Shown here: one piece after another, positions 1 to 64,000 of the stretch
Numbering within the stretch: position 1 is the first letter of the stretch
How the letters are laid out: the number at the start of each line of letters is the position of its first letter
Source: Pisaster brevispinus
Lineage: Eukaryota > Echinodermata > Asteroidea > Forcipulatida > Asteriidae
Length of the DNA stretch: 64,000 bases
Direction of reading: 5' to 3'
NCBI GenBank assembly: GCA_023634235.1
Contig: JAMKCF010000002.1
Location: forward strand, 12,103,091 to 12,167,090
Made by a program: the position numbers and the translations under genes
Notes under the pieces: generated by a model
The model's input: only the letters and a program-made list of their open reading frames with translations
The model's database searches: none
What the model was told of the DNA's origin: nothing

Positions 1-612
1 CCCTCAGTTGGGGATTCCCCAAACATCTAAAACTGAGATCTAAAATTTCTTAAACATCTCTTTAAAGGTATCTTTAGGCGGCCTACAGGTTACAGTGCAA
101 GACACTTTCACGGTTCTTAGATTTCAGTACCAGAAAGATCAAGTTTTAAGAACCAATGACAGCTTAGAATAAAAGCTCATCACTCATCAACAATTTTCAA
201 AGGTAGTAGGGACTACTTTAACATGTTTAAGGGACATGTTATTTGTCATACAGTCTCAGTTGCACTTGAAGTGCTTGAAATTGACAAGAAAATACTTGTG
301 TCACTGCATAAAACTTGTCGAATTTTTCAAGGCCATACAAAGAGTACAACGACCTTAATAATGTTGAAAACTGTTGACAATTCCTTGGCTGTATCTTGCT
401 CAATACCTAGTCTTGAATTATTGAGCAACAAAGTAATAGACCCCTTTGCATACGATGTCATAAGCAGACCTATCATTGGCAGAGAGTTGTGCACTGCATG
501 TGCATGCACGTACATTTTTATTGCATGACCTCAGCAATGGCAGTCTATGCAAGAGTTGTATTTCTCTGTTATTTGTTTATGGCCTACATCCAGGAATGTT
601 ACGGAATTGAGA
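1..612. other. No gene recognised (FTSJ1 3' side)
   Basis: Nothing here matches the remaining C-terminal part of FTSJ1, and no exon-like open frame flanked by splice sites is visible. It is most likely an intron or downstream flank of the minus-strand FTSJ1 gene, whose last visible exon ends at 923. Confidence 0.4.
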
Positions 613-838
613 AAGATTTGGGTTTGAACAAAGAAAAATTTACTGCAGCAGGACTTGAACCAACGACCTCATGAGTAACATACCGGCCCTCTACCAACTG
701 GGCTATCCAGCCCTGTGTTGGCGGTCTCCCTGTTAGTAATATCTTTGTTCGGGGGTGCCAGTCAGAAGTCATGCAACCGTTAGCTGCCGTGTAGCCAGGG
801 ATCACACCCAAGTTTAAGATACAACCTGAGAAGTGGCA
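613..838 (-). mobile_element. tRNA-derived SINE, family 1
   Basis: On the minus strand this reads like a tRNA gene head: an A-box-like GGATAGCCCAGTTGGTAGAG, then a B-box-like GGTTCAAGTCC, followed by a short tail that ends near TTTGAACAAAG. Related copies lie at 20498-20630, 21357-21590, 21672-21765, 29019-29243 and 29304-29398. The repetition, and the variable spacing between the boxes, argue for a SINE and against a working tRNA gene. Confidence 0.75.
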
Positions 839-922
839 GGCAGGGGATGCGACTTTTGTTTATATTAAATATCAAGTATTTAGAAAGAAATGAAAGATGA
901 AAAAGAAAATTGTTAAACTTAC

Positions 923-3900
923 TGTAACGTTGATCCAGCAGTGGATTAGACATGTTGGGTTTGTAGCCAGCCGGAGGAGCATAGCCCTGGCAAACAATAA
1001 ACGCTTCTGCAAAAGCAAATAGTAATAAAATTTAATAAAAAATTACAGTAAAATTATTTACACAAAAACTTTCTAATTTAAAAAAACAAAATTGTTTACA
1101 TCAGTTTACTGTTTCTTTTTAGTGAATACTTTTGCAGGTAACATTTTGTTACCTTTCAAATAGTTTTGGAGTATGAACCAAATTGTTAATAGGAGGAGTG
1201 GGAAAATTCAAGAAGTTTATTAACTTATTAATTCTGGTTGTGAAGCCAAGGATTCTTAGAAAAGCGAACTTCATCTCTACACTAGCCAAGTATCCCAAAG
1301 GAGAGAATACAAGTAAGGACCAGAGAGTTATTCCAGGGAAAATCCACACAATCAGGTAGGGACTGAAAACCCAATCTACATTGTGCCCCCCAGTGGGATT
1401 CGAACCCATCGGTCATAGAGGTGGACGGCGAGGAAAGAAACCATTATGCCAACCCGGCCTCTCCGTTTCACACAAAGGAGATGATGTTTTCTTACCTATA
1501 CTTGAGTTTCTGCTACTTCTCGGCTTGGCGACTGTCACATTCGGGAAGAAGATCTTGAGTTGTGAGTAGAGAAGAGTGACGTCTTTGCCACGAAATATCT
1601 AAGATGTTAAAGACATATCATGCAATCAGGTGCAGCTACTGGGTAGGGGGTAGGGGGCATGGGGGCAAGGTGGGGTGGGTTGTTACTTGCCCTGAGTGCT
1701 TCCATTATGGGGGGCTGTAAAACTGAAAAATAACCATATTAAGATGAATCCTAGCCCTTGGTGAAACAAAACTCTTAATAGGTAGGATTTGAAACTTTGC
1801 ATGGTGGAGATACAATCTAGTAAGGTTTGCAGTAGCACCATGTACATGGGTAGGATTTGAAACTTAGCACGGTGGAGATACAATCTAGTTAGGTTTGCAC
1901 TAACATCACATGAGTAGGATTTGAAACTTTGCACGGTGGAGATATAATCTAGTAAGTTTTGCAGTAACAAAATGTACAGGAGTAGGATTTAAAACTTTGC
2001 ATGGTGGAGATACAATCTAGTAAGGTTTGCAGTAACACCATGTACATGAGTAGGGTTTGAAACTTTGCATGGTGGAGATACAATCTAGTAAGGTTTGCAG
2101 TAACACCATGTACATGAGTAGGATTTGAAACTTTGCATGGTGGAGATACAATCTAATAAGGTTTGCAGTAACACCATGTACATGAGTAGGATTTGAAACT
2201 TTGCATGGTGGAGATACAATCTAATAAGGTTTGCAGTAACACCATGTACATGAGTAGGATTTGAAACTTTGCATGGTGGAGATACAATCTAGTAAGGTTT
2301 GCAGTAACACCATGTACACATGTACAGGAGTAGGATTTAAAACTTAGCACGGTGGAGATACAATCTACAGTAGTAAGGTTTGCAGTAACACCATGTACAT
2401 GAGAAGGATTTGAAACTTTGCATGGTGGAGATACAATCTAGTAAGTTTTGCAGTAATACCATGTACATAAGTAGGATTGAAACTTTGCATGGTGGAAATA
2501 CAACCAAGTAAGGTTTGATTTGGTGGAGCATCCACACCTACAGTACTTAAAAAGCCCGGTCATCAAGAGTCCAGCTTTCTCCGGAAGAAGATCAGAGAAT
2601 ACTGATCCCAAAGTTAAGTTCTTTGCAGAACCCCTACAACTTATTATTTTTCATGTACAGTGTTACCGCAAACCTTACAAGAAGTCTCAATAGATTACAT
2701 TTCTGATCGTAAAAAAGTAAAATTACAAACGTACCTTTGCAACAAAAGTTCCTCCCATCTTTAGGACATGAGTAGTGATATTAAGCGCCTGTTTAGCGTG
2801 AAAAGAAAAAGTCGCATACCAACTTAGTTTTATATTTCACAATGAATCCCCCAAATGGGCAAAATGAAACAACTTTTAGATGTCCAACTGGCTGCATATG
2901 CAGACACCAAGAGGTGGTTGATAAGATTTTTCAGTTTGCCTTGTGGTTTATCACTTAACCCAGATTAATATCGTAAGTTCTGGTGTGACCCCTGTTTATA
3001 GGGCAGTTCAAAGTTAAACAGAGATTTTTACTGCAGATTCAACAAAAAACAACTTCTTTGACTACCCTGTGTGCATTGTAGGCAAAGTAAAATCCAACTT
3101 AAGTCTTTTAAGATGTAAACAATTTAAAAAGTAAAAAAAAACTCCTTACAGCAAGAAGGAGCTGTGCCTGTATATATTCATCAATGTCATGAAGTCCTGT
3201 CACGTCTGGCGCCCCGTCACACACTACTAAGTCAGCCTGCTCTCCTTCAAACTGACTAATGATCTCATTAGCTGTTGACTCCTGGTGATAAAACAACATA
3301 AACAAAATTGTTTACCAAACATATGTTTCTTCAAAATCTCAACGTGTACAAAAAAAGTAATAACATTTGGTTCTTTGTCTCTACACCCCAAGTCAGACAG
3401 GGCAAGCTTTACAGGCAACTTAGGGGCAACCAGCTGCCCTTCATGCAAAAAGGAACACTGTGGTAGTAGAACAGACATTACTCTACCACTATCTTACTGC
3501 CCCAAGAAAATTATATGTGGAGATTAAAAAGTGAATGTTTCTTCTTCATTGGAGACTGCCTGGAACTGGTTGCCTGAACATTGCCTCATGTGACATGGCC
3601 CTTAGGATTTTTCTTTGATACCACTAATACACATCTGTATAGCACCGGTATCCTGATGTTGCATGAACCGGTCACAGAGCCATTTATCTCATTCTGAAAC
3701 CATCTGACCTCACAAGGAAGTATGCAGCCTATTCTGCCAAGTACCTATATGGACTCAAAGGTACCAATTTCCACCTGGGTGAAGGGTAGTAATATTAGTT
3801 ATGTCTCATGATTCGAACCTAAACCCTAATGATTTAGCCACCAGAACTTGAGTTTGGTGCACTAGACCGCTCAACTACCACATGCCTGACTCAAACTTCA

Positions 3901-6694
3901 AGCCAATTGTGAAAGCAAAGCAAGTTTCTTGCATCGCAATTTAAAAAAAACAGTGCATGTCCATAGTTTGCATCATGAAATATTCACTTTGAATAATTTT
4001 GTTTCTGGTAATGAAACCAAGGAACCCTCCAAAGTGCCTTGCACTGTAACCTGAAGGCCTAAAGATACCTGTGTGTAGAGATGATGTTGAAGAAATCTGA
4101 GAGATATGGGAGGAAAACCCCAACAGTGGGAAAACCCAAGCATTCTGGTAGGAACTGAAAACCCAATCCTTTTGCAAGTCTCCTCTGGTCTGAGGCAGGG
4201 TTCAAACTTGGATCCACAATAGAGGCCTTTCACTTTCACTATAAATTTTACAGTGTCATCCTTGACATAAGTGTCGGTTTCTGGTACCCCAAAAAAATAT
4301 CACAGCTCCAAAAATCAAATCTTACCTGAAAGGATCTACTAATCTTACTGGATTAACAATTTTTTACATTTTATGGCAGTGGGTTTTGGACACCAAATAA
4401 TCCTCATAAATCCATCATTTTAGCTCTCAACGTTAAAACATTTCTGTTTTGTTTGTTCTCTCAAACATGCCTGTTGGGTAAACTAGCATGTTACGCACAG
4501 GACATTCATTTGAATTGAGAGTGTACTGTGGTATGCATTTTCAGCACCAGTGCACACACATAAAGTACGCAAAAATGTTTAACACCGAGAGCTGAATTAT
4601 TTTACAAAATTTATGGATTTGTAAATACCTCCAAAACCCAAACAGGTAAGATTTTAATTATAGAGTTCTGAAATGTTTCCACCCTGGAAACGGACGTTCA
4701 TACCTAGGACTCTGCATCTGTGTACAGCACAGAGGAAGAATCCTACATGGGGCTGGGGTCCACAGAGATGAAAGGCACAGAAGAAACCACTCTGCCAACC
4801 TGAATGCCCTTTCACTTTGCCATGAAGTATGAACTGGGCTTCACCCCTACCGTTTGAATCTGATCAAAGTGTACAGTCACGGATAGAAGTAAAGCGTATT
4901 TACAAATTCTCACCTTCGTTATATCACCCTGCAGCTGAATGACCCCTGGTAGAGGGGCCATAGCCTGAAGGTCAACTGCTACAATCTTGACCTTTGCCTT
5001 GTCGGCATCGCTCTGTCTGACAAGTTTAAAAACAAAAGTCAATCAATTTCACAGCAATGTTCAGCATGCATCCATTGATATCTTCCTAATTATGATGTTC
5101 GTCTTCCTCAAAATAAACAAGTTGTGGATCAATCTTGCTTGGCTCTACTTTAAAAAGAGATCAAATAGCAAAGAAAAAATGTATGCCCCTCGGAAGTCCT
5201 ATCAAGGCATGCTTAGCTTATAAAAGACGATTGAATAAAAGTTACTTGGCTGATGAATTCTTGGCTCATGTTCAGAGCCCAGCAGAATGTCTCTATTTAC
5301 AAACACGTTTAAAAAATTACCGTATTCAATTAACGACTCCCCCACAAGGCCACCTTCTCTGCGAAGAAACAGACAACGAGCAAAGAAAACAGAGCCAAAA
5401 CAAAAATACACCAACAAGAAGCAAGTTACCTGAGTTTTCTACTAAGGACTTGACTCCAACTACCAGGAGCTGCACACAGATCCACTGCTTTGCTGACACC
5501 TGTACAATGAAGATAATAAGAATACATTGTAAGCCATCTTGAAGTTGACCAGAGAACACTAATAATTATAATAATAATATCAATTAATGGACATTTATGA
5601 AAGGAAGGCATCTGCCAATTTTGACACTCATGGCTCATGAATGCAAATTACAAACTCCCTAAACCATCCCAGTTCCCAAGTCTTTTCTTCCAATTATATA
5701 GCTCATCAATCACAAGAACCACCTCACAGGTACCCATTTACTCCTGGGCGACGAGATGGCCAAGTGTCTTGCCCAAGGACATGTGTCATGACCAGGATTC
5801 TAACACACACCCTGATGACTCAGCCACCAGAACTTGAGTCCAGTGCCCTACACCAGTCAGCCATGGCACTAGTCAAAACATTGAGAACAAACCCAGTGGA
5901 TCATTTTGGAGGACCTATTTTTCTCTCTTTGCACTTTCCAACCAATTCAATTTGGAGGACACAATAAAACACAAAACTTTTATGCAACACGCAGCGTCGG
6001 GCTTATAAACAGCCATTCAAGTTCCTGTGCGTATTGGCAGTTGTGGTCATGTCAACACGCCATATGCATGACATAAATGGTGAGACACTGTAGTGGATTG
6101 CGTACTGCGTGTGCACAGGCAATACGGAGTCCGTTGGGTAATGGTTCAGTGGCTCTGGCCACAAGACACTGCAAACAATGAGCGGATAATAACTTTTTGC
6201 CTAATGCCTTTATCAGATACCTTTTCCCTTCACATACCAGCCAAAATTTTGTAATGATGGATTATACTGCATTGTCATGAGACCTTTCATATCTCTCTCC
6301 GGGATACTGTCTGTTCAACCAGACATAGGTTGATGAACGGCAGTTTTATGTACATACATGTAAACATTCTAATGATCTGATTGTGCTTGACCATTAAACA
6401 AAATGAGCAATTATTAAAATCTGTATTAACATCTTTGCGAAAACATCTTTGTATGGGTTTCCAAATTGACTTGTATTGGCGAAACAATTTCCTATTGGCT
6501 AGAAAATAAAAAGTTGTTTTTAAACAATAAAAAAATAATCTCTACCGGTAATTGGAAAGGATTTTAAGTTTACCTTTAAAAATGTTGAATTCCTCATTGA
6601 TCTGAAGCAGTTTGAAAGCGCTACGAGCTCGCCAGCCTTCTTCCTTGGCCAATCGATAATAGATGTCTCGCTTGTCCTTTGAAGAGCGCCCCAT
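923..6694 (-). CDS. FTSJ1: FTSJ1, tRNA 2'-O-ribose methyltransferase (3' end missing)
   Basis: SAM-dependent methyltransferase that in other animals methylates the ribose at positions 32 and 34 of the tRNA anticodon loop. Seven exons join in frame on the minus strand: 6694-6574, 5499-5430, 5016-4914, 3281-3150, 2788-2735, 1598-1496 and 1006-923, 667 nt or 222 residues, all with GT..AG boundaries. The protein starts [20 protein letters not shown]. The SAM-binding loop [11 protein letters not shown] is at residues 47-57, and the K-D-K-E tetrad of the RrmJ/FtsJ family is complete: K28, D120 (in VVCDGAPD), K160 (in FVAKIFRG) and E195. The visible part aligns along its length with vertebrate FTSJ1, which is about 329 residues, so roughly the last third lies off the left edge. 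The start is set by the family N-terminus. SINEs and a minisatellite fill the introns. Confidence 0.93.
1190..1475 (-). mobile_element. tRNA-derived SINE, family 2
   Basis: The minus strand begins with a tRNA-like head: GGGTTGGCATAATGG resembles an A box and GGGTTCGAATCCC is a good B box. A non-tRNA body of about 200 bp follows and runs to about 1190. The body shares the block ACTGAAAACCCAATC and the flanking sequence with a second copy at 4000-4220. It sits in the FTSJ1 intron between the exons at 1006 and 1496. Confidence 0.65.
1780..2520. repeat. 68-bp minisatellite in an FTSJ1 intron
   Basis: About eleven tandem copies of a unit containing GTAGGATTTGAAACTTTGCA and GGTGGAGATACAATCTAGTA. 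The spacing between equivalent positions (2116, 2184, 2252) is exactly 68 bp in the best-preserved central units, and the outer units are more divergent. Minus-strand open frames across it are repeat artefacts. Confidence 0.95.
3755..3890 (-). mobile_element. tRNA-like SINE, family 3, degraded
   Basis: Shares the ordered blocks TTAGCCACCAGAACTTGAGT and the tRNA-like end with a better copy at 5720-5870. It lies inside an FTSJ1 intron. Confidence 0.5.
4000..4220 (-). mobile_element. tRNA-derived SINE, family 2, second copy
   Basis: Shares GGAACTGAAAACCCAATCC and several further blocks, in the same order, with the copy at 1190-1475. The tRNA-like head is degraded: GGGTTCAAACTTGGATCC stands where the B box would be. 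Confidence 0.55.
5720..5870 (-). mobile_element. tRNA-like SINE, family 3
   Basis: The minus strand carries a tRNA-like head (ATGGCTGACTGGTGTAGGGC, then GTTAGAATCCTGG), followed by GTCCTTGGGCAAGACACTTG and a CCCAGGAGTAAATGGGTACC tail. This arrangement is common in tRNA-derived repeats of marine invertebrates. It lies in the first large coding intron of FTSJ1. Confidence 0.6.
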
Positions 6695-7450
6695 GATCAA
6701 CTCACAGCAATCACAGTACGGTTAAATCTGTTTATAAAATTACAATGGAAAACAACATTCCACTATACTTTAGTCCACTATACCTAGTTACCCTAGTAGA
6801 GTGTCTTCTTTTAACGGGATGAGTTCGGACAGTTTCATTTTAGGGGGGCTGACTTTGGCAAGATCCGATTTTTTTAAAAAGCTGTAGGCATGTAAACGTG
6901 ATGGGCAAAAGGATTTTGTACATGTCACTCTATGAGGTTCGTGGAGAAGGTTGCAGAACGAACACCTACCTATACTAGTACCTACCTATATCTAGTTGCG
7001 ATGATCGTAACCCTCCATCCTCCCGACGGTCGCAGACCGTCGGGAGGATGGAGGGTTACGATCATCGCAACTAACCTATATCATGATATAGTACCTACAT
7101 GTATCCTACCGGATCCATTCCTATTCGGTAAAGCAAACAATTTTTGTTTGTATGCCAGTGCCAGTGGTCAACGGACGGAAACCTACGTGTGTGCTTTTAA
7201 GAAAAAAAGCTCTGACTCAATGTTTAAATCCTCAGAACTTTGCTGAAAAAGTCGATCTTTGAGTAAATTGTGAAAAAATAAACAATCATCTTACCTCTCC
7301 TAGCTGCCTAGCGTGCCTTGTCCTAGCTACCACCACCATCAATTATGTTTACCTTTCAGCCGTGTGTACCTAATTTGGAATGGCGCCACCAATAGGTATC
7401 GTTAGACAAGGTTGGCCATGGCTCCGTCCAATCACAGCGTCTTGGATGGG
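6695..7450 (-). promoter_or_regulatory. FTSJ1: FTSJ1 leader: 5'UTR, leader intron, noncoding exon, promoter
   Basis: Upstream of the FTSJ1 start, the minus strand has an acceptor (TATAAACAG) that would begin the coding exon at 6727. A strong donor, AGAG|GTAAGATG, ends a noncoding leader exon at 7295. The leader exon would start at roughly 7330-7400. An inverted CCAAT motif lies near 7430 in locally GC-richer DNA. The transcription start is inferred, not seen. Confidence 0.5.
6984..7082. mobile_element. Perfect 81-bp foldback with 9-bp direct repeats
   Basis: 6993-7031 and 7035-7073 are perfect reverse complements, 39 bp each, separated by the three bases GCA. The hairpin is flanked directly on both sides by ACCTATATC (6984-6992 and 7074-7082). 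A 9-bp target duplication is typical of Mutator-like transposons, so a miniature foldback element is the simplest reading. It lies in the FTSJ1 leader intron. Confidence 0.7.
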
Positions 7451-9101
7451 TCCGCGCGAATACTTTTATTCTATTGTTTATAAATTAAAACGTAAAAAAA
7501 AACCAAAAAACAACAACAACAACACCCGCTGACTCCCACCCCATATTATTTTCTCCCGTGTCTTTTCCACATTAAGCGGGGGGGGGGGGGGTGTCTTTAT
7601 TGTGAACCATGCTAAACAAGATCCCGCACGATCGAAGACTCCCAGCAATAGGCTTTCGTAAGTAATGTTTCTCATCAAACTTTATGGTAAAATAATGTCA
7701 CGTTTTTGTATTAAAGTTCTCTTAATCTAGCCCCACCACTTTTTGTCCAACAATTAAGCTAGGTCATGATCCAAAATTATAATTGAGTTGCAACAGTTAT
7801 TGTACAGGTGTACGCATGGTTTTGAAAATTGCTTTCCGCAAGAATGTTTTTAATATTATTTTTGTATACAAAAACGATTCCAAGTACCAAATCTTACACT
7901 GTCAAAGGTTTCATAAAAACAGATATTTAGATATAAAAAAAACAAAACTTTTTAACCTAAACCTTGATTGTCTTGAACAAATATTGATTCCAGTGTCAAC
8001 AAAATTAGCCTATATGAAGGCTTAGATTTTCAACTAAAACTATTTTGGGGAAAAAGACAGAGGGCCCTCCGGGGGAAAACAATTTGAAGATTCCCCCCCC
8101 CCCCACATAAAGAATGCTGATGCAAAAAAAAACCAACTAAAAACACACAACAAAAATAAATTGAGAGCAACACGATTGATGCAAAGACTTGAAACGCCTT
8201 TTTTAACCATCAAACGACGATTTATTGGCACATATAGAAATAACTAACAATTTATTACAATGTCACCCTTTCAATATCATTAGACCCCTACATAAGTCAC
8301 ACAATTATTGACAAAAAATCGAGCCAAGTCGCAACGACTAATAAACTTGTACTAATTTATTTATTTATTTTTTTTTAAAGACAGGGTGTACTTTTGGTAA
8401 TTTCTCCACAAGTTAATGACCATAAAAATTTACTTGGTAAAGAGTACTGAAAAGCTGTTGATTATTATAAAAACAATGTTAGAAACGACCCCCTGTGAAG
8501 TACCGGTAATGTACTTTTAGAGCAAAAGGTAAAATTTGAATGGGAAATGCTTAATTCAGGGGGTGGGGGGCTTGCTTTCTCAGGCATCTGAAAACACACA
8601 TTTCTATGCAACAAAGGTGGGTTGTTTTGTTTTGTCTTCTCCATTCCCCACCCCTCCCCCCCCCTTTTTTTTCTCTCTCTCTCTTTCATTATTCTCTTGC
8701 AACTTCAATGACCAACTAAGCCAACATTTTTACGGGTTGCTACTTTTACGCAATTATGTTGGGAAACACCAGCTGAGGATACTGGTCTTTGGCATTTAAC
8801 AAAACTATACCATGCATTATTTCGACTGACAGAGTGTCACACACAAACAAAATAATTGATGCCATTTGGGGGTCTGGATTTCAGAAATGCAGTCAATTGG
8901 AGCTTGAATTAAAATATGTTTACTTAGTGGATGAATATCTTTCTGAATAATAAGCAGCATTCTACACCAGACATTTTTTTTGGGGGGTCTTCAATAAAAT
9001 TATTCTACTATCTATACTCTGATACATAGTTAAAAGTAATATATTTCAGCTACAATTGATACTAAGTTAATCAACTTTAACATTGATATGGAGCAAACAA
9101 T
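7451..9101. other. Intergenic, no gene recognised
   Basis: AT-rich DNA with long homopolymer runs (for example G-runs at about 7578-7591, C-runs near 8092 and 8660, and TTTA repeats near 8355). The short open frames show no recognisable protein features or splice context. Confidence 0.5.
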
Positions 9102-9393
9102 CAGGGGCGTGACTGGGGGGGGGGTACAGAGGGGCAGGTGCCCCCATTCGAAATCTTGTCTTTTTAGATTTAAATTACCAGTCAATAAAATGTTACATGA
9201 AAATTTCAATGGTATTAAAACTAGTCTTCCATTTGTCTTCCCATGTTAGATTATCTTACAAAAATAGTATGGCATAACAAAGACCGCCGAAAAGGGGATT
9301 GTTTAAGAATTTACAAATGAAAAATTAAAGTTTTAAAATGGCCAGAAGTGCCCCGCCCCCCCCCCCTCAAATTTTACCCCAGTTCCAGCACTG
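9102..9393. mobile_element. hAT-like MITE
   Basis: Starts CAGGGGCGTGACTGGGG and ends with the reverse complement of CAGTGCTGGAACTGGGG. Both ends carry the CAG..G start typical of hAT elements, next to poly-G/poly-C tracts and a shared GGGGCA/TGCCCC block. No transposase frame is present, and an 8-bp target duplication is not clearly preserved. Confidence 0.5.
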
Positions 9394-10540
9394 CGAATAA
9401 TAATTTTAAAAAATACAATTTCGGATATTGGGGATTGCAAGTGATAAAGAACCACAAAGTCTTGCACCAAGACCTAATAATGGATAAAGACTAAACTACG
9501 GTATTTAAAGTAGGAATTAATATAAATGCATTCTCTCCACCCCCCCCCCCACCCCCAATCGACTACTTTACATTTCAGCCAGCAACGAGCATGAACCAGT
9601 CAAAAACTCAAGTTTTCCTCATGAGTGATTTTGATATTCCCTTCCCCGAGTAAGATACCAGTGTAAAAATCGCAGTCATGCGTAAATTTAACAATTTCTT
9701 TGTATTTTGGTTGAATCTTCAGTAATCATTTAATTGCAATAATCAAATGGTGCCCATTTATTCTATTGTGTGATTTATTAGTTGTGGTGAAATGTTATAG
9801 GTGAACCTGAGAAATTAGTGTGCAAATCAGAAGCTGTTTAGGTGCCAAGTATTGTTTGTGAAATTGTGCGCACCAAGTGATTACCGATTCTTTAAAATAA
9901 TAACTGAAAATTTGATCATAACACTGTACTGTTCCCCACTTTATTAGAGCGATGCAGACTGGCGTGCATGAGGAAAAGTTTGTCTGACAAGCAACTGCTT
10001 GTACGCAATTAGCTGAAATAGTAAACAAGAAATCTAATGAAGTTGTTACCCTTAAGTCTCAAATTAAGTATTATTGATTTTGAGTGTAGAGAGTTGTGAC
10101 AAAACACTAGGTTCCACAAACTTGACTCGTGCTGCAGGGCCTCGAAAAATATTGTTCAAATTTTGAGAGCGATTATTGGCTTTTAAATATCTTAACAATT
10201 TGTATCAAAGATTGTTCATTATCAATCCATGACTTATGACTGTAAATTGGAAATGCAATGAAAACGCAAAAATAGCTGCAGAATTTCTTATTTTCTTGAG
10301 AGGATACAGTCAAGTCTTTTAAACTCTCTGAATCATTCTTGTAAGGACATTTTTTTTCTAAGATCCCTTAATGAACAAGCCTGAACACTCAAAATACTAT
10401 AACATAGACCTACTAAGATAATACTTAAATTACAAATTACATTTTTATAACCTAATCATAAAACACATACAGACTTGTATCATGGTTTGACCATCTAGTT
10501 CCCTGTTTACACAATAAGATCTGTATTCTCAATGTAGATG
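9394..10540. other. Intergenic, no gene recognised
   Basis: AT-rich sequence without a convincing coding frame or strong repeat structure, apart from a C-rich tract near 9540. Confidence 0.5.
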
Positions 10541-10720
10541 GAGGGGCTAGACTGCTTTCATCCGAGCCTCGGTTTGACTTGTTATATGAATTGATTAGGG
10601 GAGAAAGAAGATGAACACCACGAAGTCTATAGACCTTTTTCAAGGTGCAGCCACCATGATTTTCTCCTATTTCAATCGATGTAAGCAAACCGAGGCTGGA
10701 ATCAGAAATAGTCTGGTTCC
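10541..10720. mobile_element. MITE-like inverted-repeat element
   Basis: Diverged terminal inverted repeats of about 35 bp. The left arm contains GAGCCTCGGTTTG and the right arm CAAACCGAGGCTGGA, and similarity continues outward through CTAGACT / AGTCTGG. A minus-strand frame (10452-10781) crosses it but looks like repeat sequence. Confidence 0.45.
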
Positions 10721-10944
10721 TTTTTGTACAATGAATATTAGCATTCATTAATGTTATGGTGGATACAGGAAACTTGACCAAGATGGTGGTAGCATAACAA
10801 AGGTCTACAAAGGCTGTGTCCCAATTGGCAGGTACAGCTACAGCTATGACGTTGAAGTGTAGGCCGTCCTTAATTATAAAAGCACCTTTAACAACAGTGG
10901 TTAAGATAACTGTAGCCGCTAATTCGGATACGGCCTAAGGCTCT

Positions 10945-11137
10945 GGGCCTAATTTCATAGAGCAGTTTAAGCAAAAAATAATGCTTAACAATTTTCTGCT
11001 AAGCAGAAACGAGCACGATATGAGTCACAAATTGTACAATGACATGGTAGTTTGGCTGGTAAACCTTATTCTGGTAAGCACAATTTTATTGTGCTTAGCA
11101 AATTGTTGTGCTTAAGCAGCTCTATGAAATTGGGCCC
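10945..11137. mobile_element. MITE with 19-bp terminal inverted repeats
   Basis: Begins GGGCCTAATTTCATAGAGC and ends GCTCTATGAAATTGGGCCC, which is the reverse complement except for one base. The interior also folds (GTGCTTAGCAAATTGT against ACAATTTTCTGCTAAGC). It is 193 bp and has no coding capacity. Confidence 0.75.
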
Positions 11138-12479
11138 TGGTTGTCACTTCAAGATAGTGTGCCCTCGTGATCCGGATGGTTGATCGTCATCTTGATTAGA
11201 CTTACTCCAGTCAGCCTTCAGCTCTTGTGCGTATGGTCGATCCTCAATCCAGCCCGGAGTCGTCCTGTATCTCCTGTATCTTTGATGTCATCTCAGGCCG
11301 AGGTAATCTCGGGCTAACTTAAACTTGGGCTGACGTCATCTCGGGCTGACTTCATCTCGGGCTGATATCATCTTCAACACCTCTCCCAATCTGTAGATGG
11401 AAACAATGGAACTGTTAATTGTTTGATTACTTTCACTGAATGTTTTCAACGAGGTCAGCTCTGAAATGAATTTGAAACTTACCTCAGCCATCCCACCCCA
11501 AGTTTTTCTATCAACTAGTTTACCATTTTTTTGGAAGCTACATGTACCAAGTTTGACATAAAAGATACAGTTCTAGTTAAATAAAAATCTTGTATTCCAT
11601 GTCTGGATTGATCCGGTTACATTGAAGTAATATCAGGTTTAGTCTGCATTGATTTAACACAACTGAGCAACTGTATATTGGTATAACTTGTTGCTTTTTT
11701 TTGGGGGGGGGGTGGTCAAACTTTGTCAAGCAGAGTGTAACCAAGCTTCTGGACAGATATATCTACGGACACAATAAAGGGGCATGAAAACTGAAAGGAA
11801 ATTTAAGTTATAATTATGATTTACCACTCATAATTATGACTTTTATATATCTCAAATTTGCCTCAGTTGGCACAAGTCATAATCTTAAATTATGCGAACT
11901 CATTATTATGTGATATAAGTCATAATCATGACTTATTTATACTTTTCTCAATGTCCCTTTATACACTTCTGTATATCTGTCTGTAGACTGCTATACAAAC
12001 AATTTTTCAAGGTTCGATCCACTTCAGAATTATAGAAAAAAGACCCCCTCCCCAAATAGAAGTATGTCTCTCCGGAACACACAATATACGAAGAACCTAA
12101 TGTCCACGATCTCATCTCACAAACCTAAATGTTCCCAACTTTAAATGAATTTTTAAATTCTATTGTTTGTTCCCAAGGGGGGGGGGTTCTTTTTCTTTCT
12201 TTCTTTTTCTTTTTAAGTGAATGTGATCGTTTGAAAACCTTTTGCATGGTAGTCTACAGACAGATAGTTTTCTTGAAACCCACTGAGCCAATTGCTTTAT
12301 AGTTTGAAGGTCAAAGGTTGCAGGCACCATCAACAATCCTTGAACTTACCAGTAAAGCAACCTGGTCGTGGACGCTTGTTCTATGACCACAATTATAAAT
12401 GCCCATCACCGTCAGGTTCACTTAGATCACCTAGTCATAGACCAGAAAACTGCTGTACAAAGAACAAAAAGAAACAAAG
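11138..12479. other. Unassigned DNA with short repeats
   Basis: 11307-11372 holds several copies of a unit of about 18 bp around CTCGGGCTGACTTCAT. 11805-11945 holds repeated palindromic stretches around CATAATTATGAC. A 46-codon minus-strand frame (11284-11144) ends just before the MITE at 10945-11137, but the support is too weak to call it a gene. Confidence 0.4.
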
Positions 12480-13990
12480 GTTTTAATTGTGTAGAATAAT
12501 TTTCAGATTTTGAGAAGTTTGAAAGCAAGCATTTCAGACCTGACTGTGTTTGTTCCAAGTAGTTCTGTACAACCGTGTCAGAAGCCATCTTTAATTTCTC
12601 TATGCACAATGCTATGGGTATTTTTTAATCGAGCCAATCTGAAACTCCATGTGAAAATGTAAGGCCTCAAAATGGCTGATGGGGTATGAGTCCAAAGATT
12701 GTGTAACAAACATGCTTTAGAAATCAGCTTAGCTGCTCCTTTTGAAGATGTCAAGTCCAATGTGTGGGAGATTTAATATGTTGGATGATTGCTTGGATGA
12801 CTACTATGATTGTTTTAGGAAGTTACCATTTATAAACCATGTTTGGCAACTTAAGTTGAACTCAAATCAGTTGCTACAGTACAGTTTTTCAGTCCAATGC
12901 CAGAGAAATTAATTGAGAACAACTACTCCCATTTGTTTGTATTAATTTATATAATAAACAACTCGAGATGAGAGACAGTTTGTTGAATAATTTACTGTTG
13001 AAAGAAAACATTTTAGAATTCATAAAAGATAATCAAAACCTTCCTAACAACAAAGAGATTCAAGAAGTGAATTCAGCTTAGTTGCTTCTTTTGAGCTTTG
13101 TGTGGGAGATTAATTTTTTTTAAATGATTGCTTCCCAACTGTTTGTACCAATAATATAGCCACTAGCACATTGGGATGAGAGACAGCTCTTAAAAGCTCT
13201 CTTTTCGGTAATTCACTTCAGGACATGTTACCTTGTAGCTTAAACTGATACATTACCAAATCTCTTGCCATGCCTGAGGTTAAAACTGCCAGGCTGCATC
13301 AACGTAGAGTACATCACCTTTTGTATCTGTGCTAATGTAGAAGCTCTGTGGACATTAACAAGAAAACTAGCCTTTATAAACCATGTTTACCAACTAAGTT
13401 GAACTCAGTTCAGATGCTACTAAATAGTTTTTCAGTCCAATGCCTGTGGGTTTAATTTTAGACTATTGTTTACAATTGTTTGCATCAATTAATATCCAAA
13501 CAACTTGAGATGGGAGAACGTTTGTAGAGTAATTTTCAGATTTTTAGAAGTTTAAACGCAAGAATTGTAGAACTCATAAAGTTTAATCCATACTTTTCTA
13601 ACCACAAACATTTTTAAGAAGTGAAATCAGCTAAGTTGATCCCATGGAGATTTTAAGAACAATCTGAGGGAGATTTTTTTTTTTTTAATTGTTGTTTCCC
13701 AACTGTTTGTACCAATAATAACATTATATCTAAGCAGCTTGGGTGAGAGCTCTCTTTTGGTTATTCACTTCCAGTCAAACCTTACCTTGTAACGTAAACT
13801 GACACATTACCAAACTGCCTTCCCTGCCTGAAGTTAAAACTGATACATTACCAAATTGTCTTCCCTGCCTGAAGTTAAAACTGCCAGACTGCATCAACCA
13901 AGAGTACATCCCCTCCGGTATCTGAAGAGAACAAGTTCTGAAGAAAAGTTAGCATTTATAAGCCATGTTTAGTTGAGCTTGCCTGTAACT
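12480..13990. repeat. Diverged tandem units of about 540-580 bp
   Basis: The motif TTTATAAACCATGTTT recurs at about 12830, 13373 and 13954 (the last with one change). The material between also recurs in order: TTTTTCAGTCCAATGCC, CAACTGTTTGTACCAATAAT, GAGAGCTCTC-type blocks and AAACTGCCAGGCTGCATCAA. Inside the second unit a block of about 57 bp around CCCTGCCTGAAGTTAAAACT is itself doubled (13800-13890). No coding frame spans the units. Confidence 0.7.
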
Positions 13991-14234
13991 TACCCCCAAC
14001 TTAAAATCTACGGGGTCTGAGAGATGCCGTCATCAGATGTGTCGTGGTATGAGGAGATAGTTTCTAGATAGTTGTAGACAGTGAATGATATAACTGGAAG
14101 GACGGGTTGCTTTTAAACCATCCTTTTACCTCATAACTTACTAGCCATCATTATCTGTTCAACTATCTACCAGGTAGAAGTTCCATCTGCTTGAAGGAAA
14201 CAAGTTGCAATCTGTAAAAAAAAAGAAAAAAGAG

Positions 14235-14430
14235 TTATTGCCTGTCGAGGGAGAAGAAGTTACTTGGTGTGGAAGAAAAATGGGGTTATTTGCTGCGGGA
14301 GGAAAAATTTTGTAGTTGCTGTGGAAGGAAAATATAAGGTTATTGGCTGTGGAAGGAAAAATTATGGTTAAGTTTGCTGTGGAAAGAAAAATATGGTTAA
14401 TTGCTGTGGAAGGAAATTTGTTATTAATTA
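14235..14430. repeat. Minisatellite of about 30 bp
   Basis: Five to six imperfect copies of a unit around GCTGTGGAAGGAAAAAT, each with ATGGTTA-like flanks. Confidence 0.7.
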
Positions 14431-14589
14431 CCTCTACCTACCCTGACCTTACCCATGACCAGCTAATACTTAACCTGTTGGCAATCAGTGTGTACTTCTG
14501 GTAGCTCATAACCTCTCCCTCTGGTACCTCTCAGACATCACATTACCAGCCAGAGTGCCTTCTTCATCGCAAGCCCTCAATGACGGCAA

Positions 14590-17330
14590 AGTTAAACTGT
14601 CATGGACCTGCTGAAAGACAACACTTAGGTTCTATGCCTACTCTATGTCCTAATCAACTTACCATTTATACTTACCACAATCACCTTTACATCACGGGAT
14701 GTCCCCTTTGTCTTTTTCTTGTTTCTCCTTTCTCTTGTCTGTCCTCCTCTTTTTTTTTCCTTCGCTTTGCAACATATTGCCTGCCCGCCGCGCTCCAGTA
14801 AAGAAACTAAGTTTTGGAAATTGTGTTTTTTATTTTGCTGTGCTTATTACTCATTTCCCTCACAGTCAATCGATAAAATCTTTTTGTCAGGAATATTGAA
14901 CGATTAATTTAACTCAATTAAATTAACCATTTAAATATCCCTAACTGAAATAATTCATCGACTGATTTAGGGTGTACACTGTATAATATGCTCCATGTTG
15001 ACCTGTATTTACACTATTGTGGGGTATTTTAAGGGGGGAAATCATTTTGTTTTTACCAAGTTCATCTTTATTTTTTTTCTCTTTTTAGTAAACACTAAGT
15101 TTTGTCAGTTTGTATGTACTGATTTAATTTACTGAGTTTTTTTCCTACTTTCATGGGTCTCATTTTTACACTTTCGTAAGTCTATGTACATTTTAATGTT
15201 TTTATTTAATTTTGTAGACTCTTTTTATTGTCTCATTGTTATGAAATTTAAAACTTAATGCAAAGTGCATAAGGGTCTCTAACTGAAAGTTTTTGTACTA
15301 AGTATTAACGATTTATTCATGCCAATACTCTAAAATGACAGCAACATACGGCCATCACTTTCTTCCAAAACCCTGGGAAATGTTCCAAGAGAAACTATTC
15401 TACTTCAATGCATCACTCTGGCTACGACCAAAATGCCCTGAAATCTTGACAACCCTCTCAGAAACAAAAGTGGACGGCATCACCATTGACAGTATTAGTA
15501 GACAACATCAACAAGTACTAAGATGAACACCCTGTATAAGGGTGAGAAACGTAACCTGCTAGTTATTGGGAGGAATGGGGTTAGATCTAGTCTGCTTACC
15601 AGTAGATGCCTGCTTATAGATCTTAAAGTTGTCCAGCCCTCACTGACTGTCATGGACCTTCTGAAAGACAACACTTAGGTTCTAGACTGACCCTCTCTAT
15701 GTCCCTCTAAATCAACTTACCATTTATACTTACCACAACCATCTTTAACATCAAGGGGTGTCCTCTTGTGTCTTTTTCCTTCTTTTTTTCTCTGTTGTTT
15801 CTCCTCCTTAAATTTTTATTTTGTTATTTTTTGCTCACCTCACTATGTATTGCCTGTTGCGCAGCGCCATAAAAAAATAAGTTTGGGAAATGTGTGTTTT
15901 CTTATGTTGCGCATCTTATCTATTTAATCGCTATCAATTGATGGAATGTATTCATTAGAAATATTAAATGATTAATTTAGCTCATCTAAATTAAAATTTT
16001 AATATGCCTAACCGAAAACATTCAACATCATCTACTAAGTTGTATTCAAATGACTGAGTAAAACACATTTTCCTTGTTAGTCTCTGTTTCTTCTGTTTTC
16101 TCTTTTTCTGATTTTTTTTTAATTAATTTTTTTTTTTTTTTTTTTGGGGGGGGGGATTCACTTCTCAATGCCTGCAAGCAGCACCTTAACAAATTCATCA
16201 TCAGAAATATTAAACAGTTAATTTAGCTCATCTAAATCAAACGTTTTAATATTCCTAATTGGAAATTTTCATCGCCTTATAAATATATGTTGCAAAATGC
16301 TCCCTCTTAAAGTGGTTTTACACTACTTGGGAACAGCTTAAGGGAAACACTGTTTTCCATTTTGTTTTTGCCAAGTTTTCATTCTGAAACAAACATGATT
16401 TAGTCAGTTTATGCACCAGGCATATACTGATATTGTTATTATAAAAGTTTTTTATGATTTTATGGGGAAATTTTCTAATACTTTTGATAGAAAAAACTTT
16501 TCGGTCATATTTAATACTCCCATGAGTTTCATTTAGAAGTTAGTTATTTTATTTTATTGTAAACTTATCTCAAATTTTTAAAACTACTATTATGGGAACA
16601 CTTAAAGTATTCCTAAATTTCAAATTATGTTTTTAAGCTATTAATTTTTATCTAATTATTAAGAAATTCATAAATTTAAAGAGCTTTGTCATGCTCTTTA
16701 TGGTGCTGATTTTTTGCTGAAGGAAACTTATCAGTGATTTTTTAATATTCCTATGAATTTTATTTATAAATTGAATATATCTAATGTTTATTGTATTGCC
16801 TAAAACAAAAATTTAATCTCAAAGTGCTTGTTGTTTTTATGGAAACAAACTTGGGTTATTTCTAGTAAAATCGTTGAGTGATTTTTAATTGTTATTTATT
16901 TGAAACAGGAAACTAATGTGAATTATCCACATTTGTAAGTAACATGGTTTCACGCTTTCGCAGAAGTGTGTACATATTTTTGGTCAACTGTTTAAATTAT
17001 CTAATTTTGTTGTATCTTACTATTAATTTTTGTAAAAGGAATATGCAAAATTGTCTCTTAACTAAACAGTTTTGTCTGATGAAATGTTAGCGAACTAATC
17101 ATGCCAATGTATAGCTTTAAAATGACAACAAAATAAGGTCACAATCTTCTTACAAACCCTGGGAAATGTTCCAAGAGAAACTATTTTACTTTAAGGCATC
17201 ACTCTGGCCACGACCAAAATGCCCTGAAATCAAGAAAGCACCCTCAGAAGAAAAAACGGATGGCATTACCATTGACATTATTTGTAGACAACATCAACAA
17301 GTGTTGAGATGAGAAAAGTAACCTTTAAGT
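14590..17330 (+). repeat. Old tandem duplication with a frame-conserved segment
   Basis: The block GGACCTKCTGAAAGACAACA with its downstream pyrimidine-rich sequence occurs at about 14600 and 15648. A second block occurs at 15350-15526 and 17130-17314. In that block both copies keep one open frame of about 51 codons without an indel, from PWEMFQEKLFYF to RQHQQVLR and the same TGA stop. The first copy has an ATG at 15335. Many codons differ by amino-acid changes, so constraint is uncertain. It could be an exon of an unrecognised gene or part of a repeat family. The interior (15900-17050) is AT-rich and featureless. Confidence 0.5.
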
Positions 17331-17396
17331 TATTGGGAAGGAATGGGGTTAGATCTTCGCTTACCAGTTGATGCCATCTTAAAGATCTATCTCTTA

Positions 17397-17707
17397 CCAC
17401 TTGGACGACCTCAGCCAAACCCATACCACGCAATCCATAGATCTTCTTTCTTCACCCTTTGGGCATAAAAGTTTCAAAGTTCTGACAACAGTCAGCAAAA
17501 AGTGCTCAGTTCTGAAACTCAAAACCAAAAGTCACTTTTAAAGTTCTTGTCTTGTCACTTGGACGACTTCTAGTCTAGCCACTTGGACGACCGCTAGCCA
17601 CTTGGACGACTTTTAGCCAAACCCATACCACACAATCCATAGATCTTCTTTCTTCACCCTTTGGGCACAAAAGTTTCAAAGTTCTGACAACAGTCAGAAA
17701 AAAGTGT
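17397..17707. repeat. Two direct repeats of about 110 bp
   Basis: 17397-17503 and 17597-17707 are near-identical, from CCACTTGGACGAC through TTCTTCACCCTTTGGGC to AGTTCTGACAACAGTCAG. A further CACTTGGACGAC fragment lies between them. Confidence 0.8.
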
Positions 17708-18289
17708 CCATAACATTAACAGTTCTCAAATTCAATATTGCAAGTCCCCTTTTCAAGAATTTCAGGGTAATTCAGTTTTTCAGTCTAAGGGAAGAGCTTC
17801 TCACGCCAACTTGACGGAGCTCGCAAGCAAAAGCGAAAGCTCAACAGGAGAATGAGTCCATTTGAAAGAAGTTCAGTTCCAACAGTCCTGGTCGTCCTAA
17901 GAAGAATTTAAAAACTCCTGGAGCTCTCCAACTCTATATTCACAAGCTCAACATCAAAGTCGGTCCATGGCACCAGCGGTTTTGGTTGAGTAAGCCGGCG
18001 ACAACTGTTCTGTCTAATTTCAAGGAATTCTCAAGCCATCAAAAACTCCGTGGGATTTCTCAACGGTTGTAAACTCAACTACGAGATTAGACAATGTAAG
18101 ATTTGCTCATAAAAAGGCTTTGGTGAAACTTGACCAAAAGTCTTTATGTCAGAAGTCACTTCCCCCTTGAGTTTTAGGTACATTTTACCTTCAGAATTTC
18201 GTAGGTAATGACCTCAATATGACAAGTGACTAATACAGTTTGTTTCAATCATAAAAGAGTGAAACTACTATGGTAAAGTTCATCCGGTA

Positions 18290-18600
18290 AGCGAGGTCCA
18301 AATCCAGCCACGAAGAGTCGCCATGTTGTCCGTCCGCCGTCCCGTGGATAACTATATCATGCGGTCTTGCTGTGGCTTTTTTCTAAGCTAAAAAGCGCAG
18401 TGACGATAAATTTGCATAACAATACTGAATTGGCACGCGCACACCTGGATTAGCTTGGTAACAATCTCGTCCAATAACAAGGCGCGGGTCTGGTCCAACA
18501 GCAATGTGAAGAATTTCTTGAACACGAAGAAATCTCAACCCGGAGGAATAATAGACCCGCCCTGCTGCATTATTTGGGTGGTGCCGTGAACGTGACTAAA
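18290..18600. promoter_or_regulatory. Possible promoter, direction unclear
   Basis: This island is richer in GC and CpG than its surroundings (CGTCCGCCGTCCCG, GGCGCGGGTC, GGCACGCGCAC) and has CCAAT at about 18470. On the minus strand ATGGCGACTC starts at 18325 in a good initiation context but reaches a stop after 14 codons. On the plus strand a GTAAGC donor-like site sits at 18288. A TSS-containing region is plausible, but no gene can be attached to it. Confidence 0.25.
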
Positions 18601-19420
18601 TACAAAGTGGGATTATAGGATGCTGTAATTCTTGCATCAAGGATAACAAACTAAATTACTTTAGAGCTGTTTGCCTCACATTGTTTCTAACTCGTGTTGG
18701 TCTGGAGAATACTGCTCTGAAATGCAGGAGGTTCGATTCCCACTCACAGGGGCGATGTTGTTTTTCCCCTCCAAAGTTAAATATTTCAAAATTTAACTCA
18801 GTGTACTCGTAATAGCGCGTACAAATTAGCTCAGATTTGTAAAGACTTAAAATGAAAACAAACTTGTTCTCTTTCAAAGATATAAGTTTTGCGCATCATT
18901 CAAATACTTTAGATTTCCCAAAATACAATTAACCGCCATGTAGGCCCTATAGTGGATTTTTTTTTAGAAGTAATTGCGCACTACAGAAGCTGAGTTTTTT
19001 AGAAGCTAACTCAAACAATTATATGAACAAATTTCTAAATAGAAAATTTTAACGGCAAGTTTTTGTAGATGGTTTGATAAACTGAACCATGCTCATTGTT
19101 GGGGTTGCGTTTGTCAATAATCCAAAGCATTGGCGTAAATGGGGGGGGGGGGCATGGAGCACGTGCACTTCCCATTGTGGTCCATTTCCCCCCGCCCCGC
19201 CCCTTCATTTGAAATCAGAGGTTGAGAAACTAGCAGAAAAAATGATTTAAATTGATAAGCTTTTATGTGGTATCACTCAACATATTTACAGATTATCTTT
19301 TGAAAAATAGAAAGCGACATGACACGATTGCTGGAAGGGGGCATACGCCACTCAGCTTCCTAGAGCTGTTGAAATTTAAAACCAAAACAATTAAACAAGT
19401 ATAAGGGCTCGGGGGAGAGA
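18601..19420. other. Intergenic with a tRNA-like relic
   Basis: Near 18730 the plus strand has GAGGTTCGATTCCCACTC, a B-box-like sequence with a degraded tRNA-like upstream part, probably a SINE relic. A G-rich/C-rich pair near 19140-19200 resembles the ends of the hAT-like element at 9102-9393. No gene is seen. Confidence 0.35.
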
Positions 19421-19470
19421 GATTCAACAAATAAAAAGAATACAAACTAACCTTCTATCACACTCACTGA

Positions 19471-19678
19471 TTCGCTCGTCCCCAGCGCCTTGCCTTAAAA
19501 CCAAAGGCGCTGGGATGGGCAAACGTATCATGCACGCTCATTGGTTAATGCTCAGTCCCATCATGCATCACACTCACACTGCAAGCATTGCACGCATGAC
19601 GTACTTCCTGAACAAGAATCTGCGCAAGCTGATTAGCCCATCCCAGCGGTCCTGGATAGGCCGCTGGGGCCGAGCGAA
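19471..19678. mobile_element. 208-bp Mutator-like MITE with 9-bp TSD and empty site
   Basis: The ends are TTCGCTCGTCCCCAGCG and the complement of TTCGCTCGGCCCCAGCG. A second inverted block (CGCTGGGATGGGC) lies inside each arm, giving arms of about 55 bp. ACTCACTGA flanks it at 19462-19470 and 19679-19687. Copy B of the duplication has a single ACTCACTGA and no element near 27800, an exact empty site. It has no coding capacity and was missed as a repeat because a 66-codon open frame crosses it. Confidence 0.85.
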
Positions 19679-20497
19679 ACTCACTGATGACAGCAAGCAT
19701 GTCAGTGCGAGATAATAAGTCGTAATTACGGCTAGATAATAAGTCGCAATGATGACACAATAACTAGTACGTTGACCAAAAAAAATAAATAAATAAATAA
19801 AAAAGGATACTTAAAAAAAAAGTCTCTTAACATTTTTGTAATGCTATACTTTGCATGGCACTAACGGGCTTTCGTAGATTGATTTTGTTTTGCTAAAATT
19901 GAAGTCAACAACGCCTGCGCACACCGTCTGAATAACATAATGCCATTGGCACACCGACAGATTACTGCATTCGTACTGGATAAAGTTCATTGAGAAAATG
20001 AACTTGGCATTCCAGTGCCTGGAATACTGTTTTTGAAATGCACTGCAATGTTATTATCGTTTTTGTGTCATTGTACGAATGTGGCATTGTGACTAAAACA
20101 CGCGTTAAAGGTGGGGCCATAGACTGGTAAGTACACTGTACTCCAAAAATAATGAACATTAAAAACTTACTTGGTAAGACTGCAGCTGTTGATAGTATAA
20201 ACTATTTTGAGAAAGGATTCCCTTCGAAGTAGTGTGGTTTAGAAAATTGTTCTCCCAATAATACATTTTAATTCCAAAAGTACATTCATGCATTAATCAT
20301 TTCTCAGATTTTTTTTTAGGGCCGTGGTGTCCGCTCGCGACCGGTGTTACCTCGCTAAACGTTTTTTTCTTGTCTTCTTCTCCCCCCCCCCCTGTCTTAT
20401 CAGCAAGGAACTGTATTCAGCTGAAGCTTTCACATGTGAAATTCATTGTATCTTTCCTTATAATTTAGGTTGCCTTGCTTCTGGTTGGCAACTGAAC

Positions 20498-20630
20498 AAA
20501 GATATTGACTAATAGAGAGACCCCCAACATAGGGATGGATAGCTCAGTTAGTAGAGCACCGGTACATTAATCCGGAAGTCGTTGGTTCAAGTCCCAATCC
20601 AGTCAATTTTTCTTTGTTCAAATCCAAATT
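20498..20630 (+). mobile_element. tRNA-derived SINE, family 1, plus orientation
   Basis: Has the A-box-like GATAGCTCAGTTAGTAGAGC near 20538 and the B-box-like GGTTCAAGTCCCAATCC near 20584, ending in TTTTTCTTTGTTCAAATCC. It has the opposite orientation to the other copies of the family in the window. Confidence 0.75.
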
Positions 20631-21283
20631 ATTTAAAATTTACCCAATCAGTTTCTTTTACGGTTTGTTACTTGATATTTCCTTATAATTTTACCTATAA
20701 AACGGCTGCATTACGTTAAAAAAAAATTATATATATATATATATACAAATAAATTCCCATCACCCTCCTTACACTTTTGCTTGCTTTTTTCTTTGATATA
20801 AAGTATTGAAATACAATAACTATAAATAACATGTTCTCTCCACTGGTCCATTTTTACGCTTCTTTCTCTCAAGAAGTTTTAAAAATCAACCTGTCAATAA
20901 CCTATTCCCTCTGCAGAGGACTTAATAACCCGCTCTCTCTCTGCAGGTTCCTATTGCCTAGTTTTAACTTCTTAAACTGATTCTTTTATCCTATCATTAC
21001 TTTTATCTTGCCTCCTATTGTTAAATGCATTATCTTATGCGGCTTGCGCATTGTAATGCCTACAATGCGGTACCACCTTTATGGTCCGTGATCCAGCCTT
21101 TCACGCTGACCATCCTTTGTCCTGACCTCTTTACTCTGATTGGTTCTTAGCCACCCCATTGTTTGTAAATTAAAAATTTTGATTTGCTATATTTTCCCGC
21201 TTTTTTCTGGATGCTCTCCCTTAATCCTTTGCTCCTCTTTTTGATATAAATGGTTATGTTTGTGTTTGTTCTTGTTTATGCCT

Positions 21284-21345
21284 CTGACGAAGGTCCGGTT
21301 TGGATCGAAAGTCAAGGCCATCTCCCCTACTAATTTTATATATTA
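21284..21345 (+). other. TE 3'-end fragment with hammerhead-like core
   Basis: CTGACGA at 21284-21290 is followed by GGTCC, a short loop, GGATC and GAAA at 21307-21310. That is the order of a hammerhead core and stem II. The same fragment, in the order GGTCC..GAAAGCTAAGGCCATC, recurs at about 29400-29440 and 29667-29713. It is part of a repeat family. Ribozyme activity is only a possibility, because no convincing stem III was found. Confidence 0.35.
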
Positions 21346-21356
21346 TATGTATATAC

Positions 21357-21590
21357 ATAATTTGGGTTTGAACAAAGTAGAATTGACTGGAGCAGAACTT
21401 GAACCGACGACCTCCGGATTAACATACCGGTGCTCTACCAACTGGGCTATCCAGCCCTATGTTGGCGGTCTCCCTATTAGTCAAAATCTTTGTTCGGGTG
21501 CCAGTCAGAAGCCATGCAACCGTTAGCTGCCGTGTAGCCAGGGATCACACCCACGTTTACGATACAACCTGGGAAGCGGCAGCCACGGTA
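21357..21590 (-). mobile_element. tRNA-derived SINE, family 1
   Basis: The minus strand has GGGCTGGATAGCCCAGTTGG and GGTCGTCGGTTCAAGTTC as A- and B-box-like blocks. The non-tRNA part contains TGCCAGTCAGAAGCCATGC and the block GTGTAGCCAGGGATCACAC shared with the copies at 613-838 and 29019-29243. Confidence 0.8.
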
Positions 21591-21671
21591 TCACCTTAAC
21601 AGGATGCGAATTTTTAATAATAAATATCAATTAATAAACCACAGGGGAAACTGACTGGGGATATTTTTTTA

Positions 21672-21765
21672 TAATTTGGGTTTGAACAAAGACAAATTTA
21701 CTGGAGCGGGACTTGAACCAACGACCTCCGGATTAACGTATCGGCGCTATACCAATTGCTCTACC
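21672..21765 (-). mobile_element. tRNA-derived SINE, family 1, truncated
   Basis: Keeps TTTGAACAAAGACAAATTTA and the B-box-like part but breaks off inside the tRNA head. The duplicate in copy B is at 29304-29398. Confidence 0.65.
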
Positions 21766-21952
21766 AATATTATCACCCTACCTTTAAATTGAATAGTGCT
21801 GTCGATTATCGTTGATGCTCATTGGGGCGTTGAGCATACGGGGTTCAACGTTGAGTGAACTCTTAGTCAAACAGATTGATTAAGCATTCTCAAGTGCTTC
21901 GCTATCCTTTGACCATTTTTCATAAACAAAATTTTATAAGTTTTGATCTATA

Positions 21953-23146
21953 ATGGCCGAGAGAACCTCAATATATGTGTTACTGGTTTGTTCACTTGCT
22001 ACAGGCGGACTCCTGGTAGTTGTTAGTGCTCAACCACATGTGTCGGTGATGATTTTAACACCAGAGGCCGATCGTAAGGAGGGTGAGCGGGTTGATATAA
22101 AGTGCACCGCTACAAACCTCGAACCAGATCACATTGTGAAGTGGAGCACCGATGATCCTGATGTGGTCCTGAGATCGGGACAGACCACCATCACCACTGA
22201 TTCAAGATTCGTGTTCAACACACAGGAAGATGCGATCCATGAGATGACGATTCAAGAACTTACCATCACCAACGTGCAAAAGGACGACTCGAAAAGGTAT
22301 TTTTGCAAAATATATCACCCCAACCAAGATGGAGGGTCTGACGTGGTGATCTTATCAGGAAGTGTGACACTGTCGGTTTTTTACGCACCTAATGCGTCCT
22401 TCCCTATGTGTAACCCTGCTGGTCCCATCACGGTGGAAAATGGAACAGGTCTTAATATGAGATGCACATCTGAGAGTGGAAACCGAGCAGTCAGCATGAA
22501 TATCACTCCCACTGCTGGATACCCCCGATGGACATCGCAAATTGTTGACGAAACCGACTTACTCGTAAGAACATTTGATCTGACAGCAACCGTAGCTAAT
22601 GATGGTGTTGCATTCGAATGCACCATTACATCGACCGCATTCCGCGATGAGCAACGCTCTTGTACCATCGGACCCATTGCCGTTATTAGGAACACGGCGA
22701 TGTCGACCACAAGAGACCCTACTACATCTTCCGCATCAACACCCTGGGAGCCAATAACTTCAACGTCCACAGACTTTACCACACCTGATGCATCCACCGA
22801 CATCATCCAGGAAACAGGTAGCATGACAAAATGCACCACTATTTCCCAGAGTATAAAATCACAGCCAACTGGAGTCACAAGCACTCCAAGTCTGACACAG
22901 TTGCCTCCATCCCAAACTCAAATATGGATCACAGCTTTAACAGCTTCCCTGGTCTTCAATGTAATATTGGTCATCATCATCGTCATTCTCATCGTCTGTG
23001 TGGTCAGAAAAACCCGCCTCGTCAAAAGATCCAGAGACGCTAACAAAGAGGACCCCTGCGTTGAGATGCAGCCAAAAAAGGACACGAATAGATTCTACGC
23101 TACGCAGATTCCTAGAGCTGCAAACACCAGCATAACTAGCCATTGA
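21953..23146 (+). CDS. Intronless two-Ig-domain type I membrane protein
   Basis: A 397-residue protein in one uninterrupted frame from ATG to TGA. Residues 1-26 look like a signal peptide ending at VVSA|QP. Ig domain 1 has C51, W64 and the Y116-F-C118 pattern of a V-type fold. Ig domain 2 has C171, W193 and C223. Possible N-glycosylation sites are N147, N163 and N183. A Ser/Thr-rich stalk (about 250-322) leads to a membrane helix at 325-351, a basic stop-transfer stretch (RKTRLVKRSR) and a cytoplasmic tail of about 45 residues. It resembles cell-adhesion or receptor molecules of the Ig superfamily, but no ligand or exact family can be named. The lack of introns may mean retroposition. A near-identical but broken copy lies at 29942-31107, so this is the functional member of the pair. 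Confidence 0.85.
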   Translation: MAERTSIYVLLVCSLATGGLLVVVSAQPHVSVMILTPEADRKEGERVDIKCTATNLEPDHIVKWSTDDPDVVLRSGQTTITTDSRFVFNTQEDAIHEMTIQELTITNVQKDDSKRYFCKIYHPNQDGGSDVVILSGSVTLSVFYAPNASFPMCNPAGPITVENGTGLNMRCTSESGNRAVSMNITPTAGYPRWTSQIVDETDLLVRTFDLTATVANDGVAFECTITSTAFRDEQRSCTIGPIAVIRNTAMSTTRDPTTSSASTPWEPITSTSTDFTTPDASTDIIQETGSMTKCTTISQSIKSQPTGVTSTPSLTQLPPSQTQIWITALTASLVFNVILVIIIVILIVCVVRKTRLVKRSRDANKEDPCVEMQPKKDTNRFYATQIPRAANTSITSH

Positions 23147-24089
23147 GTGGACACTGAGTGTCATGTATACTTTTGCTGGGGGAGGTATCAGAATGTTCAC
23201 AATTAGAAAGTCGTAACAACGTTGTAGAATACATGCTTCTTTGAATGGACCGTGTAACCTGTGACATCACAAGTTGTACACACTCTTAAATGGAAGAAAC
23301 CATCAAATCTTACTTTTTTTGGTAGAGGGGCACGTCTCAAGACATGTTCATCTGTTGTTTTTTAACTCTTAAGTTTATATGTGGACCTTATGACACAAAA
23401 TGTATAATTTCCCTTATGACCAGTGTTAGTATTTCGCCTGCCAGAAATGCTCTGGAATGTACAAACTCGTTTGGAACAAAGGTAACATGGTATTGGTGAA
23501 CTAAAACCTGATCGCGTCTGTGAAAAATAACGTATCTACCAGGGCGGTTTTGTACAGGCCCGATATATCAATGTTGTAAGGGTAATGCAGTTCCGTATTG
23601 GTAACTTGCAGCTTTATTCGGGAAAATTTCAGGAGGCACCAATGCAAAGACCAGGTTCACGAAGGTAGGGTGATTCTGTTAAGTAAATGTTTGTGTATTA
23701 TCGACAATCAATACCAAGAATTATATATTTTTTTCGCAAACACACTATTTACGAGCGCTTTAACCATAAAACGAGGTGCATGCATGCTAGTATAAATTTG
23801 TCATTATCCAGACTAGCATGTACTTCAATCCACGGCTAGCAGCGGTTCTAAGTCTCTGGTTGTTTTATCTACCTGATAGCCAACACATGCATCAGTGCCT
23901 GAAGTAGCGCCCTCACGTGGATTAACCCCCGGACATTAACCTTTGATCACAAGTTAGAGCGCTGGGGAGCGTTTCTTTCCCCATTGTTCATCAAAATTGC
24001 CACAGCACCCGATCTTGGCCAATCACGTGCAATATTTTGTATGCTGACGTCGACTACTTCATGCATTTTACCATGCCTCTCACGTATAT
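23147..24089. other. 3' flank of Ig gene, no other gene
   Basis: Sequence conserved with 31108-32064 in copy B. It contains no splice-supported or domain-bearing frame. The 3'UTR of the Ig gene is probably in the first few hundred bases. Confidence 0.4.
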
Positions 24090-24425
24090 TTGGTGAGTCT
24101 TGTGGGTGGAAGTATATTTTATATTAATTCCTCTTTTTTGGAAGTATATATTTAGCAATTCTTGGTTTTTAAATGTATATAATTAGCAATTCTTGCTTTT
24201 GGAAGTATATCTTTGGTGAGTCTTGTTTTTCTATTTATTTGTTTATTTTTTAGCAATTCTTGTTTTTTTTTAAAGTAAATATTTTGCAAGTCTTGTTTTT
24301 TGGAAGTCTGGCCTATATTGAGCAAATCTCGTTTTTGGAATGTTTACTTGGCGAGTATTGTTTTTTGGAAGTGTATATTTAGGAATTCTTGTTTTTTGGA
24401 AGTCCGCATTTGACGAGTCTTGTCT
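24090..24425. repeat. Degenerate minisatellite of about 30 bp
   Basis: About ten loose copies of TTTTTGGAAGTATATATTTA plus GCAATTCTTG or GGTGAGTCTTG. The counterpart in copy B is at 32065-32405. Confidence 0.75.
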
Positions 24426-25167
24426 TTTCATGACAAAATGTACCCTTACACGTCGTGCGCCAGACGCCGCGCGGTGCCATGGCTAGGCACGTATGTTCTG
24501 TAGGAAAGATTAGTTAGTGCGCAAGTGCGAATTCAAGGCAACTATTGTTATGTGTACATACTATAAAACTATAATGTTGTAAACAAACGAGGTTTTTGAG
24601 GTGTTTGCTTTGTTTAATCATCACTGTTAACAGCTGCTAACGTGATCGTTCATGATTGTATCAGTGTATTGAATCTGAATGTGTAAACAATGCCTCTTTT
24701 ACGTCAGGTTGAGCCTAATTTTAACAAAATGAAACAATGAAATTAAAAAAAATGGCGAATTCGTTATTGGTGAAAGAAGTAACATTTTGTAAATTTGTAT
24801 GGGGGATAGGCAATTATTTATGTGCTTACAAAAATGAGGTCAACGTTTTTAGGAAACAAATAAAAAACAAAAAATCATTCATGAGGATATGAAGCTCCCA
24901 TATGTCCATAGATTGCGTTGCTACCATTTCAATTATTTTTGGGTAATTAGTGTCTGTTTACAGTGACACTCGATAGTGATACTGTGATAATAACGAGCAA
25001 ATGCTTTGAGTTATCACATGTCGAAGCCTGTGAAAAGGTGTCCTTGGGATCTTCTTGCATGCAAATGTGGCTGGAATTCAGTTCTCTTTAGGCTGTGCGT
25101 ATTTTTGTCTGTTTCCACAGATTCAACAAAGTGCCTCAAGAACAGTAAGATGATGCTCCATTTTATA

Positions 25168-26090
25168 CTTTCTTATCATTGAATTCCGTGTTTCCAAGAT
25201 ACCTTATCATTGAATTCCGAGTTTCCAAGATACCTTATCATTGAATTCCGTGTTTCCAAGATACCTTATCATTGAATTCCGAGTTTCCAAGATACCTTAT
25301 CATTGAATTCCGAGTTTCCAAGATACCTTATCATTGAATTCCGTGTTTCCAAGATACCTTATCATTGAATTCAGCGTTTCCAAGTTACCTTATCATTGAA
25401 TTCCGAGTTTCCAAGATACCTTATCATTGAATTCGGCGTTTCCAAGTTACCTTATCATTGAATTCCGTGTTTCCAAGATACCTTATCATTGAATTCCGTG
25501 TTTCCAAGATACCTTATCATTGAATTCGGCGTTTCCAAGATACCTTATCAATGAATTAAGCGTTTCCAAGATACCTTATCATTGAATTCAGCGTTTCCAA
25601 GATACCTTATCATTGAATTCCGTGTTTCCAAGTTACCTTATCATTGAATTCCGTGTTTCCAAGATACCTTATCATTGAATTCCGTGTTTCCAAGATACCT
25701 TATCATTGAATTCCGAGTTTCCAAGATACCTTATCATTGAATTCCGTGTTTCCAAGATACCTTATCATTGAATTCGGTGTTTCCAAGATACCTTATCATT
25801 GAATTCCGTGTTTCCAAGATACCTTATCATTGAATTCCGTGTTTCCAAGATACCTTATCAATGAATTCCGTGTTTCCAAGATACCTTATCATTGAATTCC
25901 GTGTTTCCAAGATACCTTATCATTGAATTCCGAGTTTCCAAGATACGTTATTATTGTACTCAGTTGTTTCCTAGATACCTTATCATTGAATTCTGTGTTT
26001 CCAAGATACCTTATCATTGAATTCCGAGTTTCGGGGATACGGTATCATTGAATTCCATGTTTCCAACAAAATATTCCGTGTTTCTGAGAT
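25168..26090. repeat. 31-bp satellite array with an EcoRI site in most units
   Basis: About 29 tandem units of 31 bp built on ACCTTATCATTGAATTCCG and TGTTTCCAAGAT. Most differ at one or two positions (CCGTG, CCGAG, CGGCG, CAGCG variants of the same segment), and the last units are more diverged. The equivalent place in copy B keeps only two units (33767-33840). Confidence 0.97.
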
Positions 26091-26664
26091 AAATTATCTC
26101 GGTAACTCAGTAACGTGATGGCAATTTAAGCTTCCGTAGTCTAAACATCCGACGTCAAAATTCGAGGCTCGTGAATAACGCCAGATAGCAGCCTTGAAGC
26201 ACCTGGCTGGATCCTGCCAGATGTACCTTTGACCTCGCATCCCATTCGCACGTGTACATACATTACATTACACTTGATTAATTACAAGCATTATGCCCAC
26301 GCAGAAGCTGACGATCGAATGTACAGCTCTGTTGGTGTATGTAAGTGACAAGGTACGCAGTTCGCCGCAGACCAATCATAACGCAGACATTGAAAGTTTA
26401 CGTCATTACACGTTTATCCATTGATATCATTTGGCCTGTAAAACTAGTGCATGTCTTTTTGCTTGCGGATAAAGATAGGGGACCTGTCTATGATCGCGGC
26501 GTCTTTTGATAATTACTGTTCTTAAATCAATACAGACGTAAGGTCCCTGGATCAGTAAATCCACGCGTCTTACAAATCGGTTATAATTATCTTCATTTGT
26601 GCTAGCTCTAAATATCAGTGGGTACAGACGTGGCTTGTTAGAGTCTCCCAGAACACTAGCGAAA

Positions 26665-26857
26665 ATGTGGACTCCGAAGTTAGCGATCCTTTTGTCCTTG
26701 GTGTTCTTTGCGAAAGCTGAGCTAACCCTCCGTGAGCTGTCGACGGTTTACCTACCGTACAGGTATTCGCCTAGCGGGGACGGACTATTCGCCCAAGGAG
26801 ATGGGTCCTCGAAACAGAGCGTGTACGACGGAGCTAATGCGATGGTATACACTGTCG
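26665..26857 (+). CDS. MSP130 first exon, copy A (alternative or orphan)
   Basis: A 193-nt coding exon from ATG to a GTGAGT donor, the same length as the exon at 34439-34631. It encodes a signal peptide (MWTPKLAILLSLVFFAKA) and the start of the mature protein, ending in NAMVYTVG. It has no stop and differs from copy B at only a few codons. No exon 2 lies between it and copy B, so it is either an upstream alternative first exon of the gene that continues at 38229, or an orphan left by the duplication. The upstream sequence (26100-26664) is conserved with copy B, so its promoter may also be intact. Confidence 0.7.
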
Positions 26858-27406
26858 GTGAGTTTATTCATCGAGGTCATAATGTATTTGAGTTTGTTTT
26901 TCTTTGGTGAAGAATTCGTGACTATAACTATTAGAACGTTTCTTTGTGTGTCCGGGTGCAAAAAGTTTATGGTGTAAAGTACATTGTACTTTGAGACCGT
27001 TACCTTCAAAACAACTTGTTTTTCTTGGCTCAGCTTTGTTTTGGTTGATGTATTGAACTAAATTCTATCAAGCTGGAGCAATGGTAATGTTTACGTTCAG
27101 TTTCTCATCACACGAATTTGATCTCTAGGGCAAATGAATCACGACCTTGGTAATTTCCTGATTGACACACAGTGATCGATTTCCCTTGTATTAATAAGCG
27201 AATATTGCTACGCAATATGTAGCACTTGCAACTCAAAAATTCGCCATTAGCTTTACTCAATATTAGCATCCTGTGTGCACAAAATCTGCTCAGTCAAAAA
27301 TATTTTGCTATGCAAAAATGTTGGATGAAATCGTTCCCTAACACACTTTCGTAGAGTGCGGTTCATTTATTTTCGGTCTAAATACACTTTTTTGCGTTCT
27401 AATAAC

Positions 27407-27480
27407 TTGATCAGCTAATTGCTCCACCAGATCCACCAGATACTCTTCAAGGGTATCTATTGGAGCAATTAGCTGATCAA
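27407..27480. repeat. Hairpin with perfect 20-bp arms
   Basis: 27407-27426 (TTGATCAGCTAATTGCTCCA) and 27461-27480 are perfect reverse complements. The copy B counterpart (35181-35254) keeps the structure with other changes in the arms. It lies in what would be MSP130 intron 1. Confidence 0.85.
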
Positions 27481-27839
27481 ATTGAAATAATCGATTTAGA
27501 ATCTATTCGCTTTGAACTTTCGTTATGATGCATGTTCTAAAAGTCCCTGAACTTGTTTGTTCTTTCATGTTTGTCTGATCATGGTTGAACGTAACATCAA
27601 ACGAGCTTAATCATACACTGGGTTTCATGTTGGATGAGTTCAGATCTATTAAAGCGGTTAGACTCAGAACACAACTCCGTCAATCACCGTAGTTATGTGA
27701 ACTTATAAACGCCTCGCTTGTAGACGTCGCTGTTTTGTGCATAATATTTATAGCCTTGGATTCAACAAATAAAAAGAAATCCTAACCTTCTATCACACTC
27801 ACTGATGACAGCAAGCATGTCAGTGAGAGATAATAAGTC

Positions 27840-28690
27840 GTAATTACGGCTAGATAATAAGTCGCAATGAGGACACAATAAATAGTACGTTGACCAAAAA
27901 AAAAAAAAAAATACTTAAAAAAAAAAGTATCATAACATTTTAGTAAAGCTATACTTTGCATGGCACTAACGGGCTTTCGTAGTTTGATTTTGTTTTGCTA
28001 AAATTGAAGTCAACAACGCCGGCGCACCCCGTCTGAATATTCATAATGCCATTGACACACCGACAGATTACTGAATTCGTACTGGATATAAAGGTTCATT
28101 GAGAAAATGAACTTGGCATTCCAGTGCCTGGAATACTGTTTTTTTGAAATGCACTGCATGTTATTATCGTTTTTGTGTCATTGTTAGAATGTGGCATTGT
28201 GACTAAAATACTCGTTAAAGGTGGGGCCATAGACTGGTAAGTACACTGTACTCCAAAAATAATGAACATTATATATCGCAATGAGGACACAATAACTAGT
28301 ACGTTGACCAAAAAAAAAATAAATAAATAAAAAAGAATACTTAAAAAAAAAAGTATCATAACATTTTAGTAAAGCTATACTTTGCATGGCACTAACGGGC
28401 TAGTGTAGATTTATTTTGTTTTTGCTAAAATTGAAGTCAACAACGCCTGCGCACCCCGTCTGAATAACATAATGCCATTGACTCACCGACAGATTACTGA
28501 ATTCGTACTGGATAAGGTTCATTGAGAAAGTGAACTTGACATTCCAGTGCCTGGAATACTGTTTTTGGAAATGCACTGCATATTATTATCGTTTTTGTGT
28601 CATTGTTAGAATGTGGCATTGTGACTAAAATGCGCGTGAAAGGTGGGGCCATAGACTGGTAAGTACACTGTACTCCAAAAATAATGAACA
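27840..28690. repeat. Internal tandem duplication, unit about 430 bp
   Basis: The stretch from CGCAATGAGGACACAATAA to CTCCAAAAATAATGAACATT occurs twice in succession (27870-28272 and 28277-28690). Copy A has it once (19745-20160). Confidence 0.85.
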
Positions 28691-29018
28691 TTAAAAACTT
28701 ACTTGGTAAGACTGCAGCTGTTGATAGTATAAACTATTTTGAGAAAGGATTCCCTTTGAAGTAGTGTGGTCTAGAAAATTGTTCACCCAATAATACATTT
28801 TAATTCCAAAAGTACATTCATGCATTTATCATTTTCCAGATTTTTTTTTAGGGTGTCCGTTCGCGATCGGTGTTACCTCGCTCAACGTTTTTTCTTCTTC
28901 TCCTTCTTCCCCCCCCCCCGTCTTCTCAGCAAGGAACTGTATTCAGCTGAAACTTTCACATGTGAAATTCATTGTATTTTTCCTTATAAGTTAGGTTGTA
29001 TTGCTTCTGATTGGCACC

Positions 29019-29243
29019 CAATTTGGGTTTGAACAAAGAAAAATTGACTGGAGCGGGACTTGAACCAACGACCTCCGGATTAACGTACCGGCGCTATACC
29101 AATTGAGCTATCCAGCCCTATGTTGGCGGTCTCCCTATTAGTCAATATCTTTGTTCGGGGTGCCAGTCAGAAGTCATGCAACCGTTAGCTGCCGTGTAGC
29201 CAGGGATCACACTCAAGTTTACGATACAACCTGGGATTCGAAT
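29019..29243 (-). mobile_element. tRNA-derived SINE, family 1
   Basis: The same head and body blocks as the copy at 21357-21590. The copy A sequence at this point has the plus-oriented SINE at 20498-20630 and further sequence, so the SINE content was rearranged after duplication. Confidence 0.75.
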
Positions 29244-29303
29244 TTGTAATAATAAATATCAAGTAATAAACCACAGGCGAAACTGACTGGGTAATGTTTT
29301 TTT

Positions 29304-29398
29304 ATAATTTGGGTTTGGACACAGAAAAATTTACTGGAGCGGGACTTGAACCAACGACCTCCGGATTAACGTATCGGCGCTATACCAACTGCCCTACC
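29304..29398 (-). mobile_element. tRNA-derived SINE, family 1, truncated
   Basis: Counterpart of 21672-21765. It joins directly to the GGTCCGGATTGGATCGAAAG fragment of another repeat. Confidence 0.6.
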
Positions 29399-29690
29399 AG
29401 GTCCGGATTGGATCGAAAGCTAAGGCCATCTCCCCTACTAATTTTATATATCACCAGTCATCAGGATTATCCTGTTTGCAACTCTACGGTTTCATTAGAC
29501 CCTCACCATTCGTAGTAAGAAACTTAATTTTCTGTTGTGGTATCCCTTCGTGGTGATCCCTTTGAGTTGCTTGTCTTTTGTTGTTATTTGTTTTTACTGT
29601 ATCCATTTCCCCCCTACTCTTTACCTGTATAAATGGATATGTTTGTGTTTGTTCTTGTTTATGCCTCTGACGAAGGTCCGGATTGGGTCG

Positions 29691-29763
29691 AAAGCTAAGG
29701 CCATCTCCCCTACAAATTGTATATATACTTTTAAAAATTAGTAGGGGAGATGGCCTTAGCTTT
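29691..29763. repeat. Perfect 23-bp inverted repeat
   Basis: AAAGCTAAGGCCATCTCCCC and the next three bases at 29691-29713 are repeated inverted at 29741-29763 with a 27-bp AT-rich spacer. The left arm is the end of the hammerhead-like repeat (CTGACGA at 29667-29673), so two copies of one element end face each other. Confidence 0.85.
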
Positions 29764-29941
29764 ATCACCCTACCTTTAAGTTGAACAGTGTTGTCGATTA
29801 TCGTTGAATTGGGGCGTTGAGCATACGGGGTTGAACGTTGAGTGAACTCTTGTAGTCAAACAGATTGATTATGCATTCTCAAGTGCTTCGCTATCCTTTG
29901 ACTATTTTTCATAAACAACATTTTCTAAGTTTTGATTCATA

Positions 29942-31107
29942 ATGGCCAAAAGAACCTCAGTATATGTGTTACTGGTTTGTTCACTTGCTACAGGCGGACT
30001 CCTGGTAGTTGTTAGTGCTCAACCACTGGTGTCTGTTATGATTTTAACACCAGAGGCCGATCGTAAGGAGGGCGAGCGGGTTGATATGAAGTGCACCGCT
30101 ACAAACCTCGAGTCGGATCACATTGTGGAGTGGAGAACCGATGATCCTGATCACCACTGATTCAAGATTCGTGTTCAACACACAGGAAGATGCGATCCAT
30201 GAGATGACGATTCAAGAACTCACCATCACCAACGTGCAAAGGGACGATTCAAAAAGGTTTTTTTTGCGAAGTATATCACCCCAACCAAGATGGAGGTTCT
30301 GACGTGGTGATCTTATCAAGAAGTGTGACACTGTCGGTTTTTTACGCACCTATTGCGTCCTTCCCTATGTGTAACCCTGCTGGTCCCATCACGGTGGAAA
30401 ATGGAACAGGTCTTAATATGAGATGCACATCTGAGAGTGGAAACCGAGCAGTCAGCATGAATATCACTCCCACTGCTGGATACCCCCGATGGACATCGCA
30501 AATTGTTGACGAAACCGACTTACTCGTAAGAACATTTGATCTGACAGCAACCGTAGCTAATGATGGTGTTGCATTCGAATGCACCATTACATCGACCGCA
30601 TTCCGCGATGAGCAACGCTCTTGTACCATCGGATCCATTGCCGTTATTAGGAACACGGCGATGTCGACCACAAGAGACCCTACTACATCTTCCACATCAA
30701 CACCCTGGGAGCCAATAACTTCAACGTCCACAGACTTTACCACACCTGATGCATCCACCGACATCATCCAGGAAACAGGTAGCATGACAAAATACACCAC
30801 TATATCTCAGAGTATAAAATCACAGCCAACTGGAGTCACAAGCACTCCAAGTCTGACACAGTTGTCTCCATCCCAAACTCAAATATGGATCACAGCTTTA
30901 ACAGCTTCCCTGGTCTTCAATGTAATATTGGTCATCATCATCGTCATTCTCGTCGTCTGTGTGGTCAGAAAAAGCAGCCCCGTCAAAAGATCCAGAGACG
31001 CTAACAAAGAGGACCCCTGCGTTGAGATGCAGCCAAAGGAGGACACGAATAGATTCTACGCTACGCAGATTCCTAGAGCTGCAAACACCAGCATAACTAG
31101 CCAGTGA
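29942..31107 (+). pseudogene. Broken copy of the two-Ig-domain membrane protein
   Basis: Colinear and near-identical to 21953-23146, with the same start context and stop. A 29-bp deletion at about 30151 removes sequence inside Ig domain 1 and shifts the frame to a stop at 30158-30160. A T-run at 30258-30265 is one base longer than in the intact copy. The net change of -28 does not restore the frame. Downstream, a 267-residue frame (30304-31107) keeps Ig domain 2, the stalk, the membrane helix and the tail with few changes, so the breaks are recent. A transcript could only give a short truncated product, or a fragment without a signal peptide. Confidence 0.85.
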
Positions 31108-32064
31108 GTGGACACGGAGTGTCATGTATACTTTTGCTGGGGGAGGTATCAGAATGTTCACAATTAGAAAGTCGTAACAACGTTGTAGAATACATGCTTC
31201 TTCGAATGGACCGTGTAACCTGTGACATCACAAGTTGTACACACTCTTAAATGGAAGAAAGCATCAAATCTTACATTTTTTGGTAGAGGGGCCATCTCAA
31301 GACATGTTCATCTGTTGTTTTTTAACTCTTAAGTTTATATGTGGACCTTATGACACAAAATGTACAATTTCCCTTATGACCAGTGTTAGTATCTCGCCTG
31401 CCAGAAAGGCTCTGGAATGTACAAACTCGTTTGGAACAAAGGTAACACGGTATTGGTAAACTAAAACCTGATCGCGTCTGTGAAAAATAACGTACCTACC
31501 AGGGCGGTTTTGTACAGGCCCGATGTATTAATGTTGTAAGGGCAATGCAGTTCCGTATTGGTAACTTGCAGCTTTATTCGGGAATATTTCAGGAGGCACC
31601 AATGCAAAGACCAGGGCCACGAAGGTAATTACTTATAAAATTGGAGCTTTTGTTAAGTAAATGTTTGTGTATTATCGACAGTCAATATCGATAATAATGG
31701 ATGATTTTTTCGCAAATACACTATTTACGAGCGCTTTAACCATAAAACGAGGTGCATGCTGGTCTAGATGTGTCATTATCCAGACTAGCATGTACTTCAA
31801 TCAACCGCTAGCAGTGGTTCTAAGTCAGTGGTCGCGGTTGTTTTATCTACCCGATAGCCAATATGTGCATCAGTGCCTGTGGTAGCGCCCTCACGTGGAT
31901 TAACCCCAGGACATTAACCTTTGATAATCACAAGTTAGAGCGCTGGGGAGCGTTTCTTTCCCCATTGTACATCAAAATTGCCACAGCACCCGATCTCGGC
32001 CAATCACGCGCAATATTTTGTATGCTGACGTCGACTACTTCATGCATTTTACCATGCCTCTCAC

Positions 32065-32405
32065 GTATATATTTGGTGAGTCTTGTGGTAGTATATTTTT
32101 AGTAATTCCTCTTTTTTGGAAGTATATATTTAGCAATTCTTGGTTTTTTAATGTATATAATTAGCAATTCTTGTTTTTGGAAGTATACGTTTGGTGAGTC
32201 TTGTTTTTTCTATTTATTTGTTTATTTTTAGCAATTCTTGTTTTTTGGAAGTAGATATTTTGCAAGTCTTGTTTTTGGAAGTCTAGCCTATATTGAGCAA
32301 ATCTCGTTTTGGAATGTTTAATTGGCGAGTATTGTTTTTTGGAAGTGTGTATTTAGCCATTCTTGTTTTTTGGAAGTCCGCATTTGACGAGTCTTGTCTT
32401 TTCAT
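32065..32405. repeat. Degenerate minisatellite, copy B
   Basis: Counterpart of 24090-24425, with small length differences in single units. Confidence 0.7.
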
Positions 32406-33289
32406 GACAAAATGTACCCTCACAAGTCGTGCGCCCGAAGCCGCGCGGTGTCAGAGCTAGGCACGTACGTTCTGTAGGAAAGATTAGCTAGTGCGCAAGT
32501 GCGAATTCAAGGCAACTATTGTTATGTGTACATACTATACAATTAGGTGTTGTAAACAAACTAGGTTTCGAGGTGTTTGTTTTGTTTAATCATCACTGTT
32601 AACAGCTGCTAACGTGATCGTTCATGATTGTATCAGTGTATTGAATCTGAATGTGTAAACAATGCCTCTTTCACGTCATGTTGAGCCTAATTTTCACAAA
32701 ATAAAACAATGAAAATAAAAAATGGCGAATTCGTTATTATTTATGTGCTTACAAAAATGAGGTCAAAGTTTTTAGGAAACAAAATAAAAAACAGAAAATC
32801 ATTCATGAGGATATGAAGCTCCCAGATGTCCATAGATTGCGTTGCTACCATTTCAATTATTTGGGGGTAATTAGTGTCTGATTATAGTGACACTCGATAG
32901 TGATACTGTGATAATAACGAGCACACGCTTTGAGTTATCACATGTCGAAGCTTGTGAAAAGGTGTTCTTGGGATCTTCTTGCATGCAAATGTGGCTGGAG
33001 TTCAGTTTTAGATTTTTCCTTTAGGCTGTGCGTATTTTTGTCTGTTTACACAGATCCAACAAAGTGCATTAAGAACAGTAAGATGATGCTCCATTTTATA
33101 CTTTCTAAAATGCCCCCCCCCCTAAAGAATAAGAAGGTATAAAGTAGTTTGTAAAATCAAACCATTCAATTCATGTAAACTACTTTTCAACTCTTCACAA
33201 AAACTTCTGGAATTGAATGAATTGAAAAATACTAAATCCAAAACAATCTATGAAAACAAACATTCGGACATTCAAGAAAAAACATTAAC

Positions 33290-33680
33290 AACTTGCGGTG
33301 ACACCAAAGCATGTTTCTTTCCTGTCAATTATCTGGGAGTTGTCCTCTCGATCGCGCGCTTCCCTCACAAATGAAAACACCCATTTACGAGTGGTATTTA
33401 GGGATTGGAAAAGGAGCCCTTAGCGGTAAGTTTTAGGGCGAAAATAATATCTAGATTTTCGAAACCTAACTTATCTCTCTCTACCCTCGTGCAGTTGGCT
33501 GCACCCAAGTTTGAAGTCAACAACTCCAAGGTGGACCGTATTTGAACAGTCCTCAAAAGCAATGACCATATGACCCTAAAAGCATTTGTGTGCGGGATTA
33601 TTAGTTTGACCAAGGTTCCATTGATTGAGTGTAGCAGGGCGCCATCTCGTGATTAATCCTGCCCAATTATTTTCTATTAG
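33290..33680. promoter_or_regulatory. Upstream MSP130 segment conserved between paralogues
   Basis: Matches 53470-53880 and its duplicate in ordered blocks: GTGACACCAAA, TGTCAATTAT, GATTGG.AAGG, CTAACTTA and a GCGCCATC.GTGAT block followed by AATTATTTT. The flanking MSP130 first exons are the only shared genes. The conservation between otherwise diverged blocks may reflect shared ancestry only or regulatory constraint. Confidence 0.35.
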
Positions 33681-33709
33681 AAAGGTGGCTATGATGATCG
33701 CAGCAACCT

Positions 33710-33970
33710 AAACATCCGACGTCACACTTCGAGGTTCGTGAATATCGCCAGATAGCAGCCTTGTGTTTCCAAGATACCTTATCATTGAATTCCGAGTTTC
33801 GGGGATACGGTATCATTGAATTCCATGTTTCCAACAAAATATTCCGTGTTTCTGAGATAAATTATCTCGGTAACTCAGTAACGTGATGGCAATCTAAGCT
33901 TCCGTAGTCTAAACATCCGACGTCACAATTCGAGGCTCGTGAATAACGCCAGATAGCAGCCTTGAAGCAC
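33710..33970. repeat. Satellite remnant between 55-bp direct repeats
   Basis: TAAACATCCGACGTCAC through GATAGCAGCCTTG occurs at 33710-33765 and again at 33910-33965. Two 31-bp satellite units and their diverged end lie between. In copy A only the right-hand repeat is present after the large array. Confidence 0.75.
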
Positions 33971-34438
33971 CTGGCTGGATCCTGCCAGATGTACCTCTGA
34001 CCTCGCATCCCATTCACACGTGTACATACATTACATTACCCTTGATTAATTACAAGCATTATGCCCATCACGCAGAAGCAGACGATCGAAAGTACAGTTC
34101 TGTTGGTGTAATGTATGTACAAGTGACAAGGTACGCAGTTCGCCGCAGACCAATCATAACGCAGACATTGAATGTTTACGTCATTGCACGTTTATCCATT
34201 GATACCATTTGGCCTGTAAAACTAGTGCCTGTCTTTTTGCTTGCGGACAAAGATAGGGGACCTGTCTACGATTGCGGCGTCTTTTGATAATTACTATTCT
34301 TAAATCAATACAGACGTAAGGTCCCTGGATCAGTAAATCCACGCGTCTTACAAATCAGTTATAATTCTCTTCATTTGTGCTCTAAATATCAGTGGGTACA
34401 GACGTGGCTTGTTAGAGTCTCCCAGAACACCAGCGAAA

Positions 34439-36367
34439 ATGTGGACTCCGAAGTTAGCGATCCTTTTGTCCTTGGTGTTCTTTGCGAAAGCTGAGCTAAC
34501 CCTCCGTGAGCTGTCGACGGTTTACCTACCGTACGGGTATTCGCCTAGCGGGGACGGACTATTCGCCCAAGGAGATGGGTCCTCGGAACAGAGCGTGTAC
34601 GACGCAGCTAATGCGATGGTATACACTGTCGGTGAGTTTATTCATCGAGGTCATAATGTATTTGAGTTTGTTTTTCTTTTGGTGAAGAATTCGTGACTAT
34701 AACTATTAGAACGTTTCTTTGTGTGTCCGGGTTCAAAAAGTCTATGGTGTAAAGTACATTGTACTTTGAGACCGTGACCTTCAAACAACTTGTTTTTTTT
34801 GGCTCAGTTTTGTTTTGGTTGATGTATTGAACTAAATTCTATCAAGCTGGAGCAAGGGTAATGTTTACGTTCAGTTTCTCATCACACGACTTTGATCTCT
34901 AGGGCGAATGAATCATGACCTTGGTAATTTCCTGATTGACACACAGTGATTGATTTCCCTTGTATTAATAAGCGAATATTGTTACGCAATTTGTAGCAAT
35001 TGCAACTCAAAAATTCGCCATTAGCTTTACTCAATATTAGCATCCTGTGTGCACAAAATCTGCTCAGTCAAAAATATTTTGCTATGCAAAAATGATGGAT
35101 GAAATCGTTCCCTAACACACTTTCGTAAAGCGCGATTCATTTATTTTTGGTCTAACTACACTTGTTTGTGTTCTAATAACTTGATCAGCTAATTGCTCCA
35201 CCAGATCCACCAGATACTCTTCAAGGGTATCTGGTGAAGCAATTAGCTGATCAAATTGAAACAATCGATTTAGAATCTCTCCCGCTTTGAACTTTCGTTA
35301 TGATGCATGTTTCAAAAGTCCCTGAACTTGTTTGTTCTTTCATGTTTGTTTGACCATGGTTGAACGTAACATCATACACTGGGTTTCATGTTGGATGAGT
35401 TAAAATCTATTAAAGCGGTTAGACTCAGAACACAACTCCGTCAATCACCGTAGGTATGCGACCTTATAAACGCCTCACTTGTAAACGTCATTTTTTTCTC
35501 GTAGCCTATGTGCATAATATTTATAGCCTTGGATTTACAGCTGGGAGGCCAGATTCATTAATCACTTCGACTGGGTTGTTGTCTCAGGCCGGGCTTGGGG
35601 TAGCTCGGAGAGACAGTAAGCAGTCATGGCTCGAAACTCCACGCAATCGACGAATGAGCAATGGGTCCATATTGTTTGTGTTTGTGTGGACCACCAAATA
35701 ATGAGCTTGTTTTTGAAGCCTAGACACATAACTATGAAACTGTAAGATTTGAAACTTTGCAGTGGCGTAACAAGAGTTGTTGGGGTTGCAAGCGAGGGCA
35801 AAGACACCAAAAATATTAAAAGCGGCATAACGACAAACTACTCTGGACTATCATGTTTTTTACTTAAATTTTAGTTTAAAAGTCGATTTAAAACATGGAC
35901 TATTTTACGGGCGCTTGTCTCAATTATGACGATTGATGCTCTATTTAAACCAGGATGCCTTTTAATCAGCAGATGTTTTGCAAATCTTGGTTCGCTCGCA
36001 TTGCCGTAAAATGTTTTCACTTCCATTATTTTGTGTAGGGAATACTTTGTGAAGAAGGGCGTAGCTGACATTTTGCAGTATCTGTTGTGTGTATAGCAGC
36101 TTATTCGACGGAAACTCATTTAAGAACAGGTGTTTTCCACGTGCTGGTTTAGTTATGCTCTAGTTTCCTCTTCCTGTATCAAGGCGGCTGTACAGACAAA
36201 AACAGACCGGTAGTAAGTGTCAGGCGATTTCGACCCATAATGAATAAATTTGTTTCTTATCCGCATGTATACGGTGCGAAGTTAAAAAAAAAAAAAAAAA
36301 AAAAAACAAAAACAACAACAATAACAACAACGACGACGACAACGACGACGACGACGACAGCAGCAGC

Positions 36368-36459
<92 letters not shown>

Positions 36460-39400
36460 GCAGCAGCAGCAGCAACAGCAGCTGCAACAGCAACTTCAAC
36501 AACACTGTTTCGGATCCCAGAGAGCCTGACCAAATTCTGGGTCAGTTTCACCAGAAATCTGTGTTAAAATGACACCTGATATGGGTCAAAGTGACGGAGA
36601 ATCGGAGCTAAGTTCCCGTTCTTCAGAAAAAACAGTCTCCTTGTCAGATTGACTCAGAAAATAGGAATTAAATAAGAAAATAATTGTATTCTAATGTCTT
36701 TTTAAGTACGAGGGCCAAGGCAATTTCTGTTGTATAGACCCCTTGCATTGGCCGCCATCGTTGATGAAACGTACACGCGTAAAAGGCTACACACTCAGAA
36801 CAAAAGGTAAAAAAAAGTTACTTAATTGAAGTAAAAAGCCACGAAAAAAATATACTAAGTTGTTTTGTAAAAAAAATAAAAACATAATCAAAGGATAAAC
36901 TTACTGTTTACTTTATGTTTTGTAAAGTTACAAAAGTTAAGAGTAAACTTTACATGTAATTTGTAAGTTTTACAAGGAAGTGGTAAAAAGTAACCGAAAT
37001 TGAAGTAAACTGGTCCACGTGAAAACATTTTCCCATAATGCAAATGTAATACACTCGTGCATGTATAAGCATTAGAGTAAGCAAGTCGCAGGCACACATA
37101 ACAATCCAAGATGGACGGGGGTGGACAGAACACTGATGCTGCAGGGTTTTGATGCTTGGAGTTCGCGTGTTCAGAGTTGCAAGGGGGACTTTGGCTTTAT
37201 GGTCGTCGTGGAACAACAGTCTGTCGAAGAGGGAAAGGACTCATCCAGGAAAATCATGGCGTACTAGCTGCAAAGACTTTCAACACGAAGGCTTCAGCAA
37301 TGGGGCAAATTAAACCGTCGAAAAAGGTCTGATTAAACCAACCGGCTCTTTTCAGAGCCAGCACCTCTTTCCAGAAGAGATTTTTTACCTTGTCTGCCGG
37401 GCTGAACCCCCCCCCCATTTTTTACACTATTGCTGCTACGAGTATTTTTTTTTTCTGTGTGTATGTCGCAAGAACTAACTTAGCTGCTTACCCACTGATT
37501 TGGTACAATTTTCCCAAATTATTTTTAGCAATGTATTATATACAACAAATAAATTTATCTAATACCGAAATAAAGTTTTACACAAATATTTACTAAGATC
37601 TTATCTTTTACATTGTAACGAGGTAAAGCCATACTTCATAATTGGGTAATGTTTTACATAACTTAGGTTTACCTAACAATTCAGTAAATGAATTTACCCA
37701 ATATCGAGGTAAAGTTTCACACAACTATTAACTAAAACCTTACCCAACCCCTGTTGGGTAAAGTTTTACATAACAGTTATGAGGTTCACCTGCAACTACT
37801 CAATTAGGTAAAATTTTACACAAGCTGTGAATTTTTTTCTCTGTGTGTATCATTGGCTGAGAGTCGCGCGCAGCGCGTACACGCCTGCAATTTTCCATTG
37901 TTTTTCATCAAAGATGGTGGCCACTGACGTCATGTGCAATCCACTTATACTTGTATATAAATAGCAATAAACCAAATCAATCAATCAAATGGTTCAGGCT
38001 CCCTGAAACCCGATCCGGGTCAATCCTGACCCAGGAGTTTTTAGAGTGTAGCATTAGCAGGTTGAGGGCTATAAGGGTTCGAGCCAAAATGGAGGGGCAT
38101 TGTTCATGAGCACTTAAGACAATAGATGGGAGAGGGAGGGGATATAAAGGCACCCAAAACCCACAATTTTGTTGTGTTTTTGGCGAAAGATAAGATTATG
38201 AGAATGTGTCCGTCTTTTTCTTCACAAGGTGATAATTTCATCCACGTCACGAATTACTCTGATGTCACGCGGCCAGTTGTCGTTTACCACGAGGCACTTC
38301 CCGCCGTAGGCAATGACGTAGAATTGTGCGGTAATGTGGTAGGCGTGGCTCTGGACGGACATCCGGGCACTGTTGGATTGTACAGGCTGTATGATGCACA
38401 AAGTGGTCAGCTGGAATCACTGGCAAGGATAACAGGTAAGTACGGAATCCCATTCGTAAACCGTCACCACAAACTTTGTAATTATTGCTTGAACAGAATT
38501 CCATTTAAGATTCCCAAACCCATATTAATCGCAACCTCGCAACCGATTCTTACACAGGCTGTCTCCGATTAATTGTGTACTGCTCTGATATTTATAAGCA
38601 ACGGTGCATCTGAATAACTTACCACCCAGAGCCGGGTGTAGAATACAAGATTGATTGGAAAGTTTTGCCCATTTCAGTCGGTGATCGGCCAGACATGCTA
38701 AAGTTCACCCACGACTGTGGTACGATCGTGGTTGCCAACGAAGGAGAGCCGTACGAAGTATCGGGCTACATCTTTGATCCTGAGGGGTCAGTCTCGCTCA
38801 TCCACGTAGATTTACCAAGTGTAACCTCAAATATCACCAACTTAGACTTCAAGTCATTCAACTCCAGGTATGAAAACAATTAATGTTTGATATCCCATAA
38901 CTGTCCGTATTTGACAAGTGAGAGCGACAGTTGGTAACTGATAGGTCTTTTAATAACCAGCGAGATTGTTCTAGGATACCCTTCATCTAAGACAGAGATG
39001 TTTCTTGGAGATGTCAACATTCTCGCAAAAAAAATTCAATGACGGTTTATGTCCCCAGCTATTTCATTATGGATTAGGAAGCTAAAGTCTACATATGTCA
39101 TTTGAATGGCCTCATTGTACACAAACCCTTCAACGAAAACTAAACAATAACGAGCAAAGTCAACACACCGTGACGACTGAGGTGACACTGATGGGATAAG
39201 AGTCAGGATATTGCGACGGTAAACAGTAAGTTATAACAAACAAACATTGACTTTGTTGAGACAAAGATAAAGAAGGTTTCGCAGCAATATTTTTACGAAG
39301 TGAACTTCATTGCAAATATTTATCCGCTTGCAGGGCGGATGAGTACGTTCGTCGGGGAGTGAGGTGGCCGTATAAAGGAGAGTTGGGTGAGAGTCAAAAC

Positions 39401-42400
39401 ACTCTATCGCAGTCTCTGGAACCGGAGTATATCACATTCAATTATGACGACACTAAGGCCTACATAAGCCTGCAGGTATGACCAAGTATAAAACACCAAA
39501 TACCATATTATTTACAGCTGCGAAACCAAATCAAGCTTACCACAATCTACTTTTACCTAAAAGCAGAACAGGAACACCAGCCAAGATGTAATATAACATA
39601 ATCGCAATGTGGCTGGTCCCCTTCTGAACTTTTAACATTGCTCAGTAGCGTAAATTGAAACTGGGGAGGCAAAACAAAAAAGATATCAGATGGCGGTGAA
39701 AGTTTGTTTTTCAACTGTCTTCCCTGTTTATAGGAGAACAATGCAATTGCTGTAATCGACCTGGTATCCGAGACGATTGTTGATATCTACCCCCTTGGTT
39801 TCAAGTCCTGGCGTAATATCCTGCTGGATCCTAGCGATAAGGATGGAGGTATGCCTTGTTTGATTGTGTTTACTTTTTACTCCTTTGACAATCCCTGCTT
39901 ACATATCCTTATATCAAAATAAATAAAAACTATCAATCAAACAATCTATCAATCAGCCAACCAATCATGCCATAACATTCCACTGGATCCTTGCGATGAG
40001 GATGGGGTATATTTTTATTTTTTCCTATCCTGCTTGGATGATTAACGACATTTTACAGCATCAACAATTGTATTAGGCGGGAACTGTTGTGATACTTTGT
40101 GTTGTCTCTTCAGGGCCACCATAGATTTTATTTTACAGCGTTATGTCTATGTGGTCTCGGTTGCCCTTTTCCAACACTCGATATTTCTTACAATGTCTGT
40201 CCGCCTAGGCATCAACTTCGCTGCATACGATATCTACAGCACCTACCAGCCAGACTCTATCAAGTACATGAGAGTGGATGGTGTTGATTACATTGTGACA
40301 GCCAACGAAGGGGATGATATGTCACTTTCAGCCGGTGGTAACTCATGGAAAGAAGCACAGCGTGGAGAAGACTTCGTTGACGGTAGGAATTCCAAGATAC
40401 CACTTCTTCCAAAAGAAAACCTATTTTCACATTGCTGTTGCCCGTATAGGCCTATCTAAGCTTAGTTCCTACGCCACAGCTTAAAGGAAAGTGATTTACA
40501 CATATTTTTTTCTGCTTATCAGTTGTTCTTAAAAATTAACAGAGACATGATTTATACCAACTCATAGATAACGCACTGTAACCTGCGAAATGACAAAAGA
40601 ACAAGACCGTTAGCGCAACCGCAGCTGGATTTTAAAGTGAGCCATCTAAAAAACCAATCATGCGGCTACCAGTAGAAACATGTAACAATAGCACAGACTT
40701 TTAAAGTGTGGGCCTAATAATACAAAGTGTCATCACCCAGTAGCTTATTTTTACTCGTTAATTACTGTTATTTTCTATGCTTATAGAAAATCAGCTTTCA
40801 AGCTCCGTGCCAGATGCAGTCAGAGCTGCCCTTGCCGATGATAACAAGCTTGGTAAGGCAAACTGACAACATGCTCAGTAGTTATTTCAATTTTTATATA
40901 AGCTAACCAATGTGCTGTTTAATTGCACTTCAGCCATTCACACTATTTATGCTTACACCCTGCTATAAAAACGCACATCATTATTCACTTGTCCGACAGG
41001 ACGGTTGCAATTTAGCACTGTCGACGGCCGGAGCACGCAGAATACCAGCAAGTTCGATCGACTCTATTGCTATGGGGCCCGTAGCGTTACGGTATTCAGG
41101 GCCGACGACTTTTCGCTGGTTTACGACACAGGAGATGAGATCGAACGTAAGCACGCCATCTTCTATCCGAACATTTTCAACGCCGACTACGACAGTGACG
41201 AGCCCGACACGGAAACGGTAGAAGACAGGTTCGACAAACGCTCGGATTCAAAGGTCAGTTTTAAAGTACAGATCTTGTCAATAACTTATCCAGAAAAACA
41301 TAGATCATTGCTGAATGAAAATCCTTTGATTATAAAACTTACAATCAATCATACAGAGATATAATTTCCGTCTGAATACTGTAATAAAAATCATTTGAAG
41401 AGCGCCCCCCCCCCAAAAAAAACAAACCTAAACAAACAAACAAAAATCAGTGCAGTTTATTTTAAACGCGCAACCGAAATAAGCTCAATACAAAAATGTG
41501 CGCAAAAAAAGAAACCGTTTTTCGTGTTTTCACTTAGAATGATCTAATTTTGTGGAATTTTCACCGGTTTGCTGTTTGGCGTTTTAATTTATGCTAGAGG
41601 TTGTGAATAAAATACTTTCATACATATTATCTGTAAAATATGTTTTTTAAATGGTACGCTCGAAATTATCTGATATTTATGTTGCTGCTTTTAAGGGCCC
41701 CGAGACCGAGTCAGTTGAGATTGCAGAAATAAACGGCCAACGTGTGATGTTCGTTGGGAACGAACGCACGAGTACCATCATGGTGTACACCTTCGAAGAC
41801 AGCTCAACTACTCCGAACTTCGAGTCTATCTACCGTTCCGGAGGAACCAGTGACACCTACACGGAACTCTACAACGCAAGAAACCTCGGTGATGTGGACC
41901 CTGAAGACCTACGGTAGGCTTTTTTCTTCTCTCTTTCTCTCTCAACCAGTGGTCCGTGACTGGGCACAATTTCACGGCACTGCTTGCCACAGAAGTATGC
42001 AGTTATAGCTCTCTGTGAAGCACCTATTATGTAAATCTTTTGATCCATTACTACAAACAAATCTTTCGCCTATTGTCCACCATATAATTGGGTTCTTACC
42101 GTGGACCCGACGTTTAAACTAAAACTTTTCTACACAAATATTTAAACATAAAATTTGATTTGTACAAATTTTTAATCTGTCATCTTTGGCACAGATACTT
42201 CGTTTTGTTAATTAAGAAATAGTTCCGGTCAACAAATTAAACACTTTTTGGGCACCACACAATGAGAAAATAGTTCTGTAATTATTTATTTTATTTTCCC
42301 CCCAAGAACCAATTCCATCGCTGTGTTCATTTCGTAAAAAACTTCACTATTCCTTCCATCGACAGGTTTATCAATGCGTCGGATACTCCATCCGGTAAAC

Positions 42401-45400
42401 CGCTTCTACTCGTCACTAGTACTGTAAGTGGGACAGTGAGTATGTACGAAGTCATCGACAGTGATGATCAAGAATCAACTACCAGCACCAGCGACGACTA
42501 CAATGGTAAGTCTGTTACTGAATATTATGTTCGACATGGACCATTTTGTCCGACAACCGATTTAGGGCACTTTTTAACCCACTGTGCCCAACATGTCCGA
42601 TCGATTGTAATGCGAAGATATGTATAGGACCCATTGTGTGCGACAAAATGTTCGACCCATTGTGTCAACAACGACAAAGTGACTCCGACTCATGTCCGAC
42701 AAACTGTAATGTCCGACACAAATTTGTGGTCATCAGGCATATTGATCCATGTCGGACATGATGGTTGACAGCATACGTCTCTTTTTAGCACAGCATGAAA
42801 TTTTCTCCCCTTAACTCAATCTTCCCAGCAGAAGCTCAAGCAACAGGTGCAGTGCAGCATTCTCCCACCTGAATACTAGCATACGAAGCGTCGATCGACA
42901 CCCGACATTCTTAATCCCGGTTCTTAATTCTCAGAACCCAAGATTTCTTCTAGAGAAGATTAACTCAAAAGGGTGTCACTCAAGGGAGATCTTCATATCC
43001 TCTATATTACGAAAACCTGTTAGTGCCAGCTCGGTATCTTTATTTTCAAAAGCAGTTTTTTTCATTTTTAAAAAACCGTTACTTTTATTTTAAAAGCAGT
43101 TATTTGTTTTTATCAAGAGCAGCTCAGGTGGGATATAAAACCACATAAGTGTTGCTACCATGTTTGTCAAGTTCCCTGGAGGTATACTTTGGGTGATTTT
43201 TATTGATTCTCGTAATCAAAGGAGCAGACTATAGTATCCTTCTTGCAGTCACTTTGTTTACATTAGCAGATTGTGCCTCGTTCAAGTTAGCTTTTCAACA
43301 AGCTTCGGGGATATATAAAACTGAACATTTTAATGACGTCTTGTATTTCATTTTCCAGTGGTGTTGGATCCCATCTCGACGGTTTACGTGCCATACGATT
43401 ACAAGTCAGATGAGACTCCAAAGTACGCACTGGACGAAGATGCAGTAGAACAAAGCACTTATGATAAGGTCAATGCTATGATTTACTCTGTTGGTAAGTC
43501 AAGTTTATGTGCTAATGCCCACAGCTGGATGTGAACTATCCAATCTAAGCATGCTCAAAATAATCGAAAGTTCAAATAAGTAATTCATACAACGTAACAC
43601 GAAAGAAGAACTTTATTTCAGTAAACTGATTGCGTTGGATGTAGAAAATTGTCAGTAGTTTGAAATGCATCAATAATTCTCAACGTTTTTGAAATTACAT
43701 CCTGAGATTCATGAGTAAAACTCCACATTGCGATTTTTGATTATATTTTTGTTTTCACCCCATTCATTAGGCGGAAAATTTCTGCACGTCATAGATATCT
43801 CTGACGTCACGCGGCCGAACATTGTTCATTACATGGAGCTACCCGCCTCTGGGAACGACGTTGAGCTATGTGGCAATGTTATTGGTATTGCTTTAAATGG
43901 TAACCCAGGAAAAGTGGAATTATACAGCCTCTATGACAGCCAAAATAATGATCTCGCTCTCACTGTAAGCGTTACAGGTAAGGCAAAAAGGACCCACATG
44001 TTATATTTTCAAAGTGTAAACCTAAACCAGTTGTACACCATTTTGTTCAAAGAGTCCTGCTGTATGACCTGACTAGTGAACTGTTGACGGAATAAAAATA
44101 AGGGGGCATGAGTATGGAAAGGAGACATGAGTATGAGATGGAAACTAATAAGCATAGACTGGTTTACTGTTTTGTGAATACTTGGTGCAGCCTATACCAG
44201 TGGTTTAAGAAACCCTCCACAGACGTTTTTAACAAGAGGTACCAGACCATGCCAGAATCATCGCTGCAAGCCCCTTCTCGTTATACAATAAGTCTTCTGG
44301 GTTTGCCTGCGTAGCCTTGTTTCAAAACCTCACTTGTTAGGCCTTCATCGCGAAATCAAATTAATACTGAAGAAAGGGTCTGACACATAATATTACCATA
44401 GCGGTTCGTTGAATGATTAGTGCCCTCTGTCGGCGATGTATGTCATCTTCGGAGTACATTGTTTTGGCGACTAAGGCCGTTTTCTTATCAAAGGAAACAT
44501 TTGAAAGGTTGCGGCTTTGACTGCAGCTGGATCACAACTTTATGCTTTAAAGTATATAGGCTAGCCTTAGCAACAGGCACAGCCACAGCCGCAAACTTGG
44601 ACACAGCCATCGACAAGAGCGTCTTCAAACCATGATGACGTGCATAGTAATGTTACACTTAAAATAATTTTGACTGTATGTTTTCAGTTGGGAGCAGACC
44701 AGACATGCTGAAATTCACCGCTGACTGTCGTACCATACTGGTAGCTAACGAAGGATACACGACTGAAGATGATGGGTACATCGTTGACAATGAAGGTTCT
44801 GTCTCCATTCTTCATCTCAGTGAAACGGGAACTGTTGTCAGCAACATCCACTTGGACTTTACGTCTTTCAACTCAAGGTAACAATAAGTTAATCAGGCTA
44901 TGTTATCGTAAGCACCATAAACTTGGACTTTGCGTCTTTCAACACAACTTAACAATAAGTTAACCAGGGTATAAACTGTTGTATGAAAACAACACATGAA
45001 CTTTGGGTCTTTCTACACAGAATAACAATAAGCTAACAATGCTATAAACTGTTGTAAGAAACATTAACTCGAACTTTACGTCTTTCAACTCAAGCTAACA
45101 ATAAGCTAATCAGGTTTTAAACTGTTGTATAAAGCAACATCAACTAGGACTTCACAGTCTATTGTAGTGCAAGAAGAACAATGTGGGAGGATAAAAACAG
45201 CTCTTTTCACTGACAGCTTTGAAATGAAGTAAATACGAGGAAGTGCTTACATTTTCAGGTTTTTTTAGTAAAAGCTTTGACATCCTCTACTTTTAACTTT
45301 GTTAACACCGTAAAATCAACATGTGGACAACATATGTACGTTTGTTTTTGATAGTCAAGATTTCAGAAGATTATCTCTGAAGAACTGGTGTTCTCACTGG

Positions 45401-48400
45401 TATGGACATTTTTATCAATGACTCTTCTGTTTTTAAAGTTCTGAATATTAATAGCGGGTGACGTCATAATGAAATAAAACATAAACAATTAAGTATTTTG
45501 GTTCCTGAAAAATTGATATCTGATAGGCCTACTCAGGATCATTTACCCGCTGAGAAAATAATTTTTGTTTTTGTTTATTTTTTCAGAGCCTCAGACTATC
45601 TCGAGCGCGGTGTCAGGTGGCCTTATAGGGGAGAAATTAGTAAAAACCAAACAGCATTTTCTCAATCAATGGAACCAGAGTATATTACTTTAAATAAAGA
45701 TGACACCAAGGCATACATTTGCCTTCAGGTGAGATAGAAATTGACATTATCAGTCCATGGAACCAATGTATATAGAACCAGAATACAAACTTTATGGACG
45801 AAACGAACGCATCATTTGCCTTCTAGGAAGATATTGGAATTATTTCAGTTAAAAGGAGCACAGCCAATGGAACCAGATGAAATATAGAGGAACCAAAGGC
45901 ACCATTGCCTTCAAGTAACACATAGGACCGGTTCCATTCAAGGGAACCACAGTCAATGCTGGCACCAGAATGGATCATGATTGCCTTCAAGTAAGATTAG
46001 GAAGTACGATATTTCAAAGGAACCAGAGTCAAACTATGCATTAAAATACAGATGAAATAAACACATACATATTTCTTAAGGTGAGATTATGAGTTACTTT
46101 CACTGGGAACCCAGGGTCAGTGGCACGCAAGTCAATGGAACCATAGTATATCACCTACACCGTAAATGACTTATCACATCCTTTAGCTACATAATGAAAG
46201 TTGCAAAAACCTTCCACGGGAACCAAAGTGAATAGAACCAGACATTTAACACTCAATGACACCATCGCTCACTTATTGAGTAACAGTTTTTAATTAAAAA
46301 GTCGGTAATCCGCCATTTTTTTCTTCAAAAATCTAAAAAATTCCAAGTTCAACAAGTGCACCTAGCCAAATATCTTATCACTACCCGGGGTTTGTTTTTC
46401 ACTAACACAATCCAACAATGACCCGCTCTCCAGGAATTCCCATAGGTATTGTACAGCAATTACTTAGCCTTGCTAAGTTGTGTGAACAAAGGGTGTTATT
46501 CAAAGAAATGGTTGATTGAGCAGAAAGAGACGTGTGGGCTCATCTCAAAATACAATTTTGCTTGAATTGATTTTATTCAGTCAAAAGGATCTATATCTAA
46601 TGATTTGGGTGGTTTAAAAGTGATTTGATTCTTCACAGAAATGTATTACACGCTAAAATCAAACTGTTACTCAACAAGTAAGGCATGGCGAAATGGTGTG
46701 ATATTTTTTTGATGGTGTCACGAAGAGTTAAGCTGCAATTGATGTAGCACTTACAAGCTACACCAGTCAGTATAGAGGACCCATCCCCACCAACAATGAA
46801 AAGAAACCAAATTATAACACCAAAAACTGATGCAAAATTATTGGTGAATATGAGACATTTAACAGAAATGAAACATTCATAGGAACCTAAATGTAATTGC
46901 AATCATAACACGATTCAAAATCATTAAGGAACACAAAATGAAGCCAAAACAAAACTAATGTAGAAATTATGTTTCATGTTTTCGTACTTTTTGATCCACA
47001 GGAAAACAATGCTATCGCAGTGATAGATCTAACTTCAGACACCATTGTAGACATTTATCCTCTTGGAGTTAAGTCCTGGAAGAATTTACTTCTTGACGCA
47101 AGTGATAAAGATGGCGGTAAGTGAGGAACTGAGCAAAATATTCATACTTTGAAGAAACCAGTGCCTAATTTCGCGGTCTCTGCTTCCGCGGGTTTGTCTG
47201 CTCATGGTCACCATTTTCGATTTCTACGAGTTCTGTGTAAGCTTATGGCATAGTAACATGACGCACGTGCACAGGCAAACTGCGATGCCATAATGCACAC
47301 TGTTCATAGCTTATTTCGGTTGCTGCACTCAACATTAGCAAAGTTGATTTGGTGGTTCTTCAAACGGTATTTCATCGACTTTTCCCCCTCTTTTTTTCCC
47401 GACTTTTTTTTCCTAGGGATTAATTTAAAAGCGTACGATATCTACAGCTTCTATCAGCCTGATGCTATTAAATACATGGAGGTGGACGGTATTGGTTACA
47501 TCATTACGGCCAATGAAGGAGATGACTTGGATTATGACGCTGGTAATCGAGAATGGGCCGAAGCACAACGAGGAGAGAAGTTTGTGGACGGTATGTCAAA
47601 TTAATGTACAACTTTCCAATATAACAACTGTGAACAAAATGACATCTGAGGGTGCGATCTCCCCTTTGTTGAAATAGTTTTACCCAAAACATCACAACGT
47701 GAGTGTTGGTGGCTTTTGCTATTGCTCAGGTTGTTAATCCAACCGCAGCCGCAGTCTTTAATTTAAAGGGGCCTACTGCTTTCCGGCTACTGTTTGATAC
47801 GGGGCCCCATGAGTGCCAAACAACTTATCAAAATTTCTAATTCACTAATTCGACAAACATAAACTGAGATATCACTTTGCCATATGAGAATTTATCTCAC
47901 CCAGGTGAACTTACTGAATAAACTGGGGCTTGGTGGGGCAAATTAACCCAGCAAGTAAATTTTTAGGCTTAGTATTAGTCGAGTTATTCTTTACATCAAA
48001 ATGGTCGACTTGGCGAGATAAACGATATCCAAATAAGTGATATGGCACCCATGAAGCTCCGTAGTCGTATATAAAATCACATACTTTTATAACGTGATTT
48101 TTTGTTGACTAAGTGCTACTTTTAAGACAGCATGACAACGTTCTTTGTTTCTCTTCGACAGATAACGAGCTCTCAGATTCGGTGTCTCCTGCACTGCGCG
48201 ATGCTCTAAACGACGATGGCAAACTAGGTATTTCGATATCTGCTTTGGGGCAAAACATGATCAGTGTTGCTGCATGAGTTAACTTTTAAAAATTGACAAT
48301 TTGTCTTTTTATTTCATTTAAATTGACAAGATTCACAGGTGTGTCACAGGACACGGTACTACATCATCATTCCAAGATATAGTAATTCGAGGCACTTTAT

Positions 48401-49287
48401 CAAACATTATTAAAATCTGTCATCCTTTTTAGGCCGACTGATGTTCAGTACAGTGGATGGCCGCAACCAACAAAATCCCAACAAGTTCGACAAGCTTTAC
48501 TTCTTCGGAGGGCGTAGTTTCTCAGTGTTCAGAGCGGACGATTTCTCACTCGTGTACGACAGTGGGGACGATGTTGAACGACAACACGCCATCTTCTTCC
48601 CGGAGGTTTTTAACGCTGAAGGGAAATCAAGTGACCCTGGCGACGAGTCACCCGAAGACAAATTTGACATCCGTTCTGATAACAAAGTAAGAATAAGGCC
48701 CAAAACAACGGCTTTGGTTGTGGATATGCCTGCAAGCCCGAGCCAAATACACTCAATTTAGACCAATGATCAGGAACCCTTTCTTTGCAGCTTAATTCCA
48801 CGTTGACAATAGACCTTTCTATAAGATGTGCCTCCTATTATCTTATGCACATTGCCACTTTCATTGTATAGATATCGCTCTCAAGGGTTGAGACATGTAA
48901 TCCCTGATTTTTCCAATGACGAGATGAACAGGTGAACCCTTACCCTTATTTTGACACAAAAATCTCACAAACTGGCGACGAGGATGGGATTACATGTCTT
49001 AGAGAAAACCTATACGATACACTAACATCAGAATTGAAGAAAGCACTGTAGAGGGTTGTTACACTCGTACCCTCTCATCTCTTTTACAAAAAATACTCCA
49101 GATATTCCACGTCAATCAGGATTCGAAAAGAAACCCTTTGCAAATTTCTGAGAGTTTAAGGCTTATAGGACTGGAACTTGCCGGTCACTGTGCCACCAGG
49201 GAAGAAGAAGCAGTTTCTAAGGTCTTTCAATGGCAGCTCAAACATGAAAAAAAGCTAGTGCCCCCCCCCCAAAAAAAAAAAAAAAAA

Positions 49288-49323
<36 letters not shown>

Positions 49324-52300
49324 AATACATAAAAATAAATAAATAAATAAATAAATAAAATAAAATTTAAAAAATAATAATAAAAAAATAACTTCTATAG
49401 GAAGAGACAGGTTTAATTGAACAGAATATTAAAAACTTGTCACCCAATTTCAAAGACTTTTTATCTCTTGAGTGTACTGATAAACGGCTACTGAAACTTG
49501 CCGGTCACTGTGCCAGGAGGAAAGAAGAAGCAATTTTGTTATGGTCCTTCTATGCAAGCCCAAGTTTAGAAAGAAAGCTAGTGGTCTCCCGAGAAAGGAC
49601 TACATCAAACTCCTGTCAGAAGACGTAGGCTTCATTGGACATCGAGACATAACGAACTGCACGTAAGACAGAACTGTGTGGAAGGCCGTGTTGGAACTCC
49701 GACCCTTCCTGTCGCCATATAGGCAACAAGCAGAAAACCTCACATCAATGACAGAATACTTCGGATGATACACCGAATAAACGTCTTGACAGTTATTGTT
49801 TCCAAAAAAAGGCTGGGAAATTAAAAATATTGCTAAAAATTATTACCCTTGCAACAAAGGTAATGATCACCTTTGTGGCAGGTCCAAACTTGGCAACATC
49901 GTGACGTCATCACAAATTATCACATTTATAAAGCTATTGCATGTTGGGAAATTAATGTTTGGTTGATTTCCTGTTTTCAAAATACTAGGGACCGGAATGC
50001 GAGGCGGTCGAGACGGGAGAGCTAAATGGAAAACGTCTCCTGTTTATTGCACAAGAGCGCACCAGTACTGTGATGGTGTACAGCTTCCCGGAACGATCCG
50101 CTGTTCCGAAATTCGAGTCAATTTACAGGGCTGGAGGGACGAGCGACTCTTTCGAAAAGCTACTGAAAAACCGGAACCTTGGGGATCTTCATCCGGAAGA
50201 CTTGAAGTAAGTTGCAACCAGCTGGAATTCACGGCAATGCATGTGTCAGCTGAGATCATTCAGTCTATTGTTGAAAAAAGTGAAAGTTCGAACAATTTCC
50301 TAAATTTATGGGTTTTCATCCTCGGTTTGGCTGCTCCGTACAGAATTAATATTGAATCCATCTAACTCAGGCAACAAGGTTAATAGCATTAATAACAGGA
50401 ATATGAATAAGAACAAGAATAATATTCATGATGATCAATAATATGCAAAAACACTAATATTATAATAAGAATTCAGAAAAAAAAATATAAAAAAAATTGA
50501 AATTTTGTAAGCGTGTGAGCGAAATAGGTTTCGAGTGATTGTTGTGAAGAACTCTGGCTGGCGAAGTTTTACAAATAAAAATGGGAAGACCGTTCCAGAG
50601 AGTCTTTAATGGCAACTATTTACAACTTGCATTATTCATGAAAAGCACTGTTAATTTTATTGTAATTAAATAAAAGTAATGCTAATTTGCATGAAAATGA
50701 CTGCCTGTTACCACCAGGTAGTAGCTTCAAGGGCAGTTCAAAAATCAAATCATCCATCAATACAGATTGTGATGTGCAAAATGTTCATTTCTGAAAAACG
50801 TCGCTCGCTAAAAGTCAATTAAATTCCATAACAATGAACTTAAACCATACATCTCAAACATTTATACTGTATACTTAAAGTTAGTGTGGCTGTTGAGATT
50901 GTTCAGTTGTTCCGTTGTGTTTTGGACCCCACAAAGACCGGTGGGTGTGCTCACACACACACACACACACAACCTTACGGATCCGGTTTGTGGGGTACTG
51001 CTATTGTTGTTCTATTGTTCCCTTTTCTAAAGAATTCCCTTGTGGGGCCCTATTGTTCCTATTGAAATTGCCTTGTGGGGTCCATTGTTCCATTGTTATA
51101 AGTACCCCGTAAGTTGGCATGTGTAAGGGCACCCATTCTTAAAAATGCATCTTTCCTTTGTCACTGCACTTAATAGTTTCCCAAAGACTTTGTACACAAA
51201 TTTCCTAATGGAGCACCCCGGTCTTTAGAATTTCCATGTGGAGACCTTTGTTTTTCCCTTTTTTGTTTTGTCCTTGGTCTCCATAAGAGCACACCCACAC
51301 ACTTTAATCTTCGTGTGAACGAGTGGTTTGGTCTCACTGGCCTCTTCTCTTTGTTCTGTGTTTTGTCTGTTCGAGGCTGGGATAAAGGAAGTTTGCTTCC
51401 TTTTCTAAACATGTTGGCCATGACGATTCGACATTGAACCTAGCCTGTAATGCCTTATCTATGTATACATCTACATGCAATTGTATACCATTTTCGTATC
51501 CCTACATTTTTGAATTCTCATCGTCTTCTGGTTTTTTTTCTCGTTGTAGATTTATCCCAGCCTCCGATAACCCCAGCGGTAGACCAATCCTATTGGTAAC
51601 AAGTACAGTCAGCGGCACCTTGTCGATATACGAAGTGAAGGAGGCCCAGATAAGACAACTTAATAATGGTAAGAACACAAGGGGATCAACTTGATCATTG
51701 AAATTGATCATGTTTCAACCTAATCAATAGAATCAATTAAATCAATCGAATCAAAATTAAATCAAATCAATAAAACCGACTAAAACCGTTAGAATTATCT
51801 AAATCAATAAAATCAGCTGGATTACTGTTATACTAATTAGACCCCGACAAAATCAAAATCAACCATATCCATAGTCAACACTCTTAAACCTCCCGGGTCA
51901 CAATTGGCCTATATTCCGGGTCCCAAGGGGGCCCTGACGCGATTCTGGGTCAAGCAGACCCAGAGAGGGGTTTTAACAAAAGCCTGTGACTTTAGCCCAT
52001 AATTGGGTAGGATCTATGTAGGACAAACAGTGGCCATCTGCTTTTCTGCTATCAGTATAGCAGAAAATCTGATTAAATGTTATTGACTGTTCAATTTTGT
52101 CCCTTTTCTGCCACCTGAAAATTACTCTTTACTCTTGTGCATTCTACCGTTCTGCTTCTTGCATACTATAGCCTTTACAGGAAAAAGCAGATTTTACTCA
52201 GACGGTCAAAAAGTTGCCTTTTTCTTTTCTGCTTTCAGAAGACCTTGAAACCAAGTGGCTAATTTGTAAAAAAAACCGACTTATATTCAGGTGGCAGAAT

Positions 52301-52955
52301 TTAAAAGGAGAGAATGGAGAAGTTGAAATTATCGTTGAATCTCCCTTTTTCCCGTTCTGAAAGCACAAAAGTAGAAGGTCACCTTCTTCAATACAGGCCC
52401 AATGGAACCCAGTCAATTCTGATCCGGATGTCTTTAGAGTGCTGTTATCAAATGAATCAACGAAATCAACAACATCACCAATGAAATCAGCCAAATAATG
52501 GCATTAAACCGTAATCAATAGTAATAAAAACTCGTACCGTTTCCACCAAATCCACATGGACACAAAACACAAACACAATACAATATACACTGCAAAAATC
52601 GGGGTGTTAATCTGACACCACGGGTGTCGTCACATTTAGATACCGACAACATGATAACAATTTACACCACAGGGTGTTAAAATAACAATTATATTGTTAT
52701 TTTAACACCCTGTGATGTTATTTTTTATTCTTTGTTAGGTGTATATATATGCGTGACGACACCCATGGTGTCAGTTTTAACACCCGAGTTTTGCAATGTA
52801 AACTTACTTTATAAACAATTGTCCTACTATTAAAATCTGATGCGAAAAACTCTACTGTTTACTTCTTTTTTGTAGGAGGCAGTCCATATTTACGTATGTC
52901 GGTGATGACGTGGATTGTCTCAGCATTAGTGTACGTGACCACCAAGATGTTATGA
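34439..52955 (+). CDS. Two-repeat MSP130-like GPI-anchored surface protein
   Basis: Relative of MSP130, the mesenchyme surface glycoprotein linked to echinoderm skeleton formation and homologous to bacterial choice-of-anchor I proteins. Twenty-one exons join in one frame (3,399 nt, 1,132 residues). Exon 1 is 34439-34631; repeat 1 is 38229-38435, 38678-38867, 39334-39475, 39734-39848, 40209-40382, 40787-40852, 41000-41253, 41696-41913 and 42366-42505. The linker exon is 43359-43493. Repeat 2 is 43771-43977, 44688-44877, 45587-45728, 47002-47116, 47417-47590, 48162-48227, 48433-48686, 49989-50206 and 51550-51668. The last exon is 52876-52955. All introns are GT..AG. Residues 1-18 are a signal peptide, and the last 20 or so residues are hydrophobic after NNGGS, as in a GPI signal. 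The ATG at 34439 is chosen because the signal peptide follows it directly; an upstream in-frame TTG is ignored. Known MSP130 proteins mostly have one repeat, so this is a doubled form. Confidence 0.9.
35181..35254. repeat. Hairpin, copy B
   Basis: Counterpart of 27407-27480 in intron 1 of the MSP130 gene. The arms pair from TTGATCAGCTAATTGC through CCAGATACC with one mismatch region. Confidence 0.75.
36284..36490. repeat. Compound microsatellite (A)n, (ACG)n, (CAA)n, (CAG)n
   Basis: A run of about 22 A is followed by ACG, then a long CAA block, then CAG. It lies in MSP130 intron 1, and all open frames across it are homopolymer artefacts. Confidence 0.97.
36743..37940. mobile_element. TIR element of about 1.2 kb, non-autonomous
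   Basis: The left end (TGGCCGCCATCGTTGATGAA, later CACACTCAGAACAAAA) pairs with the inverted right end (complement of GTGGCCACCATCTTTGATGA, later ACACACAGAGAAAAAA) over about 100 bp with mismatches. The interior repeats loose versions of AGGTAAAGTTTTACACA. No transposase frame was found. Sequences at about 36511 and 38010-38052 resemble the ends of the ACACTCTAAA family seen at 51878-52443, so it may be nested. Confidence 0.55.
38229..42505 (+). CDS. MSP130 repeat 1 (exons 2-10)
   Basis: Exon lengths are 207, 190, 142, 115, 174, 66, 254, 218 and 140 nt. With the end of exon 1 they encode residues about 27-566. Family landmarks are GNDVELCGNVVGVALDG, PDMLKF..DCGTIVVANEGE, LEPEYITFNYDDTKAYISLQ, ENNAIAVIDL, GFKSWRN, VTANEGDD, FSTVDGRS and LLLVTSTVSG. 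They match the bacterial family closely, including the EPEY..AY..LQENNAIAVIDL core. No membrane helix is present. N-linked glycosylation sites are seen at NYS and NTS. The acidic stretch at the end (DSDDQES, DDYN) leads into the linker exon. Confidence 0.9.
39974..40010 (+). repeat. Degenerate copy of an exon 5 end in intron 5
   Basis: CACTGGATCCTTGCGATGAG plus GATGGGGTAT mirrors the end of exon 5 and its donor (TGCTGGATCCTAGCGATAAG plus GATGGAGGTAT, ending at 39848), about 159 bp downstream. Confidence 0.6.
42520..42730. repeat. Degenerate short repeats in intron 10
   Basis: Motifs close to TGTCCGACA and ACCCATTGTG recur at least six times with irregular spacing. There is no sign of coding. 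Confidence 0.5.
43359..43493 (+). CDS. MSP130 linker exon 11, exon-1-like without signal peptide
   Basis: A 135-nt exon, phase 1 on both sides. Its residues (STVYVPYDYK ... VNAMIYSVG) align with the mature part of exon 1 (STVYLPYGYS ... ANAMVYTVG), but a start codon and signal peptide are missing. This joins the two repeats into one chain and argues against two separate genes, since exon 10 is not followed by an anchor exon either. Confidence 0.85.
43771..51668 (+). CDS. MSP130 repeat 2 (exons 12-20)
   Basis: Exon lengths are 207, 190, 142, 115, 174, 66, 254, 218 and 119 nt. The first eight are identical to those of exons 2-9, with the same intron phases. The protein repeats the same landmarks: GNDVELCGNVIGIALNG, PDMLKFTADCRTILVANEG, MEPEYITLNKDDTKAYICLQ, ENNAIAVIDL, GVKSWKN, ITANEGDD, FSTVDGRN and ILLVTSTVSG. 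It differs from repeat 1 at many positions throughout, so the duplication is old compared with the segmental duplications around it. It covers residues about 611-1106. Confidence 0.9.
44850..45165 (+). repeat. Exon 13 end and donor tandemly copied into intron 13
   Basis: A unit made of the last ~45 nt of exon 13 (ACTTTACGTCTTTCAACTCA), its donor and the first intron bases (AACAATAAGTTAATCAGG) recurs. The AACAATAAG part lies at 44880, 44951, 45024 and 45097, spacing 71-73 bp, with a fifth partial unit near 45140. The copies are diverged, and most donors are altered. Confidence 0.85.
45660..46260 (+). repeat. Exon 14 end and donor copied into intron 14
   Basis: Diverged copies of TCAATGGAACCAGAGTATAT and of TTGCCTTCAGGTGAGAT recur after the real exon. 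GGAACC occurs at 45671 (exon), 45759, 45869, 45943, 46019, 46105, 46137 and 46219. The period is irregular, mostly 75-110 bp. Confidence 0.75.
49150..49570. repeat. Direct repeats and microsatellites in intron 18
   Basis: CTTGCCGGTCACTGTGCCA plus GGAAGAAGAAGCA-like sequence occurs at about 49167 and 49496, about 329 bp apart. Between them lies a compound (A)n/(TAA)n/(AAAT)n microsatellite at 49268-49390. Confidence 0.8.
51878..52443. mobile_element. MITE, ACACTCTAAA-type ends
   Basis: The left end ACACTCTTAAACCTCCCGGG pairs with the complement of CCGGATGTCTTTAGAGTGCT on the right, and CACAATTGG / TCAATTCTG pairs further in. The interior of about 560 bp has no coding frame. It lies in MSP130 intron 20 and is duplicated at 58042-58611. 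Confidence 0.6.
52587..52799. mobile_element. MITE with GGGTGTTAA-type inverted ends
   Basis: The left end ACACTGCAAAAATCGGGGTG and right end CACCCGAGTTTTGCAATGT are inverted repeats. Inner blocks (GACACCACGGGTGTCGTCAC against GTGACGACACCCATGGTGTC) also pair, so most of the 213 bp folds back. The duplicate is at 58757-58989. Confidence 0.75.
52876..52955 (+). CDS. MSP130 last exon, GPI-anchor signal
   Basis: An 80-nt exon coding for GGSPYLRMSVMTWIVSALVY plus five residues and TGA. A small-residue cluster (NNGGS, across the exon junction) precedes a short hydrophobic end without a basic cytoplasmic tail, as expected for a GPI attachment signal. MSP130 in sea urchins is GPI-anchored. Confidence 0.8.
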
Positions 52956-54031
52956 ACACCACCGCACGCAACAACCAGCAGCTGTTGAAATAGAACTCCC
53001 CAAAAGTGCACCTGAATGTTTTCTTCACAAATTTGTTAAAAAAAAAAAAAAAAAAAACCCAGCTTTTCCATTGTATGTTTTTTAACGAAGTAATTAATTT
53101 CCATTTATTATTATCCCTATTATATTTGTGTAAACTTTGAGTGGACATTGTACGTTTTAGTTACGACAATATTACCAAGTTATTTATTTTTTGTGTCTGA
53201 AGTAAATGCCTTTTTGAAGCATCGAGAGTTACCTCGTCACACAAATAAAAAAACAAAAAAACAACAACAACAACAACAAATTACTGAAATACTGACCGAG
53301 AAAGCAACTTTCCACAACATTTAAAATCCCAGTTTCTTTCTTGACTTTGTATTAAATTATTAAATTTGTTCTCACTGATGTTGCAACCATAATTGGATTG
53401 GGTAAATACAAGCCCTAAAATGAAATTTAGGAAGTCTTACGTCGCTTTGAAATTAAAGTAAAAAATATTCAGTGACACCAAAACTGCTCCCCTGTCAATT
53501 ATATATAGGCGTTGTCCCCTCAAGTTATTCTCATCACAAAAATAACACCCATGCATGAATGCTTAATAACCATCCGAGATTGGGAAGGTATCTTAGCCTA
53601 CGTTATGGTTTAACTATGGCTTTTAACAGCATCAAATTTTCAGGGTCTAACTTAAGCGCCCTCCCCTGAGTGCCCCACCCCTCCCCAAATTTGGTGCCAA
53701 CAAAACACGGCAAGCCAAAGGACCATAGTTTAATAATCCGTAAAGGAAAATATTAATGGTTTACACATTTATTATTGTGGGTCTCTCCAAACTTATCACT
53801 AGTTGGCACACTGCCAGCTGTATGAATGAGCGTACAGAGCGCCATCATGTGATAAAGACTTCACAAATTATTTTTCCGCTATGCGCAGCGGCGTAGTGAC
53901 GTAGAGTTGAAGACCCGAGATCTGCACACCCTCGCGCCCGAAACAGTCGTTATTAAGTCCCTTCAGTTGTGCTCTAAACATCGGTAAGTACAGACGTTGG
54001 CTTGTTAGAGTCTCCCAGAACACCAGCGAAA

Positions 54032-54224
54032 ATGTGGACTCCGAAGCTAGCGATCCTTTTGTCCTTGGTGTTTTTTGCGGAAGCTGAGCTAACCCTACGT
54101 GAGCTGTCGACGGTTTACCTACCGTACAGGTATTCGCCTAGCGGGGACGGGCTCTTTGCCTGAGGTGCTGGTTCCTCAGAACAGAGCGCGTACGACCCAG
54201 CTAATGCGATGGTATACACTGTCG
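54032..54224 (+). pseudogene. Dead MSP130 first exon
   Basis: Colinear with the 193-nt first exons at 26665, 34439 and 60213, including the signal peptide. It has a TGA at 54161-54163 (LFA-stop) and the donor GT changed to CT at 54225, so it can neither be translated through nor spliced normally. Confidence 0.9.
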
Positions 54225-54629
54225 CTGAGTTTATTTTAATTTTGAGGTTTTCAATTTGGGTCTATTTTTGTCTGGTGCAAAAGTCTGTGGTCTGAAGTTT
54301 ATTGTACCTTGACGACATTTTAACCTTCACTATATCCATGGAGGTAGAATCTGACTGTTTTTCTTTCGCTATTTTTTTTTCTCGGTTAACTTCCTTCCTT
54401 AAAGTAAGTTCTGTCTAGCTGGTAAAGGGTTTATAAAAAAAACATACTGCAAAAACAAGCTTTGTGGTCCCTACTGCTTCTTCTTTAAAGGGAAAACACC
54501 GGCCTCGTTGGGCTATTGTGGGTACAAAATAGACCCAAACATGTCTCTAAAGGTCTTCCAGCAGTAGAGTAGAACGGCCCCTTAAATAAACTCACACACA
54601 CATCAAACTTGGCCGTTTTCGAGATCCCC

Positions 54630-54790
54630 CCTCCAAAAAATAAATAAATAAATAAATAAAATAAATAAATAAATAACTAAATAAATAAATAGATAAATAA
54701 AAATGCATAAATAAATAAATAAATACATAACTAAATGAATACATAAATAAATAAATAAATATATAAATAAATAAATGAAAATTAATAAAT
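54630..54790. repeat. (AAAT)n microsatellite
   Basis: Imperfect AAAT repeats. The duplicate is at 62735-62890. A long minus-strand open frame rich in LFIY is an artefact of this repeat. Confidence 0.95.
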
Positions 54791-55740
54791 GAAATAGAAA
54801 TTAGGTAACATGATTTATCCAAACCAATTTTTCGGTTTGGATAAACTACCTGTTGATCTACTGAGTTACTTTTACTTCCAGTTGTATAAAAGTTAATTAC
54901 TGCACCAAATTCACGAGTTTTTTGAAAATAGAGACTAGCCCTATATGTGCCAAGATTATGGATACAAGTTATAAACATGTTTGAAAAAAAAAATCGACCG
55001 TAAGATTGTAACAATAGAGTGCCCCTGCAGTGTAACGAACCCATTGTTCCTTCCTTGACTAAGTTTCAAGCCACGGTTACTTTACTGTCTACTACGAGCT
55101 ATCCATTGCCCCAGCCCTAGACAACAACCGAGACCAAGTGAAAACCAATCTGGTCGCTACCAGCAGGCAATGACGGGGTTTCCCCCATGCACATTACAAT
55201 TGTGAAGCCGCCAACCTCGCTTCTTCCTGCGACAACTTCGGTCCCTCCAGCGACAACCTCTTAACCATTCTTTCGCCACTAGCACAACCTTACAGTAACA
55301 GTTTGCTATCAAAGAGGAAAATATAATCCAACTATTTTCATTGTGTGTGTTTTTATGACATCTTTTCTGTACGTCCTAGTATCAAGAATTTCTATTTTGG
55401 ATGAGTATAAGTGAAATCTGTCTTGTATAAAGTTTACAAGCCCGTCAACCATCACTCGTTACCGTTGGAGCTACGGTATAGATTCGTTCTAAGTCTCTTC
55501 ATTGTTTCCTATTCATACTGTAAGTGGCTAATAATAGGCTAACGTTGATGTGTAATTAATTGAATAAACAAATAAACAAATCAACAAAGATTCTTTAGTA
55601 TTTCGGTGCTCATTTTATCCATTAAGTTCGATCAGTTACCTTAGAATGCACTTAAAATTCAATGAAACACACATTGATCAGCGCCGAAACATGGGGGTAA
55701 ACTTTTAGGGGCACAATGGGGCGCACCATTTTTTTGTAGG

Positions 55741-56888
55741 GGGAAATGTGGTTCCAACGCGACCAGTTTACCAACCAGCAGATCCCGTTTGCCGACCTCA
55801 ACATGATCCAGGCCCAGCACCAACATCGCTCTCGTAACCACCCACACAGCGAAAAATGCAAAGCCCCTCTGAAGTCTCTTCCACCCGATACACCGCTTGA
55901 AGTAGGCGACTTGGTTTACCTCTACAGCGACCGCAACAAGTCTTGTGCACGAAATCGCTATCTCGTCTCCTCTGTCGACGGTCTGTGGTGCAACATCCGC
56001 AAATTTGTTGGCTCCCAACTCAGGAGCACCTCATACCGCGTCAAGAGCTCTGAGTGCTACAAAGTTCCCTGCAATTTGGATCGTACTCTCCCATACTCTC
56101 GCGATAACGCCCACGATGATGATGCTTACTTCGAACCTGTGCCTCAGCCCCCCGAACCGCCGGACATTCCCCATGAACTATCCACTCCAGCCGATAGTGC
56201 GTCCGACGCTGTTTCCGACAGTGCCCATCCAGCTGCAGATTCTAGTCCGGACTTAACCATGGCTCACGACTCTTTGGCAAGCCAGCCCGACATCACCACG
56301 AGTGTTACACTTGAGTTGCCTAACGTGTCACATACTCAACCCAGACGCTCCAGTCGTCAGCGCCGCCCCCCCCCCCCCCCCCGGTCACTTGAAAGACTTT
56401 ATTGTTGACCTGTAACTTTCCAGTCGGCATTTTTTCTTTGTTGGGGCAGAATAATCCCAAAAGGCTCGAGGGTAGTCCACCCCTATGACAGCCTCTCCCT
56501 TCATGTTTTTCCCGGTTTATATTGTTAGTATAGGTTCGACATTGCATTGTTATGTTCTTCTCTGTTCTTTTTTTGCCATTTTTGATTGCTCACCGAAATC
56601 TCTTGATTTGACTGTTCTATTATTATGAGGAAGTTCTAAGTTTGGACATTCTGTTTGATGGCCTTTTCTCCCCTAAGAATAATGGACTAATGGTAAATAG
56701 AAGGAGTCACGCCAGTTCAGTCTAGCGCCCTCTTGAGGTCGCACCTACCTCACTTTCTGTTTTACTCTGTTGTGATTGTTGGTGATTATAGTTGACCCGT
56801 TGCGGTATTAAAATAGCCTTTCTTTCTCATGAAAACGAGTTATATTTGATCGTGTGTGTAAGGACGTCCAACTACTATTCCCCCAGTG
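55741..56888 (+). mobile_element. 3' end of a Ty3/gypsy-type LTR retrotransposon
   Basis: 55746-56408 is an open frame of 220 codons. Its start (MWFQRDQFTNQQ, then GDLVYLYSDRNKS, KFVGSQLRSTSYRVK) resembles the region after the integrase core at the end of gypsy-type Pol proteins. The rest is a Pro/Ser/Asp-rich tail ending at a C-run. Reverse transcriptase, RNase H and the integrase catalytic core are absent, so the copy is truncated at its 5' side. 56409-56888 is probably the 3' untranslated part and LTR, but LTR limits cannot be fixed. It sits exactly at the junction of the two duplicated blocks. Confidence 0.7.
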
Positions 56889-58041
56889 GCGGTGTTGGAA
56901 CTCCGCCCCTTCCTGTCGCCATATAGGCAACAAGGAAAAAACCTCACATCAATGACAGAATACTTCGGATGATACACCGAATAAACGTCTTGACAATTAT
57001 TGTGTCCAAAAAAGGCTGGGAAATTAAAAATATTGCTAAAAATTATTTGGACCCCACAAAGACCGGTGGGTGTGCTCACACACACACACACACACACACA
57101 ACCTTACGGATCTGGTTTGTGGGGTACTGCTATTGTTGTTCTATTGTTCCCTTTTCTAATTGAAATTGCCTTGTGGGGTCCATTGTTCCATTGTTAAAAG
57201 TACCCCGTAAGTTGGCATATGTAAGGGCACCCATTCCTAAAAATGCATCTTTCCTTTGTCACTGCACTTAATAGTTTCCCAAAGACTTTGTACACAAATT
57301 TCCTTGTGGAGCACCCCGGTCTTTAGAATTTCCATGTGGAGACCTTTTGTTTTTCCCTTTTTTGTTTTGTCCTTGGTCTCCATAAGAGCACACCCACACA
57401 CTTTAATCTTCGTGTGAACGAGTGGTTTGGTCTCACTGGCCTCTTCTCTTTGTTCTGTGTTTTGTCTGTTCCAGGCTGGGATAAAGGAAGTTTGCTTCCT
57501 TTTCTAAACATGTTGGCCATGACGATTCGACATTGAACCTAGCCTGTAATGCCTTATCTATGTATACATCTACATGCAATTGTATACCATTTCCATTTTG
57601 GAATATGTCCATCGAATTAGATTGGGTTGAGTTGGAATTGTAACTAAGTATCCATGGTAGTATCCCTACATTTTTGAATTCTCATCGTCTTCTGTTTTTT
57701 TTTCTCGTTGTAGATTTATCCCAGCCTCCGATAACCCCAGCGGTAGACCATTCCTATTGGTAACAAGTACAGTCAGCGGCACCTTGTCGATATACGAAGT
57801 GAAGGAGGCCCAGATAAGACAACTTAATAATGGTAAGAACACAAGGGGATCAACTTGATCATTGAAATTGATCATGTTTCAACCTAATCAATGGAATCAA
57901 TTAAATCAATCGAATCAAAATTAAATCAAATCAATAAAACCGACTAAAACCGTTAGAATTATCTAAATCAATAAAATCAGCTGGATTACTGTTATACTAA
58001 TTAGACCCCGACAAAATCAAAATCAACCATATCCATAGTCA

Positions 58042-58611
58042 ACACTCTTAAACCTCCCGGGTCACAATTGGCCTATATTCCGGGTCCCAAGGGGGCCCTG
58101 ACCCGATTCTGGGTCAAGCAGACCCAGAGAGGGGTTTTAACAAAAGCCTGTGACTTTAGCCCATAATTGGGTAGGATCTATGTAGGACAAACAGTGGCCA
58201 TCTGCTTTTCTGCTATCAGTATAGCAGAAAATCTGATTAAATGTTATTGACTGTTCAATTTTGTCCCTTTTCTGCCACCTGAAAATTACTCTTTACTCTT
58301 GTGCATTCTACCGTTCTGCTTCTTGCATACTATAGCCTTTACAGGAAAAAGCAGATTTTACTCAGACGGTCAAAAAGTTGCCTTTTTCTTTTCTGCTTTC
58401 AGAAGACCTTGAAACCAAGTGGCTAATTTGTAAAAAAAAAAAAACGACTTATATTCAGGTGGCAGAATTTAAAAGGAGAGAATGGAGAAGTTGAAATTAT
58501 CGTTGAATCTCCCTTTTTCCCGTTCTGAAAGCACACAAGTAGAAGGTCACCTTCTTCAATACAGGCCCAATGGAACCCAGTCAATTCTGATCCGGATGTC
58601 TTTAGAGTGCT
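58042..58611. mobile_element. MITE, duplicate of 51878-52443
   Basis: The same ends and interior with a few differences. It was carried by the segmental duplication and is not a separate insertion. Confidence 0.6.
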
Positions 58612-58756
58612 GTTATCAAATGAATCAACGAAATCAACAACATCACCAATGAAATCAGCCAAATAATGGCATTAAACCGTAATCCATATAGTAATAAAAA
58701 CTCGTACCGTTTCCACCAAATCCACATGGACACAAAACACAAACACAATACAATAT

Positions 58757-58989
58757 ACACTGCAAAAATCGGGGTGTTAAACTGACACCACGGGTGTCGT
58801 CACATTTAGATACCGACAACATGATAACAATTTACACCACAGGGTGTTAAAATAACACTGATTTCTGCAAAAACAATTATATTGTTGTTATTTTAACACC
58901 CTGTGATGTTATTTTTTATTCTTTGTTAGGTGTATACATATGCGTGACGACACCCATGGTGTCAGTTTTAACACCGAGTTTTGCAATGT
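58757..58989. mobile_element. MITE, duplicate of 52587-52799
   Basis: The same element, about 20 bp longer because CTGATTTCTGCAAAAACA is present in the centre, where it may be the older form. Confidence 0.7.
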
Positions 58990-60212
58990 AAACTTACTTT
59001 ATAAACAATTGTCCTACTATTAAAATCTGATGCGAAAAACTCTACTGTTTACTTCTTTTTTGTAGGAGGCAGTCCATATTTACGTATGTCGGTGATGACG
59101 TGGATTGTCTCAGCATTAGTGTACGTGACCACCAAGATGTTATGAACACCACCGCACGCAACAACCAGCAGCTGTTGAAATAGAACTCCCCAAAAGTGCA
59201 CCTGAATGTTTTCTTCACAAATTTGTTAAAAAAAACCCCAAAAAAACCCCAGCTTTTCCATTGTATGTTTTTTCACGAAGTAATTAATTTCAATTTATTA
59301 TTATCCCTATTATATTTGTGTAAACTTTGAGTGGACATTGTACGTTTTAGTTACGACAATATTACCAAGTTATTTATTTTTTGTGTCTGAAGTAAATGCC
59401 TTTTTGAAGCATCGAGAGTTACCTCGTCACACACATAAAACAAAAAACAACAACAACAACAAATTACTGAAATACTGACCGAGAAAGCAACTTTCCACAA
59501 CATTTAAAATCCCAGTTTCTTTCTTGACTTTGTATTAAATCATTAAATTTGTTCTCACTGATGTTGCAACCATAATTGGATTGGGTAAATACAAGCCCTA
59601 AAATGAAATTTAGGAAGTCTTACGTCGCTTTGAAATTAAAGTAAAAAATATTCAGTGACACCAAAACTGCTCCCCTGTCAATTATATATAGGCGTTGTCC
59701 CCTCAAGTTATTCTCATCACAAAAATAACACCCATGCATGAATGCTTAATAACCATCCGAGATTGGGAAGGTATCTTAGCCTACGTTATGGTTTAACTAT
59801 GGCTTTTAACAGCATCAAATTTTCAGGGTCTAACTTAAACGCCCTCCCCTGAGTGTCCCCCCTCCCCAAATTTGGTGCCAACAAAACACGGCAAGCCAAA
59901 GGACCATAGTTTAATAATCCGTAAAGGAAAATATTAATGGTTTACACATTTATTATTGTGGGTCTCTCCAAACTTATCACTAGTTGGCACACTGCCAGCT
60001 GTATGAATGAGCGTACAGAGCGCCATCATGTGATAAAGACTCCACAAATTATTTTTCCGCTATGCGCAGCGGCGTAGTGACGTAGAGTTGAAGACCCGAG
60101 ATCCGCACACCCTCGCGCCCGAAACAGTCGTTATTAAGTCCCTTCAGTTGTGCTCTAAACATCGATAAGTACAGACGTTGGCTTGTTAGAGTCTCCCAGA
60201 ACACCAGCGAAA

Positions 60213-60405
60213 ATGTGGACTCCGAAGCTAGCGATCCTTTTGTCCTTGGTGTTTTTTGCGGAAGCTGAGCTAACCCTACGTGAGCTGTCGACGGTTTACC
60301 TACCGCACGGGTATTCGTCTAGCGGGGACGGGCTCTTTGCCCGAGGTGCTGGTTCCTCAGAACAGAGCGCGTACGACCCAGCTAATGCGATGGTATACAC
60401 TGTCG
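60213..60405 (+). CDS. MSP130 first exon of a further gene copy (partial)
   Basis: A 193-nt exon with ATG, signal peptide (MWTPKLAILLSLVFFAEA), no stop and an intact GTGAGT donor. It differs from the functional exon at several codons (LPHGYSSS, FARGAG, AYDPAN). No exon 2 is found before the window ends. With the functional gene's first intron at about 3.6 kb, and a 2-kb element inserted here, the rest could lie beyond 64000, or this may be an orphan. Confidence 0.6.
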
Positions 60406-60414
60406 GTGAGTTTA

Positions 60415-62376
60415 TTAGGTGTTCGGCCGCCAGCCGAACAACTATTGTAATTGTTCCGTTTCTTTTTTTTTTTTTTCGTCGTCTTCTTCCTTCGAAAATT
60501 GTCGGTCGATTAACTCAATAATGAAAATGATTTGAAACTTGAAACTTACCATGTTTAAAGATCTTAGTGAGTAGATGAAACCGCAACTTTTTTGGAATAA
60601 TGACGTCATTGATGACGTCATTACGTTAAAAAACCTTAAATAATTTGAAAACTTCATATCTTGAGAACCATAGATGCTACATACAAGATCTTTAATGCAT
60701 ATGAATGGTCTTGTAACGTTGTACAAATTGTATGCAAATCGTGACCTCATTTGACATTTACTTCCGGTCGAAACCGGAAGTTAAAGGTACAAATTATGTT
60801 ATTTGGGGCTCTGGAGCCTAAGTGAAGCAAAATATGAAAAAACTTTCAATGAGTAATATTTTGTTTAGCTTATGAGCATTCTAGAAATATAATACGTGAC
60901 GTCATAGCTACGTCACAACGAAAATCGTAGACGAGGTCGAAAAAAAAATTATTTTGCTATCTCCAAAACTAAAGCTTGTACCGACTTGAAACTTACCAAT
61001 TACCTAGACCACAGTGTGTACATGACAAAAAACAATTTTTGGAATGATGACGTCATCGATGACGTCATTACATTAAATTGAAGTTTTATGTTAAAATAAT
61101 CATATCTCAAGAACCATATATGCTACATACATGATAATTGTACCATATAAAAGCTTTTGAGGTATAAAACACTTCTTACACACAGTATGACCCCATTTGA
61201 CCTTTACTTCCGGTCGAAACCGGAAGTTGAAATTTTGTAAGTAAAAAATCGTATCTCATTTACTTAAATGTTTTTGTTAATATAATTACGTGATTTTAAA
61301 ACCCTTAGACGATTCTACAAATGTTTACAATGTGTGACCCCATTTGACCTTCACTTCCGGTCCAAACCGGAAGTGTAAGTTTGCACATATAAAAATGTGT
61401 ATCTTATAAATGAAACGTGGTACATTAATAATCATTAGGCCATGAGAATGAAAGTTATAGATTTGCGTCCGGGCATTTTTGAAATGACATGAGGCTTTTT
61501 TTCATTTTTCATTACTCATTATTTTCTCGTAGTAAGCTTCTTCAACGATGTAATTGCAATATAACAAGTGTGTATGTAGTTCTTAATGCTAGTGATCTTG
61601 CTATATTGGGTACACAAACTTCTGAGATTTCCCTACATCTGTCTCACATACCATGCGTACTAAAAAACAGCGTCCGTCCAAAATTCTCAAAATACCAAAT
61701 GCGCCCGTTCAAAAAATGTAGTGCCCGGACAAAATCGTCGAGCGCCCGCGCAACAGAATCACGACTGTACACATGCACAAGCCACCGTTAATAGTGTGCA
61801 GCGACTGGTACCCAGAAGTCGGCTATTTCGTAACGGCATTTCGCGTGCATTTTTCTCTGTGTCGCAGGGCATCCTGACTACATTTTTAGTCGATGAACGG
61901 AAACTTGTCTCCAAGACTCAATAATTAATTCAACCCCGCGCTATCATGAGAGATATTATTATTGTACATTGTTCACCCTGTGGAGAACCCTGCTTGTATA
62001 CTACTAATAAAATGCGTAAATATAACCTTTTACGTTGTTGAAACTTGAAATTTGTGATGCAGTCTTTTTTGTGAAAATAATGCAATTTTTTGAAAATAAT
62101 GAAAGCTTTTTGGCAATTCTTGATATCTTGTACAAAGTGTGACCTCAGTTGACCTTTAGTTCCTGTCAAAACCGGAAGTTGAAGTTTCATATGACAAACC
62201 TTCATGCTATGATCTTGCATAAAGATTAACAAAAGCTACAAGTAAATATTTTGCCTGTCAGCACAGCACAAGGAGACAAAATACCTGCGCGCAATAGTGA
62301 ACTTATTTTCAACTACGCAGTCACTACGTTCAAGCCGAACACCGTGAGTTTGTACACAAACTCTCAATCTCTAGTT
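60415..62376. mobile_element. Helentron-like non-autonomous element of about 1.96 kb
   Basis: The left end carries AGGTGTTCGGC. The complement GCCGAACACC lies 31-33 nt from the right end (62334-62343) and is followed by an 8-bp hairpin (62346-62353 with 62356-62363), then CTAG at 62371-62374. The copy-1 block has the empty site (GAGTTTATTTTAATTTT at about 54227) with no target duplication. Asymmetric inverted ends, a 3' hairpin, CTAG and TSD-free insertion into A/T are Helitron/Helentron traits. The interior repeats blocks of about 446 bp with ACTTCCGG..CCGGAAGT palindromes and paired ATGACGTCAT sites. No Rep/helicase frame is present. Confidence 0.65.
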
Positions 62377-62734
62377 TTAATTTTGGGGTTTTCAATTTGG
62401 GTCTATTTTTGTCTGGTGCAAAAAGTCTGTGGTCTGAAGTTTATTGTACCTTGACGACATTTTAACCTTCACTATATCCATGGAGGAAGAATCTGACTGT
62501 TTTTCTTTCGCTATTTTTTTTTCTCGGTTAACTTCCTTCCTTAAAGTAAGTTCTGTCTAGCTGTGGTCCCTACTGCTTCTTCTTTAAAGGGAAAACACCG
62601 GCCTCGTTGGGCTATTGTGGGTACAAAATAGACCCAAACATGTCTCTAAAGGTCTTCCAGCAGTAGAGTAGAACGGCCCCTTAAATAAACTCACACACAC
62701 ATCAAACTTGGCCGTTTTCGAGATCCCCCCTCCA

Positions 62735-62890
62735 AAAAATAAATAAATAAATAAATAAAATAAATAAATAAATAAATAAATAGATAAATAAAAATACATA
62801 AATAAATAAATAAATACATAACTAAATGAATACATAAATAAATAAATAAATATATAAATAAATAAATGAAAATTAATAAATAAAATAGAA
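62735..62890. repeat. (AAAT)n microsatellite, copy 2
   Basis: Counterpart of 54630-54790. Confidence 0.95.
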
Positions 62891-63837
62891 ATTAGGTAAC
62901 ATGATTTATCCAAACCAATTTTTCGGTTTGGATAAACTACCTGTTGATCTACTGAGTTACTTTTACTTCCAGTTGTATAAAAGTTAATTACTGCACCAAA
63001 TTCACGAGTTTTTTGAAAATAGAGACTAGCCCTATATGTGCCAAGATTATGGATACAAGTTATAAACATGTTTGAAAAAAAATCGACCGTAAGATTGTAA
63101 CAACAGAGTGCCCCTGCAGTGTAACGAACCCATTGTTCCTTCCTTGACTAAGTTTCAAGCCACGGTTACTTTACTGTCTACTACGAGCTATCCATTGCCC
63201 CAGCCCTAGACAACAACCGAGACCAAGTGAAAACCAATCTGGTCGCTACCAGCAGGCAATGACGGGGTTTCCCCCATGCACATTACAATTGTGAAGCCGC
63301 CAACCTCGCTTCTTCCTGCGACAACTTCGGTCCCTCCAGCGACAACCTCTTAACCATTCTTTCGCCACTAGCACAACCTTACAGTAACAGTTTGCTATCA
63401 AAGAGGAAAATATAATCCAACTATTTTCATTGTGTGTGTTTTTATGACATCTTTTCTGTACGTCCTAGTATCAAGAATTTCTATTTTGGATGAGTATAAG
63501 TGAAATCTGTCTTGTATAAAGTTTACAAGCCCGTCAACCATCACTCGTTACCGTTGGAGCTACGGTATAGATTCGTTCTTAGTCTCTTCATTGTTTCCTA
63601 TTCATCCTGTAAGTGGCTAATAATAGGCTAACGTTTATGTGTAATTAATTGAAATAAACAAATAAACAAATAAACAAAGATTCTTAAGTATTTCGGTGCT
63701 AATTTTATCCATTAAGTTCGATCAGTTACCTTAGAATGCACTTAAAATTCAATGAAACACACATTGATCAGCGCCGAAACATGGGGGTAAACTTTTAGGG
63801 GCACAATGGGGCGCACCACTTTTTTGTAGGAGGAAAT

Positions 63838-64000
63838 TCTGGCCAATTAAAACCGTAGGTTCAGTTTGCATTTATCGTTAGCAAGCCAACTTTCAGCGCT
63901 CTTGTTATGCCATATTTTTAAAAGATAATCTGACGTGAGTGCTTAAACAGATACAGTGGCTGTGTGTAAATGGAAAAAAGTTTAAAAACAAATTGAAACT
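63838..64000. other. Right edge, unique sequence
   Basis: Begins where the duplicated block ends. In copy 1 the retrotransposon fragment starts at this point. No gene is seen in these 163 bases. Confidence 0.4.

Follow-up and report, generated by a model that had tools for sequence, protein, structure and literature searches.

A conserved double-headed MSP130 gene in starfish

The question raised by this locus is whether a chain of 21 exons in the window (the whole stretch of 64,000 nucleotides of Pisaster brevispinus DNA analysed here) encodes one protein with two MSP130 units, or two neighbouring genes. MSP130 is a skeleton-associated family common to sea urchins, molluscs and brachiopods, and its function is described as undetermined in the portions available of two papers (PMC4536745, PMC6368272), the first of which, in that same portion, has sea urchin MSP130 detected in hard tissues (PMC4536745). 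Two full MSP130 domains in one frame depart from the usual one-unit form of animal MSP130, the non-starfish animals covered by this analysis having a single copy; we treat unit number as a usual trait of the family, not as a defining one.

Rebuilt exon by exon, the chain (hereafter gene A) runs from 34439 to 52955 in one open frame, with GT..AG at all 20 introns and no internal stop. Its coding sequence of 3,399 nt yields a protein of 1,132 aa, in agreement with the initial annotation, which had 21 exons in frame over 1,132 codons. The exons are as follows (R1 and R2, first and second head; all are placed by the exon rebuild):

34439..34631, + strand: exon 1, encoding the signal peptide plus the N-terminal strand of head R1; donor GTGAGT
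38229..38435, + strand: exon 2 (R1), 207 nt, phase 1
38678..38867, + strand: exon 3 (R1), 190 nt
39334..39475, + strand: exon 4 (R1), 142 nt
39734..39848, + strand: exon 5 (R1), 115 nt
40209..40382, + strand: exon 6 (R1), 174 nt, identical at 174/174 to exon 6 of gene C (see below)
40787..40852, + strand: exon 7 (R1), 66 nt
41000..41253, + strand: exon 8 (R1), 254 nt
41696..41913, + strand: exon 9 (R1), 218 nt
42366..42505, + strand: exon 10 (R1), 140 nt, next exon in phase 1
43359..43493, + strand: exon 11, linker plus the opening strand of head R2; resembles exon 1 minus its signal peptide (20/46 residues)
43771..43977, + strand: exon 12 (R2), 207 nt
44688..44877, + strand: exon 13 (R2), 190 nt
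45587..45728, + strand: exon 14 (R2), 142 nt
47002..47116, + strand: exon 15 (R2), 115 nt
47417..47590, + strand: exon 16 (R2), 174 nt
48162..48227, + strand: exon 17 (R2), 66 nt
48433..48686, + strand: exon 18 (R2), 254 nt
49989..50206, + strand: exon 19 (R2), 218 nt
51550..51668, + strand: exon 20 (R2), 119 nt
52876..52955, + strand: exon 21, hydrophobic C-terminal tail (GPI-signal-like by eye) and stop

The sizes of exons 2–9 recur in exons 12–19 (207/190/142/115/174/66/254/218 nt) with identical phases, confirming the earlier pairing of eight exons between the repeats; exons 10 and 20 are unequal (140 vs 119 nt). The exon sizes had also been called mirror-image, but the two sets run in the same order and the repeat is direct, so that this description is rejected. 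The likeness of exon 11 to the part of exon 1 downstream of the signal peptide, likewise claimed before, holds at 20 of 46 residues (43%). The junctions after exons 1, 10 and 20 are in phase 1, as are the starts of exons 11 and 21. The halves R1 and R2, of 566 aa each, are identical at 339 of 546 aligned residues (62%) and are synonymously saturated (pS 0.82), a divergence on which we rejected an assembly artefact (collapsed or expanded haplotypes) as their source. As judged by inspection of the sequence, with no dedicated predictor, exon 1 encodes a hydrophobic N-terminus and exon 21 a hydrophobic C-terminus, and the product is probably a secreted, GPI-anchored cell-surface protein.

The MSP130 locus proved wider than had been noted, with two orphan copies of exon 1, copies of exons 20 and 21, and the start of a second double gene:

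26665..26857, + strand: orphan intact copy of exon 1 with donor (tblastn), inside an 8-kb tandem duplication
54032..54224, + strand: relic exon 1 with an in-frame TGA, donor lost (CTGAGT) (tblastn)
57714..57832, + strand: relic copy of exon 20 (tblastn)
59066..59145, + strand: relic copy of exon 21 (tblastn)
60213..60405, + strand: exon 1 of gene B, which extends beyond the window to C2:12184249

The tandem duplication pairs 19.7–27.8 kb with 27.8–35.5 kb, and the orphan exon 1 at 26665 is a possible alternative first exon. Gene B, downstream of gene A, is a second intact double gene of 21 exons, with the same exon order and in one frame; between genes A and B, dN/dS is near 0.3 for both heads, and between genes A and C it is higher (0.49). 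Gene C lies 0.9 Mb away and is single-headed, its DNA being without exons 11–20, and its junction intron joins introns like 10 and 20 of gene B. At 40086–40385, genes A and C match at 297 of 300 bases, with less identical flanks, and gene conversion seems to occur within the family. Contig C415 is a 99.75–100% copy of gene C over the four stretches compared; it is probably a haplotig and was therefore left out of the gene count. In a whole-genome protein search with R1 as query, 60 candidates were scored and 57 matched, every one of them in genes A, B or C, the relics or C415.

Both halves of the gene A protein match PF22494 and NF038117 above the curated cut-off, each being an MSP130/choice-of-anchor I domain, and 64/67 and 65/67 family-conserved columns are kept in the two heads. 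Sixteen columns are fixed for one residue throughout the five R1 rows and for another throughout the five R2 rows; about half of these differences are conservative (eight by our reading), and at R1 position 527 there is T in R1, N in R2 and S in every one of the 52 other rows. A beta-propeller fold is supported by an AF2 model of a relative (P0121, see below) together with propeller matches from Foldseek and VIA. WD40 propellers headed the VIA ranking of fold comparisons, the top PDB list of Foldseek held generic propellers, many of them poorly superposed, and a sequence search of solved structures returned two matches and no others, the S-layer propeller 1l0q at E 9.5e-4 and a second structure at E 0.85. 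A further PDB family of this fold may lie outside these lists. Each head is predicted to be a propeller resembling the WD40 type, probably seven-bladed. For the complete double protein of Acanthaster, AF2 gave a model usable for each head by itself but, at pTM 0.54, not for how the two are arranged.

Two-repeat MSP130, which the initial annotation had proposed to look for in other echinoderm genomes, occurs in two further starfish. Full-length relatives, known as listed proteins, were found in Acanthaster planci (LOC110982645, P0001) and Patiria miniata (LOC119744441, P0002); they share the signal–R1–R2–tail order of the gene A protein, are 66–68% identical to it, and are named "uncharacterized", not MSP130, among the matches listed. 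Because the same two-part protein is present in two other starfish, double-headed MSP130 is an old starfish invention and not a reading error. In Asterias rubens, the MSP130-like P0121 (621 aa) has an exon-1-like part joined straight to sequence like exons 11–21; its exon-1 signal sequence and tail are nearly the same as those of gene A and it is identical to R2 of the window at 449 of 564 residues (79.6%), but it is without R1 exons 2–10, and it looks like a complementary R2-only form. That a head has been lost both in gene C and in the Asterias protein speaks against a constant need for two. Sea urchin MSP130 (Strongylocentrotus purpuratus P0123, 603 aa) has the same domain, with 53% identity to R2, and a signal-like N-terminus and hydrophobic C-terminus as in the gene A protein, but one unit instead of two. 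Bacterial choice-of-anchor I proteins (e.g., P0009, P0015) likewise carry two units per chain, but they are at 35% identity, include domains of other kinds and are laid out differently along the chain; we infer an independent origin for these forms, which lie outside our tree. The literature match to "two msp130" refers, in the portion of text available, to two MSP130-related proteins and not to two units. Within its known family, the starfish double MSP130 is an architectural variant specific to one clade.

A tree was built from 33 rows, including two from bacteria. Every one of the five first heads falls in one clade and every one of the five second heads in another, across starfish (100/99), and the two clades together make up an asteroid clade. 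The asteroid rows belong to a clade of 22 rows (100/99) that also takes in the remaining echinoderm rows and two unnamed ones, apart from the bacteria, and P0121 is sister to R2 of gene B (100/99). Two alternative origins were rejected by the AU test, a forcipulatid-only R1+R2 clade at p-AU 6.7e-5, the alternatives having been chosen after the first tree was seen, of which the test's own note warns. The two clades across starfish and the rejection of the alternatives argue that a single unit duplication occurred on the asteroid lineage and predates the divergence of the window species from Acanthaster/Patiria. The tree and the conservation in two starfish uphold the earlier interpretation of a two-unit MSP130 arisen by duplication, its mirror-image element apart. 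Between a fusion of two adjacent tandem genes and an internal duplication we lean slightly to fusion, because the exon-11 boundary lies at the signal-peptide junction and the locus is tandem in nature.

The abundance of tandem copies and relics at the locus, and the existence of single-unit forms (gene C, Asterias), would suit two adjacent single-unit genes (exons 1–10 and 11–21) misread as one. However, tblastn of the exon 10–11 interval with the whole protein (E 0.05) found no exon-21-like end after exon 10 and no exon-1-like start, with signal peptide, before exon 11; the frame entering exon 11 is not open before 43337 and includes no Met ahead of that exon; Acanthaster and Patiria each list one protein through both halves; and gene B repeats the 21-exon order in one frame. 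On these grounds we consider two genes very improbable. Separate recent duplications in each starfish lineage, or homogenisation mimicking a shared duplication, could appeal to the apparent gene conversion between genes A and C, but are at odds with the R1 and R2 clades and with the AU result for the forcipulatid-only clade, and seem to us more improbable still.

Splicing across exons 10–11–12 was deduced from window DNA and listed relatives, and one gene might be spliced mainly to single heads (exons 1–10+21 or 1+11–21), with the double protein a minor isoform and the working forms represented by gene C and the Asterias protein. The module borders are all in phase 1 and each single-head order is known, one from gene C and the other from the protein listed for Asterias. 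Yet exons 11–20 are missing from the DNA of gene C, which is therefore not a splice form, both heads keep the family residues and have dN/dS near 0.3 between genes A and B, and the double form is the one listed for Acanthaster and Patiria; the chance of this reading is small, if greater than that of the preceding two. The heads might also divide the labour, binding different partners and not the same one twice: they are 38% divergent and differ at the 16 fixed columns, position 527 included, but about half of those differences are conservative and the family-conserved residues are present in both. This we hold to be unlikely, though markedly less so than mainly single-head splicing.

Taken as a whole, a conserved starfish two-head MSP130 gene, derived from one asteroid duplication and with putative bivalency at the cell surface, is in our view highly probable; the two-head architecture is close to certain, and bivalent binding by the heads is a tentative proposal. 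The duplication set a second unit (exons 11–20) behind the first (exons 1–10) and in front of a single C-terminal exon common to both. With all module borders in phase 1, either head can be lost in frame by intron-to-intron deletion, and such a deletion produced the R1-only gene C. Two acidic heads would work jointly from a shared cell-surface anchor, and their pairing could strengthen the binding of a repeated partner, for example a glycan of the matrix or a surface rich in Ca2+; the two heads would since have drifted apart in detail.

Skeletal proteomics of Patiria did not find MSP130, according to the portion of the report available (PMC5460417), which counts against a mineral-matrix role. 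It is conceivable, if rather doubtful, that the double-headed, surface-held form replaced the single-unit one as the main or only MSP130 of starfish, in line with that reported absence from mineral, and that lineages pare it to either head by in-frame deletion. That the two double proteins are labelled "uncharacterized" among the matches listed is a testable point behind the MSP130 missing from the proteome study. A doubled MSP130 across distant starfish, together with natural R1-only and R2-only derivatives, provides built-in constructs for what one head does and what the second adds.

The 21-exon chain of gene A, the MSP130 gene at 34439-52955, was rebuilt from the sequence with GT/AG joins and, as the initial annotation had claimed, stays in one frame, with no internal stops, over 1,132 aa. 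The halves of the protein are 566 aa each and share 62% identity (339 of 546 aligned residues). Exons 12-19, in the second unit (R2, exons 11-20; exon 21 encodes the C-terminal tail), match exons 2-9, in the first (R1, exons 1-10), in both phase and size (207, 190, 142, 115, 174, 66, 254 and 218 nt); these sizes had been called mirror-image, but the term is wrong, as they recur in the same order. The proposed likeness of exon 11 to an exon 1 lacking its signal peptide was borne out, the match (20/46 residues) beginning just past the signal peptide. Between exons 10 and 11, tblastn (E 0.05) detected no sequence resembling exon 1 or exon 21; the frame entering exon 11 extends back just 22 bases from this exon and contains no Met.

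Each half of the gene A protein scores above the curated thresholds for choice-of-anchor I (Pfam PF22494, NCBIfam NF038117); this domain is borne by the MSP130 proteins among the matches listed. A protein database clustered at 90%, with many nameless rows, was searched with the full protein (best 120 of 1,439 matches) and with R2 only (best 120 of 3,975). The former set included two "uncharacterized" proteins related to the query end to end, from Acanthaster planci (1,137 aa, 68% identity) and Patiria miniata (1,135 aa, 66% identity), both with signal, R1, R2 and tail in the same order as in gene A. Using a profile built from single units to scan 234 proteins (233 fetched, plus that of the window), we counted two units in the window, Acanthaster and Patiria proteins. 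The match was worth more than 1.4 units in 14 of the 234, including these three; the other 11 carry no animal name (three bacterial, two generic, six nameless) and are 31-36% identical to the query. No single-unit protein named Acanthaster or Patiria was present among the best 120 of the 3,975 R2 matches, many of them nameless. The two-unit observation is sound, and the double architecture is real and conserved; the gene A protein is a new variant inside an established family and does not amount to a new kind of system.

The window corresponds to positions 12103091-12167090 of its contig, C2, in a genome of 549.7 Mb. A search of the whole genome with R1 (60 candidates scored, 57 matches), followed by retrieval of the stretches, revealed three MSP130 genes: A, B and C.

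MSP130 genes and exon copies other than gene A (plain coordinates are window positions)
60213 (in the window) to C2:12184249: gene B, 21 exons in the order of gene A, intact frame, 1,131 aa
C2:13101444-13089710, opposite strand: gene C, exons 1-10 then 21, intact frame, 594 aa
54032, between A and B: relic exon 1, interrupted by a stop and with its donor lost
57714, between A and B: copy of exon 20
59066, between A and B: copy of exon 21
26665, upstream of A, within a tandem duplication: intact orphan exon 1

The gene C intron tracks intron 10 of gene B until about 100 bases short of exon 11, and then corresponds to gene B intron 20. The simplest reading is that a single deletion would have removed exons 11-20, the frame being kept because introns 10 and 20 are both in phase 1. 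Contig C415, 99.75-100% identical to gene C in four compared stretches, is probably a haplotig. In a 621-aa protein of Asterias rubens, a shortened exon-1-like signal part is fused directly to exon-11-like sequence and R2; judged from this listed protein, it would be the complement of gene C. In its predicted structure, pLDDT is below 50 for most of what remains of exon 1 (residues 28-51), and the propeller is above 90 in nearly all ten-residue blocks.

A maximum-likelihood tree was built from 33 rows (asteroid heads, echinoids, Antedon, Amphiura, hemichordates, brachiopods, amphioxus, mussel, two unnamed and two bacterial). The five R1 rows (A, B, C, Acanthaster and Patiria) formed one clade (branch supports 100/99), as did the five R2 rows (A, B, Asterias, Acanthaster and Patiria; 100/99), with Asterias R2 sister to gene B R2 (100/99), a placement that suggests the window's organism to be kin to Asterias and hence forcipulatid; all ten asteroid heads formed a clade separate from the remaining rows (100/99). 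Constraining forcipulatid R1 and R2 together was rejected (p-AU 6.7e-5), as was placing R2 with four echinoid rows (p-AU 0.0027); because both groupings were picked with the tree in hand, these p-values carry somewhat less weight. The separate R1 and R2 clades, together with the rejection of both constraints, indicate that the unit doubled once in the asteroid line, prior to the split of the window lineage from Acanthaster and Patiria.

Among 67 columns at least 90% uniform across 52 other rows, window R1 agrees at 64, window R2 at 65 and the remaining eight asteroid heads at 61 to 65. dN/dS values, from our own Nei-Gojobori script and without a formal test, were 0.34 (R1) and 0.28 (R2) for A versus B, 0.49 for A versus C and 0.32 for B versus C; between R1 and R2, synonymous sites are saturated. 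Given the kept family columns and the dN/dS values, both heads appear to be retained as working propellers. In 16 residue columns, all five R1 rows are fixed for one residue and all five R2 rows for another; five further differing columns are signal-peptide gaps. At R1 residue 527 (exon 10, 42366-42505) and its counterpart in exon 20, Ser in 52/52 other rows, all five R1 rows have Thr and all five R2 rows Asn.

A similar protein is reported in the feather-star skeleton, msp130 expansions are described as class-specific, with three Patiria sequences at first count (PMC5831733), and MSP130 function is called undetermined or unclear (PMC4536745, PMC6368272). Doubled units are not mentioned in the available portions of PMC5831733, PMC10396339, PMC4750990, PMC9490348, PMC2909932 or PMC4897951; nor is a two-unit MSP130 described in the titles and abstract openings searched, where "two msp130" means two related proteins; an earlier mention may exist elsewhere. 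The value of the present case is twofold: it offers a natural series of double, R1-only and R2-only forms, and it places a doubled MSP130, not labelled as such, in starfish, where one proteome study, of the Patiria skeleton (PMC5460417), reported none.

Over 40086-40385 of gene A, covering exon 6 and the tail of the preceding intron 5, genes A and C (the latter on C2 near 13093000, minus strand) agree at 297 of 300 positions, and identity falls on both flanks; this looks like gene conversion across 0.9 Mb. Upstream of gene A, 19679-27762 and 27797-35535 form an 8-kb tandem duplication (aligned pieces about 86-94% identical) in which an immunoglobulin-domain gene lies together with a copy of the MSP130 exon-1/promoter region; an alternative first exon could be provided by the second exon 1. 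A 398-aa open frame at 21950-23143 has an Ig domain (Ig_3, E 1.6e-8); its tandem copy (29936-31107) is split at about 30100-30300, the longer piece lacking an Ig match. An array of short tandem repeats with register shifts of about 62 bases (25172-26098) lies upstream of the orphan exon 1. Between the MSP130 relics, a 222-aa open frame (55740-56408), with no Pfam match at E 0.01, seems to resemble the end of a retroelement polyprotein.
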